From Diplonema papillatum (lineage: Eukaryota; Euglenozoa; Diplonemea; Diplonemida; Diplonemidae): 64,000 nucleotides of DNA. The notes under the pieces were generated by a model. It did not search any database. It saw nothing but the letters and a program-made list of their open reading frames with translations, and was not told the origin of the DNA. The DNA lies in NCBI GenBank assembly GCA_030068145.1, contig JAPJBO010000097.1:124001-188000 (forward strand), written 5' to 3'. The position numbers and the translations under genes were made by a program. Shown here piece after piece: positions 1 to 64,000 of the stretch (positions are counted from its first letter, which is position 1; the number at the start of each line of letters is the position of its first letter).

Positions 1-1961
1 TTTGGAAGGACTGCCGATCAGAAGGGTTTTACGACAACATCTTGCCGGTGCATCAAGCTGATTCCGCTCCATGGTCGGCATAGCCAAAGCTTACACTGTT
101 GAAATCGGCTGATTTTGTGCGAGTCTGCCAGTAAAAAAAAAAAAGGGCTCGAATTGTTAATCAGCCGGCAAGCCGGCTGATCGCGCGCGCACTGATTGTT
201 TCACACAAAAAAAGTGAAAAAGAGAGCCAATTTTTATTTTTTATTTTTTATTTGTTTATCCGAACACGAGATATTGTGGATTGGGATTATAGCGGGTCGC
301 TGTCGAGGGGGCGGGTGGGGGATGGTGTGTGTGTGTGTGTGTGGACGTGGAAGGGGGGGGGGGGCCGTTCACAAACTGGGTTGTTACGGGCGCACAAAAA
401 GGAGAAAAAAAAAAACGGGTGCTGAGGCGGCTGCATGAGGAGAGGAGCAGTAGTAGACACGGGACTTGCGGACGGTAGCTAACCCGCGGCACGAGCGGAC
501 GAAAAAAAAGAGAACGCGCTGAACAAGCGATAGCGCACACCTGCAGCCCGAAGAGTGTTCGCCCTTTCAGCTTTTGACACCTTGGTGTCGTAGCCATCGA
601 ACCTGGATACAGCAGACTCGCGAAGATTCTTGGTGTGTTTCAGGCGGTAATCGCTCGAGTCAGTTGCTCAGGCGGAGTTCGTTTTGATTGGAGCTCGAAA
701 AAAGGAGAAAAAAAAGATCACCACAAATCGCTTTTCAGTGTCCCTGTGTGCAACCCAGCCTGCTGTTCTCCCATCGCTTTCCCTTTACTCTGTTTTTTTT
801 TTTTTTTTTCTTTTTCTCCTCTCTTCTGCTTCGTCTTCTTCCTCGTCCTATTAGTGTGCGTTGTGTTACTGTTGTGTGGAGTTCGTTCAATTGCTGCCGC
901 CTTCGCTATTTAATTATGGGAGTGCGCTTGGGGAAGTGGGGGAGAGGGGACAGGGCCGCACCCGTGAACGCATTTCAAGGGGGGTAAAAAGGAGCACAAC
1001 GAGGAAGGAAGGTTGCGTGGCGAAGGAACATCATCAGGAAGTACGGGCCGAAAAGTTTTGTTTGTACGTGCCGGGGGAGGATTAGCCTGTTAGTGAGTGA
1101 TAGTGAGTGAATATGATCGGTAGGCTAATCTTCTCCCAAACACGCTGCCAGCGTTCTCTTTCGTGTTTACAATTAATTGTTATTACGAAAAAATCGGGCC
1201 ACAAGCGGCCCGAAACTGGCGACTGAAGTTGAAGATTGAGTGGTGAACCTTTTAGAAGAAGGCCGCGGAAGTGCCGGAGAAGGCGTGCGTGTGCTTAGGG
1301 TATACAGCCTGGTTCGATTGCGGGATAACAAGACATCGGGAGCAAAAGACTGGGTGTTTTTTTGTATAAGCACCCGTTTTGTAGGACAAAGGAGGTAAAT
1401 GTGTGCTGTAGCCCACTTGAAACCAGGTAAATCTGGGTTTAGTGGCGGGCGTAAGCGTTCAACGAAAAAGACCCACTTTGTACTTGTATCGTTTTCTCCC
1501 CTCTAGCCTCCTTCGAAATGAGCACGAGGCAGTCCCTCGCGAGTATTTCCCGTCAAATATCCTTGTCTATGCACGGGTACCACATAATATGACCCCTTTC
1601 TTCGGGGTCAAAAGGGATGGTGCGCGGCCGCTTTTCCGGACAATGTTCTCTTCAGACAACAGTACTTAAAAATTGCGGGGGGAAAAGACAACGAGCTTTC
1701 GAGAAAGCAATGCAAAACAGAGAGTATTGTAGCAAGAGGGGGGGGGGAGACAGCGGGGGGGTCCACAAAAAAAAAAACCGAAAGAGAAGAAAGGGGGGGG
1801 GTCGTGGAGAAAAGAAAAAGAAAACGTGGAAAAACAATTGGCTTCACCTCTCTGTTGGAAGGAATCTGAATGTTTTTTGTGCATTCTCACGAACTGCGGG
1901 CGTTCGTGTCTTTTGTGTATGTCGGCAAATCAACGCGGGACACATGGGAGCGGGTTACACC

Positions 1962-1993
<32 letters not shown>

Positions 1994-3740
1994 GGGGTGG
2001 TTCGGGGGATAAAGTACAATTTTGGCTAGTCCACCCCCCATAGACTTTCGACGTTGACATTATTGGGAGAGAATCTGCTGCTTCATGTCCGAATAGACCG
2101 TGCTGGCAACCATCATGCGATTGAACGAACATGTGGAAAACTCAGTTTCATGCTTAGCTAGATGTAGGCAGAACACCGCACACGGTTGGTGGTAGCATCA
2201 AAGGGGGATGAACTGGCCCGGAAGTAGAAAAGAATGCTGTTTTAAGCGAGGGCGCGAGAAGAAAGACGGCACCTACAAACCTGTCGTAATAAAAAAAAAA
2301 AACCATATCATTTTCTCTTCCGATCGGGGGGGGCGGGGGGAGGTTTGCCTTTTCGGGGGGGGTTCTTTCCGCCAGCAAAAGAGGACACCCGGGTCTAGCT
2401 CGTGAGCCCGCACCACGGACTGGACCACAGCGGCACTGTTGCGACCTCGTCGGCGGGAAGCCACCGAGCAAACGAGAAGGCGAGAGAGCAAGGACCTGGT
2501 AAAAAAGCACACGAACAAAGAGAGTACAAAAAAGGGCTGGAGGGGGAAGGCCGCGACAAGGGAATAAACGCGTCGCGACCCTTCGTATCGTCGGTACCGT
2601 TGCTTCTTCTGTTCTTCAGGTTTGTTTGCGCGTGCGCAAGAAAAAGACGACGCTCGTCGTATGTGGCGCATGAGGGAAAACGCACTGCTCAACGTGTGAC
2701 CCACGTTCGGCCGGTCACTTTTCTGGGGAGGCGCAACCTTTGTGGCCAGTTATTTTTTTGTTTTTGTTTTGTGTCTTTTTCGGCGGTCGATGACCGCACC
2801 CACGCACACAGTTTGCTCCTTTTTACAAGAATAAAATCGATGGCAGCGTACTATTCTCACTTCCGTTGGATGAACGAAACGAGAAGTGCGCACAAACAAA
2901 GGAGGCGCCAGATTCGTATTTTTTTTTTAAGAGTAAACTTTTTGTTCTATGGCGTCTGACACACACACACACACAGGGATTATTATAATCCCCGAAATTC
3001 GGGAAAATCATGGTTAAAAAGTCTGTAGCATGGCCGGAAATTTTTTTTTTGTTTGAGCGAGGGTTTTTTAATGACCTGTTATCCTGGTCTGCGACCTTCG
3101 TGGGAGTGTTGCTGCTTCGCCACTTTGTATTTCCCCGAGCGATGTGCTGCCAGTTCGAGATAATGACCGGTCAATGACTGCAACCTCGCGGTCAGTTCTT
3201 CCGCGGTCAAGAGAGGTGCAGGCAATGGGCGCAACCCCCAGCACACGCCGGTCCGCCGTGGCAGACGAGGGGGTGGAGCTGGAGGTGGGTGGAGCTTAGC
3301 TTCGGGGGGGTGAAAAAAAAAAAGAGAAAGGCGTAGTCGCAGTGTTTTGGTTTGAACGGTTGAACAGGTGTCCACCCGGGGGGGGGCAGCATGGGGATGT
3401 TTGTCTGTCCGGAATTGGGGAATGGAGGGGTGGGTGGTGGGTTTAGTCACGTAAGAAGGAGCCAGAATGCGGGAAAAAGAAGAAGAAAAAAACAGGCCAT
3501 TCGGGGGGGGGGGGTTCTGCGCATATATGCGTGTGAGTTTTGAGTTCAGCCAGAAGAGGAGAGGGGGGTCATTCTCTTCGATATGTACCGTACTTTCCAA
3601 AATGAAAAAAAAGAAAAGAAGGAAAAATAGAAGGGAAAAAAAAAAAAGAGAAATTTGTGTGGAAACCCCGCATGTTTTTTTTTTTTCTCTGAAACAAAGA
3701 AAATGCGTTTTTCGGGGGGGGGGGGGGGGGGGGGGGGATT
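1..3740. other. Non-coding, low-complexity region
   Basis: I see no convincing gene here. The stretch holds homopolymer and dinucleotide tracts: a 30-base A run near 1962-1991, G runs near 350, 1740 and 3714-3738, and a CA run near 2960. It also has a hairpin-forming GC palindrome near 160-185, an 18S rRNA scrap at 541-612, and an inverted copy of a dispersed repeat at 1393-1463 that reappears at 4650, 14494 and 47582. Open frames in this part are translations of A-, G- and C-rich tracts with no domain-like composition. Confidence 0.6.
541..612 (+). pseudogene. 18S rRNA fragment (about 70 nt)
   Basis: The stretch resembles the small-subunit rRNA segment around 'CCCTATCAGCTTTTGAC', also present in better form at 12230-12250 of this window. 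It diverges quickly on both sides, so it is a short relic and not a functional rRNA. Confidence 0.5.
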
Positions 3741-3747
3741 GCAAGAA

Positions 3748-3925
3748 CGTGCTTGGAATGGGTGGGTGTTCAACACCGCACGGGTCCCGTCTGCTCCGTG
3801 TTTCGGTCCTTTAAGCCGCGGACGCATGAGGCGGACCATCATCAGCGCGGAACCTGAGTGTCGTGTAGGACAGCGGGTGTGTAGTCTGGTTTGTCAGGCG
3901 GCTGTTCGTAGCTCGTCACAGCCAG
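3748..3925 (+). repeat. Dispersed ~170-bp repeat, copy 1
   Basis: It begins near 'CGTGCTTGGAATGG' and contains 'CATCATCAGCGCGGAACC' and 'TGAGTCTGGTTTGTCAG'. Related copies lie at about 9223-9362, 11488-11612, 21205-21300 and 59469-59640. I see no coding content. This copy lies just past the kinesin stop codon and may sit in its 3' untranslated region. Its class is unknown; SINE- or MITE-like is a guess. Confidence 0.7.
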
Positions 3926-4041
3926 GACCACGCGTGCTACTAAGAGCGCAGGCGAACCCGTCACGGGCACGGGCAGGAGGCCCCTACAGCCGTGTCTGGG
4001 CAATCCGGGGGTGGGGTGGGTGGGAGGCAGGGGTCGTGTTA

Positions 4042-7000
4042 CTAGTAGTAAGGCGATCCTTGCCGGCGCGCGGAGCCGGCGGGGCCGGCGGCGTCGCGCG
4101 GGTCGGATTTCGCGGTCGCATTGGTCACGGAGATGACAGGGTCCGCGTGCTTCGCGCCGCCGGCGGCGCCGAGGCCGATGACTTCGAACGTCATCACGTT
4201 CTCGGACGTGAACCACCCGTACAGCTGGTCGGTGATCTTCGGGAAAGCGTAACGCTTCTTGTAGTCGAACTGCGGCTCGGTGCTCATCTTGACCTCGTCA
4301 CTCTTGTAGTACTCCTTCTCGCCCCACTTGAACACGTACTTGCAGTGCACAGACTGGCTGTACGGCTTCGGGATGCCCTTGGCCTGGATCACGTGCACGA
4401 CGAAGTCCATCCTTCCGTCGTCGGGTTGCCCTTTTTTGTTGTCCAGCTTGTAGATGTTCACCAGCAGCTGCGGCGGGCACGCGTTGTCGAGGGTGATATT
4501 AGAGGAGCACTGTGTTTGTGTGAGGGGGAAATGCGTCAATTCTTCGGTGCAATGAGAGACTCGTGATCTCCTGTGAAGCACGGACACGTAAACTGCGACA
4601 GTATGGTTCAGGCTTGCATTTTTGGAACACATTGCAATGCAATGCTTTTGTTGAACGCTTACGCCCGCCACTAAACCCAAATTTACCTGTGCTTCGTGTG
4701 GGCTACAGCACATGTACCTCCTTTGATCTATCGCAACTGGCAGTCTCCTCACGCATTTCCTCCAAAGCAGGAAAAACAAAACTCGAGGTGCGCATGATGT
4801 ACACAAAATAGAGGTCGAACTCCGTTTATTTTTCATTGCGCTGCAGCTTTAGGCGAAGGCCAGCTCTCCCAAGAAACCACGCTAACTGCAAAGGTTGCAG
4901 AGAGAAGTCGAGAGCTACAGCGACAGGGTGTGACATACTTCCAAGGGCAGTGTGTGGTACTTCGAGGGCGTGGTCCCTTGCACGAGGAAGCGAAGGGAGA
5001 TCGAGGCTCTCCCGACGAACATCTGTGTGTATGTTAGGCAATGTTGTCTTGTGACACGAAGCTGGTGAATGGTAGGTTTCTAGTTTTGGGCTGGTCTTTG
5101 TACGGGCTGCCTTGATGCTACTTTGATCAAACTCACGTAGCTGCTTCGACTCCGAATGGAAGGGAGGAATACAGAGGTAGGGGCAAAATACAATACAAAC
5201 ACAATCTGATTTGTTCTTCGCTTACACCACCGTGTGTTGTTTTCTCACTCAGGACTTTCACCTGTTGTGCTTGTATGATTTGTTGTGTTGGGGTAAACCT
5301 CACGTCCGTTCAACGACGAAGTTCGGTAGTTACAGCACTTGGGATCCCTGATGTTCTTTGTAGGCGGCTTCGTCGAGCATTTCCTTTCAAACTGGCGCTT
5401 ATTTCGGGCGTGCCGGGTGATCGTTTTCCCACTTGTACTTACCAGGTAAGGAATTCTGATCAACCACCAAAACACGCTGCCTACGTCTTTTTAGCCTGCA
5501 CTATACATTGAAGGGCAACCCGCAAAATTGTTAGTTCTAAAAATGATCGGGAGATACCGCTCTGTTGCCGCCCTGTACGTCTTCACCCAAGGGCCTCGCG
5601 ACAGCGGCACCGCCGCCGGCGTTGAAGTTCATCATCTGCGCGTCGCGCGGCGTCTGCGCTCCCGAGACGCCGGCCTGGCGGGCCTTGAGCACGTTGATCT
5701 GGGCCTGGATCTTCTGGGCCTCTACGAAGTCGTCGGTCGCGATGGCGCGCGCCCGGGCGGCCATCAGGTCGTTCATGCCGACGCTCGGCTGCGCCTGCAT
5801 GCACTTGATCTCCTCGGTCAGCCTCTGCGCCTCCGTGAAGTCCTCGTTGGCGATCGCCCGGTCCTTCGCCCGCTGCAGCTCCTGCAAGCTGCTGCCGTTC
5901 TGGATCGAAGCGTACGTGTGCGGGCGCTGTCCACCCCACGAGCCGCGTGGTGCGTATCCCTGCGGTTGTTTTAAAGTATACGTTCAGCAGGAGACTCCAT
6001 GCAGTCAAAGCAGATAGCTCACTCTTCATCGAATGCAGTACTTGCACAGAGGACAGAGGACGGCGCCAAGGCACTCACTTCGTTTCATCCAGAAGTGTAC
6101 TCACAGGGCAAGATGCGGGGGAGCACGGAAGGCGGCACTCTGGACAAGTCATCGACACTTCAAATGTTGCGCTTGCAGAGGACGGTGTCAAGGCACTCAC
6201 TTCGTTTCATATAGAAGTGTACTCACAGGGCAAGATGCAGGGGAGCACGGAAGGCGGCACTCTGGACAAGTCATCGACACTTCAAATGTTGCGCTTGCAG
6301 AGGACGGTGTCAAGGCACTCACTTCGTTTCATATAGAAGTGTACTCACAGGGCAAGATGCAGGGGAGCACGGAAGGCGGCACTCTGGACAAGTCATCGAC
6401 ACTTCAAATGTTGCGCTTGCAGAGGACGGTGTCAAGGCACTCACTTCGTTTCATATAGAAGTGTACTCACAGGGCAAGATGCAGGGGAGCACGGAAGGCG
6501 GCACTCTGGACAAGTCATCGACACTTCAAATGTTGCGCTTGCAGAGGACGGTGTCAAGGCACTCACTTCGTTTCATATAGAAGTGTACTCACAGGGCAAG
6601 ATGCGGGGGAGCACGGAAGGCGGCACTCTGGACAAGTCATCGACACTTCAAATGTTGCGCTTGCAGAGGACGGTGTCAAGGCACTCACTTCGTTTCATCC
6701 AGAAGTGTACTCACAGGGCAAGATGCGGGGGAGCACGGAAGGCGGCACTCTGGACAAGTCATCGACACTTCAAATGTTGCGCTTGCAGAGGACGGTGTCA
6801 AGGCACTCACTTCGTTTCATATAGAAGTGTACTCACAGGGCAAGATGCAGGGGAGCACGGAAGGCGGCACTCTGGACAAGTCATCGACACTTCAAATGTT
6901 GCGCTTGCAGAGGACGGTGTCAAGGCACTCACTTCGTTTCATATAGAAGTGTACTCACAGGGCAAGATGCAGGGGAGCACGGAAGGCGGCACTCTGGACA

Positions 7001-10000
7001 AGTCATCGACACTTCAAATGTTGCGCTTGCAGAGGACGGTGTCAAGGCACTCACTTCGTTTCATATAGAAGTGTACTCACAGGGCAAGATGCAGGGGAGC
7101 ACGGAAGGCGGCACTCTGGACAAGTCATCGACACTTCAAATGTTGCGCTTGCAGAGGACGGTGTCAAGGCACTCACTTCGTTTCATATAGAAGTGTACTC
7201 ACAGGGCAAGATGCAGGGGAGCACGGAAGGCGGCACTCTGGACAAGTCATCGACACTTCAAATGTTGCGCTTGCAGAGGACGGTGTCAAGGCACTCACTT
7301 CGTTTCATATAGAAGTGTACTCACAGGGCAAGATGCAGGGGAGCACGGAAGGCGGCACTCTGGACAAGTCATCGACACTTCAAATGTTGCGAGGACGGTG
7401 TCAAGGCACTCACTTCGTTTCATGTGTGCTTGTGTCTGTGTTGCCTATTGCCGACTATTCGACTTGTTTTATAGAGCGTGCTCGTTTTGTGTGTTACCGT
7501 TCCGATCCCGAGTGACTGCTCTTTTGTCCACGCTGTTGGCTTCATTTCACAAGGCATCCAGTGAACCTAGTTTTGTCGGGAAAATATTTGGACCGGAATT
7601 CTTTTGGACTTTTGGGGGGTCTGAAAAATGTTTGGACTTTTTCCCGGTCCAACAATCTTCCGAATGACGATCAGTTTGGGGTCTTGCGACCTTGGTTTGA
7701 TTCGCAAGGAACTTTGGTAACGCGCTTCATTTAGAGTAAAAAATGGAAGTGTAAAGACTGGACAAACTGACCCCAACGCTGAGGGCAACCTAAAATACAG
7801 AGATCCCCCTACATACCGTCGATTGCTGGTACAGCTGGTTGAAGCTCTTCTTGCGGACGAACGATCCGGCGCTCTCGACAAGGGCACGGTTTTCCATACC
7901 TGTGTGTGGGGGGAAAGGGGTTTCTCACTACAGTTCAGATACTAGCAGGAAGCTCGACCGAAGGAGAAGCAAAACGCCTGAGCAACGTATCGCGTGTTGA
8001 CGGCACGTGTGGCCAGGAGGCAAGGCCAAAGCAAGTCTCTGCGCAAAATGGGCTAGCGAATCCCTTCCCTCTTCCCTTCCGAGGTCTCTCCGGTACCTTT
8101 GCGAGAGGAACAGCACGGTATCAAGGGCGAGAATGCAAGAAACGCGCTCAGAACCCCCGCGTCCTACCAGGACCGTGTTTCAGGGGGGAGAATCTTAGTT
8201 TAATGTTTAGGCAGAGCACTGCCTCTCATGCATGGTTGATGCTAGCATCAAGTCTTCGTCGAAGAAAGTGTAAAATAAAATAGGGGAAAGGGAAAAAGGG
8301 TCGCAGGTAGGGTTTGGAACCTTGAGGGACTATTCCTCTGTATTCTTTTTTTCGGGGGGGAAATCTTAGTTTAATGTTTAGGCAGAACACTGCCTCTCAT
8401 GCATGGTTGATGCTAGCATCAACCATGCATGCGAGGAAGATGTCGTCTAGGTAAGGGATGCAAAATAGAAAATACTCTCAAAGTGGGGAATGAAACCTTA
8501 AGGGACTAGCCCCCTGTGTTTTTTTCACCGCGGTGTTGTGTGCACCTCGTTCTTCGTCTCATGTTTCGCTCTTTAACGCAGGGGGGAAAATCTTAGTTTC
8601 GTGTTCAGGCGCTACTTGCCCGGGGGGGGGGAAGCTTTTTACTGCAACGGGCTGGACTTCAACCCCTCCTTCCAGCCAGGCTACCCACTCTGCTGCCTTA
8701 CCGCTAGGCAGGTCCTGAGAGCGTACCCTTTCTCATACACACCTCATGACGTTGGATTTGCCAGTACACCTTCGCTAGGTCTCCGAAATACTTTTCACCG
8801 CGGTGTCTTGGAGGGAAAATCTTAGTTTAATGTTCAGGCAGAGCACTGCCCCATGAAAGGTTGATGCTAGCATCAAGTCTTCTTCGAGGAAGATGTTGTC
8901 TAGGAAAGGGATGCAAAATAGGAAGAGGAAAAAAGGGAAGTGTACGACTCCCAAAGTGGGGTATGAAACCTTGAGGAACTAACCCCCCGTACCGCGGTGT
9001 CGTGGGGGGAAAATCTTAGTTTAATGTTTAGGCAGAGCACTGCCCCATGAATGGTTGATGCTAGCATCAAGTCTTCTTCGAGGAAGATGTTGTCTAGGAA
9101 AGGGATGCAAAATAGAAAGTGGTAAAAAGGGGAGTGTACGGCTCCCAAAGTGGGGTATGAAACCTTGAGGAACTAACCCCCCTTTGTTTTTTCACCGCGG
9201 TGTCGTGGGGGGTGTTTGAAAGAACGTGCTAGGAATGGATATGTGCTCAACACCGCACTGGTCCTGTCTGCGCCGTGTTCCGGTCCTTCAAGCCACGGAC
9301 ACATAACTCGGACCATCATCAGCGCGGAATCTGAGTAGCGGTGTGAGTCCGGTTTGTGGTGCTGTAGAGGGGGAAAAACTTAGTTTAATGTTTAGGCAGG
9401 ACACTGCCTCTCATGCATGTTTGATGCTAGCATCAAGTCTTCTTCGAAGAGAGTGTAAAGTAGAAAGGGAAAAGGAAAAGGGAAAAGGGGTCACCGGGAG
9501 TGTAAGACTCCGCAGGTAGGGTATGAAACCTTGAGGGACTAGTCCTCTTTATTCTTTTTTCACCGCGGTGTGCACCTCGTTCTTCGTCTCGTGTTTCGCT
9601 CTTGAACGCAGACCAATCCAGAGTTAGAGCTCATCAGTGGGTCCTTTGGATGGGGACTTTCGGTCCAGTTCCGGTGCTATCACAACTTTCTGGTTTCATT
9701 GTTCGTCGCATCCTTCCTTCGTAAGTAAAAAAAAGGGGGGGAGTGGGTGTGTGTGCATACGCTTGACACGCTCTTCGTACGACATGTTGGGGTCGTCGAG
9801 CAGGTCCTGCATCTGCTTCTGCATACTGGGCCGCTTGCCGCCCATGCCCTGGGTCGGGGAGCCGGTGCGCAGGTGCGACCCTGCCGATTTCTTGGCGGTG
9901 TCTCTTCCGCGGCCCATCCGGTTCTCCATGTTGCTCGTCTCCTCGAGCTCCCGCTTCAACTTCGAGTTCTCCGCCTTCACGGCGTCCAGCTCCTTGCGCA

Positions 10001-13000
10001 GTTGGTCGGCGATGTCGGATTTCACCCCCTTTGCGATGGTGCGCCGCAGCTCGCCTTCCGTCTCCGCTGCGGCGTTGAGGTCATCCTGCAGCTTCTTGTT
10101 CTCCCGCTTCAGCGCCTCGAGCTCTGCCACCATGCCGGTGCTCGCTCCCTTGTTCATCTGCACCGCAAGCTTCTGCGCTTCCTCCTGCCTGTTCGCCTCG
10201 TAGTTCGCCAGCTTGTCTTTAAGGTCCGCGATCTGTTTTTCATTTTTAGCGTTTTTATTTGTGGATGAGAAGGTCGGTGTTCCAAAGCCTCCGGTTGACC
10301 GTGGAGGCTGTGGGTAGGTTACGGGTTAAAACGCAAACAATCTGCGGCGATAAATCTGCAGCATCGCCGGCGCTCGCGATGCTGGGTTCAGATCGTCGTG
10401 AGACAGGTTAGTTCTGCCCTACTGATGTTCAGATCGTCGTGAGACAGGTTAGTTCTGCCCTACTGATGGAGACAGCTGCGGCGATAATCTACATCGCCGG
10501 CGCTCGCGATGCTGGGTTCAGATCGTCGTCAGACAGGTTGGTTTTACCCTACTGATGGAGAGAGAGCTGCGGCGATAATCTGCAGCATCGCCGAGGCTCC
10601 CGTTCCCCCGACTGCCGCCGTCGAATAACGCCGCCGTCTCCTCTGTCCGCCACGGTCCACCGCTCCTTCGGCTGTCGCTGCGCGATGTTCTCCCGCCTCC
10701 GCTGTGTGCCGGCCGGCGTGAGCGGCAGGCCGCTGTGCAGCTCGAAATCGACGGCGAGCTCGAGATACGAGATGGAGGACTCCTTGCCGGTTTCGGACCA
10801 GCACCATTCGCGATGCTGGGTTCAGATGTCGTGAGACAGTTGGCTTTACCCTACTGATGGAGAGAGCTGCGGCGATACTCTGCGTCGCCGGCGCTCGCGA
10901 GCTGGGCTTAGACCGTCGTGAGACAGGTTGGATTCACCCCACTGACGGAGAGAGAGCCCATCGGGTCGGCGCATTCCGACAGCAGACGGTATCTCTTCGC
11001 GCGTGATGTGTCATGTTTTCGTCTCTTCAGCTTGTCTTGTTCGTCTCGTTTAGGCGCGCGCTTGGGGCCTCGCTTCTCCGTCGACTGCTCGTCCAGCTTT
11101 ATCGGTTGCGCGTCGATAACGGCGCTTAGGCGAGTGTTTTGCGTCTGGGCGCCTGTAAGACATGCATACCTCCTTTTCGAGCTTCTTGTTGTGGTCTCGT
11201 TGCTCTGCCAATTCGAGTTGACGAGCCATCTTGTTTTGCTGAGCGGCATTCGTGACGAGCTGTGCGTGATTTGTGGTCGTTTTTAGTGTATTAGGTCAGT
11301 GCGCGCGCGATCAGCCGGCTTGCTGGCTGATTCAACTTCGAGCCTTTTGTGTTTCCGACGACCCCGTGGGACAACTAATCAGCCGCTTTTTTCCTTAGCG
11401 CGAACACTGTACAGGGCACCGTGCAGTTGTAAGCGCAGGCGCGGGCCGACCTCGAAGGATCAGACAGCAACGTCGCGAGAAAAGGACGTGCTTGGAATGG
11501 TGCTGTGCACCACCGCGCTGGTCCTGTCTGCACCGAGTTTCGGTCCTTCAAGCCACGGACCACGGACACACGAGCCGGACCGTCGTCAGTGCTGCAGTGC
11601 TGCCCACGATTCCGGGAGTCAGAAAACTGTTCCCACGATTCCGGGAGTCACAAAACTGTTCGAACGATTCCGGGAGTCAGAAAACTGTTCCCACGATTCC
11701 GGGAGTCAGAAAACTGTTCGAATGATTCCGGGAGTCAGAAAACTGTTCCCACGATTCCGGGAGGCAGAAAACTGTTCCCACGATTCCGGGAGTCAGAAAA
11801 CTGTTCCCACGATTCCGGGAGTCAAACTCAGGAAGAGAAGCCAGCTGTTTCATCGATGTATCATCATGTGGGATGACCTCACGTCCGTTCAACGCGTGTC
11901 CGGTAGTTACAGCACTCGGCATGTCTTCGGTTCCTTGTATCTCAGAGTAAATGGATTAACAGTGGGTCTACAGACGGCTCATTAAATCGGTGGCAATCTA
12001 CGCGGGGAAGGTGCCTTTTGGGCCCAGTTGGATAACAATGGTAACTCCATTGCTAATAAACGTCCGAAGAACCCAACGCGATTCAACTCCGTGGCCTTAA
12101 AACCGCGGGGGTCGAGGTGGATACAATTGACCGAGATAAGAACCAACGCTGGCAATAGCGGCGTGTGTGGATGAAACCGGTCAATCGAGTGACATCACAC
12201 GACTTCAAGTCGGTGCAAGCCCGCAAGAGCTTCTGCCCTATCAGCTTTTGACGGTAGTGTAGTGTAGTGAACTACCGTGGCTGTAACGGGTAACGGGGAA
12301 TCAGGGTTCGATTCCGGAGAGGGAGCCTGACTACCACACATCTAAGGATGGGAGCAGGTACGCAAATTGCCCATTAGGAACACTGCTGAGGCAGCGAAGA
12401 GAAATAGCTTCGACACGTACTTAGTACGTTAGAAGCAATGGATGATATCTGCTTCCAGCACCTTGGCGGCTTCGTCGAGTATTTCCTTCCAAAATGGCGC
12501 CTATTGTTGTCAAAAATAAGCAGTACCTTTGCGTTGGCAGCGTAGTCGAGGGTAGACTTCGTTTCGACCATGTTGTACGGCGATGACGAGCAAGTGGCGA
12601 TCATCCAGGTTTTCGAGTTGCCTCCGAAGGATTCCTTCAGCAACCGCGTAAGTTTCGAGTCTCTCAGAGGAACGTGCGCTTTCGGTCTGCGTTTTATTTT
12701 GTGATACCGATCCGAGCAAAAGAAAAGCACCGAAGATGGCCGCATCATCACGGGGAAGGCAGTATCACTCACCTGCACATACCGCAATTGGATTAATGTT
12801 GAACCGGGTAAACCCTGGGACACCTCCAAAAATGGGCCTGGGTGTTCCAGGCTTTACCCGGTTCGGCGTTTTTTTTTTTTTTTTCGGGGGTTGCGTACTT
12901 TGCAGAATATCGACCCGGGGGACGTTCGCCTGCTCAATATGCAGAATATCGACCCGGGGGACGTTCGCCTGCTCAATAATCAGCTCGCCTCAAGGCAAGA

Positions 13001-15707
13001 TGTGCCATCGTATCTACGAGTGGTGGTCCTGCTTCCTATGACAGCGGCAGGATGTGCTGCTAGCTGGTCCTACATACCCAGGTGTCCCAGGTTCTACCCG
13101 GTCTGTCATTAATCCGTTCCAGCTTTATTCCGGTTCAACACTATTCCAATTGCGGTACAGGATCTACCCGGTCTGCTCCTTCGGGCTTGCCAGCTGTGCA
13201 CTTTGACTAAGGCCGAATCCCATAACACGTAAGTCCAGACTGGCAGTCAGAATTAAAACCGCACGGGTCACCACTACTCCCGTCGAAACACCGAAGCTGA
13301 TGACAGTACCCCCCTTGCAGTCCGAGTCCTTAACACAGACAACCCCTTCGTTGTTCTGGCATGCGCACTGACAAGCAGAACGCCAGGCGAGACATATCGC
13401 GCGCAAAAATAATTGTTCTTTGTTTTTTTCTTCTTTGTCAGGTAGAATTCCCTGCGATGAGTGACGAACTAAATAATGAGTGTCGTGTGTACTAGAGTGA
13501 TTTCTGAGGTTGAAAAGGGGCAGGTTCCGTTTGTACTTTCTCGTCGTACCCGGTTCGAAGCAGAGCTGCGAGCGCCCGAAGCGAAAACTGTCATGAATCC
13601 GTTCCGGCTTTATTCCAGTTCAACATTATTCCAATTACGGTAACGTGTATGCACGATGTATGCATGAACATGTTTGAAGGACACTCCCCGGAAACACCCG
13701 CGTTTTCCTACAACAAGAAGAGCCGACATACCCTTTGTCACCAAAGGCGTGAATGGCACGACCAAGCATGAGAAGCGACTTGTTGATGTTCTTCGCTTCA
13801 GACAGGGTGTCTCCCTCAGCGCCCGTCTTGTCAATTCTCTCTGAACCAGCCAAGTCGACGATGTACAGAAGAGCCTCTGTGTCCGGCTGTGCAAAGTTTT
13901 TTGTTGTGGGGGTCGTTGTTATTCAGGGGACTTTAGCACTTTGTCTGACCGAGCAAAAAAGCCGGCTTCAGCCAAAAACCCGGTTTTGGGCCGGTGGGTG
14001 TCCGAGTGCCTGGAACCGTCGCCCCGCGCACAAACTAAGGAACGGAGGGGGTGGTGAGATATAGGCTTGCGGTGGTGGTGTGCACGTCTATCAAACTACG
14101 GAGATGGTGGGTGACAAGCTTCGAACAGCAGTGACACTGCAGTACTGTACAGTACAGGTACAGTACTGGCAGGGGGCCCACTTGAAATCGAGTTTTACAC
14201 ATTATTTTTACTTTTATAGCGTTATTTGTGGATTTTATGAAAAACCGAAACCGGAAAATCCCGGTTTCTGAAACCGGGAAACCGGGTTGCTAAAGTCCCC
14301 TGTTGTTATTGGTGTTGGTTTTGAGGAACTGCTCGCTTTCGCGGTGGGGACTTTTTCGGCTGCTTTGGCTGCTGGTTCGATCACGAAGTTGGTATGCAGC
14401 GGCTGCCAACACTTGTTGTCGACGCCTATGATGCAAAACACAAGACAAGACGGTAGGGGAAAATCTTAGTTTAATGCAGAACACTGCCTCCCACCCGCCC
14501 GCCACCAAACCCAGATTTACATGTGTTACTCGTGTGGGCTACAGCGCATGTACCTCCTTTGAGATTGGAACATTGCTGCGATAGTGGGGAGTCATCGGCA
14601 CGCCGTTGAGTACCACACTATCCTTCGAGATTTCGCAACGGGCAGTCTTCTCAAGTATTTCGTACAAAGAAGGTGCTTGTACAAAAAATATGCCTTCGCT
14701 CTTTCGCTATCCTTTCAAAAACTGTTGCGTTGACGCATTTTTTTTTTTTTTTTTTTTTTTTTTGAGCAGGCCGAGTTTGGGCCCTCTCTTCAGGTTCTTC
14801 TTCTTCTTTTTCACTTGGTATGTCTTGAGTTAGGGATCTCCATGTGAAGCACGGACATGTAAACTGTGACAGTGACATGATCTTCAGCTTGGTGTTGGTT
14901 CGCTCATTGCTCAGGCTTACATTTTTGGAACACATTGCAATGTCTCGAAGAATGAAAAGGCACCTTCAGCGGGTTGGGAGGGTCGAAGGTCATCTTGGTC
15001 CGGAGCATGACGATGGAGTGCGATCTGGACGAGACCTCGTTCATCTTCGTCGCCGCGACCTGTCGGCGCGTGTTTCCGAGCAGCAGATGCTCCATGATTT
15101 TCTCGGTGCTGAGGCACTTTCTCCACTGCAGGCCTTCCACGTACGGCTTCCCTTTGCTGTCCTCCCTCACCTCCAGCCCGGTCTGGTCCTTCTTCGCGAC
15201 CAGCAAGTCGCGAACGGACTCGTTGTAGATTTCGAGGTACGACATCTCGATCACGCAGGAGAGAGCGGGCTCGTCGTCGACCATGTCTGCGACGCGCTCA
15301 AAGAGGTACTCAGCGATGCGCGGGGTCAGCCCTTTGTGCTGTTCGATGTCATAATCCTGGCCGACGCGAACACCAGCCCCCGGCAGACCTTGGATTGTGT
15401 AAGTCTTTCCAGACCCGGTCTGGCCGTAGGTAAAAAGAGTGACGTTGTATCCTTCGAGGGCGGATTCGACCATCGGGGATCCGATACACTCGAAGATGTC
15501 CTTCTGCTCGCTCGTCGTCGCGAACACCGTGTCGAAGTTGTAGGCCTTCTCGATCTTCTTGCCGTCCGGATCCTTGCAGATGATCTGCCCATGTTCACTG
15601 TCCATCGTCATGCACGTTCGGTTGTCGCCTCCGTCGGTCGCCGTGTGCGGGCGCACACGGATCGCGACGCGGACGGCATCTGAATTGCCCTTCTTCTTCG
15701 GCGGCAT
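4042..15707 (-). CDS. Kinesin with C-terminal C2-like domain, 8 exons, 850 aa
   Basis: This is a microtubule motor ATPase. I assembled eight exons with GT-AG junctions and compatible phases: 15707-14964, 13886-13732, 12686-12527, 11259-11170, 10232-9761, 7899-7817, 5959-5579 and 4509-4042. The N-terminal motor shows the P-loop GQTGSGKT (residues 95-102), switch [10 protein letters not shown] (223-231), switch II DLAGSE (259-264) and [13 protein letters not shown] (304-316). A coiled coil covers roughly 354-500. Exon 7 encodes two UVR-like helical repeats ([13 protein letters not shown] and [13 protein letters not shown]). The last exon carries a C2-like beta-sandwich (about 720-830, [12 protein letters not shown]). 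The start is the first Met of [10 protein letters not shown], just before the first motor strand. An alternative acceptor for exon 7 lies 36 nt inside, in the same phase. I cannot place it in a numbered kinesin family. Motor identity is certain; exons 6 and 7 are the least certain. Confidence 0.92.
4510..5578 (-). other. Kinesin intron 7
   Basis: This GT-AG intron holds a dispersed repeat at 4650-4730 ('GTTGAACGCTTACGCCCGCC'). A segment at 4560-4640 is shared with intron 1 (14840-14945). A ~280-bp repeat at 5140-5420 has an inverted copy at 21590-21880. No gene is visible. Confidence 0.7.
5960..7816 (-). other. Kinesin intron 6
   Basis: Most of this intron is the 122-bp minisatellite at 6091-7430. 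The remainder (7430-7816) is AT- and GG-rich unique sequence with no recognisable gene. Confidence 0.75.
6091..7430. repeat. Minisatellite, 122-bp unit, 11 copies
   Basis: The marker AGAAGTGTAC recurs at 6091, 6213, 6335 and so on, exactly every 122 bp, up to 7311. Units are nearly identical, differing at a few sites such as GCAGGGG/GCGGGGG. The last unit is truncated by a 12-bp deletion near 7390. On the gene strand each unit carries CCCTGTGAGTAC, a good 5' splice-site consensus. The array lies wholly inside kinesin intron 6. A 122-bp unit is not a multiple of three, so the open frames across it are not coding. Confidence 0.97.
7900..9760 (-). other. Kinesin intron 5 with tandem ~190-bp palindrome-bearing repeats
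   Basis: Four to five diverged copies of a ~190-bp unit lie at about 8195-8345, 8358-8520, 8813-8998, 9005-9195 and 9370-9565. Each has 'AATCTTAGTTTAATG', then 'GGCAGAGCACTGCC', then the perfect palindrome TTGATGCTAGCATCAA, and ends near 'ACCTTGAGGRACTA'. The palindrome CACCGCGGTG separates several copies. In the copy at about 8404 the hairpin extends to 26 bp. Scraps of the same family occur at 14458, 22886 and 61500. No coding potential is seen. Confidence 0.75.
9223..9362 (+). repeat. Dispersed ~170-bp repeat, copy 2
   Basis: Same family as 3748-3925, recognised by 'CGTGCTAGGAATGG' and 'CATCATCAGCGCGGAA'. It sits between two palindrome repeats in kinesin intron 5. Confidence 0.65.
10233..11169 (-). 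other. Kinesin intron 4 with GC-rich tandem repeats
   Basis: From 10340 to 10960 several diverged copies run of a unit containing 'GCTGCGGCGATAATCTGC', 'CGCCGGCGCTCGCGATGC' and 'TCAGATCGTCGTGAGACAGG'. The right part (10870-11070) recurs near 58450-58560 with 'GTGATGTGTCATG' and 'GGCGCGCGCTT'. No gene is seen in it. Confidence 0.7.
11592..11824. repeat. Minisatellite, 29-bp unit, about 8 copies
   Basis: The unit is CCCACGATTCCGGGAGTCAG followed by AAAACTGTT, repeated about eight times with few substitutions. It lies inside kinesin intron 3. Translations of it are not genes. Confidence 0.95.
11955..12447 (+). pseudogene. 18S rRNA 5'-domain fragment (~490 nt) in an intron
   Basis: The stretch follows the 5' part of small-subunit rRNA in order: 'GGCTCATTAAATCGG', 'CAGTTGGATAAC', 'CCCTATCAGCTTTTGACGG', 'CTACCGTGGCTGTAACGGG', 'GGTTCGATTCCGGAGAGGG', 'CATCTAAGGA', 'CGCAAATTGCCCA', 'CGAAGAGAAATAGC' and 'GCAATGGATGATATC'. 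It stops there and the rest of the gene is absent. Its strand is opposite to the kinesin gene that contains it. It is a truncated insertion, not a functional rRNA locus. Confidence 0.93.
12782..13155. mobile_element. TA-flanked MITE, ~25-bp inverted ends
   Basis: Left end CCGCAATTGGATTAATGTTG and right end (reverse complement) CCGCAATTGGAATAGTGTTG match over about 25 bp with few differences. Both are flanked by TA (12780-12781 and 13156-13157), as in Tc1/mariner-type insertions. The 374-bp interior holds a foldback ('AACCGGGTAAA' against 'TTTACCCGGTT') and a 45-bp direct repeat near 12898-12980. There is no transposase ORF. Confidence 0.75.
13164..13406 (-). pseudogene. Relic of the secreted cysteine-rich gene family
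   Basis: The peptide [16 protein letters not shown] matches the N-terminal repeat of the intact protein at 56521-56135 (KNEGLACLKDSDCKGY). The homology then continues in another frame. It lacks the downstream repeats. It lies in kinesin intron 2, next to the same flanking repeat that adjoins the intact gene. Confidence 0.75.
13441..13592 (+). repeat. Dispersed repeat D, copy 1
   Basis: Contains 'CCTGCGATGAGTGACGAACT', 'GATTTCTGAGGTTGAA', 'GGGCAGGTTCCGTTTGTACT' and 'CCCGGTTCG.AGCAGAGCTG'. Other copies lie at 25335-25400 (partial), 30232-30480 and 56528-56690. It follows the 5' side of the cysteine-rich gene in the 13-kb and 56-kb copies, so the two move or duplicate as one unit. Confidence 0.75.
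13887..14963 (-). other. Kinesin intron 1
   Basis: It holds a hAT MITE (13924-14302), a scrap of the intron-5 palindrome repeat (14458-14485), a copy of the 4650 repeat (14494-14570), a 24-base T run near 14740 and a segment shared with intron 7 (14840-14945). No gene is visible. Confidence 0.75.
13924..14302. mobile_element. hAT-type MITE with perfect 8-bp target duplication
   Basis: Perfect 15-bp inverted ends CAGGGGACTTTAGCA (13924-13938) and its complement (14288-14302) are flanked by identical octamers TTGTTATT at 13916-13923 and 14303-14310. An 8-bp duplication and a CAGGG start are hallmarks of the hAT superfamily. The 379-bp interior is non-coding and has CCGGTTT/AAACCGG inverted motifs. 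The intact ends and duplication suggest a fairly recent insertion. Confidence 0.95.
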
Positions 15708-16084
15708 TCTTCTTTTTAGTTGGGTTCTCCCCTCTCCTTTAGTCCAATTCCTGCGTGAAGGCCGTGGATTGCGTAGGTTCGTGTGAGAAGTCGGCTGTGG
15801 AAAGATCTCGAGCGAAGCACTCGAAAAAAACGCCCTTTGGCTCGCCCGTCGAAGCGCACTCTGTGGGTTCCACAATATTACACAAAAAAAAAAAAAACAA
15901 GCGAATACGCAAACTTTCGTATTAAAAAAAAAAGTGACCCCCCAGCCATCAACTTACCCCTTTTGTGACCCTCACCCTTCCGAGCCAACGGGGATCCTAT
16001 TGGCGGCAGTTTGGCCATCCAGGTAGCCCGCAGCGCCGCAACGAGGCAGAAAAAGTGGTCGCGAACCAGGCCTGGGGGGGGCCT

Positions 16085-16215
16085 GATGCAGCTAACTCGA
16101 AGGATGGCAGCGGGTACGCAAATTGCCCACTGCCGAGGCAGCGAAGAGAAATAGCCTCGACACGTAGCACGTTAGAACGGATGCCATCTACACCTGGCAA
16201 TGAACACATATAGTG
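16085..16215 (+). pseudogene. 18S rRNA fragment (~130 nt)
   Basis: It follows 'GGATGGCAGCGGGTACGCAAATTGCCCA', 'GAGGCAGCGAAGAGAAATAG', 'CCTCGACACGTA' and 'CAATGAACACA', as in the rRNA fragments at 12340-12447 and 48028-48160. It is interrupted by small deletions, so it is a relic. Confidence 0.82.
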
Positions 16216-16998
16216 GACAATTCACTCGAGCACCCTGTTGAAACTTGTAGTTGAATCCAGTGCTCAGGCAAGTCGCCACCTGCTGCATCGCGCATACACA
16301 CCCCAAGATGCCTGTCGGCATCGTCCAAGCTCAGCCGCTGTCGACCTTGGAATCTGCGAAGCGTCCGAGAGAAGACAGGGGGGGGAAAGGACAGAAAAAA
16401 TCGTACGTCGAAGCCACGTGGGTACAAAACACTTTTTGACGAAGATCGCCCTTTTCCTCGCCCGTCCACCCTCGGCTCCTCCTACGGTGTGCGCCTCTGT
16501 CGAAGCACGCGGCGATGTAGGTTGATCGCATTGCGTCGCCAGCACGAGAGAAGACACAGCGCGGGTGCACGAGGGCACGATTCCGAACGAAATCAGGAGA
16601 GGAAGAAGAGACGAGTTAATGGTGTTGATGTTATTGCAACAAAAAAGAAAAATGTTCGTTTCCCTCGCCTTTATAGAGAAAAACAGTACAGAATCTCAGG
16701 GAGAAGGACCTTAGCTCTATAATGCTGTGGGCAGGACGCTGCCTCGCAGACTCCTCCCGTGGAAGAAATTGGCGTGTTGTGAGACCAAAGAATGAACATC
16801 GTGTGGGAGGCCTCTCCGTCCTCATGCATCAAGAGCCTGCCACGTGGGACTCTCCCCTGCAACGAATCGGCTAGGAGAATCGTCTTCGGCAGGTGTTCGT
16901 TCAGCTACCTTTTTTTTTTTTTTGAGTACCCCGTTTGGTACCACTGGGACGGAGGGGCGACCAAACAAGACGACTCCAAAGCGGGTCTTGTGGGGTCT

Positions 16999-17249
<251 letters not shown>

Positions 17250-17363
17250 ATGCGCGGGTACCAAGTGCGCACTGTCCCGACGAACGAGGAGGATACCGCG
17301 TATCTCAGCTCGCTGCCCATCAAAGAGATGCCTGGCGGCGCGCAGCCGAAGAGAAGAAGATGA
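17250..17363 (+). CDS. Possible C-terminal coding remnant, unidentified
   Basis: Directly after the TTG repeat an open stretch reads YQVRTVPTNEEDTAYL, then SSLPIKEMPGG, and ends PKRRR-stop. Composition is protein-like (charged, balanced). I do not recognise it with confidence. No clear 3' splice site separates it from the microsatellite. It could be a terminal exon, a pseudogene or chance. Confidence 0.2.
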   Translation: MRGYQVRTVPTNEEDTAYLSSLPIKEMPGGAQPKRRR

Positions 17364-18078
17364 AGCTTTGATGTACAGTCTGGGGTGTCTTTCGACGTTT
17401 CTTGTTGCTTTTTATTTCCCGGCGCTTCCTCCCGCCAGGTCTCCTTCGCCTTTGAAGGCAGCAAGCGGGTCCCGCGCTCTCCCTCGGTGCTAAACCCACT
17501 TCGGCTTGGTGCTCGGCTACTCGGGAGATCAGCTCGGGCTGAATGTGCGCGCCTTGTCCAAGGAGATAGAGCAGATAGGCGATTGCCCCGCGCTTGATAC
17601 TGGGCGCTGTACGGAGACATTTCCGGGTCTTGCCTCCAGCTGTGGACATGCCTCCCTTCGGTTTCAAGCGTCGCGCCGCGGTAGACAGCGGCAGGCAATG
17701 CGACGCAGTTCCAGGGGCTTACGTACGAAGCAGAAAAGCATGGCCGCGGTGCTCTCTTCTGAACACGACCCCCTCGGACTAAACAGAGAGACTACGTTTT
17801 GTGGATTAATATAGTGCGTCCGACGATAATCACTCAGTCGGTTGTCGGCGCTCTTTTATATCTTTCGATTCTGTGATGACGGCACGAATGTGCGTGCTTG
17901 TTCACGCCCCTCTATTTTTTTTCCTCCCCCAGACGGCCTGTCTACCTTTTCCTGGCTCGCAACTGAAAAACAAGAACATGCATTCTGGTTTCTTGCTGCT
18001 CACAGGAAATAGGTATCGGGGAGAGGGACTACGACGGAAACTAAACGGAGAACAACTGGCATCCAAAAAAATAAAATA

Positions 18079-21000
18079 CCGTAAGCGGGTTTAATATGAA
18101 ACGTGTATAGTACGAAACGGTTTTAATACGAAACGTGTTAATTAAGAAACACCCCGGATCTGAAGCTATTAACACGTTTCGTATTAAAAACTGCACTTCC
18201 ATAGGGGTTTTGAAGGGGTTTGTACTTAGAGTAAACTGGGGCTCGACAATAAAAAAAAGGATGCAGGAAAATTGACAGAAAACTTGAACCAGTCAAAAAA
18301 ATGCACCGATTTCTTCGCCCGCGTCAGCCCTTCACCCCATGCGAAGCAGATTCGACAATCTTTGCCCGCTCAGCACAACAGGTAGCAGGTGATGCGGTTG
18401 CAAAGGAAGTCGCGAAGGAGTTGCCGACAAAGAAAACAAGGTGCTCAGCATCATCCGCTCTGCTAGGTCATCAGGTGGCGCTGTGACGGCACAAACCGTG
18501 TCAGCAACAGCTAGAGGCATGGTGAAAGCTAGTGATGAAAGCGAGCGCATTCACGACGCCACCACGCTGAACAAGGAGTGGGCGCGTGCATGGATGCGAC
18601 GGTTGGGCTGGTCCATGAGAGCTGCAACAACAGCAGTGGCCACCACAACGCGACCCTTCCTGGAAGCTCGTGCAGAATTCGTTGCAGAAGTACAGAGTGC
18701 AAGGAAGCTCCACGACATCCCCTTAGAAAGGGTAGTAAACGCCGACCACACACTGTTGCAACTCCTGCCAGCACCCAAGAAGACCTACGCGCCGGTGGGC
18801 AGCAAGCGAGTGGCCCTAACAAACCTGAACGACAAACGGTCGATCACAGGTCTGTTTGCGGCCTTTGCAACAGGGGAGCTGCTACCCCCGCAGTTGATCT
18901 ACGGCGGGAAAACCAGCAGGGTTCTTCCACCGGAGGCAAAAAGACCAGACGGGTGGTCTTTTGTCGCCAATCCTAACAGATGGGCAAACGAACAAACCAC
19001 GAAGGTGTGGGTAAATGACGTGCTGCTGCCGGCGATGAACACACGGAGAGGAGAGACAGAGTGGGGCCTCCTTATCCTCGATCGTTTCTCTGCCCAGCAC
19101 ACACAAAGTATCAAGGAACTACTTGTGCACAATCGCATCGCAACAGTCTGCATTCCGGCTGGCTGGACAGGAAGGTTGCAGCCGTTGGATGTTGGTCTAA
19201 ACGGTGTTCTGAAGCGGAGCTTGCGGGACGAGTACTCAACTTGGTACAGCGACAGTGTGCTCAAGTTGATGAAACAAGCAAATGCAAAGAACGCGAAGAA
19301 CCTGATGAAGAACAAAAAATACAAGAAAGACAAGAAGCATAAGAAGGCTACAAAAGACGTGGAGAGTGTTAACGACGGTGACGCTGCTGAGGACATCCAA
19401 CGTCTTCAAAGTGTATCCGTTGTCCCCACACCCGTGCTCTTTCGTGAAGTCGCGCACTCAAAGACGAAGCACAGTGTCATCCTCTACGACAGTCTCGGGG
19501 AGCGTAGCAGTATGACGGTCTCGTTGTCCGAAGCAGCAGGGGCAGCTGGCGACCTGCACTTCGCTCCGGAATGGTGGAGACAGCAAGAGGCGCACGCTTG
19601 TGGGTGGTTCGCCTATCAAAGCATCTGGCTGGCTGCCAGCGGAAAGTGCGTTCAGGAGGCCAGCGATAAACCAACGCATGAAACAGCTAAGCAACTGCTC
19701 AGCAAGTGCACAGAAGCCGATCTCGCTGCATTAAGCGACACCAACGTCACAAGGACTCGTGCGACAATTGTAGAATTGATAGCCGAATTTGCGAAGACCC
19801 CCGCGTCGTCTGAATTTGAAGAAAAACATCATCTTGATGTATTAGTCGCGCTCGTTCTCAATGAAGTAGTGCTGCGTCTATTTGGGGTGAAAGTGCGCTT
19901 GCACGAAACGTGCACCTTCTCTGCTGCTGAACACTTGAAGTCCGGGTGCCGGCAAAGCTCACTGGTTGTCTTGTTCGACGGGGCTCATTTTGCTTCCCTT
20001 GTCACCGTGTCTGCTGAAGAACACACGTCTGTTGTGGAAGGTGAGATGCTGAAGATGATGGCGCGTCTCGACCTCCGCGCAAAATCTCTGCGTAGACGAC
20101 ATCTGAAGTGGCTAAAGACGGCGTTGTCGAAAGTGAAACCCGAGAGCATCCGGGCGAGTTTCGTGGTGACCGGGTTGAGTGACGCAAATTTACTGGAAGA
20201 GAAAGTTTCCGATCCAACAGGAGATGGAGCCGACCAAGGTTTCGTTGAAGACAGCCCCCAGGCCACCGGTTGCGGGGACAACGTTCTCGCCGAACTCCTT
20301 CGCAATTTCAATGAATGTCTCGTACTGAGTGAATGCGCAGATTGCATCAACGATTCTGACTTCGCTGATTTTGACCAAGAGCTTGAAGAACTGGCAAACG
20401 ATGAATGCGTTGCTGTGGAGGTGGATGCGGTTCATGCTAGTCTTGGGGCTGGCGAGCACGAGAAGAAGCTGGATGGCAATCACCTGGAGAGGCTTTACTC
20501 CTTCTTTAAGGACAACTCCGCCTTTGCTTGCGCTGCCCTTCCATACGACCGGCTTACCCTGTCATCACTGACGCGTGCCCGCCTAATGAACACCTTCGTA
20601 AACACTAGCGTGTCAGGAACTCGTGGTTGGCACTGGATGCTTGTAACAACCGACCGGTCGCTCCGAAGATGCGTTGTATCTTGCTCGCTTTCTGACTTTT
20701 GCGGAAGCAAGATAGTCAGCCACCTTGCAACGGTCTTTTCCGCCGACACCGACTCTTGGTTCATTGAGACGGACGCTCGAGGATGTCAACAAGACGATTG
20801 GAGCTGCGGTTACCATTCCTTGTTTGCGGCGCTGCAGTTCACAGACTGCATCCCAGAGCCGTTGGTGATCCCGCCCACGCCTGTCGTCTTCATTCACAAG
20901 TGCCAGAACGCTCTGCAATTGCTGTCATCGTGATGTCTTGTCGCTAATACTCTGACCGCGGTACGTTTTTCCTGCTCAAAGGCTCGATACACCAAAGATT

Positions 21001-21158
21001 GTCGGGAACCAAAATGGGGGATCATCATGGGGTTTTCAAATTTCACTAAGTACGTCAGACCCCTTGTTTTTAGTACGAAACGTGTTAATTAAGAAACACT
21101 TTGGCCAAAAAAAGTAGCTAAGAAACATTTACACGTTTCGTATTAAACCCGCTTACGG
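18079..21158 (+). mobile_element. pogo/Tigger-type DNA transposon, 3,080 bp, with TA duplications
   Basis: Left and right ends share 29-bp inverted repeats beginning CCGTAAGCGGGTTTAATA with a single mismatch (18079-18107 and 21130-21158), flanked by TA (18077-18078 and 21159-21160). Subterminal copies of 'ACGAAACGTGTTAATTAAG' lie inside both ends, near 18135 and 21073. Another 'AACACGTTTCGTATTA' lies near 18172, giving a cluster of likely transposase-binding sites. One ORF on the plus strand fills the interior. The boundaries and TA target fit the Tc1/mariner/pogo superfamily. Confidence 0.95.
18441..20933 (+). CDS. pogo/Tigger DDE transposase fused to cysteine-protease-like modules
   Basis: The ORF stays open for 830 codons; coordinates begin at a GTG codon, and residue numbers count from it. 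Residues 1-65 form a CENP-B-type helix-turn-helix ending in WMRRLGWSMRAATT. The DDE domain follows, with D102 (NADHT), D214 (LLILDRFSAQH) and D250 (GRLQPLDVGLN), a DD35D spacing usual for pogo/Tigger. A Lys-rich linker (285-305) leads to a first module with ILYDSLG (347-353) and QQEAHACGW (381-389), then a stretch ending LVVLFDGAHFASLV (508-521) that resembles the histidine strand of OTU proteases. The C-terminus (690-830) has GWHWMLV (H731) and QQDDWSCGYHS (C789), the His and Gln/Cys signature of Ulp1/C48 proteases. The usual YDSL Asp there reads SCSL. Upstream coding sense continues in another frame from Met 18301 (AKEVAKELP), so a one-base frameshift near 18425 is likely in this copy. The transposase call is firm; the protease calls are motif-based. 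Confidence 0.85.
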   Translation: MLSIIRSARSSGGAVTAQTVSATARGMVKASDESERIHDATTLNKEWARAWMRRLGWSMRAATTAVATTTRPFLEARAEFVAEVQSARKLHDIPLERVVNADHTLLQLLPAPKKTYAPVGSKRVALTNLNDKRSITGLFAAFATGELLPPQLIYGGKTSRVLPPEAKRPDGWSFVANPNRWANEQTTKVWVNDVLLPAMNTRRGETEWGLLILDRFSAQHTQSIKELLVHNRIATVCIPAGWTGRLQPLDVGLNGVLKRSLRDEYSTWYSDSVLKLMKQANAKNAKNLMKNKKYKKDKKHKKATKDVESVNDGDAAEDIQRLQSVSVVPTPVLFREVAHSKTKHSVILYDSLGERSSMTVSLSEAAGAAGDLHFAPEWWRQQEAHACGWFAYQSIWLAASGKCVQEASDKPTHETAKQLLSKCTEADLAALSDTNVTRTRATIVELIAEFAKTPASSEFEEKHHLDVLVALVLNEVVLRLFGVKVRLHETCTFSAAEHLKSGCRQSSLVVLFDGAHFASLVTVSAEEHTSVVEGEMLKMMARLDLRAKSLRRRHLKWLKTALSKVKPESIRASFVVTGLSDANLLEEKVSDPTGDGADQGFVEDSPQATGCGDNVLAELLRNFNECLVLSECADCINDSDFADFDQELEELANDECVAVEVDAVHASLGAGEHEKKLDGNHLERLYSFFKDNSAFACAALPYDRLTLSSLTRARLMNTFVNTSVSGTRGWHWMLVTTDRSLRRCVVSCSLSDFCGSKIVSHLATVFSADTDSWFIETDARGCQQDDWSCGYHSLFAALQFTDCIPEPLVIPPTPVVFIHKCQNALQLLSS

Positions 21159-21160
21159 TA

Positions 21161-23430
21161 ATACAGATGGACGCTCCCGGCATTATTATCTACACCAGGG
21201 GGCAAGAGCGTGCTTGGAATAGTGCACACTAAGCGGACCCTCATCAGCGCGGAACCTGACTGCGACTGCGATGTGAGTCTGGTTCGTCAGCCGGCAAATT
21301 CATTTTAGGTGAACGACGCATCACACTTCAAGCTCACCCTTCTGACTCAGGTCACCAACAGCTCTCCTCAGCTGACGGTGGCAAGCAAAGACCAACTCCG
21401 CTTTTGCTCGCTCTTTTACGCGCGTGCACACTTGTGTTTCCGACAATCCCGAATGGGCGTACAGATTGGTGGTTTTCGACCTTTTATTGTGTTTCCGGCG
21501 ATTATCTTTTATTTATTTTTTGTGAGGTGTCAGGGGTTGTACGGTCTTAAGAGCTTCCCTTGTCGGGTGCCAGTGAAGTGGTTATTGTTCAGTTTTTTAC
21601 ATAAGCGCCAGCTTGAAAGGAAATGCTCGACGATGCTGCCCGACACGGAACAGAAGGGATCCCGAGTGCTGTAACTACCGAACCGCGTGTTGAACGGACC
21701 TGAGGCCATGCTGGTCTACCCCTACACGACAAATCACACAAACACAACAGGTCAAAGTCCTGAGTGAGAAAACAACACGGTGGTGTAAGCGAAGAACTGT
21801 GGAAACGGGGTTTTGCCTAGAGGCTTTTCGTGTTATTCGAACAAATCAGATTGTGTTGGATTGCATTTTGCCCCTCTTCCTCTATATTTCCTCCCTTCCA
21901 TTCGGAGTCGAAGCAGCTGCGTCGAGTATTTTTCTTTTGGACAAAACAGCCACGTCTTTAGCCCTGTCCATAGCAGGAGTGCTTAGAAATGCGCGACATC
22001 CGTCACCTGTAGGAAATACTTGAGGAGGCTGCCCCTCACGCCGAATTCTTTCCGTCCTGGCTCATCTTGCCCCCTTGTGGCGTACTGTCCGCCAAGCCAG
22101 AGCCCAGTCTAGAGGAATGCGTGAGTTACTCAGGGCACACGGTTGTTCGATCGGACAGTGCCGTGCTGCTACCACTGGATGAATTATGGCTGAACGCCTC
22201 CAAGCCAGAATCCAGTCTAGAGGAACGCGTGAGTTACTCAGGGCACACGGTTGTTCGATCGGACAGCACGCCTCAAGGAAGGCAAGATGGCAAGATGAAC
22301 CGACAGAAACAACCCGGCGTGAGGCCTTCGAGTGTTCGTTTCGATATGTTCAGAGAGGGTGTTGCTGCAAGATATAACTTCAAGCAGGGGCGGAGCATGG
22401 ATGGAGGGATCAAAAACGGTCAAGACCACTCACGAGTAGTCAAGCCAACTATGTGTGCGTGTGTGTGCAGCTCCTGTTGGAGCTAGATACAACACGGTGC
22501 GCTACAAAGTGTCACTTATTACCATTAAAAACAAAATAGAGCGTCTGGGCTCCGACTTCGCATCATGCACTGGGGTTGCGCACGCATCAGGAGTCCGGCC
22601 AAACTTTCCCCTTCCGAGTTTGGACCAATCCGGCCAGTAAAAAAGCTGGCTCCATGATGACTGCTGCTCCGTTTTCGAGTACTGATGCAAAACTGATGAT
22701 GCAAACCAAACGTAGAAAAACCAAGCAATGATTATCGCGTGTCTGCCAACGAAATGTCAACAAGCCGAGGTAATGGCCATGGCCAGCTGTCAGTACTCGT
22801 CGGCATAATATCAATTTTCTGCGGTCTTCGATCTTCGATCTACGACGAGAAAAAGAAAACGATGCCTGTTCGGGCCTGCGTGGGGGGAAATATTTCGTGT
22901 CGGGCAGAATCCTGCCTCTCATGGGTGATGGGTGCTACCATCACCGTCTTCGTTGTCGATTTCGGACTTTGTGGTGCCGTAATGGTAGCAACGTCAACGT
23001 TGTCGATGTCGGACTTTGTGGTGCCGTAGAGTAGGAGTGCAGGGGCCGTCTCTCAGGGGTTTCCGATTAGCCTCGCTGCTACATCGTACTTCCAAGGCGC
23101 CGCGGCTGCAAATGTCAGCTTCCGTTGACAAATGTCATTTTTCTGCTTCTTTGTTTTGATTTTGATGCGAACTCATCTGAGCCAATTCACCTAGAGCGAC
23201 CTAAAGCTCGATTCCGCGGCGACTACACTGCCGAGCACGACCAGCAGAGCGATCTGAGCTCGATCTACACTGCCGAGCACGACAGCAGAAGGGACGGAAG
23301 CGCGGGCCTTCGTCGCCGGGGACGCCCGAAGCAACACCGATGTCGAGACGAAAGCTGCGAATGCCGGTGAGGAATACAGCCAACTTGCTCTCTAACCCAA
23401 AAAACTACGAGCCTCAACAACGTTTCGATC
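21161..23430. other. Intergenic repeats between the transposon and the carrier gene
   Basis: It contains a copy of the 3748 repeat (21205-21300). A ~290-bp repeat (21590-21880) is inverted relative to kinesin intron 7. A 65-bp direct repeat (about 22096-22160 and 22199-22265) contains 'GTGAGTTACTCAGGGCACAC'. A scrap of the intron-5 palindrome family lies at 22886-22945. Small open frames here follow the repeats and I do not call a gene. Confidence 0.55.
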
Positions 23431-23442
23431 GGGGTGATTTTG

Positions 23443-23690
23443 ACCCGCATCGCGAGGGTACGGACCGAAGCCGGAAACGCACGTTCGGTCACGCGCCTTT
23501 CGCGGCGTGGTGGTAGCATTCTCGGATCGACTCCAGGGATGCCCACATCACGACCACGAAGGGCAGCGTGCGACAGAGCTCGGCCCGGGCGCCGGCCCAC
23601 AGGGCAGACACCCCGTGAGCCGCCGTCAGCTGCGCCACGCACCTCGCCGTCGACTTTTGGTACACGTCGCGCGTGTCGACCTGCGTCGAT
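23443..23690 (-). pseudogene. Tandem partial copy of the carrier gene 3' end, copy 1
   Basis: About 250 bp nearly identical to 24178-24415. It covers the last ~65 codons, the stop and the downstream flank of the mitochondrial carrier gene. It ends abruptly at 'GTCGACCTGCGTCGATTTC', where the true gene continues. It has no start or upstream domain. Confidence 0.9.
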
Positions 23691-23730
23691 TTCTGCTTCT
23701 TCGCGGCGCGTTGGCGACAGGGGGAGTTGG

Positions 23731-24115
23731 CTCATCGGCATCGCGAGGGTGCGGACCGAAGCCGGAAACGCACGTTCGGTCACGCGCCTTTCGCGGTGTG
23801 GTGGTAGCATTCTCGGATCGACTCCAGAGATGCCCACATCACGACGACGAAGGGCAGCGTGCGAAGAGCTCGGCCCGGGCGCCGGCCCACAGGGCAGACC
23901 CCGTGAGCCGCCGTCAGGTGCACGTCGCGCGTGTCGACCTGCAGCCGCAGCCTCACCACTGCAGCGTGCACGACCGACACCGAGTGCCCCCTGGAAACCC
24001 CCGCCGGCCCCTGTGCCCACCCGATCTCGGCGACGACGCGGTGAACGGAGGACCGGCGGGTTGCCAGTGAGGTGGGTCCGGATTGCCCAAGGGGTGCGTG
24101 AGGGTCCCGCACCGG
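23731..24115 (-). pseudogene. Tandem partial copy of the carrier gene 3' end, copy 2, internally deleted
   Basis: It begins at the same flank motif 'CTCATCGGCATCGCGAGGG' as the gene itself (24171). It follows the gene 3' end, loses about 180 bp after 'GCCGCCGTCAGGTGCACGTC', then resumes with sequence matching 24580-24735. Frames are broken. Confidence 0.88.
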
Positions 24116-24215
24116 ATGCAGATCAGCTTCATCGGTTGCGCGTTAATTTCTGCTTCTTCGCGCCAGGGGGCTCATCGGCATCGCGAGGGTGCGGAAGCCG
24201 GAAACGCACGTTCGG

Positions 24216-25106
24216 TCACGCGCCTTTCGCGGCGTGGTGGTAGCATTCTCGGATCGACTCCAGAGATGCCCACATCACGACCACGAAGGGTAGCGTGCGA
24301 CAGAGCTCGGCCCGGGCGCCGGCCCACAGGGCAGACACCCCGTGAGCCGCCGTCAGCTGCGCCACGCACCTCGCCGTCGACTTTTGGTACACGTCGCGCG
24401 TGTCGACCTGCAGCTGCCGGCGGACCACGTCGAACGGATACGTCAGCAGCGAAGTGACGCCCGCCGCCGCCGCGGCCAGCAGCACCGCGGCCGTCTTCGA
24501 GAGCCCCACGCGGCTCAGCAGCCGCTCCTTCACGGACTCGTACACGCACATTTGCAGCGCGACCTCCGGGATTTTCTGCACGACCGACACAGAGAGCCCC
24601 CTATAGAATCCCGCGGGCCCTTGCGTCCGGGCGATTTCGGCGACGACGCGGAGAATGGAAGATCGGCGGGTGTTGCCGGTGAGGTGGGTCCGAATGGTGT
24701 CCAAGGGGTAGGTGAGGGTCACCGCGCCGCCACCGGCGATGCAGCCGGCGAGCATGCGTTCGCTGGTAGTGTACAGGGCTGCATCCGGCGCGGGTTGCTT
24801 TTGGCCTGTCCGGCTTCGGACGGACCGCAGCCCCGCCTTCACCGACTCGTAGAGCATGAAGCTCAGCCCTGAGTACGGGAAGCGGTGCACCACCGTCACA
24901 AGGTTGCCCGCCCACAGGCTCGAAACGCCCTCCCGGCTGACGACGCCACGGAGCACTTCTGCCACCTTCTTTCCCTCCACCCGGCGCAGCTGCTGCAGGA
25001 TGACAACGCGCTGCATCGGCGCAGTCGCCGTCTTCGCGATACCGCCACTCGCGCCGCCGGCCAACAACTCGAACCAAGCTGGCCGCGGCTGCTCCTCTAC
25101 CGTCAT
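24216..25106 (-). CDS. Mitochondrial carrier family protein (SLC25), 296 aa
   Basis: This is an inner-membrane solute exchanger with the threefold carrier layout. The three P-x-[DE]-x-x-[RK] signatures are TAPMQRV (Pro30, with Gln in place of the acidic residue), YPLDTIR (133-139) and YPFDVVRR (223-230). The first two repeats carry the G-rich tails LWAGNL and FYRGLS; the third has LWAGARAELCR. Length is normal for the family. A degenerate first signature of this kind resembles the ADP/ATP-CoA-type subgroup (SLC25A16/42-like), but the substrate cannot be settled by reading. The start is Met 25106 (MTVEEQPRPAW), just before the first helix; an upstream in-frame Met at 25160 would add 18 residues of low-complexity translation. 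It has no introns. Two truncated 3' copies lie directly downstream. Confidence 0.93.
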   Translation of the reverse strand: MTVEEQPRPAWFELLAGGASGGIAKTATAPMQRVVILQQLRRVEGKKVAEVLRGVVSREGVSSLWAGNLVTVVHRFPYSGLSFMLYESVKAGLRSVRSRTGQKQPAPDAALYTTSERMLAGCIAGGGAVTLTYPLDTIRTHLTGNTRRSSILRVVAEIARTQGPAGFYRGLSVSVVQKIPEVALQMCVYESVKERLLSRVGLSKTAAVLLAAAAAGVTSLLTYPFDVVRRQLQVDTRDVYQKSTARCVAQLTAAHGVSALWAGARAELCRTLPFVVVMWASLESIRECYHHAAKGA

Positions 25107-25769
25107 CCTCACAACCAACGGACGGTCTTCCTGAGGCCCGGCCTCTACACACACACACACGAATCGCGGGCGTCAAGGATTGGGGGGGGGGGACACGGTG
25201 TACGATCGTCGAGATTTCAGGAAATTCGCAAGGTTGAAAAACAAATGGTGATCTCCGCCGGTGTGTTTCCTTGTTGCCGACAATCACCTCTTTCCCCCCG
25301 GCCCCCCCCCCCGCGGGGATCTTTCCTCGGGAGGAGAATGTCCTGCGATGAGTGACGAACTTAATGCGCGCCGTGTTGTTGGAGGGATTTCTGAGGGGTT
25401 GAAAGGCGTTTCCATGCACATCTTCCTGGATCAGGTTTCGGTCCAGCCGGGTAGAGAAGAACACCAAGAGACCGTGAGTCGGCATTGCGGATTGTCATGG
25501 CGAACTGGCGGAAGACTCAGTCGCCAACACTGTCCTCGAGTGGGATTACTCCCCGTGTGTACGCCGGTTGCTCGGACCGAGTCCGAGCAACAGGGATTAT
25601 CCTGTATGGTAAAAAAATTTCTTTTTCACCAAAAAAAAAAAAAATTCTGAAAGCAGGCCGGTGAAAAAAGATTTTTTAACCATTGAGGATTTCTGGTGAA
25701 AACTTTTTGGCAAGGGACCCAGGCTACAGGCTCAGATCCTGGAGTCGTAGTTGCTGTTTTGTGTGTGTA

Positions 25770-25985
25770 CCATGCAGGGTCAAAACCTTGTGTCTTTTTT
25801 GAAAATGGCAAAAAAAAAAAATTCCAGAAAAAAAATGGGTTTTTTGAATTTTAAAAGTTTGGAACAAACTCTGCAGTAATTTTTGAGGAAGTTGAGCAAA
25901 ATTTTTTTTTTCCAAAAAAAAATTTAGGGCTCCATCGGCCCCGCGGGAGCGTTTTAAAAAGACACAAGGTTTTGACCCTGCATGA
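25770..25985. mobile_element. TA-flanked 216-bp MITE, copy A
   Basis: Inverted ends CATGCAGGGTCAAAACCTTG (continuing TGTCTTTTT) face each other and TA lies just outside both. The interior is A/T-rich and contains 'GGGCTCCATCGGCCCCGCGG'. The same element occurs at 26288-26505 and 32541-32752. Confidence 0.85.
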
Positions 25986-26287
25986 TAAGCAACGTACAGC
26001 CTCAATTTTGGAACCTGCGACTGGCCCAATAGCTTGAAAGTTTTCCGCACCTGCGGCGCTGGTATTTCTGGCTGTTTCATGACGTGTTGCCAAGAAAGCG
26101 AAGACCGCGGCTGTCCGCCGAGATTACCCCCTCAGGTGACACCACTTTATCTTCAGCCATACTTCAACGTTCTTGAATGATCCCGGCACACTGCTACAGT
26201 ACCCCAACACTTGCCTTCTTCACATGGCTCTTTTGCTTCCCGAAGGACAGTCTCTGTGGTGGACAGTAGTGACAACCACAAAAGAGG

Positions 26288-26505
26288 TGCACCCTGTCGA
26301 GGGTCAGAACCTTGTGTCTTTTTGAAAATGGCAAAAAAAAAAATTCCGGAAAAAATTTGGGGGTTTTGAATTTTAAAAGTTTGGAACAAACTCTACAGTA
26401 ATTTTTGAGGAAGTTGAGCAATTTTTTTTTTTCCAAAAAAATTTTTAGGGCTCCATCGGCCCTGCGGGAGCGTTTAAAAAGACACAAGGTTTTGACCCTG
26501 CATGA
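26288..26505. mobile_element. Same MITE family, copy B
   Basis: The right end is intact (GACCCTGCATGA-TA); the left end is diverged ('CCTGTCGAGGGTCAGAACC'). The interior is collinear with copy A at high identity, including 'TTTGGAACAAACTCTACAG'. Confidence 0.82.
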
Positions 26506-26531
26506 TAAACGTGCAGTTGTGCCGCAACTGA

Positions 26532-27230
26532 GATTTTTGGTACCTCGCATCGGATCGTCGACACAGAGCACAGGCGACTACCCTGTAGCTCTGACATACG
26601 AAGAGCGAGTGTTCGGACAATGCTCCGAGTTCTCGCGTGATGCATCAGTCGGCGATGCTCTGGACAAGTTTTTGTCCCACACAGACGATAACCTGGTCAG
26701 GACGGCTCTCACAAAGGTAGAGAGGGAAAGGTCTCACCAACGAGTTGTGCCCTCACCTTCCGTTCTGGGGAAATCCCCTGTCTCCCAACCGTACGAGAGC
26801 GGTAGGTTCCGCCCATACAGCGAAGTAAGACGTGCGCATCCGCCGAGGGTGGGCAGGCCGCCTGTCCCAGCCACCAAGCGTCATCAGCCGGACAGTAAGC
26901 GCCGCGGAGGGCAACAGCCGGAAGTCAAGAAGTGACTAGGACACGATCCGCCGTCCAGTCCGACCCCCCTCGTGAGGAACGAGGATTTTTCACGGACACA
27001 TCGGCACAAGCTTTGGTTACGGTACGAAGAGATCCAACAAGGCGTAGCGGAAACAGAAGAGTTCACCTACAACCCCCTGCGAAAGCAGAAGGGTATTGCC
27101 CATGACTTCCGAGCTGAATCTTGGGAAGACCACGTTGCCCTCACGTCTCGCTTGAGGGAAAAGACGAATACGGCGAGCATCCCAGCGGTTGAAAAAACGT
27201 CGTACCCGGTTCGGAGCAGAGCTCCTCATT
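26532..27230 (+). pseudogene. Unidentified coding-like stretch with one in-frame stop
   Basis: One frame stays open from about 26405 to 27230 except for TGA at 26933. It reads in protein-like fashion, with YPVALTYEERVFGQCSEF, VGDALDKFLSHTDDNLVR and, after the stop, FTYNPLRKQKGIAHDFR and ESWEDHVALTSRL. I do not recognise the family. The stop could be removed by a short GT-AG intron (from about 26931 to 26978) or mark decay. The 5' part of the open frame (before 26510) is MITE copy B sequence. Confidence 0.3.
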
Positions 27231-28050
27231 GAGAGAGAGAGAGAGAGAGACGAGTTGGAGTGCAGGGACCATCTCTCCGGGGAGTATCCGGTCGCCCCAC
27301 TACTGTCCCGTACTACTACGGCGGGCGTAAGTCGGTACGTCATGGGCGCGGAACGAGTGCGAGTTGCTGCACGGTGGTTCATTGCAACCCGTGGAGAATG
27401 AGCCACACACGTGCTGTTGCCCTCCAGCTCCTGACTCAAGTTTCGCCGGTCAGTCGACCTCCTCCTCCTTCTTTCCGCTTTCCGTCCGCAGCATTTCCAC
27501 GACTCCGCGTGTGAACTGATTACGCACGCTGTGCCAAAACATGTGGACACAAAGAAGAAAGGGAGAAGGAACGGAAGAAACTGCATGCTTTTCTTCGAAA
27601 CATGACCGGGGCCACTAAAAAAGCGCAGTACGAACAGCCCACAGTACGAGCATGTTGGGGTGGAAAGGAGGAACGGAGGCATCATCACGGAAGCGGAAGC
27701 TTGAAAAATGGAATGTCAGAAAGGCCCTCCAGCGGATGGTGACCCGACATCTTTTCGCTCCGTGGCTGGGCCATCAACAGCAGGGGGTGCGAGCATCGCA
27801 CACAGTACGGGTGGTGGGGTGGAAAGGAAGTCGCCCTAACCTCAGGAGGTCTAAAGTCAACTACTCCCTGCAGGAATAGCACTTCTTCAATTAAAATAAA
27901 AGTCGGACCAGTTTCCGGGTACTGTAGTAAAAGCAACCCGCCCGCTTATGCGCAGAGAGTTTTTACCAGCAAAGAGTCCGACACCGTTTCACGCACGCAG
28001 TTGCGACCTGCCATGCGCGGGAGTGGCATTTGTGTCTCATTTGCAGCGCT

Positions 28051-28424
28051 TCACGCAGATCTTACACTTTTTTTGCATTGCCCAGACTTGCAGTCGGAAT
28101 CCGAACCGCACAAGTCACCACTGCTTCCATGTCGGCACCTGAGCTTCTCGCAATACCCGAGGCAATCCGAGTCCGCTCCGCAGATTGCCCCTTCGGGCTT
28201 GAGCTCCTTGCACGCAGAGAAAGGCGGTGGTCCGTGGCACGTGAGTCCAGGCTTGCACTGATCATTTTTGTAGCAGAAGTCAGATTTATCCCCGTCATAG
28301 CAGAAATGTAACAGTACTGTCCGGCAGCGCACACGTCCAAGTCGTCGTGCCCACACATCTTCCCTTGGTCAGCATGCGCAACGAGGAACCACGTGGCCGA
28401 CAAGCAGAATGCCAAGCGAGACAT
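28051..28424 (-). pseudogene. Secreted cysteine-rich protein, frameshifted copy
   Basis: It starts with a signal peptide ([18 protein letters not shown]), as in the intact relative at 56521-56135. The reading frame changes near 28305, between the peptides AAGQYCYISA and CYDGDKSDFCYKNDQC. The rest then follows the family pattern (DSDCLGYCEKLRC, GSSGDLCGSDSDC) to the stop. Either the copy is broken or a short intron or sequencing indel lies at the join. Its upstream flank is interrupted at 28447 by a 1.75-kb insertion. Confidence 0.7.
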
Positions 28425-28446
28425 ACCGTGCGCAAATAAAATTGTT

Positions 28447-30197
28447 GGTAAATTTCCCTTATATCCCACCCCAAACAAATTTGTGCCCTTATATCCCACT
28501 TCAAACAAATTTTGTGCCCTTATATCCCACTTCAAACAAATTTTGTGCCCTTATATCCCAATCGACCAAAAATTTCGACCAAAATTTTTGGACCCAAAAT
28601 TTCGACCCCAAAAATTGGACCCCAAGAATTTCGACCAAAGATTTGGACCAAAAATCTCGACCAAAATTTTCGACCCCAAAAATTTGGACCCCTAAAATTT
28701 GACCAAAATTTTTGACCCAGTCCAGCCCGTTCCATTCGTTTTTGGTGTTTCCTTGTCCGTAGGCATAAAGCTGGCTTCAGTGCCCCACCTGAGACGTCTC
28801 AAGACGTTCTGGGTGCCTCAGAGCGACTGGTTGCACCGTTTCACAACTTCAAGCTGGCCACCGCGGCCACACTCGATCCCCGATCGGGTGCCTCAACTTG
28901 GGAGGCTCAAGCAAGTACTCAAGAGAACCGCATCAGAGCCAGGTGCCTGGCTGCACCGTCTGACCGTGCGGCGTGTCACGGCGTGCCACGCTGACGTTCG
29001 GGGCTAATCGCGGTGACAGAACTGTAGTAGCTGGCCAGATGCTACAGCCGAGAGTCAGGCGAGACAACTGATCTCATCAGACTCATGATCCGTTTCTTGG
29101 CCTGACATACCAGTGACCACGGTCATTCTCCACTGTCCTTGTTGAGGCTGTGTCACACTGTGACTGTCACAGTGTCAGTCACTGAGTGACCGGACAGTGT
29201 CGCGGCAGCCGTAAACTGCACACCCACCGCACGTCTGCAGGATTCACCTCCAGATTCGGGGACCAGAACACAGGGTATCGCTATAGCTGTCCGACTCCGA
29301 GTGCCTGGAGTGGAGAGCCTGGTCCAGTTACCTCTGGACAATGGAGCAGCAGCTGCAGCAAGGAACAGCAGCAGGACCGGGACTACTGGCTCAGTGGAGG
29401 GAAGGCGCCGCTGTCACGCGGCTGCGAGTCAGCCACAGTCACAGCTGATTTCACTTACGCAGTGAAGCCTGCAGTGAAGGAAGCTGTGTCCACCGTCGTG
29501 CAACCGGTGTGTGTGCAACCAGTTGCGGTGCAGGCGTGGGCACAACGACAGTTGATGACTTTAGGAAGGAATCAGCCATTCTTGCGTGAGCTGCAGATTC
29601 CGTCTGTCGGCAACAGTGTCCGACTGTGTCGCCACCTTGGGTTGTTAGCCCACCGTCCTCCGCGGTTCTGGCCATCTGTCTTGTAATCTGGGTTCAGTTC
29701 CGAGTTTGGTTTCCTATCCGAGGCTATCGGGCACTGGTTCGGTTTCGGGTTGAGGTTCGGTTTCGGGTTCGGTTCTGCCACCATCACTCCTCAGAACTTC
29801 TGGGTTCGGGTTCGATTTCGGCTTTGGCTCGCCGTGCCAGGCGTGGGCGTCAACTCGCGACACGTGATGTCTCCATGTCACTGCCAATGTCAGCGTGGAC
29901 GCATGCAGTGGCAATAGCAACAGCAACAGGAGTCCAGCGTCCGGCTGGACGAAAAGTTTTTTTTTTTTTCGCCGTAGGTATCCGGATGGTCGAGCCAACC
30001 ACCCTTGGGTTTCAAGGTGAGTGGTCGGGGGTTCAAGCCCCTCCTCGGCAAGTTTTCCAGCATTTTCCTCGATTCAAATTTGTCAAAACAAATTTGTGCC
30101 CTTATATCCCAGTTTGGGATATAAGGGCACAAAATTTGTTTGAAGTGGGATATAAGGGCACAAATTTGTTTTGAGTGGGATATAAGGGCATTACACC
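28447..30197. mobile_element. Inverted-repeat element with 9-bp target duplication (MULE-like), 1,751 bp
   Basis: The ends GGTAAATTTCCCTTATATCC and (reverse complement) GGTGTAATGCCCTTATATCC are flanked by identical AAAATTGTT at 28438-28446 and 30198-30206. The ends are extended by inverted arrays of 'GTGCCCTTATATCCCACTTC'. A related uninserted sequence exists at 13405-13445. A 9-bp duplication suggests a Mutator-like or similar superfamily. The interior (28560-28720) has 'AAATTTTGGACC' iterations and other low-complexity sequence. No transposase is seen, so it is non-autonomous. Confidence 0.85.
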
Positions 30198-30206
30198 AAA
30201 ATTGTT

Positions 30207-32540
30207 TTGTGTTTCTTTTTTTTTTTTCTGAGGTAGAATGCCCTGCGATGAGTGACGAACTTGGCGTGTGCCCGTTTTGCAAGAGTGATTGGTTTGCGCG
30301 TACGTGTGCAAACCCTGTTTTGAGTGATTTTAGCACAGCACGCTGCCATCCGACACTTTTTGATACGTACAAGCAAGCTATTGTTGCTATATGAAAAAGG
30401 GCAGGTTCCCTCCGTTTGTTCTTTTTCTCGTCGTACCGGGTTCGGAGCAGAGCTGCTCGTTGATGCGACTGTCCGAAGCAAAGTAAGTGTAGGCCCCACT
30501 TGTCACGCTGCTGCCGTTCGGTCCGGTCCCTCCGAAGGGCGGGTGGGGCGGGACGGGCAGAGCGTGGGAAGATGCCAGCTTGTTCATCCAGCCTTCGCAG
30601 GAACTTGCTCCTGCAACCTGAACGACTGAACGAGTGCGGGTTGCTGCACGGTGGTCCATGGCATATGCACGGAACTCCGGTGTCCCGTGGAGAATGAGCC
30701 ACACGTGCTCTTGCCCTCCAGCTCCTGACTCAAGTTTCGCTCGCCGGTCAGTCGACCTCCTCCTCCCGGACACTGCATGCTCCTGCAACCTGAACGACGG
30801 AGCCAGTGCGGGTTGCTGCACTTTCCGCGATGTGGCAAGAAAGTAGCCAAAGACGGGAAAAGGGAACGGCACTCGGTGGACGGAGGTACGGAGGGGGTAT
30901 CGCCCGACGGGAAGACCGCAGCGCTAGAAAACGGCAACATGAAGAAGCGAAGAACCGTCGGGGGCCAGCGTAAGGAGGGGTTAGCTATAAGCAAAGCGAT
31001 ACAGTTTCGCACAGACGCGGAAGGGAAAGAAAGGCAGTGAAATCGGCCAGACAGGAAGAATTTGTGGTGTATGAGCAGGGATATGTTGACCGACCTGAAG
31101 GACGGGGAGACGCGCGGGGAGGGGGATAGGCTAGCAGCGCAAAAGGGCTGGTTTCTTTCGACCGGGCACTTGGGCGCGGGCCAGCACTCATCAGCCGAAG
31201 GCGTTGAGTGGTTCAACGATGGGCTACGCGGATTTGTGGTCAAGTAGTTGCAAAAGAGTGCTCATCGGAGCCCAGGGCGGCGCGATGCAAGGATTGGTCG
31301 GATGTTGAGTAAAAGTCATGATATTCAGAGTGACGCTGTGTGTATGGTCAAGTAGTTGCAAACGTGATCTCTTCGTAGCCTGGTGGCGCAAGGCAAGAAA
31401 TGCCCGTTCTAATGATAGTTTGGTACTCATTTGCGTGCAAATGACTCCCACCAACACAACAAGGACAGATATGTGGGTGAAACTTTGTTTGCCAGCCTGG
31501 TTGTGCCACACAGAGACATGAGACCGCGAACCCACTGGCCAAGGCTCCGGGCATCAAACCCAAGCCGCACGGAGGAGACGCCTGTAAGGGAGAGGTATGC
31601 CAAACCTTGAAGACGCAGCACAGCGCAATCCTTATAGATTGGGAGACGTTCCAAGGTCAGGTTCCCTGCTAGGACGTCGGCCGTGTTCTCTCTGTCCGTC
31701 TCGGGGACTACGTACTCGATTCGTCGACCAATCACGGTGGCAGGATGCTGGATAAGCAACGAGCACGCGCCAGTTATCGGTAGCTGAGGTACGATAGCAG
31801 GTTTCCGACGGTTTCAATGAGGGTTGTCGTGCCGACTTCGTGCAAAATTTGGAACTCGAAGTGGTCCCCGTTGTTCACCGGGATGTACTTGTCCTCGATG
31901 GCTGCGTCCGTTGACTGGTTGATGTACAACAGTCCGTCATACAGCGCCTGGTGCAAGTCTTGCTTCGAGGCCCGACTCTTGATGCGGAGCTGCGTGGAGG
32001 TTTGTTACTAAGTTCACATGAGGCCCAGGAGTGTTCCGGTTGCTCCTTCCTTTTACCAGAGCTGGGCAAATGTTCAGGGTCCCCCGTCTGCATTGAACTT
32101 GTGAAGGGTACGGTGAGCCCACCCCCGGCTGATAGACTGGGATTGTCTGTGATAGTTGCAGCCTAGTGTGAGTTTGATCAAAGTGACATCAAGGCAGCCC
32201 TTACAAAGACCAGCCACAGTCAGCGCTGGTCCAGACGAAAAAATCGGGGAGTATCGGGGAGTTTCGGGGAAATTCGGGTAGTTTCGGGGTATTTCCTTTG
32301 TACGCCGGACTGGGCAAAAAGGTTCGGGTTTGCGCAAACGCAAAAGGTTACCTCTTGACTCGCTAAGGGCGGTCCTAACACCCGACCAGATATTCGGAAA
32401 GCCCTGTCCTCAATGGATTCAATCGTGCTCTCAAAATCTGATACCGGCCATTTTCGGACCTGCAGATGGATATTTTCGGCAGAAGTCCGAAATAAGCCGA
32501 AATCTGTGACACTTTTTCGTGGAATGAGTGATATACCATA
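30207..32540. other. Intergenic region with repeat D and coding-like scraps
   Basis: It holds repeat D copy 3 (30232-30480). Segments at 30630-30800 are homologous to 27355-27480 and 58750-58920. A plus-strand frame at 30777-31247 is broken by one stop (CGKKVAKDGKRERH; later FLSTGHLGAGQHSSAEG). Minus-strand peptides at 31427-32000 are described separately. I see no complete gene. Confidence 0.45.
31427..32000 (-). CDS. Unidentified possible exons
   Basis: After a plausible 3' splice site (CCACGCAG at about 32000) a minus-strand frame reads LRIKSRASKQDLHQALYDG, then DKYIPVNNGDHFEFQILHE and TTLIETVGNLLS, where GTACCTCAG could be a donor. A second open stretch at 31759-31427 reads RIEYVVPETDRENTADVLAG and LTLERLPIYKDCAVLRLQG. 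Both look protein-like but match no family I know. Start, end and linkage are unknown; this may be a gene remnant. Confidence 0.3.
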
Positions 32541-32752
32541 CCATGCAGGGTCAGAACCTTGTGTCTTTTTGGAAATGGCCAAAATTTTATTTCCAGAAAA
32601 GATGGGTTTTTTGAATTTTGAAATTTTGGAACAAACTCTGCGGTAAGTTTTGCGGAAGTTGAGCAAATTTTTTTTTTGCCAATTTTTTTCTTTGGGGGGC
32701 ATCGGCCCCGCGGGAGCGTTCTAAAAAGACACAAGGTTCTGACCCTGCATGA
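32541..32752. mobile_element. TA-flanked 212-bp MITE, copy C
   Basis: Inverted ends CATGCAGGGTCAGAACCTTG and complement, with TA at 32539-32540 and 32753-32754. The interior is collinear with the copies at 25770 and 26288. Confidence 0.87.
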
Positions 32753-33093
32753 TACGGGGGGGTGGGTACCTGTTGTATTCGACCCCCCCCCCCCAGGCAT
32801 CTTGTTAAGAACCATCCATCCATCCATCAGCCGGCTGACCCCCCCCCCCCCCCCCCCTCAGGCTATTTTCACTGTGGAGGGGGGAGACGCTACCTGTCAC
32901 ACTCTAAGGTGGTCACCACGGTGGGCGGTCAGAAAAAAAAAATTTTTTTTTTGCCCCAAATACCCCAAATACCACACTTTGGAAAATTTTTGTGGGCCCA
33001 CTTTTGGCAGGGAATTTTGACCATTTCACCTTAGAGAATTTGACCACCCAGCCTCCAAGGCAACTGCACTGTAGAGGGGGGGGGGGGGGGGTA

Positions 33094-34299
33094 GGGGGGG
33101 TCAAAAGCTGTCAAAATAGGTCATTTTTTTGGGAACCACATAGGGGCTCCTAAAAGGCAATAAAATTTGGTAAACCGCCCCAGAACCGTATAGAAATGCC
33201 TAAAACATGCTTTTTGGCTGCTGAAGTGCCCCGAAAAGGCCTTTTTACGAGTGCCCAATTTTTGGACTCAGGGTGGACACCGTTTGGTACCGGTGTTCTT
33301 CTTTTTAGGTGACAACCCCAAATAGTGACAGCATGAACCGAAGAAGAAAAACAACACTGCCCAAACCTATGTATTTTTACTCAAACGACTTTCCTGAGAG
33401 TTGGGGATGGTGGGCTTCGTAGGAGGCGTTGACAAGCGACTCAATGAGGTACGGCTTCGTAACGTGCCGCCCCCTCGAGTCCTTGACGTCAGCGCCAGCT
33501 TTCGTAGTGGCCTGTGTCGTGCAACGTGTTACCGCAAGCTGCAGATACCCTGCCCTGAGCTGCTATGTCGTGGCAGTCCTATAAATCCACCGCCGAACCT
33601 TTTCGTTCAAGTCCAGTTTTCTATTTTTGTTCAAGCTCAACGTGCGTTGGGGTTAGGTACCAGAGATACACCCCGGTGACCAGTATTGTCCTCCGTGCGT
33701 GTGCAACGCGACCCTTTCGGGGTGGTGTACGAAAGGCGAACTTGAATAAAAGACACTGTCGCGTGCATCCCTTCAACAAAAACGTTGGGATCTGGAAAAT
33801 CCCACTACGGATGAGAGCATCTCATTGTTTTTCTCGGAAAGACATCGAACTTTGTGAATATCGCTCCAGCAGAAGTTCGGGGAAGAGCTGCTGCCTGCGG
33901 TGTCAACAACACCTCAGCTTGCGCAAGACTCAGAGAGCCTTTTGGGACGTTGTTAACCATTCAGACGAGCAACGTTCATAACTGCCTTCCTCCTGGGTGT
34001 CGTTTGCCCTTTTGTTGCTTCCATTTGTGGCTGCCTGCACGTGATTGTAGCCTCATCTTTGCATGGTATGAATAGTGAAGCACACGCACAGGCTGCTAGC
34101 CGGTACCAAACGGTGTCCACCCTAAAACCATCAACTAATACACCCCCCCCTGGGCCATTTTCCATGAAACTTCCCCCAAAAACACGTTTCCGGGCATTTC
34201 TAAGGCGGGTTGCATGTTTTTTTAGCCTTAAACTGCCGTTAAGTCTACAGGCTGAAAATGTCACCATTTTGACGCAAAAAAAGACCTTTTGACCCCCCC
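33094..34299. mobile_element. TA-flanked element C with long inverted ends
   Basis: Both ends read GGGGGGGTCAAAAG inward and are flanked by TA (33092-33093 and 34300-34301). A second inverted pair of 23 bp (33271-33293 against 34100-34122, core ACCGTTTGGTACC) lies about 180 bp inside. The interior has short open frames on the plus strand (33401-34075) that I do not recognise. It is inserted in the G tract of hAT-B. Confidence 0.75.
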
Positions 34300-34301
34300 T
34301 A

Positions 34302-35610
34302 GGGCTAAGTTGGATGGAAACGCCGTTTCTTTTAGTTTTTTCGAAATATGGAAACGGAAACGGAAACGGAAACGGAAACGTTTCCGTTTCTTTTAAAAGA
34401 AACGCCAGAAGGCTCCTCGTGCTGAGGGGTCCTATAGGATACCACTTCGCGGGTCCTTCTGTGTGTCCGTCGGGTGTCCGTTTCCAGCCAAATTTTGGCT
34501 TTCCTTTCAGAGGGCGGGATCACCTTCTTCTTTTGATCTACCAGCGGGCACTTCTCTTCTTCCGTCTTCTGGCGGGCTCTCTGACTCTTCAGGGCCCTTC
34601 CTGGGCTGTTCTTCGACTTGGCTCGGCCCCTTCTTGTGTGTCGTCGCGGTCTCGTTTGTGCAGAGCAGTCGCTGATGCTCACCGCTTTCTTTCGTCGGCG
34701 ATCTGAGACGAGCAAATAGGAAACCACAAGCTAATGATGCAGAATGTCGTTACATGCGGATGCTGAGGTTTTCTGGCACCAGATTCCACTCTTCTGTGCC
34801 TACCACTTCGTCCTCTGCTGCTTCCAACCCACGTTCTCATGTTTACTTGTATCGGCGGCCGTGCCGCGTGGGGCTTTTTGAATCTGCAGTCCTCTTCTGC
34901 ATTGTCGGTGGTTCTTCCTGCCGTCGCTGTCTATGCTCCGACAACACCGCCCGATGGTGCCCCTTCCGGTGACGGTTGCCACCCGTCGTTGTATGCAAGG
35001 TGCACTGTGGCAATCGATGTTTAACACACACGTTACTGCGTGGCCATCGCTTTTCTGGCGGGTTCAACATTGCCCCGGCATACGTGTGCCCTTCTCACCT
35101 CTTGATGCTGCTTGCACTCCCTCTTTGTCTTACACCGCTGAAAACCCCGGTCTTGTAGCCTGTGGTGCGGCGGAGCTCCCGCTGTCCTGAACGATCGTAT
35201 CTGTATAGCCTATTATTGGAAGCGGATGTGCTTTCCCGATCGTCTTCAGCGCGTTGGCCAACGGCCTCGCATCAACAGAGCATCGTCGCCACAACAGCCA
35301 TTGGTATAAAGAGCTGCAGACCTCAAAGTCATCACAACCGGATGCGTGTGGTTGCGTCTGCTCCACGCGGTCGCAACTCTTATGCTTCTTTCCTCCCTCT
35401 TTTTCGGAGCCACCTTGTCCATGGTTTCCCACTGGATTGCGGGGTCCGCCGTTCGGAACACATTTCGGTCGGACCTTCAGCCAGTATACTAGTGGCATAC
35501 CAGCCGTTTCTTTTGAAAAGAAACGGCGTTTCCATCCGCCGCCAAAAAGAAGGAAACGGAAACGGAAACGGAAACGGAAACGTTTCCAACGTTTCCATCC
35601 TACATAGCCC
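34302..35610. mobile_element. TA-flanked element D with GGAAAC arrays at both ends
   Basis: Inverted ends GGGCTAAGTTGGATGGAAAC and GGGCTATGTAGGATGGAAAC, with TA at 34300-34301 and 35611-35612. Just inside each end lies an array of GGAAAC hexamers that turns into its own complement (GTTTCC), able to form cruciforms. The interior has several short frames without recognisable domains. It abuts element C, sharing the TA between them. Confidence 0.75.
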
Positions 35611-35698
35611 TAGGGGGGGGGGGGGGGGGGGGGTCTGGTTTATCCGGCCATCCGGCCAAAGTGGCTGATCCTTAACAAGAGCGCTGCCCCCCCCCCCC

Positions 35699-38672
35699 CA
35701 GTGCTGATGCTAAGGCCCCTAAACTCGGCATCGTTGTCAGCCGGACGGCAACGAGGGGTGGGTGGGTACCCTCCCCCTCCCCCCCCAATGTAGGCAAAAA
35801 AACAAATCCTGGAGCAAAAAAACAGCAAAAAAACAAAAAAACAAAAAAACAAAAAAACAAAAAAACACAAAAAAACAAAAAAACAAGGCCCTCCTGGTGA
35901 TCCCAAATCCTGGTGCACACCCCAACCGAGCCTTGCTACACTCCACCTAAACCACTTAAAACACCCAGCTTTCTACATCCTGCCTACCAAAGCCACCCAG
36001 CTACCGCTCTACAAGTCAGCGCAACTCCTGATAATTCTGCAGACTCTTCCAGCCACTGCCAATGTCAGTCAAGGGAGAAAGTGAAGTAACTTTTTCGGTG
36101 ATGCCTGAACTGTGGAAGTCAGTGAACGAGAAGATCAAAGTAGAAAGAGGAGGGTATTCCTAAACACTTTTCAGTAGACTGGTGCACGCCTTTACTTGCT
36201 ATTTTCTTTCGGCTCAATGTCATCTTCAGCGTCCCACCAACCAGTGTGCTGCTGATTTTTGTACTTTCCTGAGAGGTTGTAGTACACACTCGCAAGTTTG
36301 TGCACTTTGTCAGAGTTGAGCCGGCACCGCTTCCCACTGGACATCCACCCCATTACCGAGAAGACTCTTTCACACTGGCAGGAGTGAGGTACAACCATGG
36401 TTATCTTCTTGGCCAAAGGTGCCAAAAGAGACTGTGGGTGCATTCTTCGGATTGCCCCCCACCATGCTTCGGGTGGCTTTGTGTTAGCCAAAACCCACAA
36501 CCCGTCATTGTCAAAGATGCCGCTTCTTGTTTCAAATTCAATAAGCTCGGCAAGTGCTCTTCGCTGTTCTTGAGCCTCACTGTATTTGCACTTCAGATAC
36601 CTCTGTGTTCCTGATCTCAACATAGTCATGGTGTTTCCACTGGTGAAGGTTTCGAACAGTTCCTTGTGTTTCTCTCCTGGGCAGTGGACAAACGGAGAGA
36701 GCATGGTTGCAGCAACGACCCAGTCCACCTCGTACTGCTTCTTGCGTGTGTCGATAGATTCAACAATCGTGTCAAATCTGGTGCTGTGATCGGCGACATC
36801 AGCATTGGACACTTTCAGCTCTTTGAGACCTTGTGCCAGAGTGCTTTTTAGCTCCACAATATGGCACCTCAACTGATGCATGCAAGGAAGAATGAAGCCA
36901 ATGCGTGACCAGTCTGCTTCAAGTGTTTTCACAGCCTTGTCAATTTCTGTCAGTAAGCTTTTCACGTGTGAGAAGACAAGAAAGAAGGGCCTGCTCACAA
37001 GCTCGAGTGAGGCAGGAACAGAAGAACACCACTGTCTCGCCTCTGTGTCATCTGCCGCATTTTGCAAGTTAATCAAAACGCGTTTCTTATCATGTAGTTC
37101 GGCAAACGAAGCTCGCCACGAAGTCCATCTCGTTGGACACGGGGCCGGGGGTAGTTTTACAGGGAAGTTGGCCTCCTTGAGGGCACTTACATAAAGCTTT
37201 CGTACCAGCTCGGTATTGCGGATGGCACTTACCACCTGCGATACCACAGTGTTCACACTGTGGTACACATTTGGAACTTCTTTCTTTTGCTTTGTGTGAG
37301 TGCCAATGACGTCGTTGACGAGTCTATTGAGTGTGTGTGGAACGCAAACAAGTGCTCCTTCTGCATCCGGGTGCTCTGCACAGAATTCTTTGCTGGCCTT
37401 GTGGCCTGCGGATTCAGCATCTGCGACTACTGTTACAACACGCATTTGTGGCAAGCGGGCAAGGTGTTCCTTGAACTCTGTGTGCGTATGCGAGCGGCTC
37501 TCCATTATGTTGGTTTGGAGGAGGAATGGTTGTGGTAGGCAGGCATTGATGGAGAGAACGTGGTCTTTTTTCTCTGTTTGCCATCCGTCGAAGTGCAGGG
37601 TCACATACTCCGCTTCTTGTACACTTTTTTCGACGGGCTCAATGTATTCGTTGTAGGCCGCATCCAGTCGCTTGCCCGCCAGCTGCTTTCTTTTAGCCAA
37701 CTTCGATGTGTTGATGCTCGGACGTACGGCTTCGACAAATTTCAGGAACAATGGGTGTTCCACAACAGAGAATGGGATGTTACACCCAAAGAAAAATTCA
37801 GCAAGCGCTTTGTTGACAGTTTCGTAGTCAGCTTCGTTCATTCGATCGACAACTTCCAGTGTTGTCTGAACTCCTTCTGTGCCAACACGCTTGCGCTTCT
37901 GGTGTCGTGTCTCATTGTCTGACAGTTCCGAAATGCACCTCTCTTGTATAGCCTTGGCAATCTTGTCGCAAGCCCTTAGATGTTCCTTGAGACGTGTCCC
38001 GCCTTGTGCACTAATTGTCTTGTCACACGCTTTGCATTTCCACTTCAGCTCCAACGCAGCACCTATCCTCTCGAAGTGTGCCTTCGACCAGCACTCAGCT
38101 CTCCCTCCAGCGTGTTTTGGGGGCATTGATGACTTGATTTTTTGACTTCCTGGATGAGGGATTGGAAATATGTCACAAGCATCTGAAAAAACACACATAA
38201 ACTCGAAACACCACCTCATCAGACCACTGTCCTGCACGTGGAAGACCCGAGCCAGCAAGAGTGCACCAGCAGACCGCCAGGCAAAAAAACACAAATCTCC
38301 AGAGCAAAAAAACGGCAAAAAAACAAAAAAACAAAAAAACAAAAAAAACAAAAAAACAGATAGGGTGCCAACATTGTCCCCCCCCCCCCCCCCCCTCCTG
38401 CAGGGCCTGTGTGCAGCAGGGTGGTGACCGCTCGAAGGTGGTTTCCTCAGCAGCGACCAAGAAAAAAAAAATTTTTTTTTGGCCCAAATCCTCCCAAAAA
38501 AGCACTCGAAAAAAAAATTTTTGACCCACTTTTTCCACCATTTCACCTTAGAGAATTTAGCTAAGGTGGGTCCCACAGTAGGTCCACAGTGGGTTGCACC
38601 AGGAGGGGGGGTAGGGGGGGCCACCCAGGGTTAGCAACTTCGTTTTGGGTCTCAGGCTTAGTATCAGCACTG
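35699..38672 (-). mobile_element. hAT-A, full-length transposon in poly-C
   Basis: The left end CAGTGCTGATGCTAAG and right end (reverse complement) CAGTGCTGATACTAAG are flanked by C tracts (35687-35698 and 38673-38693). The 2,974-bp element encodes one hAT transposase on the minus strand. Subterminal blocks of 'CAAAAAAACAAATC' and (AAAAAAAC)n lie on both sides in the same orientation (35795-35885 and 38280-38360). A ~230-bp foldback block (38377-38605) precedes the right end. A deleted derivative lies at 38757-39191. Confidence 0.9.
36192..38126 (-). CDS. hAT family transposase, 644 aa
   Basis: This is the cut-and-paste transposase of hAT-A. Residues 31-53 form a BED-type zinc finger (CKAC, then EHLRAC). 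The middle contains VTLHFDGWQTEKKDH and VVTVVADAESAGHK, the region of the RNase-H-like catalytic core. The end has the hAT dimerisation motif PPEAWWGAIRR, LAPLAKKITMVVPHSCQCER and VFSVMGWMSSGKRCRLNSDK. The start is Met 38126 (MPPKHAGG); the frame upstream is translation of C/A tracts. There is no stop or frameshift, so this copy may still be active or recently so. Confidence 0.93.
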   Translation of the reverse strand: MPPKHAGGRAECWSKAHFERIGAALELKWKCKACDKTISAQGGTRLKEHLRACDKIAKAIQERCISELSDNETRHQKRKRVGTEGVQTTLEVVDRMNEADYETVNKALAEFFFGCNIPFSVVEHPLFLKFVEAVRPSINTSKLAKRKQLAGKRLDAAYNEYIEPVEKSVQEAEYVTLHFDGWQTEKKDHVLSINACLPQPFLLQTNIMESRSHTHTEFKEHLARLPQMRVVTVVADAESAGHKASKEFCAEHPDAEGALVCVPHTLNRLVNDVIGTHTKQKKEVPNVYHSVNTVVSQVVSAIRNTELVRKLYVSALKEANFPVKLPPAPCPTRWTSWRASFAELHDKKRVLINLQNAADDTEARQWCSSVPASLELVSRPFFLVFSHVKSLLTEIDKAVKTLEADWSRIGFILPCMHQLRCHIVELKSTLAQGLKELKVSNADVADHSTRFDTIVESIDTRKKQYEVDWVVAATMLSPFVHCPGEKHKELFETFTSGNTMTMLRSGTQRYLKCKYSEAQEQRRALAELIEFETRSGIFDNDGLWVLANTKPPEAWWGAIRRMHPQSLLAPLAKKITMVVPHSCQCERVFSVMGWMSSGKRCRLNSDKVHKLASVYYNLSGKYKNQQHTGWWDAEDDIEPKENSK

Positions 38673-38693
38673 CCCCCCCCCCCCCCCCCCCCC

Positions 38694-39098
38694 CAGGCAT
38701 CTTGTTAAGAACCATCCATCCATCCATCAGCCGGCTGACCACCCCCCCCCCCCTCCCAGTGCTGATGCTAAGGCCCCTAAACTCGGCATCGTTGTCAGCC
38801 GGACGGCAACGAGGGGTGGGTGGGTACCCCCCCCCACCCCCCCCCCCCTCCCCCCCCCCCCCCCCCCCCTGCAGGGCCTGTGTGCAGCAGGGTGGTGACC
38901 GCTCTAAGGTGGTTTCCTCAGCAGCGACCAAGAAAAAAAAATTTTTTTTGGCCCAAATCCTCCCAAAAAAGCACTCGAAAAAAAAATTTTTTGACCCACT
39001 TTTTCCACCATTTCACCTTAGAGAATTTAGCTAAGGTGGGTCCCACAGTAGGTCCACAGTGGGTTGCACCAGGAGGGGGGGGGGGGGGGGGGGGGGGG

Positions 39099-39133
<35 letters not shown>

Positions 39134-39478
39134 ACCCACCCCCCCAGGGTTAGCAACTTCGTTTTGGGTCTCAGGCTTAGTATCAGCACTGCCCCCCCCC
39201 CCTCAGGCTATTTTCACTGTGGAGGGTCACCACGGTGGGCGGTCAGGAAAAAAAAAATTTTTTTTTGCCCCAAATACCCCGAATACCACACTTTGGAAAA
39301 TTTTTGTGGGCCCACTTTTGGCAGGGAATTTTGACCATTTCACCTTAGAGAATTTGACCACCCAGCCTCCAAGGCAACTGCACTGTAGAGGGGGGGGGGG
39401 GGGGGGGGGGGGAGGGGGGGGGGGGTCTGGTTTATCCGGCCATCCGGCCAAAGTGGCTGATCCTTAACAAGAGCGCTG
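38694..39478. mobile_element. hAT-B', short non-autonomous copy with a nested element
   Basis: It has the same ends as hAT-B (CAGGCATCTTGTTAAG at 38694; CAGCGCTCTTGTTAAG complement ending 39478) and is flanked by C tracts on both sides. Its internal C tract, which in hAT-B reads straight into 'TCAGGCTATTTTCACTG', is split here by the element at 38757-39191. The G tract before the right end is uninterrupted. Confidence 0.88.
38757..39191. mobile_element. Non-autonomous hAT-A derivative (435 bp) nested in poly-C
   Basis: It keeps both hAT-A ends (CAGTGCTGATGCTAAG and CAGTGCTGATACTAAG complement) and the ~230-bp foldback block, but lacks the transposase. The flanking octamers are CCCCCTCC (left) and CCCCCCCC (right), consistent with an 8-bp duplication of the host C tract with one change. 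Between the foldback block and the right end is a G run of about 50 bases broken by one A. Confidence 0.88.
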
Positions 39479-39492
39479 CCCCCCCCCCCCCC

Positions 39493-42400
39493 GTAAAAAC
39501 AGTTCTAGAAAATTATCCCGAAAATGTGTAGGGCAGAAAGTTGAATGGCCCCGTGAGAAGGAAGGACAGACTGGGAGGTACAGGTTGACACGGTTTGACA
39601 CAGGTAGCGACAGGATCCGCTGCGGCAAGGAGAGCAGGAACCGTTCCACCAGAGGCCGTGCGGGTACAGAGACGATGCTCGTGCTCGAGTCGCAGCTGGG
39701 ACGAACAGGCACGCCTTCAATGATGAGGTCTGGGGGATGGACTTTTTTTCCACGTATGGGGAGGAAATGATCAGACGTGCTGGTGGGACGCCTTCGAAGA
39801 CGGCACCTCCGGCAAGAAGGGGCAGAAGAGGGTAAATTTGGTGGGCGGCGGAGACCCAGCGCATGGAGGTAGGCGTGCCCAGACCACCACCAAGGACGAG
39901 AGAATGTGCACGAGACAGGACCCTGCTCCGAGATAAAAAAAACGAGACGTACCGGAATGACCCATCGCTCCCACTCGAGAGTTTGCGGACCAATCGCATG
40001 GACGAAGCGCAGAGTTACGTTGAAGACGTATCCGATCTTGTTGTCGGCTTTGTGTTTCGCGAGTGCCGCGCAGAAGCTGTTAATTGCTTTTGTGACCTTC
40101 GAGTGTAGCTGTGTTTTTGTTTGGTTGTTTGCTTGCCATGATGCAGGGGTGTTTCCAGCGTGAAAACAGGCTCTTGATCTTTAGAAAAAGGATGCCTCAC
40201 GAAATACTCGAGGGGCTGCCGTGTAGTAGTAGTAGTAGTTTGAACTTGATATGCAGCAACAATCTGTGACGATAGACTGCACAAGCCGCAACAGTCCGAT
40301 GTGCAGTTTGACGACGAGCTCAGGGAATCACTAGATGATTCGGCGCACTTCCTTTTCTCCCTCGCGGGCTGTCCCCGCGGCCGAGATCTCGATCTTCTTG
40401 CTTTCACCTGCTCATCTCCGCGGCTCCGCTTCGGCTGGGTTCATGGGCTGTCCACCTTCGATGTGTGCCTCTCGTTTGCAGGCGGCTGCTGCGGCCTCGG
40501 CTTCTTGCAGGTGCTTCCACCTGCTTGCTCGTCGTCGCGTCCGCGCTTCCGCTGGGAGCAGGCGCCGTCCGTCCCTATGCACATTCACCGTTCGGTGGTC
40601 CCGCGGCCGACCCGCTTGTCCCCACACGCGTCCGATCTTTTGGTTGTGGGCCCTGTGGCTGCAGCTTCGGTTCCGGCACCTTCGAGGCGCACGCGCTCGC
40701 CCGTTGGCCGACAGGCCACCGACGGCATGCTCTACGCCGTCATGCGGTGCTTCGTGCACATCTTCACCGCCAGCCCGTCCCCTGGTGGTTGGAGCAGCAC
40801 CCTTGCAGCTTCAATTTTTGGCGGATGCAGCCCACGCACCTCGGCTTGCCGTGCAGCGGACACACGCGCTGGTTTCCCTCGAAAACGAGGAAACTCGCTG
40901 TCCGGAATCCGCTTTGGGTCGCCTCCGCCAGTTTGCCCCCTCCTGGTGCCGACACATCTTCGGGACCCCACTGGGCAACACGATCACTCCTTTGTCCGCC
41001 ATACTCCGAGAACACATCCGCCCCGCGACTCGCCGTTAAAGCCATGGCGCGTACTGCGTTTCCAGTATTTCCCTCGTCTCTTTTTGAAGGAAGGGTTGAC
41101 CCTTGAAACGCTTCACGCGGGGACAGGGTTAACTATCCTGGAAAGCTGCACTTTCTTCGTGTAGTGTGGACGTGCATGGAAAAAAACAGGGGAGATCTCA
41201 TTCTCTTGCATCGGGCCGTACCGTTAACCGCAATAGGTCTCGTAGGCAGGTAAGGGAAGTCGGCAAACTGGATCCGTAGCTTCGGGAAAAGGATTGGCTC
41301 TGAGGACACATGCGGGATTGTCAGTGCGGGTCAGGTGCTCTCTTCCCCTCGGAATATCGGTCTGCGTGCCGCCTCGGGCAGCCACCAGCGCGCTGCTCAG
41401 TGTCGCCAACATCTTCGCCATCTTCTTCGTTCGCGTGAGGAGCGAGACTTTCAACGCACCAGGTTTCTCACCAGGTGCTTGAGCGCGCCGTTCTCAAGCT
41501 CCAGAAGCCCAAGTGTCGTCCCATTTTCGGCTCTGACAGCTGATGAGGATGTTGACCAGGCCTCAAAGCCCCCTAATTCACAACAAGGCTAGAACACGAG
41601 GATGCAGCTCAAGTGTGCACTCAGCCATCACTCGCCACGTGACCTGACAAAGCTGCCACCCAGATGGCCGCAGTATCCGTCGCAATGAAGGCACGCGCAG
41701 CTGGAGTGTACGTAGGCGATCTATACAACAGCTGCATCAGACTGCCGCGTGCAATAAAAAAAATCCTCACTATGCTTGTGTCTGTCACTCACGTCCACCG
41801 CTCCTGCTCTGCTTGCTGCGCGCCGTATGGTTGGAGTAAAAGGTGAAGCCAGAAAAGCTGCTAATCTTGCTGCTGACCACATGAAGTGGTGCAAGCAAGC
41901 AAGCAAGCTTTGTTTCTCTGGACGGATTGGGAGCGGCAAACCTGTCGTTCGGATTATTATTAGTAATATAAATCATACCCCGTGATCGTCTGTGCCGATT
42001 TTGCAATACGACAACGGAATTGTTAGCGTTTCCATGAGGGATTCTTCCTGCGGGAAAGCAGGTCCAAGCTGGCGGTGGAACAGGATGCTGTGAAGCAGGC
42101 ACTCGAGCGTGTCCCTTACTTGGCTCTCCTCGAGAGACACTTCGGGGAGCTCATGGGACTTCGAGTTCATTACTTTCTTCTGAGGGTTCTTGCGAAGAAC
42201 AGGTGTATGTGGGTGCGTGTGTGTGCGCGAGAGGGGCCCTCCTTTCCCCCCGTCTCTGTTCAGTAGGATTCGCAGTGGTCAAATGAACACCCCGCCACGA
42301 GCCGCACCAGAGGCATGTACCTGCGGTATGCTCGCTTGTCGAAGGATAACCGATCAACCCCCGGGAGTGCCTGCGATGGTGGAGCAAACATGCAAACAGG

Positions 42401-43120
42401 GGGGTACTTTTTGGGGCGTGCACCGTGATCGCAAAGATACAGCCCGCGCATGGCCGCAACTTTGCGTTTTCTGCATCAGGGAGGAGTGAACGCCAAGAAA
42501 CTAATCTCCGACTGATGAAGCAAGGAAACCCGTCTTGCAGAGGCTAGGTGCGAGTCAGTGGGCAGCATAAAAAGGAAGGCCGTGAAGCGCGAAATGAAGC
42601 GCTCTTTTTGCCATTGAATCCGCTGCTGTTCTGTCAGTGCGTGTCCAACTCTTTCATGTTGGCGCATGGGCGGCACCGCTTCCTGTCAAGCGGAAGTGGT
42701 CGTGAAGCACGTTGTAGTGTGCTTACTGGCCTGCCAGCTTTCTGCGTTGTGACGTAACGAGCTGTCACGCATGTGGTGCATGGGCACCCTTCTGGCAGTG
42801 CTACATTGAGCAGTTCCTCGGTACTGGTATTGCCATCTACAATGATATGGCACACCTGGACCACTACATGTTGACTCTGACACAGACGAAATGTCAAGGT
42901 AAAACATGTGGCGTCTCTGGCTCCCGACGCAAGTGCCCCCGCAGCCGTGGGGACGGAGTGAAGTACGGTCTTCTTGTGCTACGGACGTCTGGCTAGATCT
43001 ACGTTGTGACGTGACACATTGAATTTGGTGCGGGAGGACACTCTTCTGGCAGTGCTGCCTCGAGCAGTACCCCCTACGACCGTGATGGCATGCGTTTCCA
43101 GGGCGGGCTCGTGCGTCCTT
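39493..43120. other. Intergenic region, unresolved coding-like stretch 40240-41500
   Basis: Between 40240 and 41106 all three plus-strand frames are long, because the sequence is GC-rich. Short pieces look protein-like (DVQFDDELRESLDDSAHF near 40300; THALVSLENEETRCPESAL near 40860, in a different frame). I cannot assemble one gene or name a family; a decayed gene is possible. Elsewhere I see only a repeated 'AAGCAAGCAAGC' near 41890 and the degenerate duplicate at 42715-42960. Confidence 0.35.
42715..42960 (-). pseudogene. Degenerate tandem duplicate of the methyltransferase 3' end and flank
   Basis: The order 'GTTGTGACGT', 'CTTCTGGCAGTGCT', 'GAGCAGT', 'GATATGGCA' and 'CCGCAGCCGTGGGGACGG' parallels 43005-43170, where the methyltransferase gene ends ('CCGCAGCCGCGGGGACAGG'). 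Only the last few codons are included and identity is modest. Confidence 0.6.
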
Positions 43121-43930
43121 CTACTCGACCTGGACATCAGGCGAAAGTGGCTCCGCAGCCGCGGGGACAGGATCGGCTTTAACCGCGGAGATGCACCAGT
43201 TGTCGCAGTCGTAGTAGCTTCGCTGGATGTTGAGCGGAAGGTCGCGGAGCAAGTCTTCCAGTTCACCTTGTACGAAGAGGTGGTAGAACCGGTCGTGCTG
43301 CGGCGTGTTCGTGCACGGGTTCAACGGCGGTTCCGCAGCTTCCGACTCGGTCGCTTTGGCCTTGACGAACTTCTCGTGCACAGTCCAAGGCACGGTCACG
43401 TCTTGGCTGGCGGCGCCGGCAAACCGCTTCTGGTTCTTCGCCCACACATACACGAGCAGGCGGCCGCCAGGGCGAAGGACCCTCGACATTTCAGAGAGGG
43501 CGGTATGCCGCCGCTGCGGCGTGGATAGGTGGTGGAGCATGGCGATGGAGATCACGCAGTCGCACCGGGCCGAGGGGTACGGGAGGCGGAGCGCGTTGAC
43601 TTGCTGGCACTCGAGGCCCTTCCCCCGCGCGAGGTCGAGCAGCGCTTTGCTGGCGTCGCAGGCCAGCACGATCTTGTCCTTGTGCCCCAATACATCCGCG
43701 AGGCTCTTCCCGTTCCCGCAGCCGACGTCTACAATCACGCTGCCCGGCGGTTGGCTAGCTACGAAGGCGCCCACCTGCGGCCATGCCTTGTATCGGGTCG
43801 AGCTGAAATGCGGGGCAATCGCATCGTACACTGCGTGCACGTGCTGCTTCTCGAAAGCTGCCCTGTCCGCCCCCGCCGTGTCGCCGGCTCCCCCGATGCT
43901 CAGCTCCCCGAACTTGCGCTTGGCTGCCAT
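43121..43930 (-). CDS. Trm9/ALKBH8-type tRNA methyltransferase, 269 aa
   Basis: This is an AdoMet-dependent class I methyltransferase predicted to methylate 5-carboxymethyl-uridine at the tRNA wobble position, in the cytosol with a Trm112-type partner. The SAM-binding motif I is VIVDVGCGNGKSL (65-77). The acidic ribose-binding turn is ACDAS (90-94), and ISIAMLHHL (128-136) and LRPGGRLLVYVWA (152-164) follow. The family-specific tail RFYHLFVQGELEDLL (214-228) is diagnostic for Trm9/ALKBH8. The length fits the stand-alone yeast form without the AlkB domain. The start is Met 43930 (MAAKRKFGEL); the upstream frame is open but of different composition. It has no introns. It lies about 0.4 kb downstream of a co-directional gene. 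Confidence 0.95.
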   Translation of the reverse strand: MAAKRKFGELSIGGAGDTAGADRAAFEKQHVHAVYDAIAPHFSSTRYKAWPQVGAFVASQPPGSVIVDVGCGNGKSLADVLGHKDKIVLACDASKALLDLARGKGLECQQVNALRLPYPSARCDCVISIAMLHHLSTPQRRHTALSEMSRVLRPGGRLLVYVWAKNQKRFAGAASQDVTVPWTVHEKFVKAKATESEAAEPPLNPCTNTPQHDRFYHLFVQGELEDLLRDLPLNIQRSYYDCDNWCISAVKADPVPAAAEPLSPDVQVE

Positions 43931-44345
43931 CCCTTGAAAATTCTTGAATTTTGGAGAGCGACGGGGCCTTGTTGTTGGGGGGTCGGTGGTGAACTTGGCC
44001 GGCCGGCACGAGCGAGGAGATACATCGTGACGCGAGCGCGCGGGCAACTAGACACGGCGGGGGTGGTCAAAAGACGGCCGGTTTCCAACGGCAACCGATC
44101 CACGAGCAGTCTGCCCCTCTGTGGGGTCCTTGACATTATCGGTACGGCGGGGAGAAAGCGAGCCGTGTCCAGCATGGCCGCGCACCCAGGAACCCGGGGG
44201 AGCGCGAAACCCACGCGCAGAACCCCCCAGGATATTTCGCTCACCTTCAGTTGTCGCGATTTGGCTTCGAACCAGTCAGTCGAACCTTTCAGCACGGTCC
44301 GACCACCTCACACAGGGTGGGGCAACACGGCTCGGAGCGGGGGTT

Positions 44346-45572
44346 TCAGAAGAGGCTGCACGTCCGCAACCCACTACTCAGTTCGCCAGCCACGACTTCC
44401 GCTGCGGCCTCGTCGCCCGCCGCCAGAAAGTGGTCGCGAAGGACCGAAAGAAAGTGCGGGGACAGCAACCGGTCGTCTGCGACTCGTCGCTTCAACCCAA
44501 GCACCGCTGAACCCGACCCGGCGGCGGTGTAAACCTTGAGGAGTTGCGTGCAGAGGAACGGCGAAAGGACGGCGGCTTCAGAGGTGGAGTACCTGTTGAA
44601 CGTCTCGTCGGCCAGCACGACCCACACGTCGTGGGGTGACTTGGCCCGCAGCGCGCACGCCTCCACTACAGCAGCATGAGCGACAGCGCACGGGCTCAGA
44701 ATTGTGGGCCAGATGTTCAGTACCGCATCGAACGCGTTGGCCTTCGACGCTGCCCGGATGATATGCATCCAGTGCGCCCCTGGCACCCTACCCCGCTGGT
44801 GCTGCAATACAGCGCCCAATGCCTCCTCGTGCCTGCCCGACTGCGCACACGCCCGCAACAGGGCAGTAAGCTTCGCTTCTTGAAACATCCCCGGCAACCC
44901 AAGCCCGGTGACACACGGCCACTCCCCTTGATCCACCGGATCGTGCTGCGAAGCTTTCACATCGTCTCCTTGACACCGAGTCTCCCACACGCGCTGTGCT
45001 TTATCCAGCGCCTCTGAGGCTGACGGATACCCGACGCTGCCTGCGAGGTACAAGTAGAACTTGACGCGGGCTTCCCAATTCAGTGTGGGTTCTTCGGCGG
45101 TGGTGCGAGAGACTTCTTCGAAGGATGACGACGCCTCGTGCGGGCACGCTCCGTTCGGAAGAAGCGCTTTGGTCGCCGCGAGTTCGAGGTCGGGCAACAG
45201 GCTGAGGTGCTGCATTTTGGCCTCGACCAGCCCCAGGAGATGCGCAGCCTTCACGGGATCGCCGTCTCCCCGCAGGAGGGCTGCTTGCGTGTTGTGGAGG
45301 ACGGCGCGGAACACTTTGCGCCACGCCGGGGTTCGAACTGCGTGCCTATCGAGGTACTGCCAGTCCACCGTGTCCGGATCCGTCCTCCGCCGCACGACTT
45401 CGCTCAAGGCACACGGGCCGACGGCGTAACCACGCTCCTTCAGATCCCTGAGTCCCCACCCATTGCCCCGGACCGCGACGCTCGCCGCTTCGTCGCTCCG
45501 CGAGCCTTCCTCCCCTCCACCCCGCAGCCACCACGACGCCGAGGATGTGCGCAAACCCCGCGTCTGCCGCAT
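44346..45572 (-). CDS. Helical-repeat (PPR-like) protein, 408 aa, possibly mitochondrial
   Basis: The N-terminus MRQTRGLRTSSASWWLRGG is Arg/Ser-rich without acids, like a mitochondrial presequence. The body is rich in paired amphipathic helices. A stretch near residue 235 (KLTALLRACAQSGRHEEALG) followed by WMHIIRAASKANAFDAVLN resembles two adjacent PPR units, which in organelles bind RNA. A further helical stretch (FLCTQLLKVYTAAGSGSAV) lies near the C-terminus. I do not recognise an orthologue. The start is Met 45572; upstream codons (to 45650) are open but not convincing. It has no introns. Gene reality is supported by length, codon composition and a clear minus-strand frame. Function is inference. 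Confidence 0.75.
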   Translation of the reverse strand: MRQTRGLRTSSASWWLRGGGEEGSRSDEAASVAVRGNGWGLRDLKERGYAVGPCALSEVVRRRTDPDTVDWQYLDRHAVRTPAWRKVFRAVLHNTQAALLRGDGDPVKAAHLLGLVEAKMQHLSLLPDLELAATKALLPNGACPHEASSSFEEVSRTTAEEPTLNWEARVKFYLYLAGSVGYPSASEALDKAQRVWETRCQGDDVKASQHDPVDQGEWPCVTGLGLPGMFQEAKLTALLRACAQSGRHEEALGAVLQHQRGRVPGAHWMHIIRAASKANAFDAVLNIWPTILSPCAVAHAAVVEACALRAKSPHDVWVVLADETFNRYSTSEAAVLSPFLCTQLLKVYTAAGSGSAVLGLKRRVADDRLLSPHFLSVLRDHFLAAGDEAAAEVVAGELSSGLRTCSLF

Positions 45573-46997
45573 GCACGATAGTACCACGTGCACGCGCCCC
45601 CTCACACACACACTCTCTCTGTGGTGGAAAAAAGTCTGACCACGGGTCAAGGATTCGGTGAATTTCAGACAGAAAACGTATCAGAAAGGTCAGAGTGGGG
45701 TCGGTGAATTTCAGCAAAAATCGGGCAGCGTGCTCGGGACAAAGCCATGGGGAGGGGAACCCGGCTCCGTTTCGGAGTCGGGTGACAACGGGCGGTTGCG
45801 GAGAAGGTCCGCAGACACCTTCTGGGGGGTCAGGGCAAGGGTCAGAGCTATTCCGTACCCTTCTGGGGGGTCAGGGCGAGGGTCCGAGCTATTCCGTACC
45901 CTTCTGGGGGGTCAGGGCAAGGGTCCGAGCTATTCTTTACCCTTCTGGGGGGTCAGGGCGAGGGTCCAGCTAATCTGTACCCTGCCTCTCTTTGCATAGT
46001 CGGACAGAACGTCCGGTCCAGTCGAAAGAAGATATTCGGCAAGATAAAGCCCCATCGCGACCATCTGGGGGCGAGTTCCCCGACTGCGGCAAAGCAGACC
46101 AGTGGATCTTCAGATGGAATTTGGCTTCTGCAAACGCGAGTGCGTTGCTCGCGCCTGACTTTTCGAAAAACACAGCCGCATCCTTCGCCGCGGAGGCAAG
46201 AGAGAGAGAGAGAGGGAAGGGAGAGAAGAAAAGGTTGGTTTTTTTATGCATTTCATTTTGTTGGTTCTCTGCTCGTGTTGTTCTTTCCCGTCGCCAATGG
46301 GATGATGTCAGTGGCGGGCGGGGCCGGCGGAAACATAGACGTCGAGCAAGCGAGCGTACGTGAGAGGTAATACGCGAGAGGCAAGTAATACTTTTGGCAA
46401 GACTTGTTGCTCCCCCTCCCCCCCACTCTTTGATGCCCGGGAGCGCAGGGCCCCCCGATGATGAAACTCGGAACGCTTGAAGGAAAAGAACTGGTACTCT
46501 CTGATGGTGCACTGCTGCCACTTGCTGCGAAGCGTTTCCTTCACGAGCGTGATTTATTCTCGCACGGCTGGCTGGCCAAACCGTGCTTGCGAGGGATACA
46601 GAAGCTGAATCTTCCCTCCAGTGGAAAGGCTCCAATTGTTCATCCACGAGCCTGCAGGGCGTTGCATCCACTTTCTGTGTTCTCGTCGTCTTCGTGTAGC
46701 ATGAGGCACCACGAGGTATGGGGCGTCGCAACACCTCACCGCCCGCTCTCAAAGCCCTCGTGTCGATGAGGCCTCGTGGTACATAGTACACCGGCACCGC
46801 AGGACGCGACTCATCGACAGATCAGCTTCAAGCAACTACCGGTTGGCGAGCCCGCGTGTTGAACCCGCCAGAAAAAGAATGTGGCTGCACGTCGGGGGTT
46901 TTCCGTCCATCCAAGCTGATGCGAAAAGAAAAGGAAAAAAGAGGTAAAAAGGGGGGGAAAGCAGGCGGAAGCTTGGCTGCCCTGGGGGGGCAGTCGC
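45573..46997. other. Intergenic region between the PPR-like gene and RPS14
   Basis: It contains the 41-bp tandem repeat (45821-45985), a GA run (46200-46218) and a plus-strand frame at 46458-46769 (MMKLGTLEGKELVLSDGALL) that reads like protein but is unrecognised. On the minus strand near 46200-46030 another protein-like patch appears (KDAAVFFEKSGASNALAFAE). Neither can be called a gene. Confidence 0.4.
45821..45985. repeat. Tandem repeat, 41-bp unit, 4 copies
   Basis: 'TCTGGGGGGTCAGGGCRAGG' begins at 45821, 45862, 45903 and 45944, exactly 41 bp apart. It lies about 250 bp upstream of the PPR-like gene's start codon. Confidence 0.95.
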
Positions 46998-47450
46998 TCA
47001 GAGTCGGCGACCACGGCGTCCACCCTTGCGGCGGGTGCAGTCGGTCGGCGTCGGGGTCACGTCTTCGATGCGGCCGATTTTGACGCCGGCGCGCGCCAGG
47101 GCGCGGAGGGCGGACTGCGCGCCGGGGCCCGGCGACTTCGTGCCCACTCCGCCAGTGGCCCGCATCTTGATGTGCAGCGCGTTGATGCCGATGTCCTTGC
47201 ACCGTGCGGCGACGTCCTGCGCGGCAAGCATCGCCGCGTACGGCGACGACTCGTCACGGTCCGCCTTCACCTTCATTCCTCCGGTGATCCTGACGTAGGT
47301 TTCCCGACCGCTCGGGTCGGTCACGTGCACGAACGTGTCGTTGAACGACGCGAAGATGTGGCACACGCCGAACACGAGCGTGTCCGAGTCGACGTTCGGC
47401 CCGATCCTCTGGACCTCGGTCACCGCCTTCACCACTTTCTTTCCCGGCAT
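46998..47450 (-). CDS. RPS14: 40S ribosomal protein S14 (uS11), 150 aa
   Basis: This is a small-subunit platform protein next to the mRNA exit and E site. The whole uS11 fold is present and highly conserved: [18 protein letters not shown], then [56 protein letters not shown] and the basic C-terminus [18 protein letters not shown]. Length equals the family norm. The start is Met 47450 ([10 protein letters not shown]). The leader upstream is purine-rich on the coding strand, with an A run of about 22 near 47508-47529. No intron is seen. Confidence 0.98.
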
Positions 47451-47581
47451 TGCTGCGCCTTTCTTTTTTCTTCTTCTTTTCTTCTTCTTTCCGGTTTCCC
47501 GAGGAACCTTTTTTTTTTTTTTTTTTTTTGGTCGTGGTGTTTTGTGGTGATGTTATTATATACGCAGAGCTCGGAGTTCTG

Positions 47582-47662
47582 AGCTTTGTTGAACGCTTAC
47601 GCCGGGCCACAAAAGCCAGTTGTACCTGTGTTTCGTGTGGGTGACAGCACATTTACCTCCTT
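47582..47662 (+). repeat. Dispersed ~80-bp repeat (family of 4650-4730)
   Basis: 'GTTGAACGCTTACGCC', 'CCTGTGTTTCGTGTGGG' and 'CAGCACATTTACCTCC' match copies at 4650-4730, 14494-14570 and, inverted, 1393-1463. It lies just upstream of RPS14. Confidence 0.75.
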
Positions 47663-48027
47663 GGCGATTTGGAATTTTTGTCGGACGGCCGTTCGCTGTC
47701 AACCTGGCGCTACTTCTTAGGCATTCGCGGTCATCCAAACGCCGTTCTGCTATCCGATCGCTGTCATCTGCCACCGCTCTCTGGGCATTCTTAGTCGTTC
47801 TACCGCAGCTCCTTTCCCATTTGCTGTTATGCTGGCTTCGTCCTTTTTTTTGGACATGATGAAGCGTTTTGGCGACGGTCTTTGAGCGTTTGTTGTTGTT
47901 GTAGTTTCCATCGAGGTTTCCGTTTGTTGCCGATCTTTGGGCGTTTGTTGTTATTCTAGCGCCGTTCTTTGGTCTTTGCAGTCAATCGAGGACCGCTCTT
48001 TCGTCGTTTGATGCCGACGTATGTATG

Positions 48028-48160
48028 GGCGGCAATAGCCTCGGCACGTAAGTAATACGCTAGAAGCAATGGATGATATCTAAACACTGCCAATGAACAC
48101 AATTGGTGGACAAGTCTGGCGCCAACACCCGCGGTAATTCCAGCACCAATAGTATCGTTC
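48028..48160 (+). pseudogene. 18S rRNA fragment including the 530-loop
   Basis: It runs from 'GCAATAGCCTCGGCACGTA' through 'GCAATGGATGATATCTAAAC', 'CACTGCCAATGAACACAATT' and 'GGTGGACAAGTCTGG' to the universal 530-loop 'CCCGCGGTAATTCCAGC', then stops at 'ACCAATAGTAT'. It continues the rRNA from about where the kinesin-intron fragment ends. Confidence 0.93.
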
Positions 48161-48225
48161 GTGTGCACGAACGTCTCGCTGAACGAAGCGAGAGGAGAGA
48201 TAGGGCAAATGGTGTGCCCTTTTTC
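48155..48225 (-). pseudogene. Short RPS14-like relic
   Basis: The minus-strand peptide LASFSETFVHTND matches the conserved RPS14 segment [13 protein letters not shown], and the DNA shares 'GTGCACGAACGT.TCG.TGAACGA.GCGA'. Nothing on either side matches. It abuts the 18S fragment, so two gene scraps are joined. Confidence 0.65.
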
Positions 48226-48478
48226 GGTGTTTGAGGGGGCACGCTGCAGAAACACGCACTGAACACAGGTGCATGTGGCGTAGGCTCGCTTTGCGGAGCT
48301 ATCAGGATTCCTTTGGATCTAGACCAGCAATGCCGCGAATCGCTCGGCGAAGGCACGGCGTGCCTCGGTTTCTCAGGCCGGCAAACGCGTAAAAGGAAGG
48401 GAGTGAGTTTTAAAGAAGGAACGGACCTACGACCAACACCCGACGGTGAGATGCGCTGTGTGAGGGGATAGCACTCGG

Positions 48479-48480
<2 letters not shown>

Positions 48481-48519
<39 letters not shown>

Positions 48520-48520
48520 T
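48481..48520. repeat. (GT)n microsatellite
   Basis: About 19 GT dinucleotides. Confidence 0.95.
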
Positions 48521-48744
48521 CAGCGGTGGTACTGTTTCCGCCGGCGCCCGGGGGTGTGTAAAATTTTCTTGGAACGGAGCTACTACAAGATACTGTGCCT
48601 TCGGGCAGAAGCACCTGAGGTACCAGAAACCCTACGGACGGTTCTCTGAACAACGGGCTTTCTCTATAGAAACAACGGGACCCAGGCAGCAAGACCGTGA
48701 ATCAATGAGCGGTTCTCTGAACAGCGGGCTTTCTCTATAAATCG

Positions 48745-48990
48745 GTGGTCGACCCGTATGCGTATGGTGTACGCGTAAGCGCTTTCATCCCGATGAAGAG
48801 ATTACTTGCAAGGCACCATTACCACCGTTCATAGAGCACAGGTCTTGATGCGAGGGGTTGATCCCAGCCTTCTGAATACCAGCAGTACGCTGATGCCCAG
48901 CAAACTGGGCCACCTTGCAACCTGAGCTCTGGATCCAACTACGAGCTTTTTAACAGCAGCAGCATTAATATACGCTAGACTTGTCCACCA
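48745..48990 (-). pseudogene. 18S rRNA fragment, minus strand (~245 nt)
   Basis: Read on the minus strand it gives 'CAATTGGTGGACAAGTC', then 'TAGCGTATATTAATGCTGC', 'TGCTGTTAAAAAGCTCG' and 'TAGTTGGATC', the segment after the 530-loop. It continues for about 180 nt of variable region. The 530-loop itself is deleted between the first two motifs. The AATGCTG variant in place of AAAGTTG is what I associate with Euglenozoa. Confidence 0.9.
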
Positions 48991-49448
48991 ATTGTGTAAC
49001 CCAGGCAAGACCGTGAATCAATGAGCGGTTTTCTGAACAACGGGATTTCTCTATACCCAGGCAAGACTGCGAATCAACAGAAAAGCTCCAAGAATCAACG
49101 TTCACCCCTGGGCAAACTCCGGTAGTAGTGCATCCACTGGTTTCCGACCTTTGCAGGGTCGAAGTCGGCATACAGTGGCCGGAAGTAACCTACCAGTATC
49201 CTTCGCGCGGTGCTCGCTCTTGGCCGCAGCAGCGCCTTCTTGTTCTGTTGTAGTTGTAATACTTGTAATGCAGTATCCGACGGTCTGCGGGGATCAATGG
49301 TGACCGCGTAGTGAGCACCTCGGGGGATTGCCTGGTGCGCCTCTCTCTGTCATCGTGCAGGCTTCAAGGCACCAGGTCTCCTGCCTAGCGCTTGGTCGAC
49401 GAGCGGGTCTTACGAGATCAGAGAGATCGCGCCACCACTACCAATTTT

Positions 49449-49860
49449 CCCCTACTCAGCAGCGGTAGCAGCCGCGGGGACGGCGGACTGAAGCGCCGCC
49501 GGAAGCGACGAACAAGCGTCCTTCGCGGGAGAGCAGGGCCGTCGCTCTTGGCCGCCGCCGCGGCGGCGCCGTCCTTCTGCTGGGGGAACAGCGGCTGGTC
49601 CGTGGGGAGGGACGCGATGGTCTGCGGGTCGAGGGCGGCGGCGTACTCGCCGAAGACGGGGCCAGCGAGAACGCGCCCTGCACCTCCCTCGCGTCGTCGA
49701 GCGACGCCCACGCCTTGTCTCCTGGCAGGCCACACTTGTGGGAATTGGAGCAAAGCGCATGGCAGGATGAGCACCGTCACGAACCAACACCAGAAGAGTT
49801 TGGGATGAGGCGGGGTTGCAAGTAGACAGTCACTCCGGCGTGTTGCAAATAGACCAAACC
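49449..49860 (-). pseudogene. Tandem partial copy of the TTLL 3' end, copy 1
   Basis: About 410 bp repeating the last ~95 codons and the downstream flank of the TTLL gene. It has an Ala-codon expansion near 49545-49570 (GCCGCCGCGGCGGC) and a small deletion that shifts the frame after AREVQGA. It follows copy 2 head to tail. Confidence 0.9.
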
Positions 49861-50290
49861 CAGCAGGATCAAAGAACGTCAGTCTCGCCGTCCTCATTCT
49901 TTTCAGCAGCGGTAGGGTTTGCCGCGGGGACGGCGGACTGAGGCGCCGCCGGAGGCGACGAACAAGCGTCCTTCGCGGGAACGGGGCCGTCGCTTTTGGC
50001 CGCCTTCTGCGGGGGGAACAACGGCTGGTCCGTGGGGAGGGACGCGATGGTCTGCGGGTCGAGGGCGGCGGCGTACTCGCCGAAGACGGGGCCAGCGAGA
50101 TCGCGCCCTGCACCTCCCTCGCGTCGTCGAGCGACGCCCACGCCTTGTCTCCTGGCAGGCCACACTTGTGGGAATTGGAGCAAAGCGCATGGCAGGATGA
50201 GCACCGTCACGAACCAACACCAGAAGAGTTTGGGATGAGGCGGGGTTGCAAGTAGACAGTCACGCCGGCGTGTTGCAAATAGACCAAACC
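49861..50290 (-). pseudogene. Tandem partial copy of the TTLL 3' end, copy 2 (430-bp unit)
   Basis: The marker CAGCAGGATCAAAGAACGTC recurs at 49861 and 50291, giving a period of 430 bp. The unit is nearly identical to the true gene end (50291-50590) up to 'CCTTGTCTCC', then continues with ~145 bp of flank containing 'GGAGCAAAGCGCATGGCAGG', which also occurs at 55115 upstream of the gene. The tail GETDVL-stop is preserved. Confidence 0.92.
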
Positions 50291-50298
50291 CAGCAGGA

Positions 50299-53200
50299 TC
50301 AAAGAACGTCAGTCTCGCCGTCCTCATTCTTTTCAGCAGCGGTAGGGTTTGCCGCGGGGACGGCGGACTGAGGCGCCGCCGGAGGCGACAAACAAGCGTC
50401 CTTCGCGGGAACGGGGCCGTCGCTTTTGGCCGCCTTCTGCGGGGGGAACAACGGCTGGTCCGTGGGGAGGGACGCGATGGTCTGCGGGTCGAGGGCGGCG
50501 GCGTACTCGCCGAAGACGGAGCGGGCGAGCGAGATCGCGTCCTGCACCTCACGCGCGTCGTCGAGCGACGCCCACGCCTTGTCTCCCGGCAGGCACGGCC
50601 AGATGCGCTCGAAGAACGGCGGGTCGGCCTTGCGCAGCGCCGCGTCCTCCGCGCCCGTCATCGCTTCCAAGTCGTGCAGGTCACACCGACCGGGCTCGGG
50701 GTACCTTCCCAGTGCCTCCCAGAACGCCGTTAAGGAACGGAGCATGCGGGTTTTAATGTGCATGAACCAAGACCCCGCGACAACCCAAGACGGGAATTGG
50801 TTGACCTCGAGCAGGTACGGCCGCAGCTCGGGCGCGGCGGACACGATGAGGTCGTAGCCGAAGAGCTCGTAGCACCGGGCGCCCGGCGGGGCGCCGGGCG
50901 CGGCCTGCGCGGCGTCGACGAACGGCTTCGCTGCGGCGAGCGCCTTCAAAATCGTCTTCCGGATCTGCCGCCACAGGCCCGCGACGTCGCCCGGGAACGC
51001 CTTCTCGAGCGCCGCGTATCCCCTGTTGTTGCCGGCGGTCCCCGATTTGTTCCCCGTGTGGTACCCGGGGGCTTTGCTGTTGATCGCGTGGTTCGTCACG
51101 TGCCGGTACAGCGGGCCGACGTCCGCGTCGGTGCTGAACCCGGAGTAGTTCTCGGAGCAGAGGTGGACGACGCCTTCGGTGCCCATGAACACGCGGAGGG
51201 GCGCGAAGCTCGTCACCAGCACGTACACCCGGATGTCGAAGCGCTTCCCTTCGATCAACAGGGGCGGCTCGATGTACCGCTGAACGACGCACTTGCTCTC
51301 TGCGAACACCTCGGGCGTGGCTTGGCACATGATGCGGATCCCCTGCCCGCCGGCGCCCCTGTCCTCCTTCACGATCCACGCGCCTTTCGGGTTGCGCTCC
51401 ACTTCTTCCTGTTTGCATTGGTTAGCGTTAGACTGTTCTTCCTGTTTGCATTCGTTAGCACTACTGTTCTTCCTGTTTGCAATAATTAGCTTCAGATTGT
51501 TCTTCCTGTTTGCAGTAGTTAGCTTTAGACAGTTCTTCCTGTCTGCATTAATTGGCTTGAGACTGTTCTTCCTGTCTGCAGTAGTTAGCTTCAGATTGTT
51601 CTTCCTGTCTGCAGTAGTTAGCTTCAGATTGTTCTTCCTGTTTGCAGTAGTTAGCTTTAGACAGTTCTTCCTGTCTGCAGTAGTTGGCTTGAGATTGTTC
51701 TTCCTGTCTGCAGTAGTTGGCTTGAGATTGTTCTTCCTGTCTGCAGTAGTTGGCTTGAGATTGTTCTTCCTGTCTGCAGTAGTTGGCTTGAGATTGTTCT
51801 TCCTGTCTGCAGTAGTTGGCTTGAGATTGTTCTTCCTGTCTGCAGTAGTTGGCTTGAGATTGTTCTTCCTGTCTGCAGTAGTTGGCTTGAGATTGTTCTT
51901 CCTGTCTGCAGTAGTTGGCTTGAGATTGTTCTTCCTGTCTGCAGTAGTTGGCTTGAGATTGTTCTTCCTGTTTGTGTTAGCTTTAGACTGTTTTGGGGTG
52001 GACCGAGGCCAGGAAGGAGTCCGTCGTTTCGTTCTTTAACGTGCTCGTTGTCCGACGACATATTTGTTGAGGTGCCGTTTACTGTGATGTAGTACTGAAG
52101 CAATGTATGGAAAAGTGCAGGGCTGTCGTTGGCAGGACCGCTTCATCGAAGCTCTGCGGAAGCTTGCGGGGAAAGATACCCCTGGACTGAGGTCGCTGCG
52201 GAATCGTGATCAAACGCGAGAAACTCGGGGGCTCATCTTCGTAGTGGGCATTGTTGGCACTCTTTCAGTTAAGTTCTTTCGTAGCTCGCCGGGAACGCGC
52301 ACTCCAGTAAAACTGGGTATGCTACCGTTTCAGGTTCGGGTTTTGGGACACCGGTTGGTATGATCCGGTGGCCTTCCGGTGCACTCGGGAAATACTCGGG
52401 AAGTTCACGGGAAGTACTGAATGCAAAAAAAATCGCCCGAAATCACCGCTGTACCCTATTTTGGGGTGCACATGGGGTGTACTTCGGAAGTTCCTAGTGA
52501 GTTCATGGGAAGCTAAAGGTTTCTACTGTGGACCACACTACCGCTAGTTATCAAAAGCAAGCGGCATACCAAATACGCCTCCGACGACGTGCACGATGTC
52601 GGCGTGAACGACCACTCCCTGGATTGGCGCTGCCGAAGGGCTTCGAGGAGAACCGCGAGGGACACCTTGTCGCAGACCAGCTCGGTCCGCGGGAAGTGCG
52701 ACACGATTTGGACGGCCGGCACCGCCGGCAGCCGCTCGAAGAAAGCAGGGTACACTGGCTGCGCGAGGAAGTACACGACCGCCGGCGCCGCGCCCGCTAC
52801 CTGCTGCGCCGCGAGGAAATCGGGGGTCATCTTCGTGGTGGACACCGTGTACTGAGAGACGACGTGCCCCGGCGCCTTGGAGAGGAGCTCGATGCCGTAC
52901 GTGAAGAACGGCCGGAAGTACAGCGGCGAGAGGTGGACGAGCGTCGCGCACGCGCCGGCCCTGCCGGCGCCGCGCGGGTGCCGCGAGACGAGCGACCGCC
53001 GCTTCTTGAAGGCCGGCGCCGGCGCGGCGGGCTGCTTCGCGGCCGGCTTCGGCCCCGGCGAGCACGGCGAGCACGGCGAGCACGGCGAGCCCAGCGCCGC
53101 GGCCGGCGCGGGCGGCGGCGTCCCGGGCCGGGACACCAAGTGCACGCGCGCGGCCTTCACGGCGGGCAGAGTGCCGCCGAGCCCCGCTGACTCGGACCGG

Positions 53201-54630
53201 CCGCCGGCCGCCGCCGCCGGCTTCCGCCGCGACGCGCAGGCCGCGGCCTTCGGGCGAGCGCCGCCGCCCGACGTGCTCTTCGGGGCTGCGGCCGCGGCGC
53301 CACGCGCCTTCTTCGCCGGCGCCTGCGGCCGCAGCCCGGGAACCGGCCCCGCGAGCGCCGTTTTTCCCGACGCTGCGGCGGCTGCTGCCGGCTCGCAGCC
53401 GTCGGCCAGCCCCGTCTGGGCGACGCCCGCGTCCCTCGGATCGAGGGCGGCGGGGAATCGACTCGGGGCTGGGGGCGGGCTTGACCCCGCGGCGGCTGCT
53501 GCTTCGCCGCTGTTCGCGGTCGAGCCGCCGTCCCCCGTCTGGTCGAGGGCCGCGTCCCTCGGATGCTCGACGATCGCGCTGTCGCCGAGAGCGGCGGGGA
53601 ACCGACTCGGAGCTGGGGGTGGGGATGAGCTCAACGCCGCAGCCGAGGCGGCGGCGGCGGCGGCTGCTGCCGCTTCGCCGCTGTTTGCTGTCGAACCGCC
53701 GCCGGCCGGCCCCGTCTGGTCCCTCGGATGCTCGACAAGTCGTTCAGCCACGCCGCCGCCGAGGGCAGCGGGGAGCCGACGCGGCTGAGCTGGGGGCGGG
53801 GGTGAGCCCAACGCCGCAGCCGGGGCGGCGGCGCCGCTGCCGCCCGCAACCGAGGTGGGCGCGGCGCCCCTCCCGTCGGCATGCGACCGCTCGACTGGCC
53901 CAGCCGCGCTGCCGCTGAGGGCAGGCTGGGCTGGGGGTGAGCCGAACGCCGTAGCCGGAGCGGCGGCGGCGCCCGTCCTGTCGCCACGGGCCTGCTCTGC
54001 GCCAACGAGTGGCCCAGCCGCGCTGCCGCTGAGGGCAGGAGCGAGCCGACTCGGCTGAGCTAGGGGAGGGCCCGGGGCGGCCGCGGCGCCGCCGGGCGCC
54101 GCCTGGTCGGCGCTCCGCTCCGCCGCCGGGGGCGACGGGAGTCTTTCCACGACAGACAGCTGCGCGGTGTCCCTGCAGACGGCGGGTTCACTCCGCGCGA
54201 AGCTGAACGCGTGGTTCGGTGCGGGTTGTTCAACAGGCGGCTTCAAGTCACTGGTTGGCGAAGAACCACCGGTGAACCCACACGTGCTGACCATGGATGC
54301 ACCGGAGGTGGTCCGCATAGTGGACGACAGGGAATCGCGGGACAGTCCGGTCTGCAGTGAAGGCGACACCGCCGTGCTGAGCCGGGGCGCTGCCTTCTTC
54401 TCGCCCAAAGGTGGATGGCCCGAAGGCCCCGGTACAAACTGCTTCCCCGAACCCGCGGTGCCGGCGGGCGAAGGCCTGCGGCTTGGGGCAAGCGGGACCC
54501 CCGACGCGTCCGCCGCAAGCGCGCCGCCCGATTCCAGCCCTCCCGCCGGCGGGCTGCGGCATATGCGGCAGCCCCCGGGTCCCCGGCTCTCGACGTGCTG
54601 GCACTGGCCCATCGTCATCACTGCGGCCAT
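50299..54630 (-). CDS. Tubulin-tyrosine-ligase-like enzyme (TTLL), 2 exons, ~1056 aa
   Basis: This is a predicted glutamate or glycine ligase acting on tubulin tails, in the axoneme or cytoskeleton. Exon 1 (54630-52570) begins with a long Ala/Pro/Ser-rich tail with internal repeats (VEHPRDAALDQTG, GSTANSGEAAAAA). It then enters the TTL fold (YFRPFFTYGIELLSKAPGH, VQIVSHFPRTELVCDK, SFTPTS). Exon 2 (51408-50299) carries the ATP-grasp core: WIVKEDRGAGGQGI, RYIEPPLLIEGKRFDIRVYV, HVTNHAINSKAPGY, CYELFGYDLIV and the metal-binding YLLEVNQFPSW. The join TTG|GTATGC to CAAACAG|GAAGAAGTG keeps phase 0 and restores a continuous TTL alignment (SEAYL-EEVERNPKGAW). The start is uncertain; Met 54630 or 54618 precede the tail and the frame is open to 54900. 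Two truncated 3' copies lie downstream. The exact TTLL subfamily is not resolved. Confidence 0.9.
51403..51990. repeat. Minisatellite in the TTLL intron, 33-bp unit, ~18 copies
   Basis: On the gene strand the unit reads CAATCTCAAGCCAACTACTG followed by CAGACAGGAAGAA. The last unit overlaps the exon-2 junction itself (GCAAACAG|GAAGAA), so every unit contains a near-copy of the 3' splice site and the first six exon bases. Most units are 33 bp; one near the exon is 31 bp. Confidence 0.95.
52010..52569 (-). other. Remainder of the TTLL intron
   Basis: This is unique sequence, except that 52215-52260 ('AAACTCGGGGGCTCATCTTC') resembles exon-1 sequence at 52812-52850, a likely degenerate partial duplicate. 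Another repeat, 'GGGAAGTACTGAATGC', lies near 52400. No exon is needed here to complete the TTL domain. Confidence 0.55.
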
Positions 54631-56134
54631 CCCTCCGGTGGGGCGCGGCGTTCCGGGCAGGACATCACGCGGGCCGCGCTGGGTTCCAGTAGGTCCGACA
54701 CTTCTTCTTTTATTCTTTTTGTTCCTGAAATCGCGGTCGCCGATCCCCCAACCGCCAGCATCATGTACTTGATGCGACGCGGAACAAGTGCTGACAGCAC
54801 CGCCCGGCGAATAGAGGGCCGCAAAAGTGGTAAGTTGACCAGTCGGGGGGTGCTTAGCAGCCCCCCGACCGTCCGAATGGCCTGATGGCTGAGTGCACAC
54901 CTAAGCAGGGCTGCATCCTTGTGTTGCACCCATGTTGTGTGTAAGGCTTCGTGGGGGTCTGGTCAACCACCGCATCACAATAGGCGCAACCCTTTCTCGA
55001 CGATTGGGCAGTCGGGAAGAAGAGAAAAGCAAACCAAGACCTGCCCCCTGCGTCTGCTGTCTCCGGCTGCTTCGGCAGCCGACACATACTACTACTTTAG
55101 TACACGGTAGGAACTGGAGCAAAGCGCATGGCAGATTGAGCACACCACCCGAGCCTACAACAGGAGAATTCGGGTGGGTTGAGGTGGGTCTACTGAGACT
55201 GGATTTTTAGTTATCAGGTTTCTGTCAGACTTCTCTCCGTCCTTCCCTTTCTGATCAAGAACGAACTCGATGACCCAAGCCGAGACCGAGTGCGAGAGGC
55301 CAGAAGCTAGCTGACAATTCCTACAACTACCTGAAACAGCGAAGTGCCGAGAGTAGCCTGTCCAATTCTTTGTGTTTCCGACGATCCCGCGGGGCGTACG
55401 TAGATTGGTGTCTTTCGACCTTTTGTTTGATTCGTGAGGTACATGTGGACAGTAGCTACTCCGAGCTACACTATAACTCATGCGTGAGCAGGATACCGAC
55501 TCTGCTGCCTTCCGCTGATGACCCGCGCCACAATTAAAATGAACGAGTGAAGCTGCTCTGGCTGGGCAGCCGACATGTGGTGCTGCGGCCATATAACGGG
55601 AAGTCTCCGGCCTTGCGCAAGACGTCGTCTTTCTCACAGTCGCTGATGCATGCACCCCACGCCTGGCGACTATGCAATGCCAAAATATGTGGACGCAAAG
55701 AGAGAAGCGAGAAAAAATATCAAGAGAATGGCGTCCTCACGACAGGTGTCGAGGACCAGCCTCGTTTCATGGACCGGGGCCACTAAAGAAGCGCTATAGT
55801 TGGGTGGAAAGGAGGAAGGGAGGCGTCACGGAAACGAAAGCTTGAAAAATGGAATGTCAGAAAGGCCCTCCAGCGGATGGTGACCTGACATCTTTTCGCT
55901 CCATGACTGGGCCATCGAACAGCAAAGGTGGTGCGGGATCCCTGCAGCACTAGCATACTTTCAATGAAAAAAGTCAGACCCTTCTTCGGTGTTCCGGGTT
56001 TGTACTGTATGGACCGCACCACTGTAGAAACGCAACCCGCTGCTTACGCGGAGAGAGTTGTCAGCAAAAAAGAGTCCAACACCGTTTCACGCACGCAGTT
56101 GCGACCTGCCATGCGCGGGAGTGGCATTTGTGTC
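54631..56134. other. Region upstream of TTLL
   Basis: It holds the putative TTLL leader (a possible acceptor at GATTTCAG near 54730), a copy of the repeat found in the TTLL 3' tandem units (55108-55145, 'GGAGCAAAGCGCATGGCAG'), and a segment (55505-55970) shared with 27410-27960 and partly with 57120-57330. I see no other gene. Confidence 0.5.
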
Positions 56135-56521
56135 TCAGGCGCACTTCTTCATGCAGATCTTACACTTCCTTTTGCAGTTCCCAGACTGGCAGTCAGAATT
56201 CGAACCGCACAGGTCACCACTGCTTCCATCCCGGCACCTGAGCTTCTCGCAATACCCGAGGCAATCCGAGTCACTTACGCAGACTGCTCCTTCGGGCTTG
56301 CCGGCTGTGCACTGTGAGAACGGCCGAATCCCATAACACGTAAGTCCAGACTGGCAGTCAGAATCAAAACCGCACGGGTCGCCACTACTCCCATTGAAGC
56401 ACATAAGCTTGTGACAGTACCCCTTGCAGTCCGAGTCCTTGAGACAGGCAAGCCCTTCGTTCTTCTGAGCATGCGCACCGAGGAGCCCCATGGCCAACAA
56501 GCAGAATGCCAGGCGAGACAT
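56135..56521 (-). CDS. Small secreted cysteine-rich protein, 128 aa
   Basis: It begins with a clear signal peptide ([18 protein letters not shown]). The mature part has about 22 cysteines in two tandem units of the form DSDCxGYCxKLxCxxGSSGDxCG followed by SDCQSGLTC or SDCQSGNC. The second unit ends in a Cys/Lys-rich tail (KRKCKICMKKCA). The protein is probably exported and disulfide-bonded. The arrangement recalls Dickkopf-type cysteine-rich domains, but I cannot assign a family or function. The start Met is set by the signal peptide. A frameshifted copy (28051-28424) and a relic (13164-13406) show a dispersed family; this copy and the relic sit next to repeat D. Confidence 0.8.
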   Translation of the reverse strand: MSRLAFCLLAMGLLGAHAQKNEGLACLKDSDCKGYCHKLMCFNGSSGDPCGFDSDCQSGLTCYGIRPFSQCTAGKPEGAVCVSDSDCLGYCEKLRCRDGSSGDLCGSNSDCQSGNCKRKCKICMKKCA

Positions 56522-57493
56522 ATCGCATGAATGCCCTGCGATAAGTGACGAACTTAATAATGAGTGTTAGTGTGATTTCTGAGGTTGAAGTTGAAAAAAG
56601 GGCAGGTTCCGTTTGTACTCTTCTCGTCGTGCCCGGTTCGGAGCAGAGCTGCGAGCGCCCGAAGCGAAAAGTGTACAACACTTGTCACGCTGCCGTTTTT
56701 CGGTCCTGTCCTTCCGAAGGGTAGGGGGGTGGGTGGGGCGGGATGGGCAGCGGAGCGTGGGAAGATGCCAGCTTCTTCATTCCAACATTCGGCTCAAGAC
56801 TTCTGCTTTCGTCTTCCGGATGCTTGCTGTCTGGGTCTGGGGGGTTCGGCTCCGTAGCAGCAACTCGTGAAAAACATCACGAGACAGCAGACCGGTGGTG
56901 CTCTTGAACTTCTTACAAGAGATGCTGGGTCTCTGCTCCTGACACAGGGCACACAGTTTACTCGACGACACATACGTGCCGCTGCCCCAGCCGTTCGTGA
57001 CACTTGCTACTGCAACCTACAATGACAAGTGCGGGTTGCTGCAGGTGGTTCATGGTATTCTAAAAGAAGAAACTCAGCGCTACCAGTGCCCGCAGAGAAT
57101 GATCTTCTCATTTTCACGTTCCGATGACGCACGCCACGATTCAAAACGAACGAGTGAAGCTGCTCTGGCTGGGCATGGGCATACCCGGACAGGCCAAATA
57201 AAGGGAAAGGCTTCCGGCCTTGCGCGAGGTGTCGTCTTTCTTACAATCGCTGGTGCGTGCACCCCACGCCTGGAGAGGGTACACACTACGCCGTGCCAAA
57301 ATATGTGGACTTCTGCTGTCGTCTTGCGGGTGCTAGCTGGCTGGGTCTGGGGGGTGCTGGGCTCTTGAAACCTTGGTTGTTGTGCAACCATGCATCAGCC
57401 TAACTCGCAGCGGGGCGGACCCTCACCTGTGGTGGATCAGAAAACCGGAGAACGAAATAAGTCGCTGAAAAGGGATGGTGTTACGAGATTCAC

Positions 57494-57844
57494 GTGCGCG
57501 GGAGTGCGTCCACCATTGGTCGCTGGGTCCAGTTGGCTGCCTTGAAAACTGGGCCCAGCGACCTGGATCCCCCAAAACTGCGTTGGCAAGTGTTCTACAA
57601 CGAAGTGGCAACGTGGGGCGGAGCAGGCACTTGTTTGGAGGTGCGGTCCGTCTGTGCGGCTAACGAATGCACACGGATTTGTTGTCCGTTACAAACACGG
57701 CTGCCGGACAATCTCCAACACCTGCCCGGCAGGCAAGTTCCCGATGAGCACAAGAGGAGACGTGCATCGCAAAAGTCGAGTCGTGGCGTCTCGCGCAGAG
57801 TCTGTCCATGGTGCTCGGAAACCCTGAGGGAAACTTCGGAGTGA
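57494..57844 (+). CDS. Unidentified ORF, ~116 aa
   Basis: The frame reads in protein-like fashion: LRWQVFYNEVATWGG, then AANECTRICCPLQTRLPDN, and a C-terminal VCPWCSETLRETSE with a CxxC pair. It starts with Met 57494 and ends with a normal stop. I find no family and no splice signals that would extend it. It could be a real short gene, a terminal exon or chance in GC-balanced sequence. Confidence 0.3.
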   Translation: MRGSASTIGRWVQLAALKTGPSDLDPPKLRWQVFYNEVATWGGAGTCLEVRSVCAANECTRICCPLQTRLPDNLQHLPGRQVPDEHKRRRASQKSSRGVSRRVCPWCSETLRETSE

Positions 57845-59468
57845 ACGAGCTACTACATGGTTCGATGAGTCGTTTCGCGCCTATACCCAGCTTTGACAAG
57901 CCATTTGCACGTCAACACCGCACGGACCTTCACCAGGGTTTCCCCGCTTCGTCCTATCCAGGCATAATTCACCATTTTTCGGGTCCGAACGAGTGTACTT
58001 AACCTCAAATCCGTTTCCAGTGAACCAGAATATCGGGAGCTAGGCACGTTGTTGCCGCAGCAGTCGGTTTCTTTGTGGATGCTGAGAAAATGAAATGTGA
58101 AGGCAATCCGACCAGAAGGCTCGACTGAGCACGAAGAAACGAGGAAGGGGGATGCGAGGGAAAAAAGATGGGGAAATGTGAAAACGGGTTTTTGCCTAGA
58201 GGCTTTTCGTGTTATTCTGAAGAAAAGGATAGAAGAAGTGCATAGTTTTTTTGGAGGAAGAGAAGGGCGAAAGCCGGAACGAGGCGGAGGTGGGATGCAA
58301 GACCTGGGTGGGGGTCCCAGCAGGGGTGCCCCCTGCAAGACGCCCACTGCTTGGCACAAGGTGAGCACACGGCACGGGGCTGCGGGTGAGCGGGTCTACC
58401 CCCGACTGGTGGACTGCTGATGAACCTGCGATAGTTTGGATGCGCATGCAAATAATATGTGGCGATAATCTGCATCGCCGGCGTCGCGGTTACCTCTTCG
58501 CACGTGATGTGTCATGCTTTCACCTCTTCAGCTCGTCTTGATCGTTGCTTTCAGGCGCGCGCTTAGGTGCTGTGATAGACTGTAGCTGCCTGTGATAGCC
58601 TGCGATAACCTGTGCTAGCCTGTGACAGGCTATGATAGTTTCAGCTCAGTGTATGTTTGATCAAAGTAACTGTGATAGACAGCAGCACGCAGTTCGATGC
58701 ACTTCCAGGAAATAGGGGTGGCTCGCTCAACGTGCGTGAGCGAGCCTACTGAGTCACACAGGTGCGGTTGCTCTGCAGCTCTGACTCAAAGCTTCGCCGG
58801 AGTCGAGATCGCGTTTGTTTTCCGTCCGTGAACTGATGACGCTGCGATTGAATGAAGTGGGCGACCGTGTGAACTGATGATCAGCCGGTGCCACGGCGCC
58901 ACGATTGAAAATGAGCGAGGAAGCTGCTCTGGCTGGCAGCCTGTGCAACCGGATTGCCGATGACAGCACGCCAACTTGCCGCGACTCCACAGAACTCTAA
59001 GCCGTCCTGTGGCAAAGCGGTGTTGCCAGATGTGGCGTGACTCACTCAAAACTTGACTTAACACACACGCGTCCTCCGGGCAAAGCCTGCGGGAAAGATC
59101 CTCCGCCAGAATACAAAGCTTCGTGCAGTGGTCAGGCAGAATCTGGCCGGGTTTGAGGAAGCAGGAAGTGGGCAAGAAAAGTCGATGCTAGCAGCGGGGG
59201 TGAAGAATTGGGGTAAACCCTTGCGGACGGGCGGGGACAGTTACCCAGGGTGCAGAGAGACCTCTGGGTAAACTCTCCGGTACAACGTCAAGAGTTTTAT
59301 GATGAGGGACCCGAGGCTCCTCGGGAAGGTCGCGTAAACATCTGTGCACAGCAGCAAATATGCATCTCTTTTGACGTGTCATTACTCTGAAGATGCAGAA
59401 CCCGAACTTCAGCTCAGGTACCTTCTTTTTCGCACACTCCCGTCCGAAAGAGATTGATTTTATAAAGA

Positions 59469-59640
59469 GCGCGCTTGGAATGGGTATGTGCTCAAGACCG
59501 CACTAGTCCCGTCTGCGCCGTGTTTTGGTCCTTTAAGCCACAGACACATAAGGCGGACCATCATCAGCGCGGAACCTGAGTGTCTGCAGACAGGACTGCG
59601 GTGTGAGTCTGGTTTGTCAGGCGGCTGTTCGTAGCTAGTG
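59469..59640 (+). repeat. Dispersed ~170-bp repeat, copy 5
   Basis: The best match to the 3748 copy: 'CGCTTGGAATGGGTATGTGC', 'GGACCATCATCAGCGCGGAA', 'GTGTGAGTCTGGTTTGTCAG' and 'GCGGCTGTTCGTAGCT'. Confidence 0.8.
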
Positions 59641-60470
59641 GTGCTTGCGGGGAGGGGCTAGAACGTGCTGAGGAAGGGGGTGGGGATGGGAGGAAGGCCT
59701 TTTTTCGTGGACCTTCCCCGTGAAGCAGCGTTCCTTTCGCCCGCAGCTCCACCGCCTGCGGGCAGCACTGGGAAATTGGGTCTTAGGACGCACCGGCTCT
59801 TTTTGTTTTATTTTTCTTTGTCTCGCTACAATCAACCGACTGTTTTTGTTGGCGCAAAAGTTCGCTTGTTTGCTTTTTTTTCTGCCCTTGTTGTGTGTTT
59901 CCAATCCCGTACGGGCGTACAGGGGACTTTTTCGTTTTTTTTTTTCTCGCTTGCTAAATTAGGCCTTATTTCCAGTCCGAAACCCTTCAGGCGCAGCCGA
60001 CCGTCGAACGGCTGTATGGCAAGGAGCTTCGAGAGCTCTGGGAAACAATCGCTTGAGCTTGTGTCGGGATGGATGATTGCAATTCCAGCAAACCCCTCTG
60101 GAACGTCTGTTCCAGGGGGCTCGATGGGGGTCGCGGCAGGGTGGTGCCGGTATTCGATGCAAAGTCGTCATATATTTTAGAGTTAAAGTTCGCTTGAAAT
60201 ACCGGGGGTTTAGGGTCTCCGTGTGACCGTTCATGAAAGGGTTCTCTTAGAGCAAGAAAGGGCTATGTGGTTACGGGTTGTATATTTAGTGCACGCTTTC
60301 GTTATGGGTTATGGCTAGCCATATCCGGGACTGTTTGTGACCGACACCAAGTACATTCCTTCGTTTTGTGGGTTGCAAAGTCCCCGCATCAATCTGGTGA
60401 CGAAGCGCGAAAACGTCGCTTCTGAAACTGTATTGTATCTGCGCATGGCTCGAGCAGGCCATGTCACGAG

Positions 60471-60840
60471 AACTTCTCTCTTTTCTGCGTTGAAGATGAT
60501 GGAAACCCTTTTTTTGAACTTGCGCCATGATGAGGATCGATGACTGCAAGAAATTTCCGGCTTCCCGGTCCACGTCGTACAGACGTGCGTAGGAACTTCT
60601 CTCTTTTCTGCGTTGAAGAGGATGGGAAAGTCTTTTTTGAACTTGCGCCATGATGAGGATCGATGACTGCAAGAAATTTCCGGCTTCCCGGTCCACGTCG
60701 TACAGACGTGCGTAGGAACTTCTCTCTTTTCTGCGTTGAAGAGGATGGGAAAGTCTTTTTTGAACTTGCGCCATGATGAGGATCGATGACTGCAAGAAAT
60801 TTCCGGCTTCCTAGTCCACGTCGTACAGACGTGTGTAGGC
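60471..60840. repeat. Tandem repeat, 123-bp unit, 3 copies
   Basis: 'AGGAACTTCTCTCTTTTCTG' starts at 60591 and 60714, with a diverged first copy near 60468. The unit is 123 bp, i.e. 41 codons, and the minus strand is open across all copies (MAQVQKRLSHPLQRRKERSS per unit). The frame has no recognisable domain or flanking gene, so I list it as repeat, not CDS. Confidence 0.9.
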
Positions 60841-61764
60841 AGGACCTGGTGGGGTCACTGAACCAAACCGCCAGGGTCGTTGTTGTGTATGAAGATTCCT
60901 CGCGCGTTGCAACTCGAACTCATTGATGAAACGAATGATTAAAGTCTACTTGCTAAAAATTTGCTACACTTCCCTGGCAAAAAGTCCAATGAAATGGTTT
61001 AGGGGACTAGTCCCCGTTGGGCACATTTTCATTGGGAAGTACTGGGAAATGCACTTTTTTGCAAATTCTTACCAGGAATTGTAATGCAAAATAGGGACTA
61101 GTCCCCTAAGGGCACATTTCCCAAAGTCTAAGAACACGCCAGGGTACGTTCAAGAAGTTGCCGCCTCTCCTCTCGTTGTCGAAAGCGCACTCTCGGCACC
61201 CTTCAGCCTCCCACGATGCCTCCTGCCTGACGGCTTGAAGAAGACGGTGCTTCGCTTTGTTTGCGCAAGCCGTTTGATCGTTTTGCCACAAAAAGCACGC
61301 TTACGTCTTCTTAGCATTGTAGGGCAAGCAAGGTTGTTACTTGTGAGTACTAACAAAAGGTGAGGCAACTGATACCCTGATAAATCACGCCACTGCGAAG
61401 GAAAAGAACGGGGCTTTGCGCTGATAAGCGAAAGCAACGAGCGATCAGCACCAGCTGGTCGAGCGAGCCCCCGGCTCGTGGAAAAGATACTTGGCCAGTG
61501 TTTGGGCAGAGAGCATCGCCTATTGTGCATGTTCGATGCTAGCATTTTCAAGGGAGGAAGAGGTTTCCTGTATAACGATAGCTTTTAGTTTCTTGTGTAA
61601 CCAACCGCTGCTCCGTAATTGTCCCCTTCAGTACCAATCAATCGTTGCATCGTTGCAGGAAATCATGGGTTTTTTTTTTTTTTTTGCATCGTTGCATCCA
61701 GGGGTTTATATAGCTTTTCCTCCTCTGTAGAAAAGTCCTTTTCGCCCCCTCGGGGTCCTGTGTG

Positions 61765-62510
61765 GGATCCAACATTAATTAGAATTGGTAGTCAAGAGAC
61801 AAGCACTACCATGCCAGTCCAGCCCAACACAACCCAACCTCAGTGTTGGTAATAAGAATCGGACAAAATGATTTGTAAGAGAGGGGGGCCTGGGGGGCAG
61901 CGCCCCCCAGCGCACGGTACGGTACAGCGAAGAATTCCCGCGCCAGTCAACTTCTATATGGAATCCAAATTTAACTAGAATCGGTAGCCAACGTCTGATG
62001 CCAAATCCCAAATCTAATTAGAATTTGTAGTCAACGTCCAATTTCCGATTCCAAATTTAATTAGAATTGGTAGTCAACGTTCTAGTTTGGATCCAAATTT
62101 AATTAGAATTGGTGGTCAACGTCTAAGTTCGGATCCAAAATCAATTATAATTGGTAGTCAACGTCTGATGCCAAATCCAAAATTTAATTAGAATTGATAG
62201 GCAACGTCCAGTTTCGGATCCCAAATTTAATTACAATTGGTAGTCAACGTCTGATGCCGAATCCCAAACTTAATTAGAATTGGTAGTCAACGTCCAATTT
62301 CGGATTCCAAATTTAATTAGAATTGGCAGTCAACGTCTGATGTCGTACCCAATTTCAATTAGACTTGGTAGTCAGTGTCCAATTTCGGGTTCCAAATTTA
62401 ATTAGAATTGGTAGTCAACGTCCAATTTCCGATTCTGAATTTAATTAGAATTGGTAGTCAACGGCCAATTTCGGATCTCAAATTCAATTAGACTTGGGAG
62501 TCAACGTCTC
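61765..62510. repeat. AT-rich minisatellite, ~40-bp unit, about 14 copies
   Basis: The core AATTTAATTAGAATTGGTAG followed by TCAACGTC recurs roughly every 38-45 bp with frequent substitutions and alternating spacers ('CAATTTCGGATTCC' or 'TGATGCCAAATCCC'). It has no coding potential. Confidence 0.93.
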
Positions 62511-63050
62511 GCCACCCACCACCCTTTGGCCCTCCCGCCCCTGGCCCTCCTCCCTCCTCTTCCCCCGCCTCCTTTTTACTCATCCTGCCCCCATGGCTTC
62601 GCCATGGCTTCGCCCCTTGGCCCTCCTGCCTCGGCTCCCCCCTTTATCACCCCTGCCTTGGCTCACCCCTTGCCGCTAATCCCGGTTGGCAGCGACCCGG
62701 CCCTACCCCGACCCCCGCCCAAAATTAATTCAATTTTTTTCTTCGCGCTCGGGGTGGCCCCGAGCCCCAGACCCATATATAAATCACTGTTGCATCGTTG
62801 CATGATCGTTGCTCACTATGGTAGGGATAGGGCAACCATGCAACGATGCAGTGCAGCGATGTAGTGCAACGATGTAGTGCAACGATGTAGTGCAGCGATG
62901 TATGCGATGTCGTGCAACGATAGGAGTAACAAACCATAGGTTTGAACTGCGTATGCAGCAGTAGTGCAACTATAGGACACCATGCAACGATGCAATGGTT
63001 GGTTGGTTCAGTCTGTTGTTGCAACTACATGTGATGATGATGATGATGAG
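62511..63050. repeat. GC-rich unique patch, then 'GCAACGATGTAGT' iterations
   Basis: Bases 62511-62770 are C-rich unique sequence. From 62787 to 63000 the motif 'TGCATCGTTGCA' and 'GCAACGATGTAGT' is reiterated about ten times in both orientations. The same motif appears at 61638-61695 and 63395-63407, so it is a locally dispersed repeat. Confidence 0.75.
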
Positions 63051-63059
63051 CTGGCGTGT

Positions 63060-63318
63060 CAGCTGATGAAGCCAGTGACAGCGACGTGAGCGACTCTTCG
63101 GTGGATGACACTTCTTCGGCAGACAACGACGATTCATCTCTTGATGAGAAACCTCTTTCGCAATCGCGTGTTCCCGTGCAAGTCCGGCCTCCAGAAGTGA
63201 CCCCTGCACCAGTGAATACAGAGCCAGAATCGTTGCTGACCCAGGCATCTGCACCAACCGCAAACACAGGAAAAGTGCGAAAGGCCGCTGCTGCTGGTCT
63301 CTCGAGCTTTGGCTTCAC
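63060..63318 (+). CDS. Possible internal exon, acidic Ser/Asp-rich, unidentified
   Basis: After a plausible acceptor (GCGTGTCAG at 63061) a frame runs DEASDSDVSDSSVDDTS, SADNDDSSLDEKPLSQS and GKVRKAAAAGLSSFGF to a consensus donor (ACG|GTAGGTGAC at 63318). The acidic low-complexity segment followed by a basic patch is typical of nuclear proteins. Neighbouring exons were not found in this window, so the gene is not identified. Confidence 0.35.
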
Positions 63319-63584
63319 GGTAGGTGACTATCCGCCAAGAAGACGAGTACTAGTATTTATTCGTCTTTGGGCAGTATGCAGTTTTTTCTTTTTTGCATCG
63401 TTGCAAGAGGGTCCCGGCCGCCGAGAGTTAGGGATATGTGCGCTTCAGTACAACTGTGCTGACAAAAAAAATAGTATGGCGCTTTCTTTCGTTTGTGCGC
63501 ACTAGCGGAACTCACCTGCTTTGGTAAGTTTCATGTAGTACGCTGCCAACTACTAATTTTTAGTACCAACAATGCCTTGTTAAC

Positions 63585-63780
63585 AGTAGTAGTAGTAGTA
63601 TGTGTCATCCTCATCCGGGAACAAGTCAGGGAGAAGAACGGAGCAATCTTTACAAACAAACGAGTGGCATAAGGTGGCCGCTTGAGCGGCGCCAATCCGA
63701 GCGCACACAGCAGCAGTGACGCGTCGGCAGTATTTGCACTTCAGGATGGGGCTGCCGTCATGAGCGTCGACATTGTTAAC
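63585..63780 (-). CDS. Possible zinc-ribbon-like coding fragment
   Basis: A minus-strand frame reads LKCKYCRRVTAAVCARIG, then ATLCHSFVCKDCSVLL and PDLFPDEDDT before a stop. Two CxxC pairs spaced about 30 residues apart could bind zinc. There is no clear start and it may be an exon or a decayed piece. The rest of the window to 64000 shows nothing I can support. Confidence 0.25.
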
Positions 63781-64000
63781 ACAAAAAAAGTAAGAGAAAA
63801 ATGTAGGGGGGAAGATACTCACTGTTATGCTCTGAGCACACTCGTATTGGGATCACTTGGGAACATTGGTGTTTCGCTGCTGTGAACCCCCGACGCATAG
63901 CAAAACTTGGCACACGTGCCTCACTGGAAGTAAACAGAGGAAATGAACAGGAGCGTGCACGCGAACGCATGAGAATGTGAAAACAAAAAATGCTCGACGG

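Follow-up and report, generated by a model that had tools for sequence, protein, structure and literature searches.

A pogo-type transposon of Diplonema papillatum, crippled by an internal deletion, with a putative OTU-like insert and a putative clan CE-like end module

Within a 64,000-nucleotide stretch of Diplonema papillatum DNA (the window), we found a pogo-type transposase that carries, as the original prediction had it, two extra protease-like modules in the same reading frame; both are conserved between families. We consider it fairly probable that this is a pogo transposon crippled by an internal deletion, in which an OTU-like insert and a CE-like end module putatively act on ubiquitin or SUMO. 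The element in the window is a defective copy, and the finding stands on intact copies elsewhere in the genome.

The window element has a length of 3,080 bp (18079-21158), with matched ends and a TA on both sides. The arms, taken as 31 nt including the TA (18077-18107 and 21130-21160), are 97% complementary, and the first 16 nt are identical at both ends. The TA-flanked 29-bp ends described in the original prediction are intact, but the element itself is internally deleted: relative to the majority of its family it is 286 bp shorter and has 1 substitution. The deletion lies near the 5' side and has removed much of the DNA-binding region. Because of this deletion, the ATG at which intact copies start (18301) is out of frame in the window copy. 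The features of the element are as follows.

18077..18078, no strand: TA target site, left (read from sequence)
18079..18107, +: left terminal inverted repeat, 29 nt (arm comparison)
18121..18189, no strand: left subterminal repeats, TACGAAACGTGTTAA motif, direct and inverted
18301..18440, +: leftover of the original protein start (MHRFLRPRQPF...), frame lost through the internal deletion
18441..20933, +: open frame, 830 aa from GTG, equal to residues 141-970 of the intact protein
18846..19307, +: DDE_1 nuclease match (Pfam)
19413..20060, +: module 1, putative OTU-like insert; putative Cys codon 19599, putative His codon 19986
20061..20225, +: transposase C-terminal tail, common to families 1-3
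20436..20930, +: module 2, probably clan CE-like (Ulp1/adenain type); putative His codon 20631, Cys in Asp place 20682, Gln 20790, Cys 20805
21068..21127, no strand: right subterminal repeats
21130..21158, -: right terminal inverted repeat (arm comparison)
21159..21160, no strand: TA target site, right (read from sequence)

The core of the subterminal repeats had no further match within the window when up to 3 mismatches were allowed. The open frame extends over 846 codons from stop to stop (18393-20933) and contains every motif that had been quoted from a single ORF; the other five frames have 42, 38, 21, 16 and 28 stops. Pfam recognised one significant domain in the window protein, DDE_1 (E 1e-16, above the curated cut-off). 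The putative catalytic Asp codons are at 18744, 19080 and 19188, the first of them upstream of the Pfam match, with 111 and then 35 residues between them. This bears out the predicted DD35D catalytic domain.

Elsewhere in the window there are kinesin and tubulin-tyrosine-ligase frames, and tandem arrays at 5932-7451 (period 122 bp), 51366-52073 (period 33 bp) and 16949-17292 (period 9 bp). An 810-aa frame on the reverse strand (36192-38624), with sub-threshold matches to BED zinc finger and DUF659, is probably a hAT-like transposase. Four scattered pieces of nuclear rRNA exceed the Rfam gathering score (11926-12399 +, 48035-48149 +, 57846-57985 - and 22099-22218 +); they represent SSU positions 38-472 and 477-594 and LSU positions 813-954 and 3018-3148. 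By eye, the piece at 11926-12399 looks diverged from ordinary SSU. Our guess is that these pieces are rDNA-derived repeats or pseudogenes.

We call the family of the window element family 1 and searched for it in 271 Mb of genome (2,910 contigs). Among the 57 matches of the window protein that were listed, 33 (the window included) span residues 2-830, so that the proposed search for further copies did yield near full-length ones; 32 of these 33 are stop-free, and the shorter matches are partial copies. A scan for pairs of terminal inverted repeats (TIRs), comprising 45 loci of which some overlap, detected 27 pairs, with TA on both sides in all except L011. The flanks of most pairs differ from each other; L012 and L018 have theirs in common, and the two may be one place assembled twice. 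We aligned the 24 pairs of 3.0-3.6 kb, dropping L011, L030 and L037, which lie outside that range. The aligned elements have a majority length of 3,366 bp and a mean pairwise divergence of 0.15% (maximum 0.38%), and 17 of the 24 (L001 counted) encode the 970-aa protein with 0-2 changes relative to L001. Copies without the C-terminal half had been named in advance as evidence against the fusion; 23 of the 24 keep both Cys motifs in frame. It is a separate family, family 2, that does lack module 2 while keeping module 1. With a divergence as low as 0.15% and intact frames, family 1 is a young cut-and-paste DNA transposon of the pogo kind, recently active and probably still so.

Module 2 alone gave at least 157 genome matches, many more than the full-length element. 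Probably, 3'-end derivatives of family 1 have spread as non-autonomous elements. We had hoped for diverged families among these matches, and the five that we inspected (66-78% identity) were frameshifted near-copies, useless for a test of selection.

The intact family 1 protein (970 aa) consists, in this order, of the DNA-binding region, the DDE_1 nuclease (DD35D), module 1, the rest of the transposase and module 2. Module 1 is an in-frame insert of about 215 aa, preceded by a Lys-rich linker, and module 2 is C-terminal with about 165 aa. Two other families show that these modules are separate cassettes. Family 2 (739 aa, element of 2,941 bp) has three full genome matches (C234, C235 and C591), the first two of which differ so little that their identity is 99.97%. 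It has its own TA-flanked ends (CCGTAGCGG, versus CCGTAAGCGGG in family 1), and its identity to family 1 is 48% in the DNA-binding part, 56% in the DDE part and 37-38% in module 1. The protein carries module 1 and stops before module 2; in the stretches around two family 2 copies, module 2 had no match better than E 0.45. Adjoining the copy in C234 there is a 382-aa frame (L021, 7628-8773 +) that resembles, by eye, a tyrosine recombinase of the Crypton or DIRS kind. Family 3 has four genome matches (C30, C379, C445 and C782), and its description rests on one copy (C30), with 718 aa counted from the ATG lined up with the other starts, or 738 from an upstream ATG. Here the DDE part runs straight into an uninterrupted tail and then module 2, without module 1. 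A family 3 TIR was not found within 2.8 kb around the C30 copy.

The three families have the same 35-residue DD35D spacing, and their tails are alike (for each of the three pairs, 0 of 500 shuffles reached the score). Since the tail is common to all three, module 1 interrupts the transposase as an insertion, and module 2 extends the protein behind the transposase. The original prediction had placed both modules behind the transposase, which is correct for module 2 but not for module 1. On a first reading, we had also equated the tail of the window family with that of outside relatives, and we dropped this after an HMM test. An HMM of the outside tail gave family 1, where the tail was expected, 0.7 bits (as against up to 3.8 in shuffles) and family 3 a score of 4.4 bits (best shuffle 5.1); hhalign of the tails gave 16.4 versus a maximum of 14.8 in 60 shuffles, yet a probability of 3.8%. 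Because the likeness to outside relatives was not borne out, the insertion claim rests on family 3. To our knowledge, and in our judgement, a module inside a DDE transposase with the tail resuming behind it is an unusual protein architecture. In a tree of 37 DDE rows, whose references are relatives without a pogo family name, families 1-3 form one clade (99/97) with families 1 and 2 as sisters (99/98). The branch of family 3 is long and was flagged by the tree program.

Close inspection of module 1 showed that the part with ILYDSLG and ACGWFA and the part with LFDGAHFASLV, which had been predicted to be separate, form one conserved module. Its alignment score between families 1 and 2 is 313, compared with 31.4 +/- 5.1 for shuffles (0 of 500 as high), and HACGWFA and HF are invariant. 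The putative His, part of HF and followed by a strand that ends in LVTV, comes 129 residues after the Cys, and Cys before His is the order of OTU and papain-like proteases. A two-sequence profile of module 1 matched four sequences at E <=10 among all PDB chains. The best were OTUD7B/Cezanne, an OTU deubiquitinase (E 0.049 and 0.05, over the AHF strand), and the other two were eL13 ribosomal chains (E near 0.5). The OTUD7B match covers only the His motif and is below ordinary significance (single-stretch i-Evalue 0.09), and module 1 did not match Pfam OTU above the cut-off. What we take to be the usual OTU box was not recognisable by eye around the putative Cys. From these weak profile matches, module 1 is likely to be OTU-like, and it is likely to be an enzyme. 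An Ulp1-like first module had been proposed: the protease-like character stands, but the Ulp1 assignment does not, as the Cys precedes the His and the best PDB match is an OTU deubiquitinase.

Module 2 is homologous in families 1 and 3 (BLASTP 5e-11; 0 of 500 shuffles) and has H, then Q and C, which is the order found in clan CE. The full H-D-Q-C (HW, WDSL and QQ..TCG) is present in family 3, with distances from H of 20 to D, 51-52 to Q and 59 to C. The window family has CSL where family 3 has DSL, that is, a Cys in the Asp place, with distances from H of 17 to this Cys, 52-53 to Q and 58 to C; the full H-D-Q-C pattern is absent from its module 2. The pattern H..D[ST]..Q..CG arose in 113 of 100,000 shuffles of family 3 module 2, and H..Q..CG alone, the part kept by the window family, in 828 of 100,000. 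A profile of module 2 matched three PDB sequences, all adenovirus protease (E 0.13-0.18), in a match that covers only the HW motif and is below ordinary significance (single-stretch i-Evalue 2.4). Presumably, the His matched in OTUD7B and in adenain is their catalytic His. Module 2 matched neither Pfam Peptidase_C48 nor any other clan CE entry, Pfam recognised neither module in families 1, 2 or 3, and single-sequence PDB searches gave unrelated matches or none. The weak profile matches suggest that module 2 is likely clan CE-like (Ulp1/adenain). An enzyme is likely in family 3 and doubtful in the window family. For the original prediction of an Ulp1-like last module, this means that the H..Q..C order and the adenain profile match agree with it, but the Cys in the Asp place does not.

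We compared pN/pS between families, noting that all values are rough because synonymous sites are saturated at these distances. Between families 1 and 2, pN/pS is 0.42 in the N-terminus, 0.41 in the DDE part, 0.57 in module 1 (bootstrap 0.47-0.69) and 0.70 (0.53-0.94) in the tail and what follows, versus 1.16 in the Lys-rich linker (28 codons); the contrast between module 1 and the linker is clear. Module 2 has 0.70 (0.60-0.80, 159 codons) between families 1 and 3, and the tail has 0.74 between families 2 and 3, with a range that includes 1 (0.53-1.09). Both modules thus look constrained between families, at values of 0.57 and 0.70; a test for purifying selection on the protease part had been proposed as a check.

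How might such a protein work? The N-terminal region would bind the ends and the subterminal repeats, and the three Asp would excise the element and integrate it at TA. The OTU-like insert may strip ubiquitin from the transposase itself, or else from chromatin or repair proteins of the host that sit at the transposon ends, which would result in a longer-lived transposase or in steered repair. The ancestral CE-like module may have had SUMO or ubiquitin as its substrate. Family 3 retains H-D-Q-C; the window family has Cys in the Asp place, and there the module may be less active or serve for binding only. In the most likely history, the CE module would have been acquired in the common ancestor of families 1-3 and the OTU module inserted before the split of families 1 and 2, with family 2 later losing the CE module. 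A bolder reading, to which we give slightly under an even chance, is a currently active pogo-lineage transposon with a working Cezanne-like OTU deubiquitinase inside and an adenain/Ulp1-type protease at the end; the sister families that have just one of the two cassettes would then show that these are gained and lost as modifiers of transposition.

Other explanations need to be weighed against the mechanism set out above. The modules could be non-cutting relatives of proteases, which would hold the transposase at chosen chromatin sites by binding ubiquitin, SUMO or their carriers. The Cys in the Asp place of the window family, the lack of Pfam matches to the modules and the loss of module 2 from a family 2 protein that retains the rest are consistent with such pseudo-enzymes, but at 37% identity families 1 and 2 still agree in the Cys and His of module 1, and family 3 has kept H, D, Q and C, so that we regard this as possible though unlikely. 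Self-processing in the manner of a polyprotein, parting nuclease from protease, seems improbable to us. Adenain is a viral processing enzyme and the best match of module 2, and the linker before module 1 is Lys-rich and fast-changing (pN/pS 1.16). However, module 1 lies between two transposase parts, so its excision would split the transposase; we saw no conserved cleavage site, and families with one module only exist. Chance read-through, or chimeric assembly, is scarcely credible as the origin of the C-terminal half, because many copies share the frame and the ends in different flanks and the C-terminal modules are conserved in diverged families. Chance read-through is excluded by the 32 stop-free, near full-length matches among the 57 listed.

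The element also bears on other transposons. Ulp1 or OTU domains are carried by transposons of unrelated kinds, namely Ginger1 and, as cited in the Ginger1 report, Mutator-like elements and Helitrons; for such domains that report offers a role in transposition or subsequent repair only as a possibility (PMC2836005). A small, probably active pogo element, with three combinations of the modules occurring naturally in a single genome, would make this old guess testable in cell assays.

In its transposon features, family 1 resembles the pogo superfamily, which is described as having TA sites, short TIRs, DDE_1, lengths of 1.2-5.2 kb and transposases of 300-977 aa (PMC7386202). Family 1 shares the TA sites, short TIRs, DDE_1, DD35D and lengths. 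For instance, a TA target site duplication is reported for most pogo families and TIRs of <=40 bp for Type 1 (PMC7386202), and family 1 has TA in 26 of 27 TIR pairs and TIRs of 29 nt. The DD35D spacing is as in the Passer and Fot/Fot-like groups. The N-terminal DNA-binding domains given for pogo are HTH_Tnp_Tc5, CENP-B_N, HTH_psq and BrkDBD, and in Mover they are undetectable (PMC7386202). Pfam did not find the CENP-B-type HTH of the original prediction; it gave HTH_Tnp_Tc5 in a segment at E 0.14, below the cut-off, and no such domain in the intact proteins of families 1-3. That pogo survey relied on hmmscan and describes DNA-binding and DDE domains, with the words 'OTU' and 'protease' absent from its main text (PMC7386202); it would have missed such modules, because Pfam does not recognise them.

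Among 5.8 billion proteins, words from residues 40-290 retrieved 38 relatives. We inspected 25 of these, and the 21 closest (P0002-P0022, 463-521 aa) are pogo-like transposases with 32-40% identity to family 1 over the DNA-binding and DDE region. Unlike family 1, all 21 end shortly after the DDE part and have neither module. When the query was the whole protein or residues 335-830, no relative turned up among the 8,000 candidates with the most words in common, and the viral contigs scanned gave none either. A pogo-protease fusion was not found in the open-licence literature, judged by title or abstract opening.

The closest parallel is Ginger1, whose transposases carry an OTU or Ulp1 domain C-terminally in the same protein (PMC2836005). 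Ginger1 has a Gypsy-integrase-type transposase, whereas the protein described here has DDE_1 and no Gypsy-type integrase, and Mutator-like elements and Helitrons belong to transposase classes other than the pogo type of family 1 (PMC2836005). None of the Ginger1 families listed in the report has both OTU and Ulp1 (PMC2836005), whereas family 1 appears to combine both kinds in one protein, with the OTU-like part inside the transposase instead of at the C-terminus. OTU and Ulp1 domains in other transposons were thus already known; what appears to be new here, as read from the sequences, is that a probably active transposon of the pogo type has captured two protease-like modules and carries one of these within its transposase.
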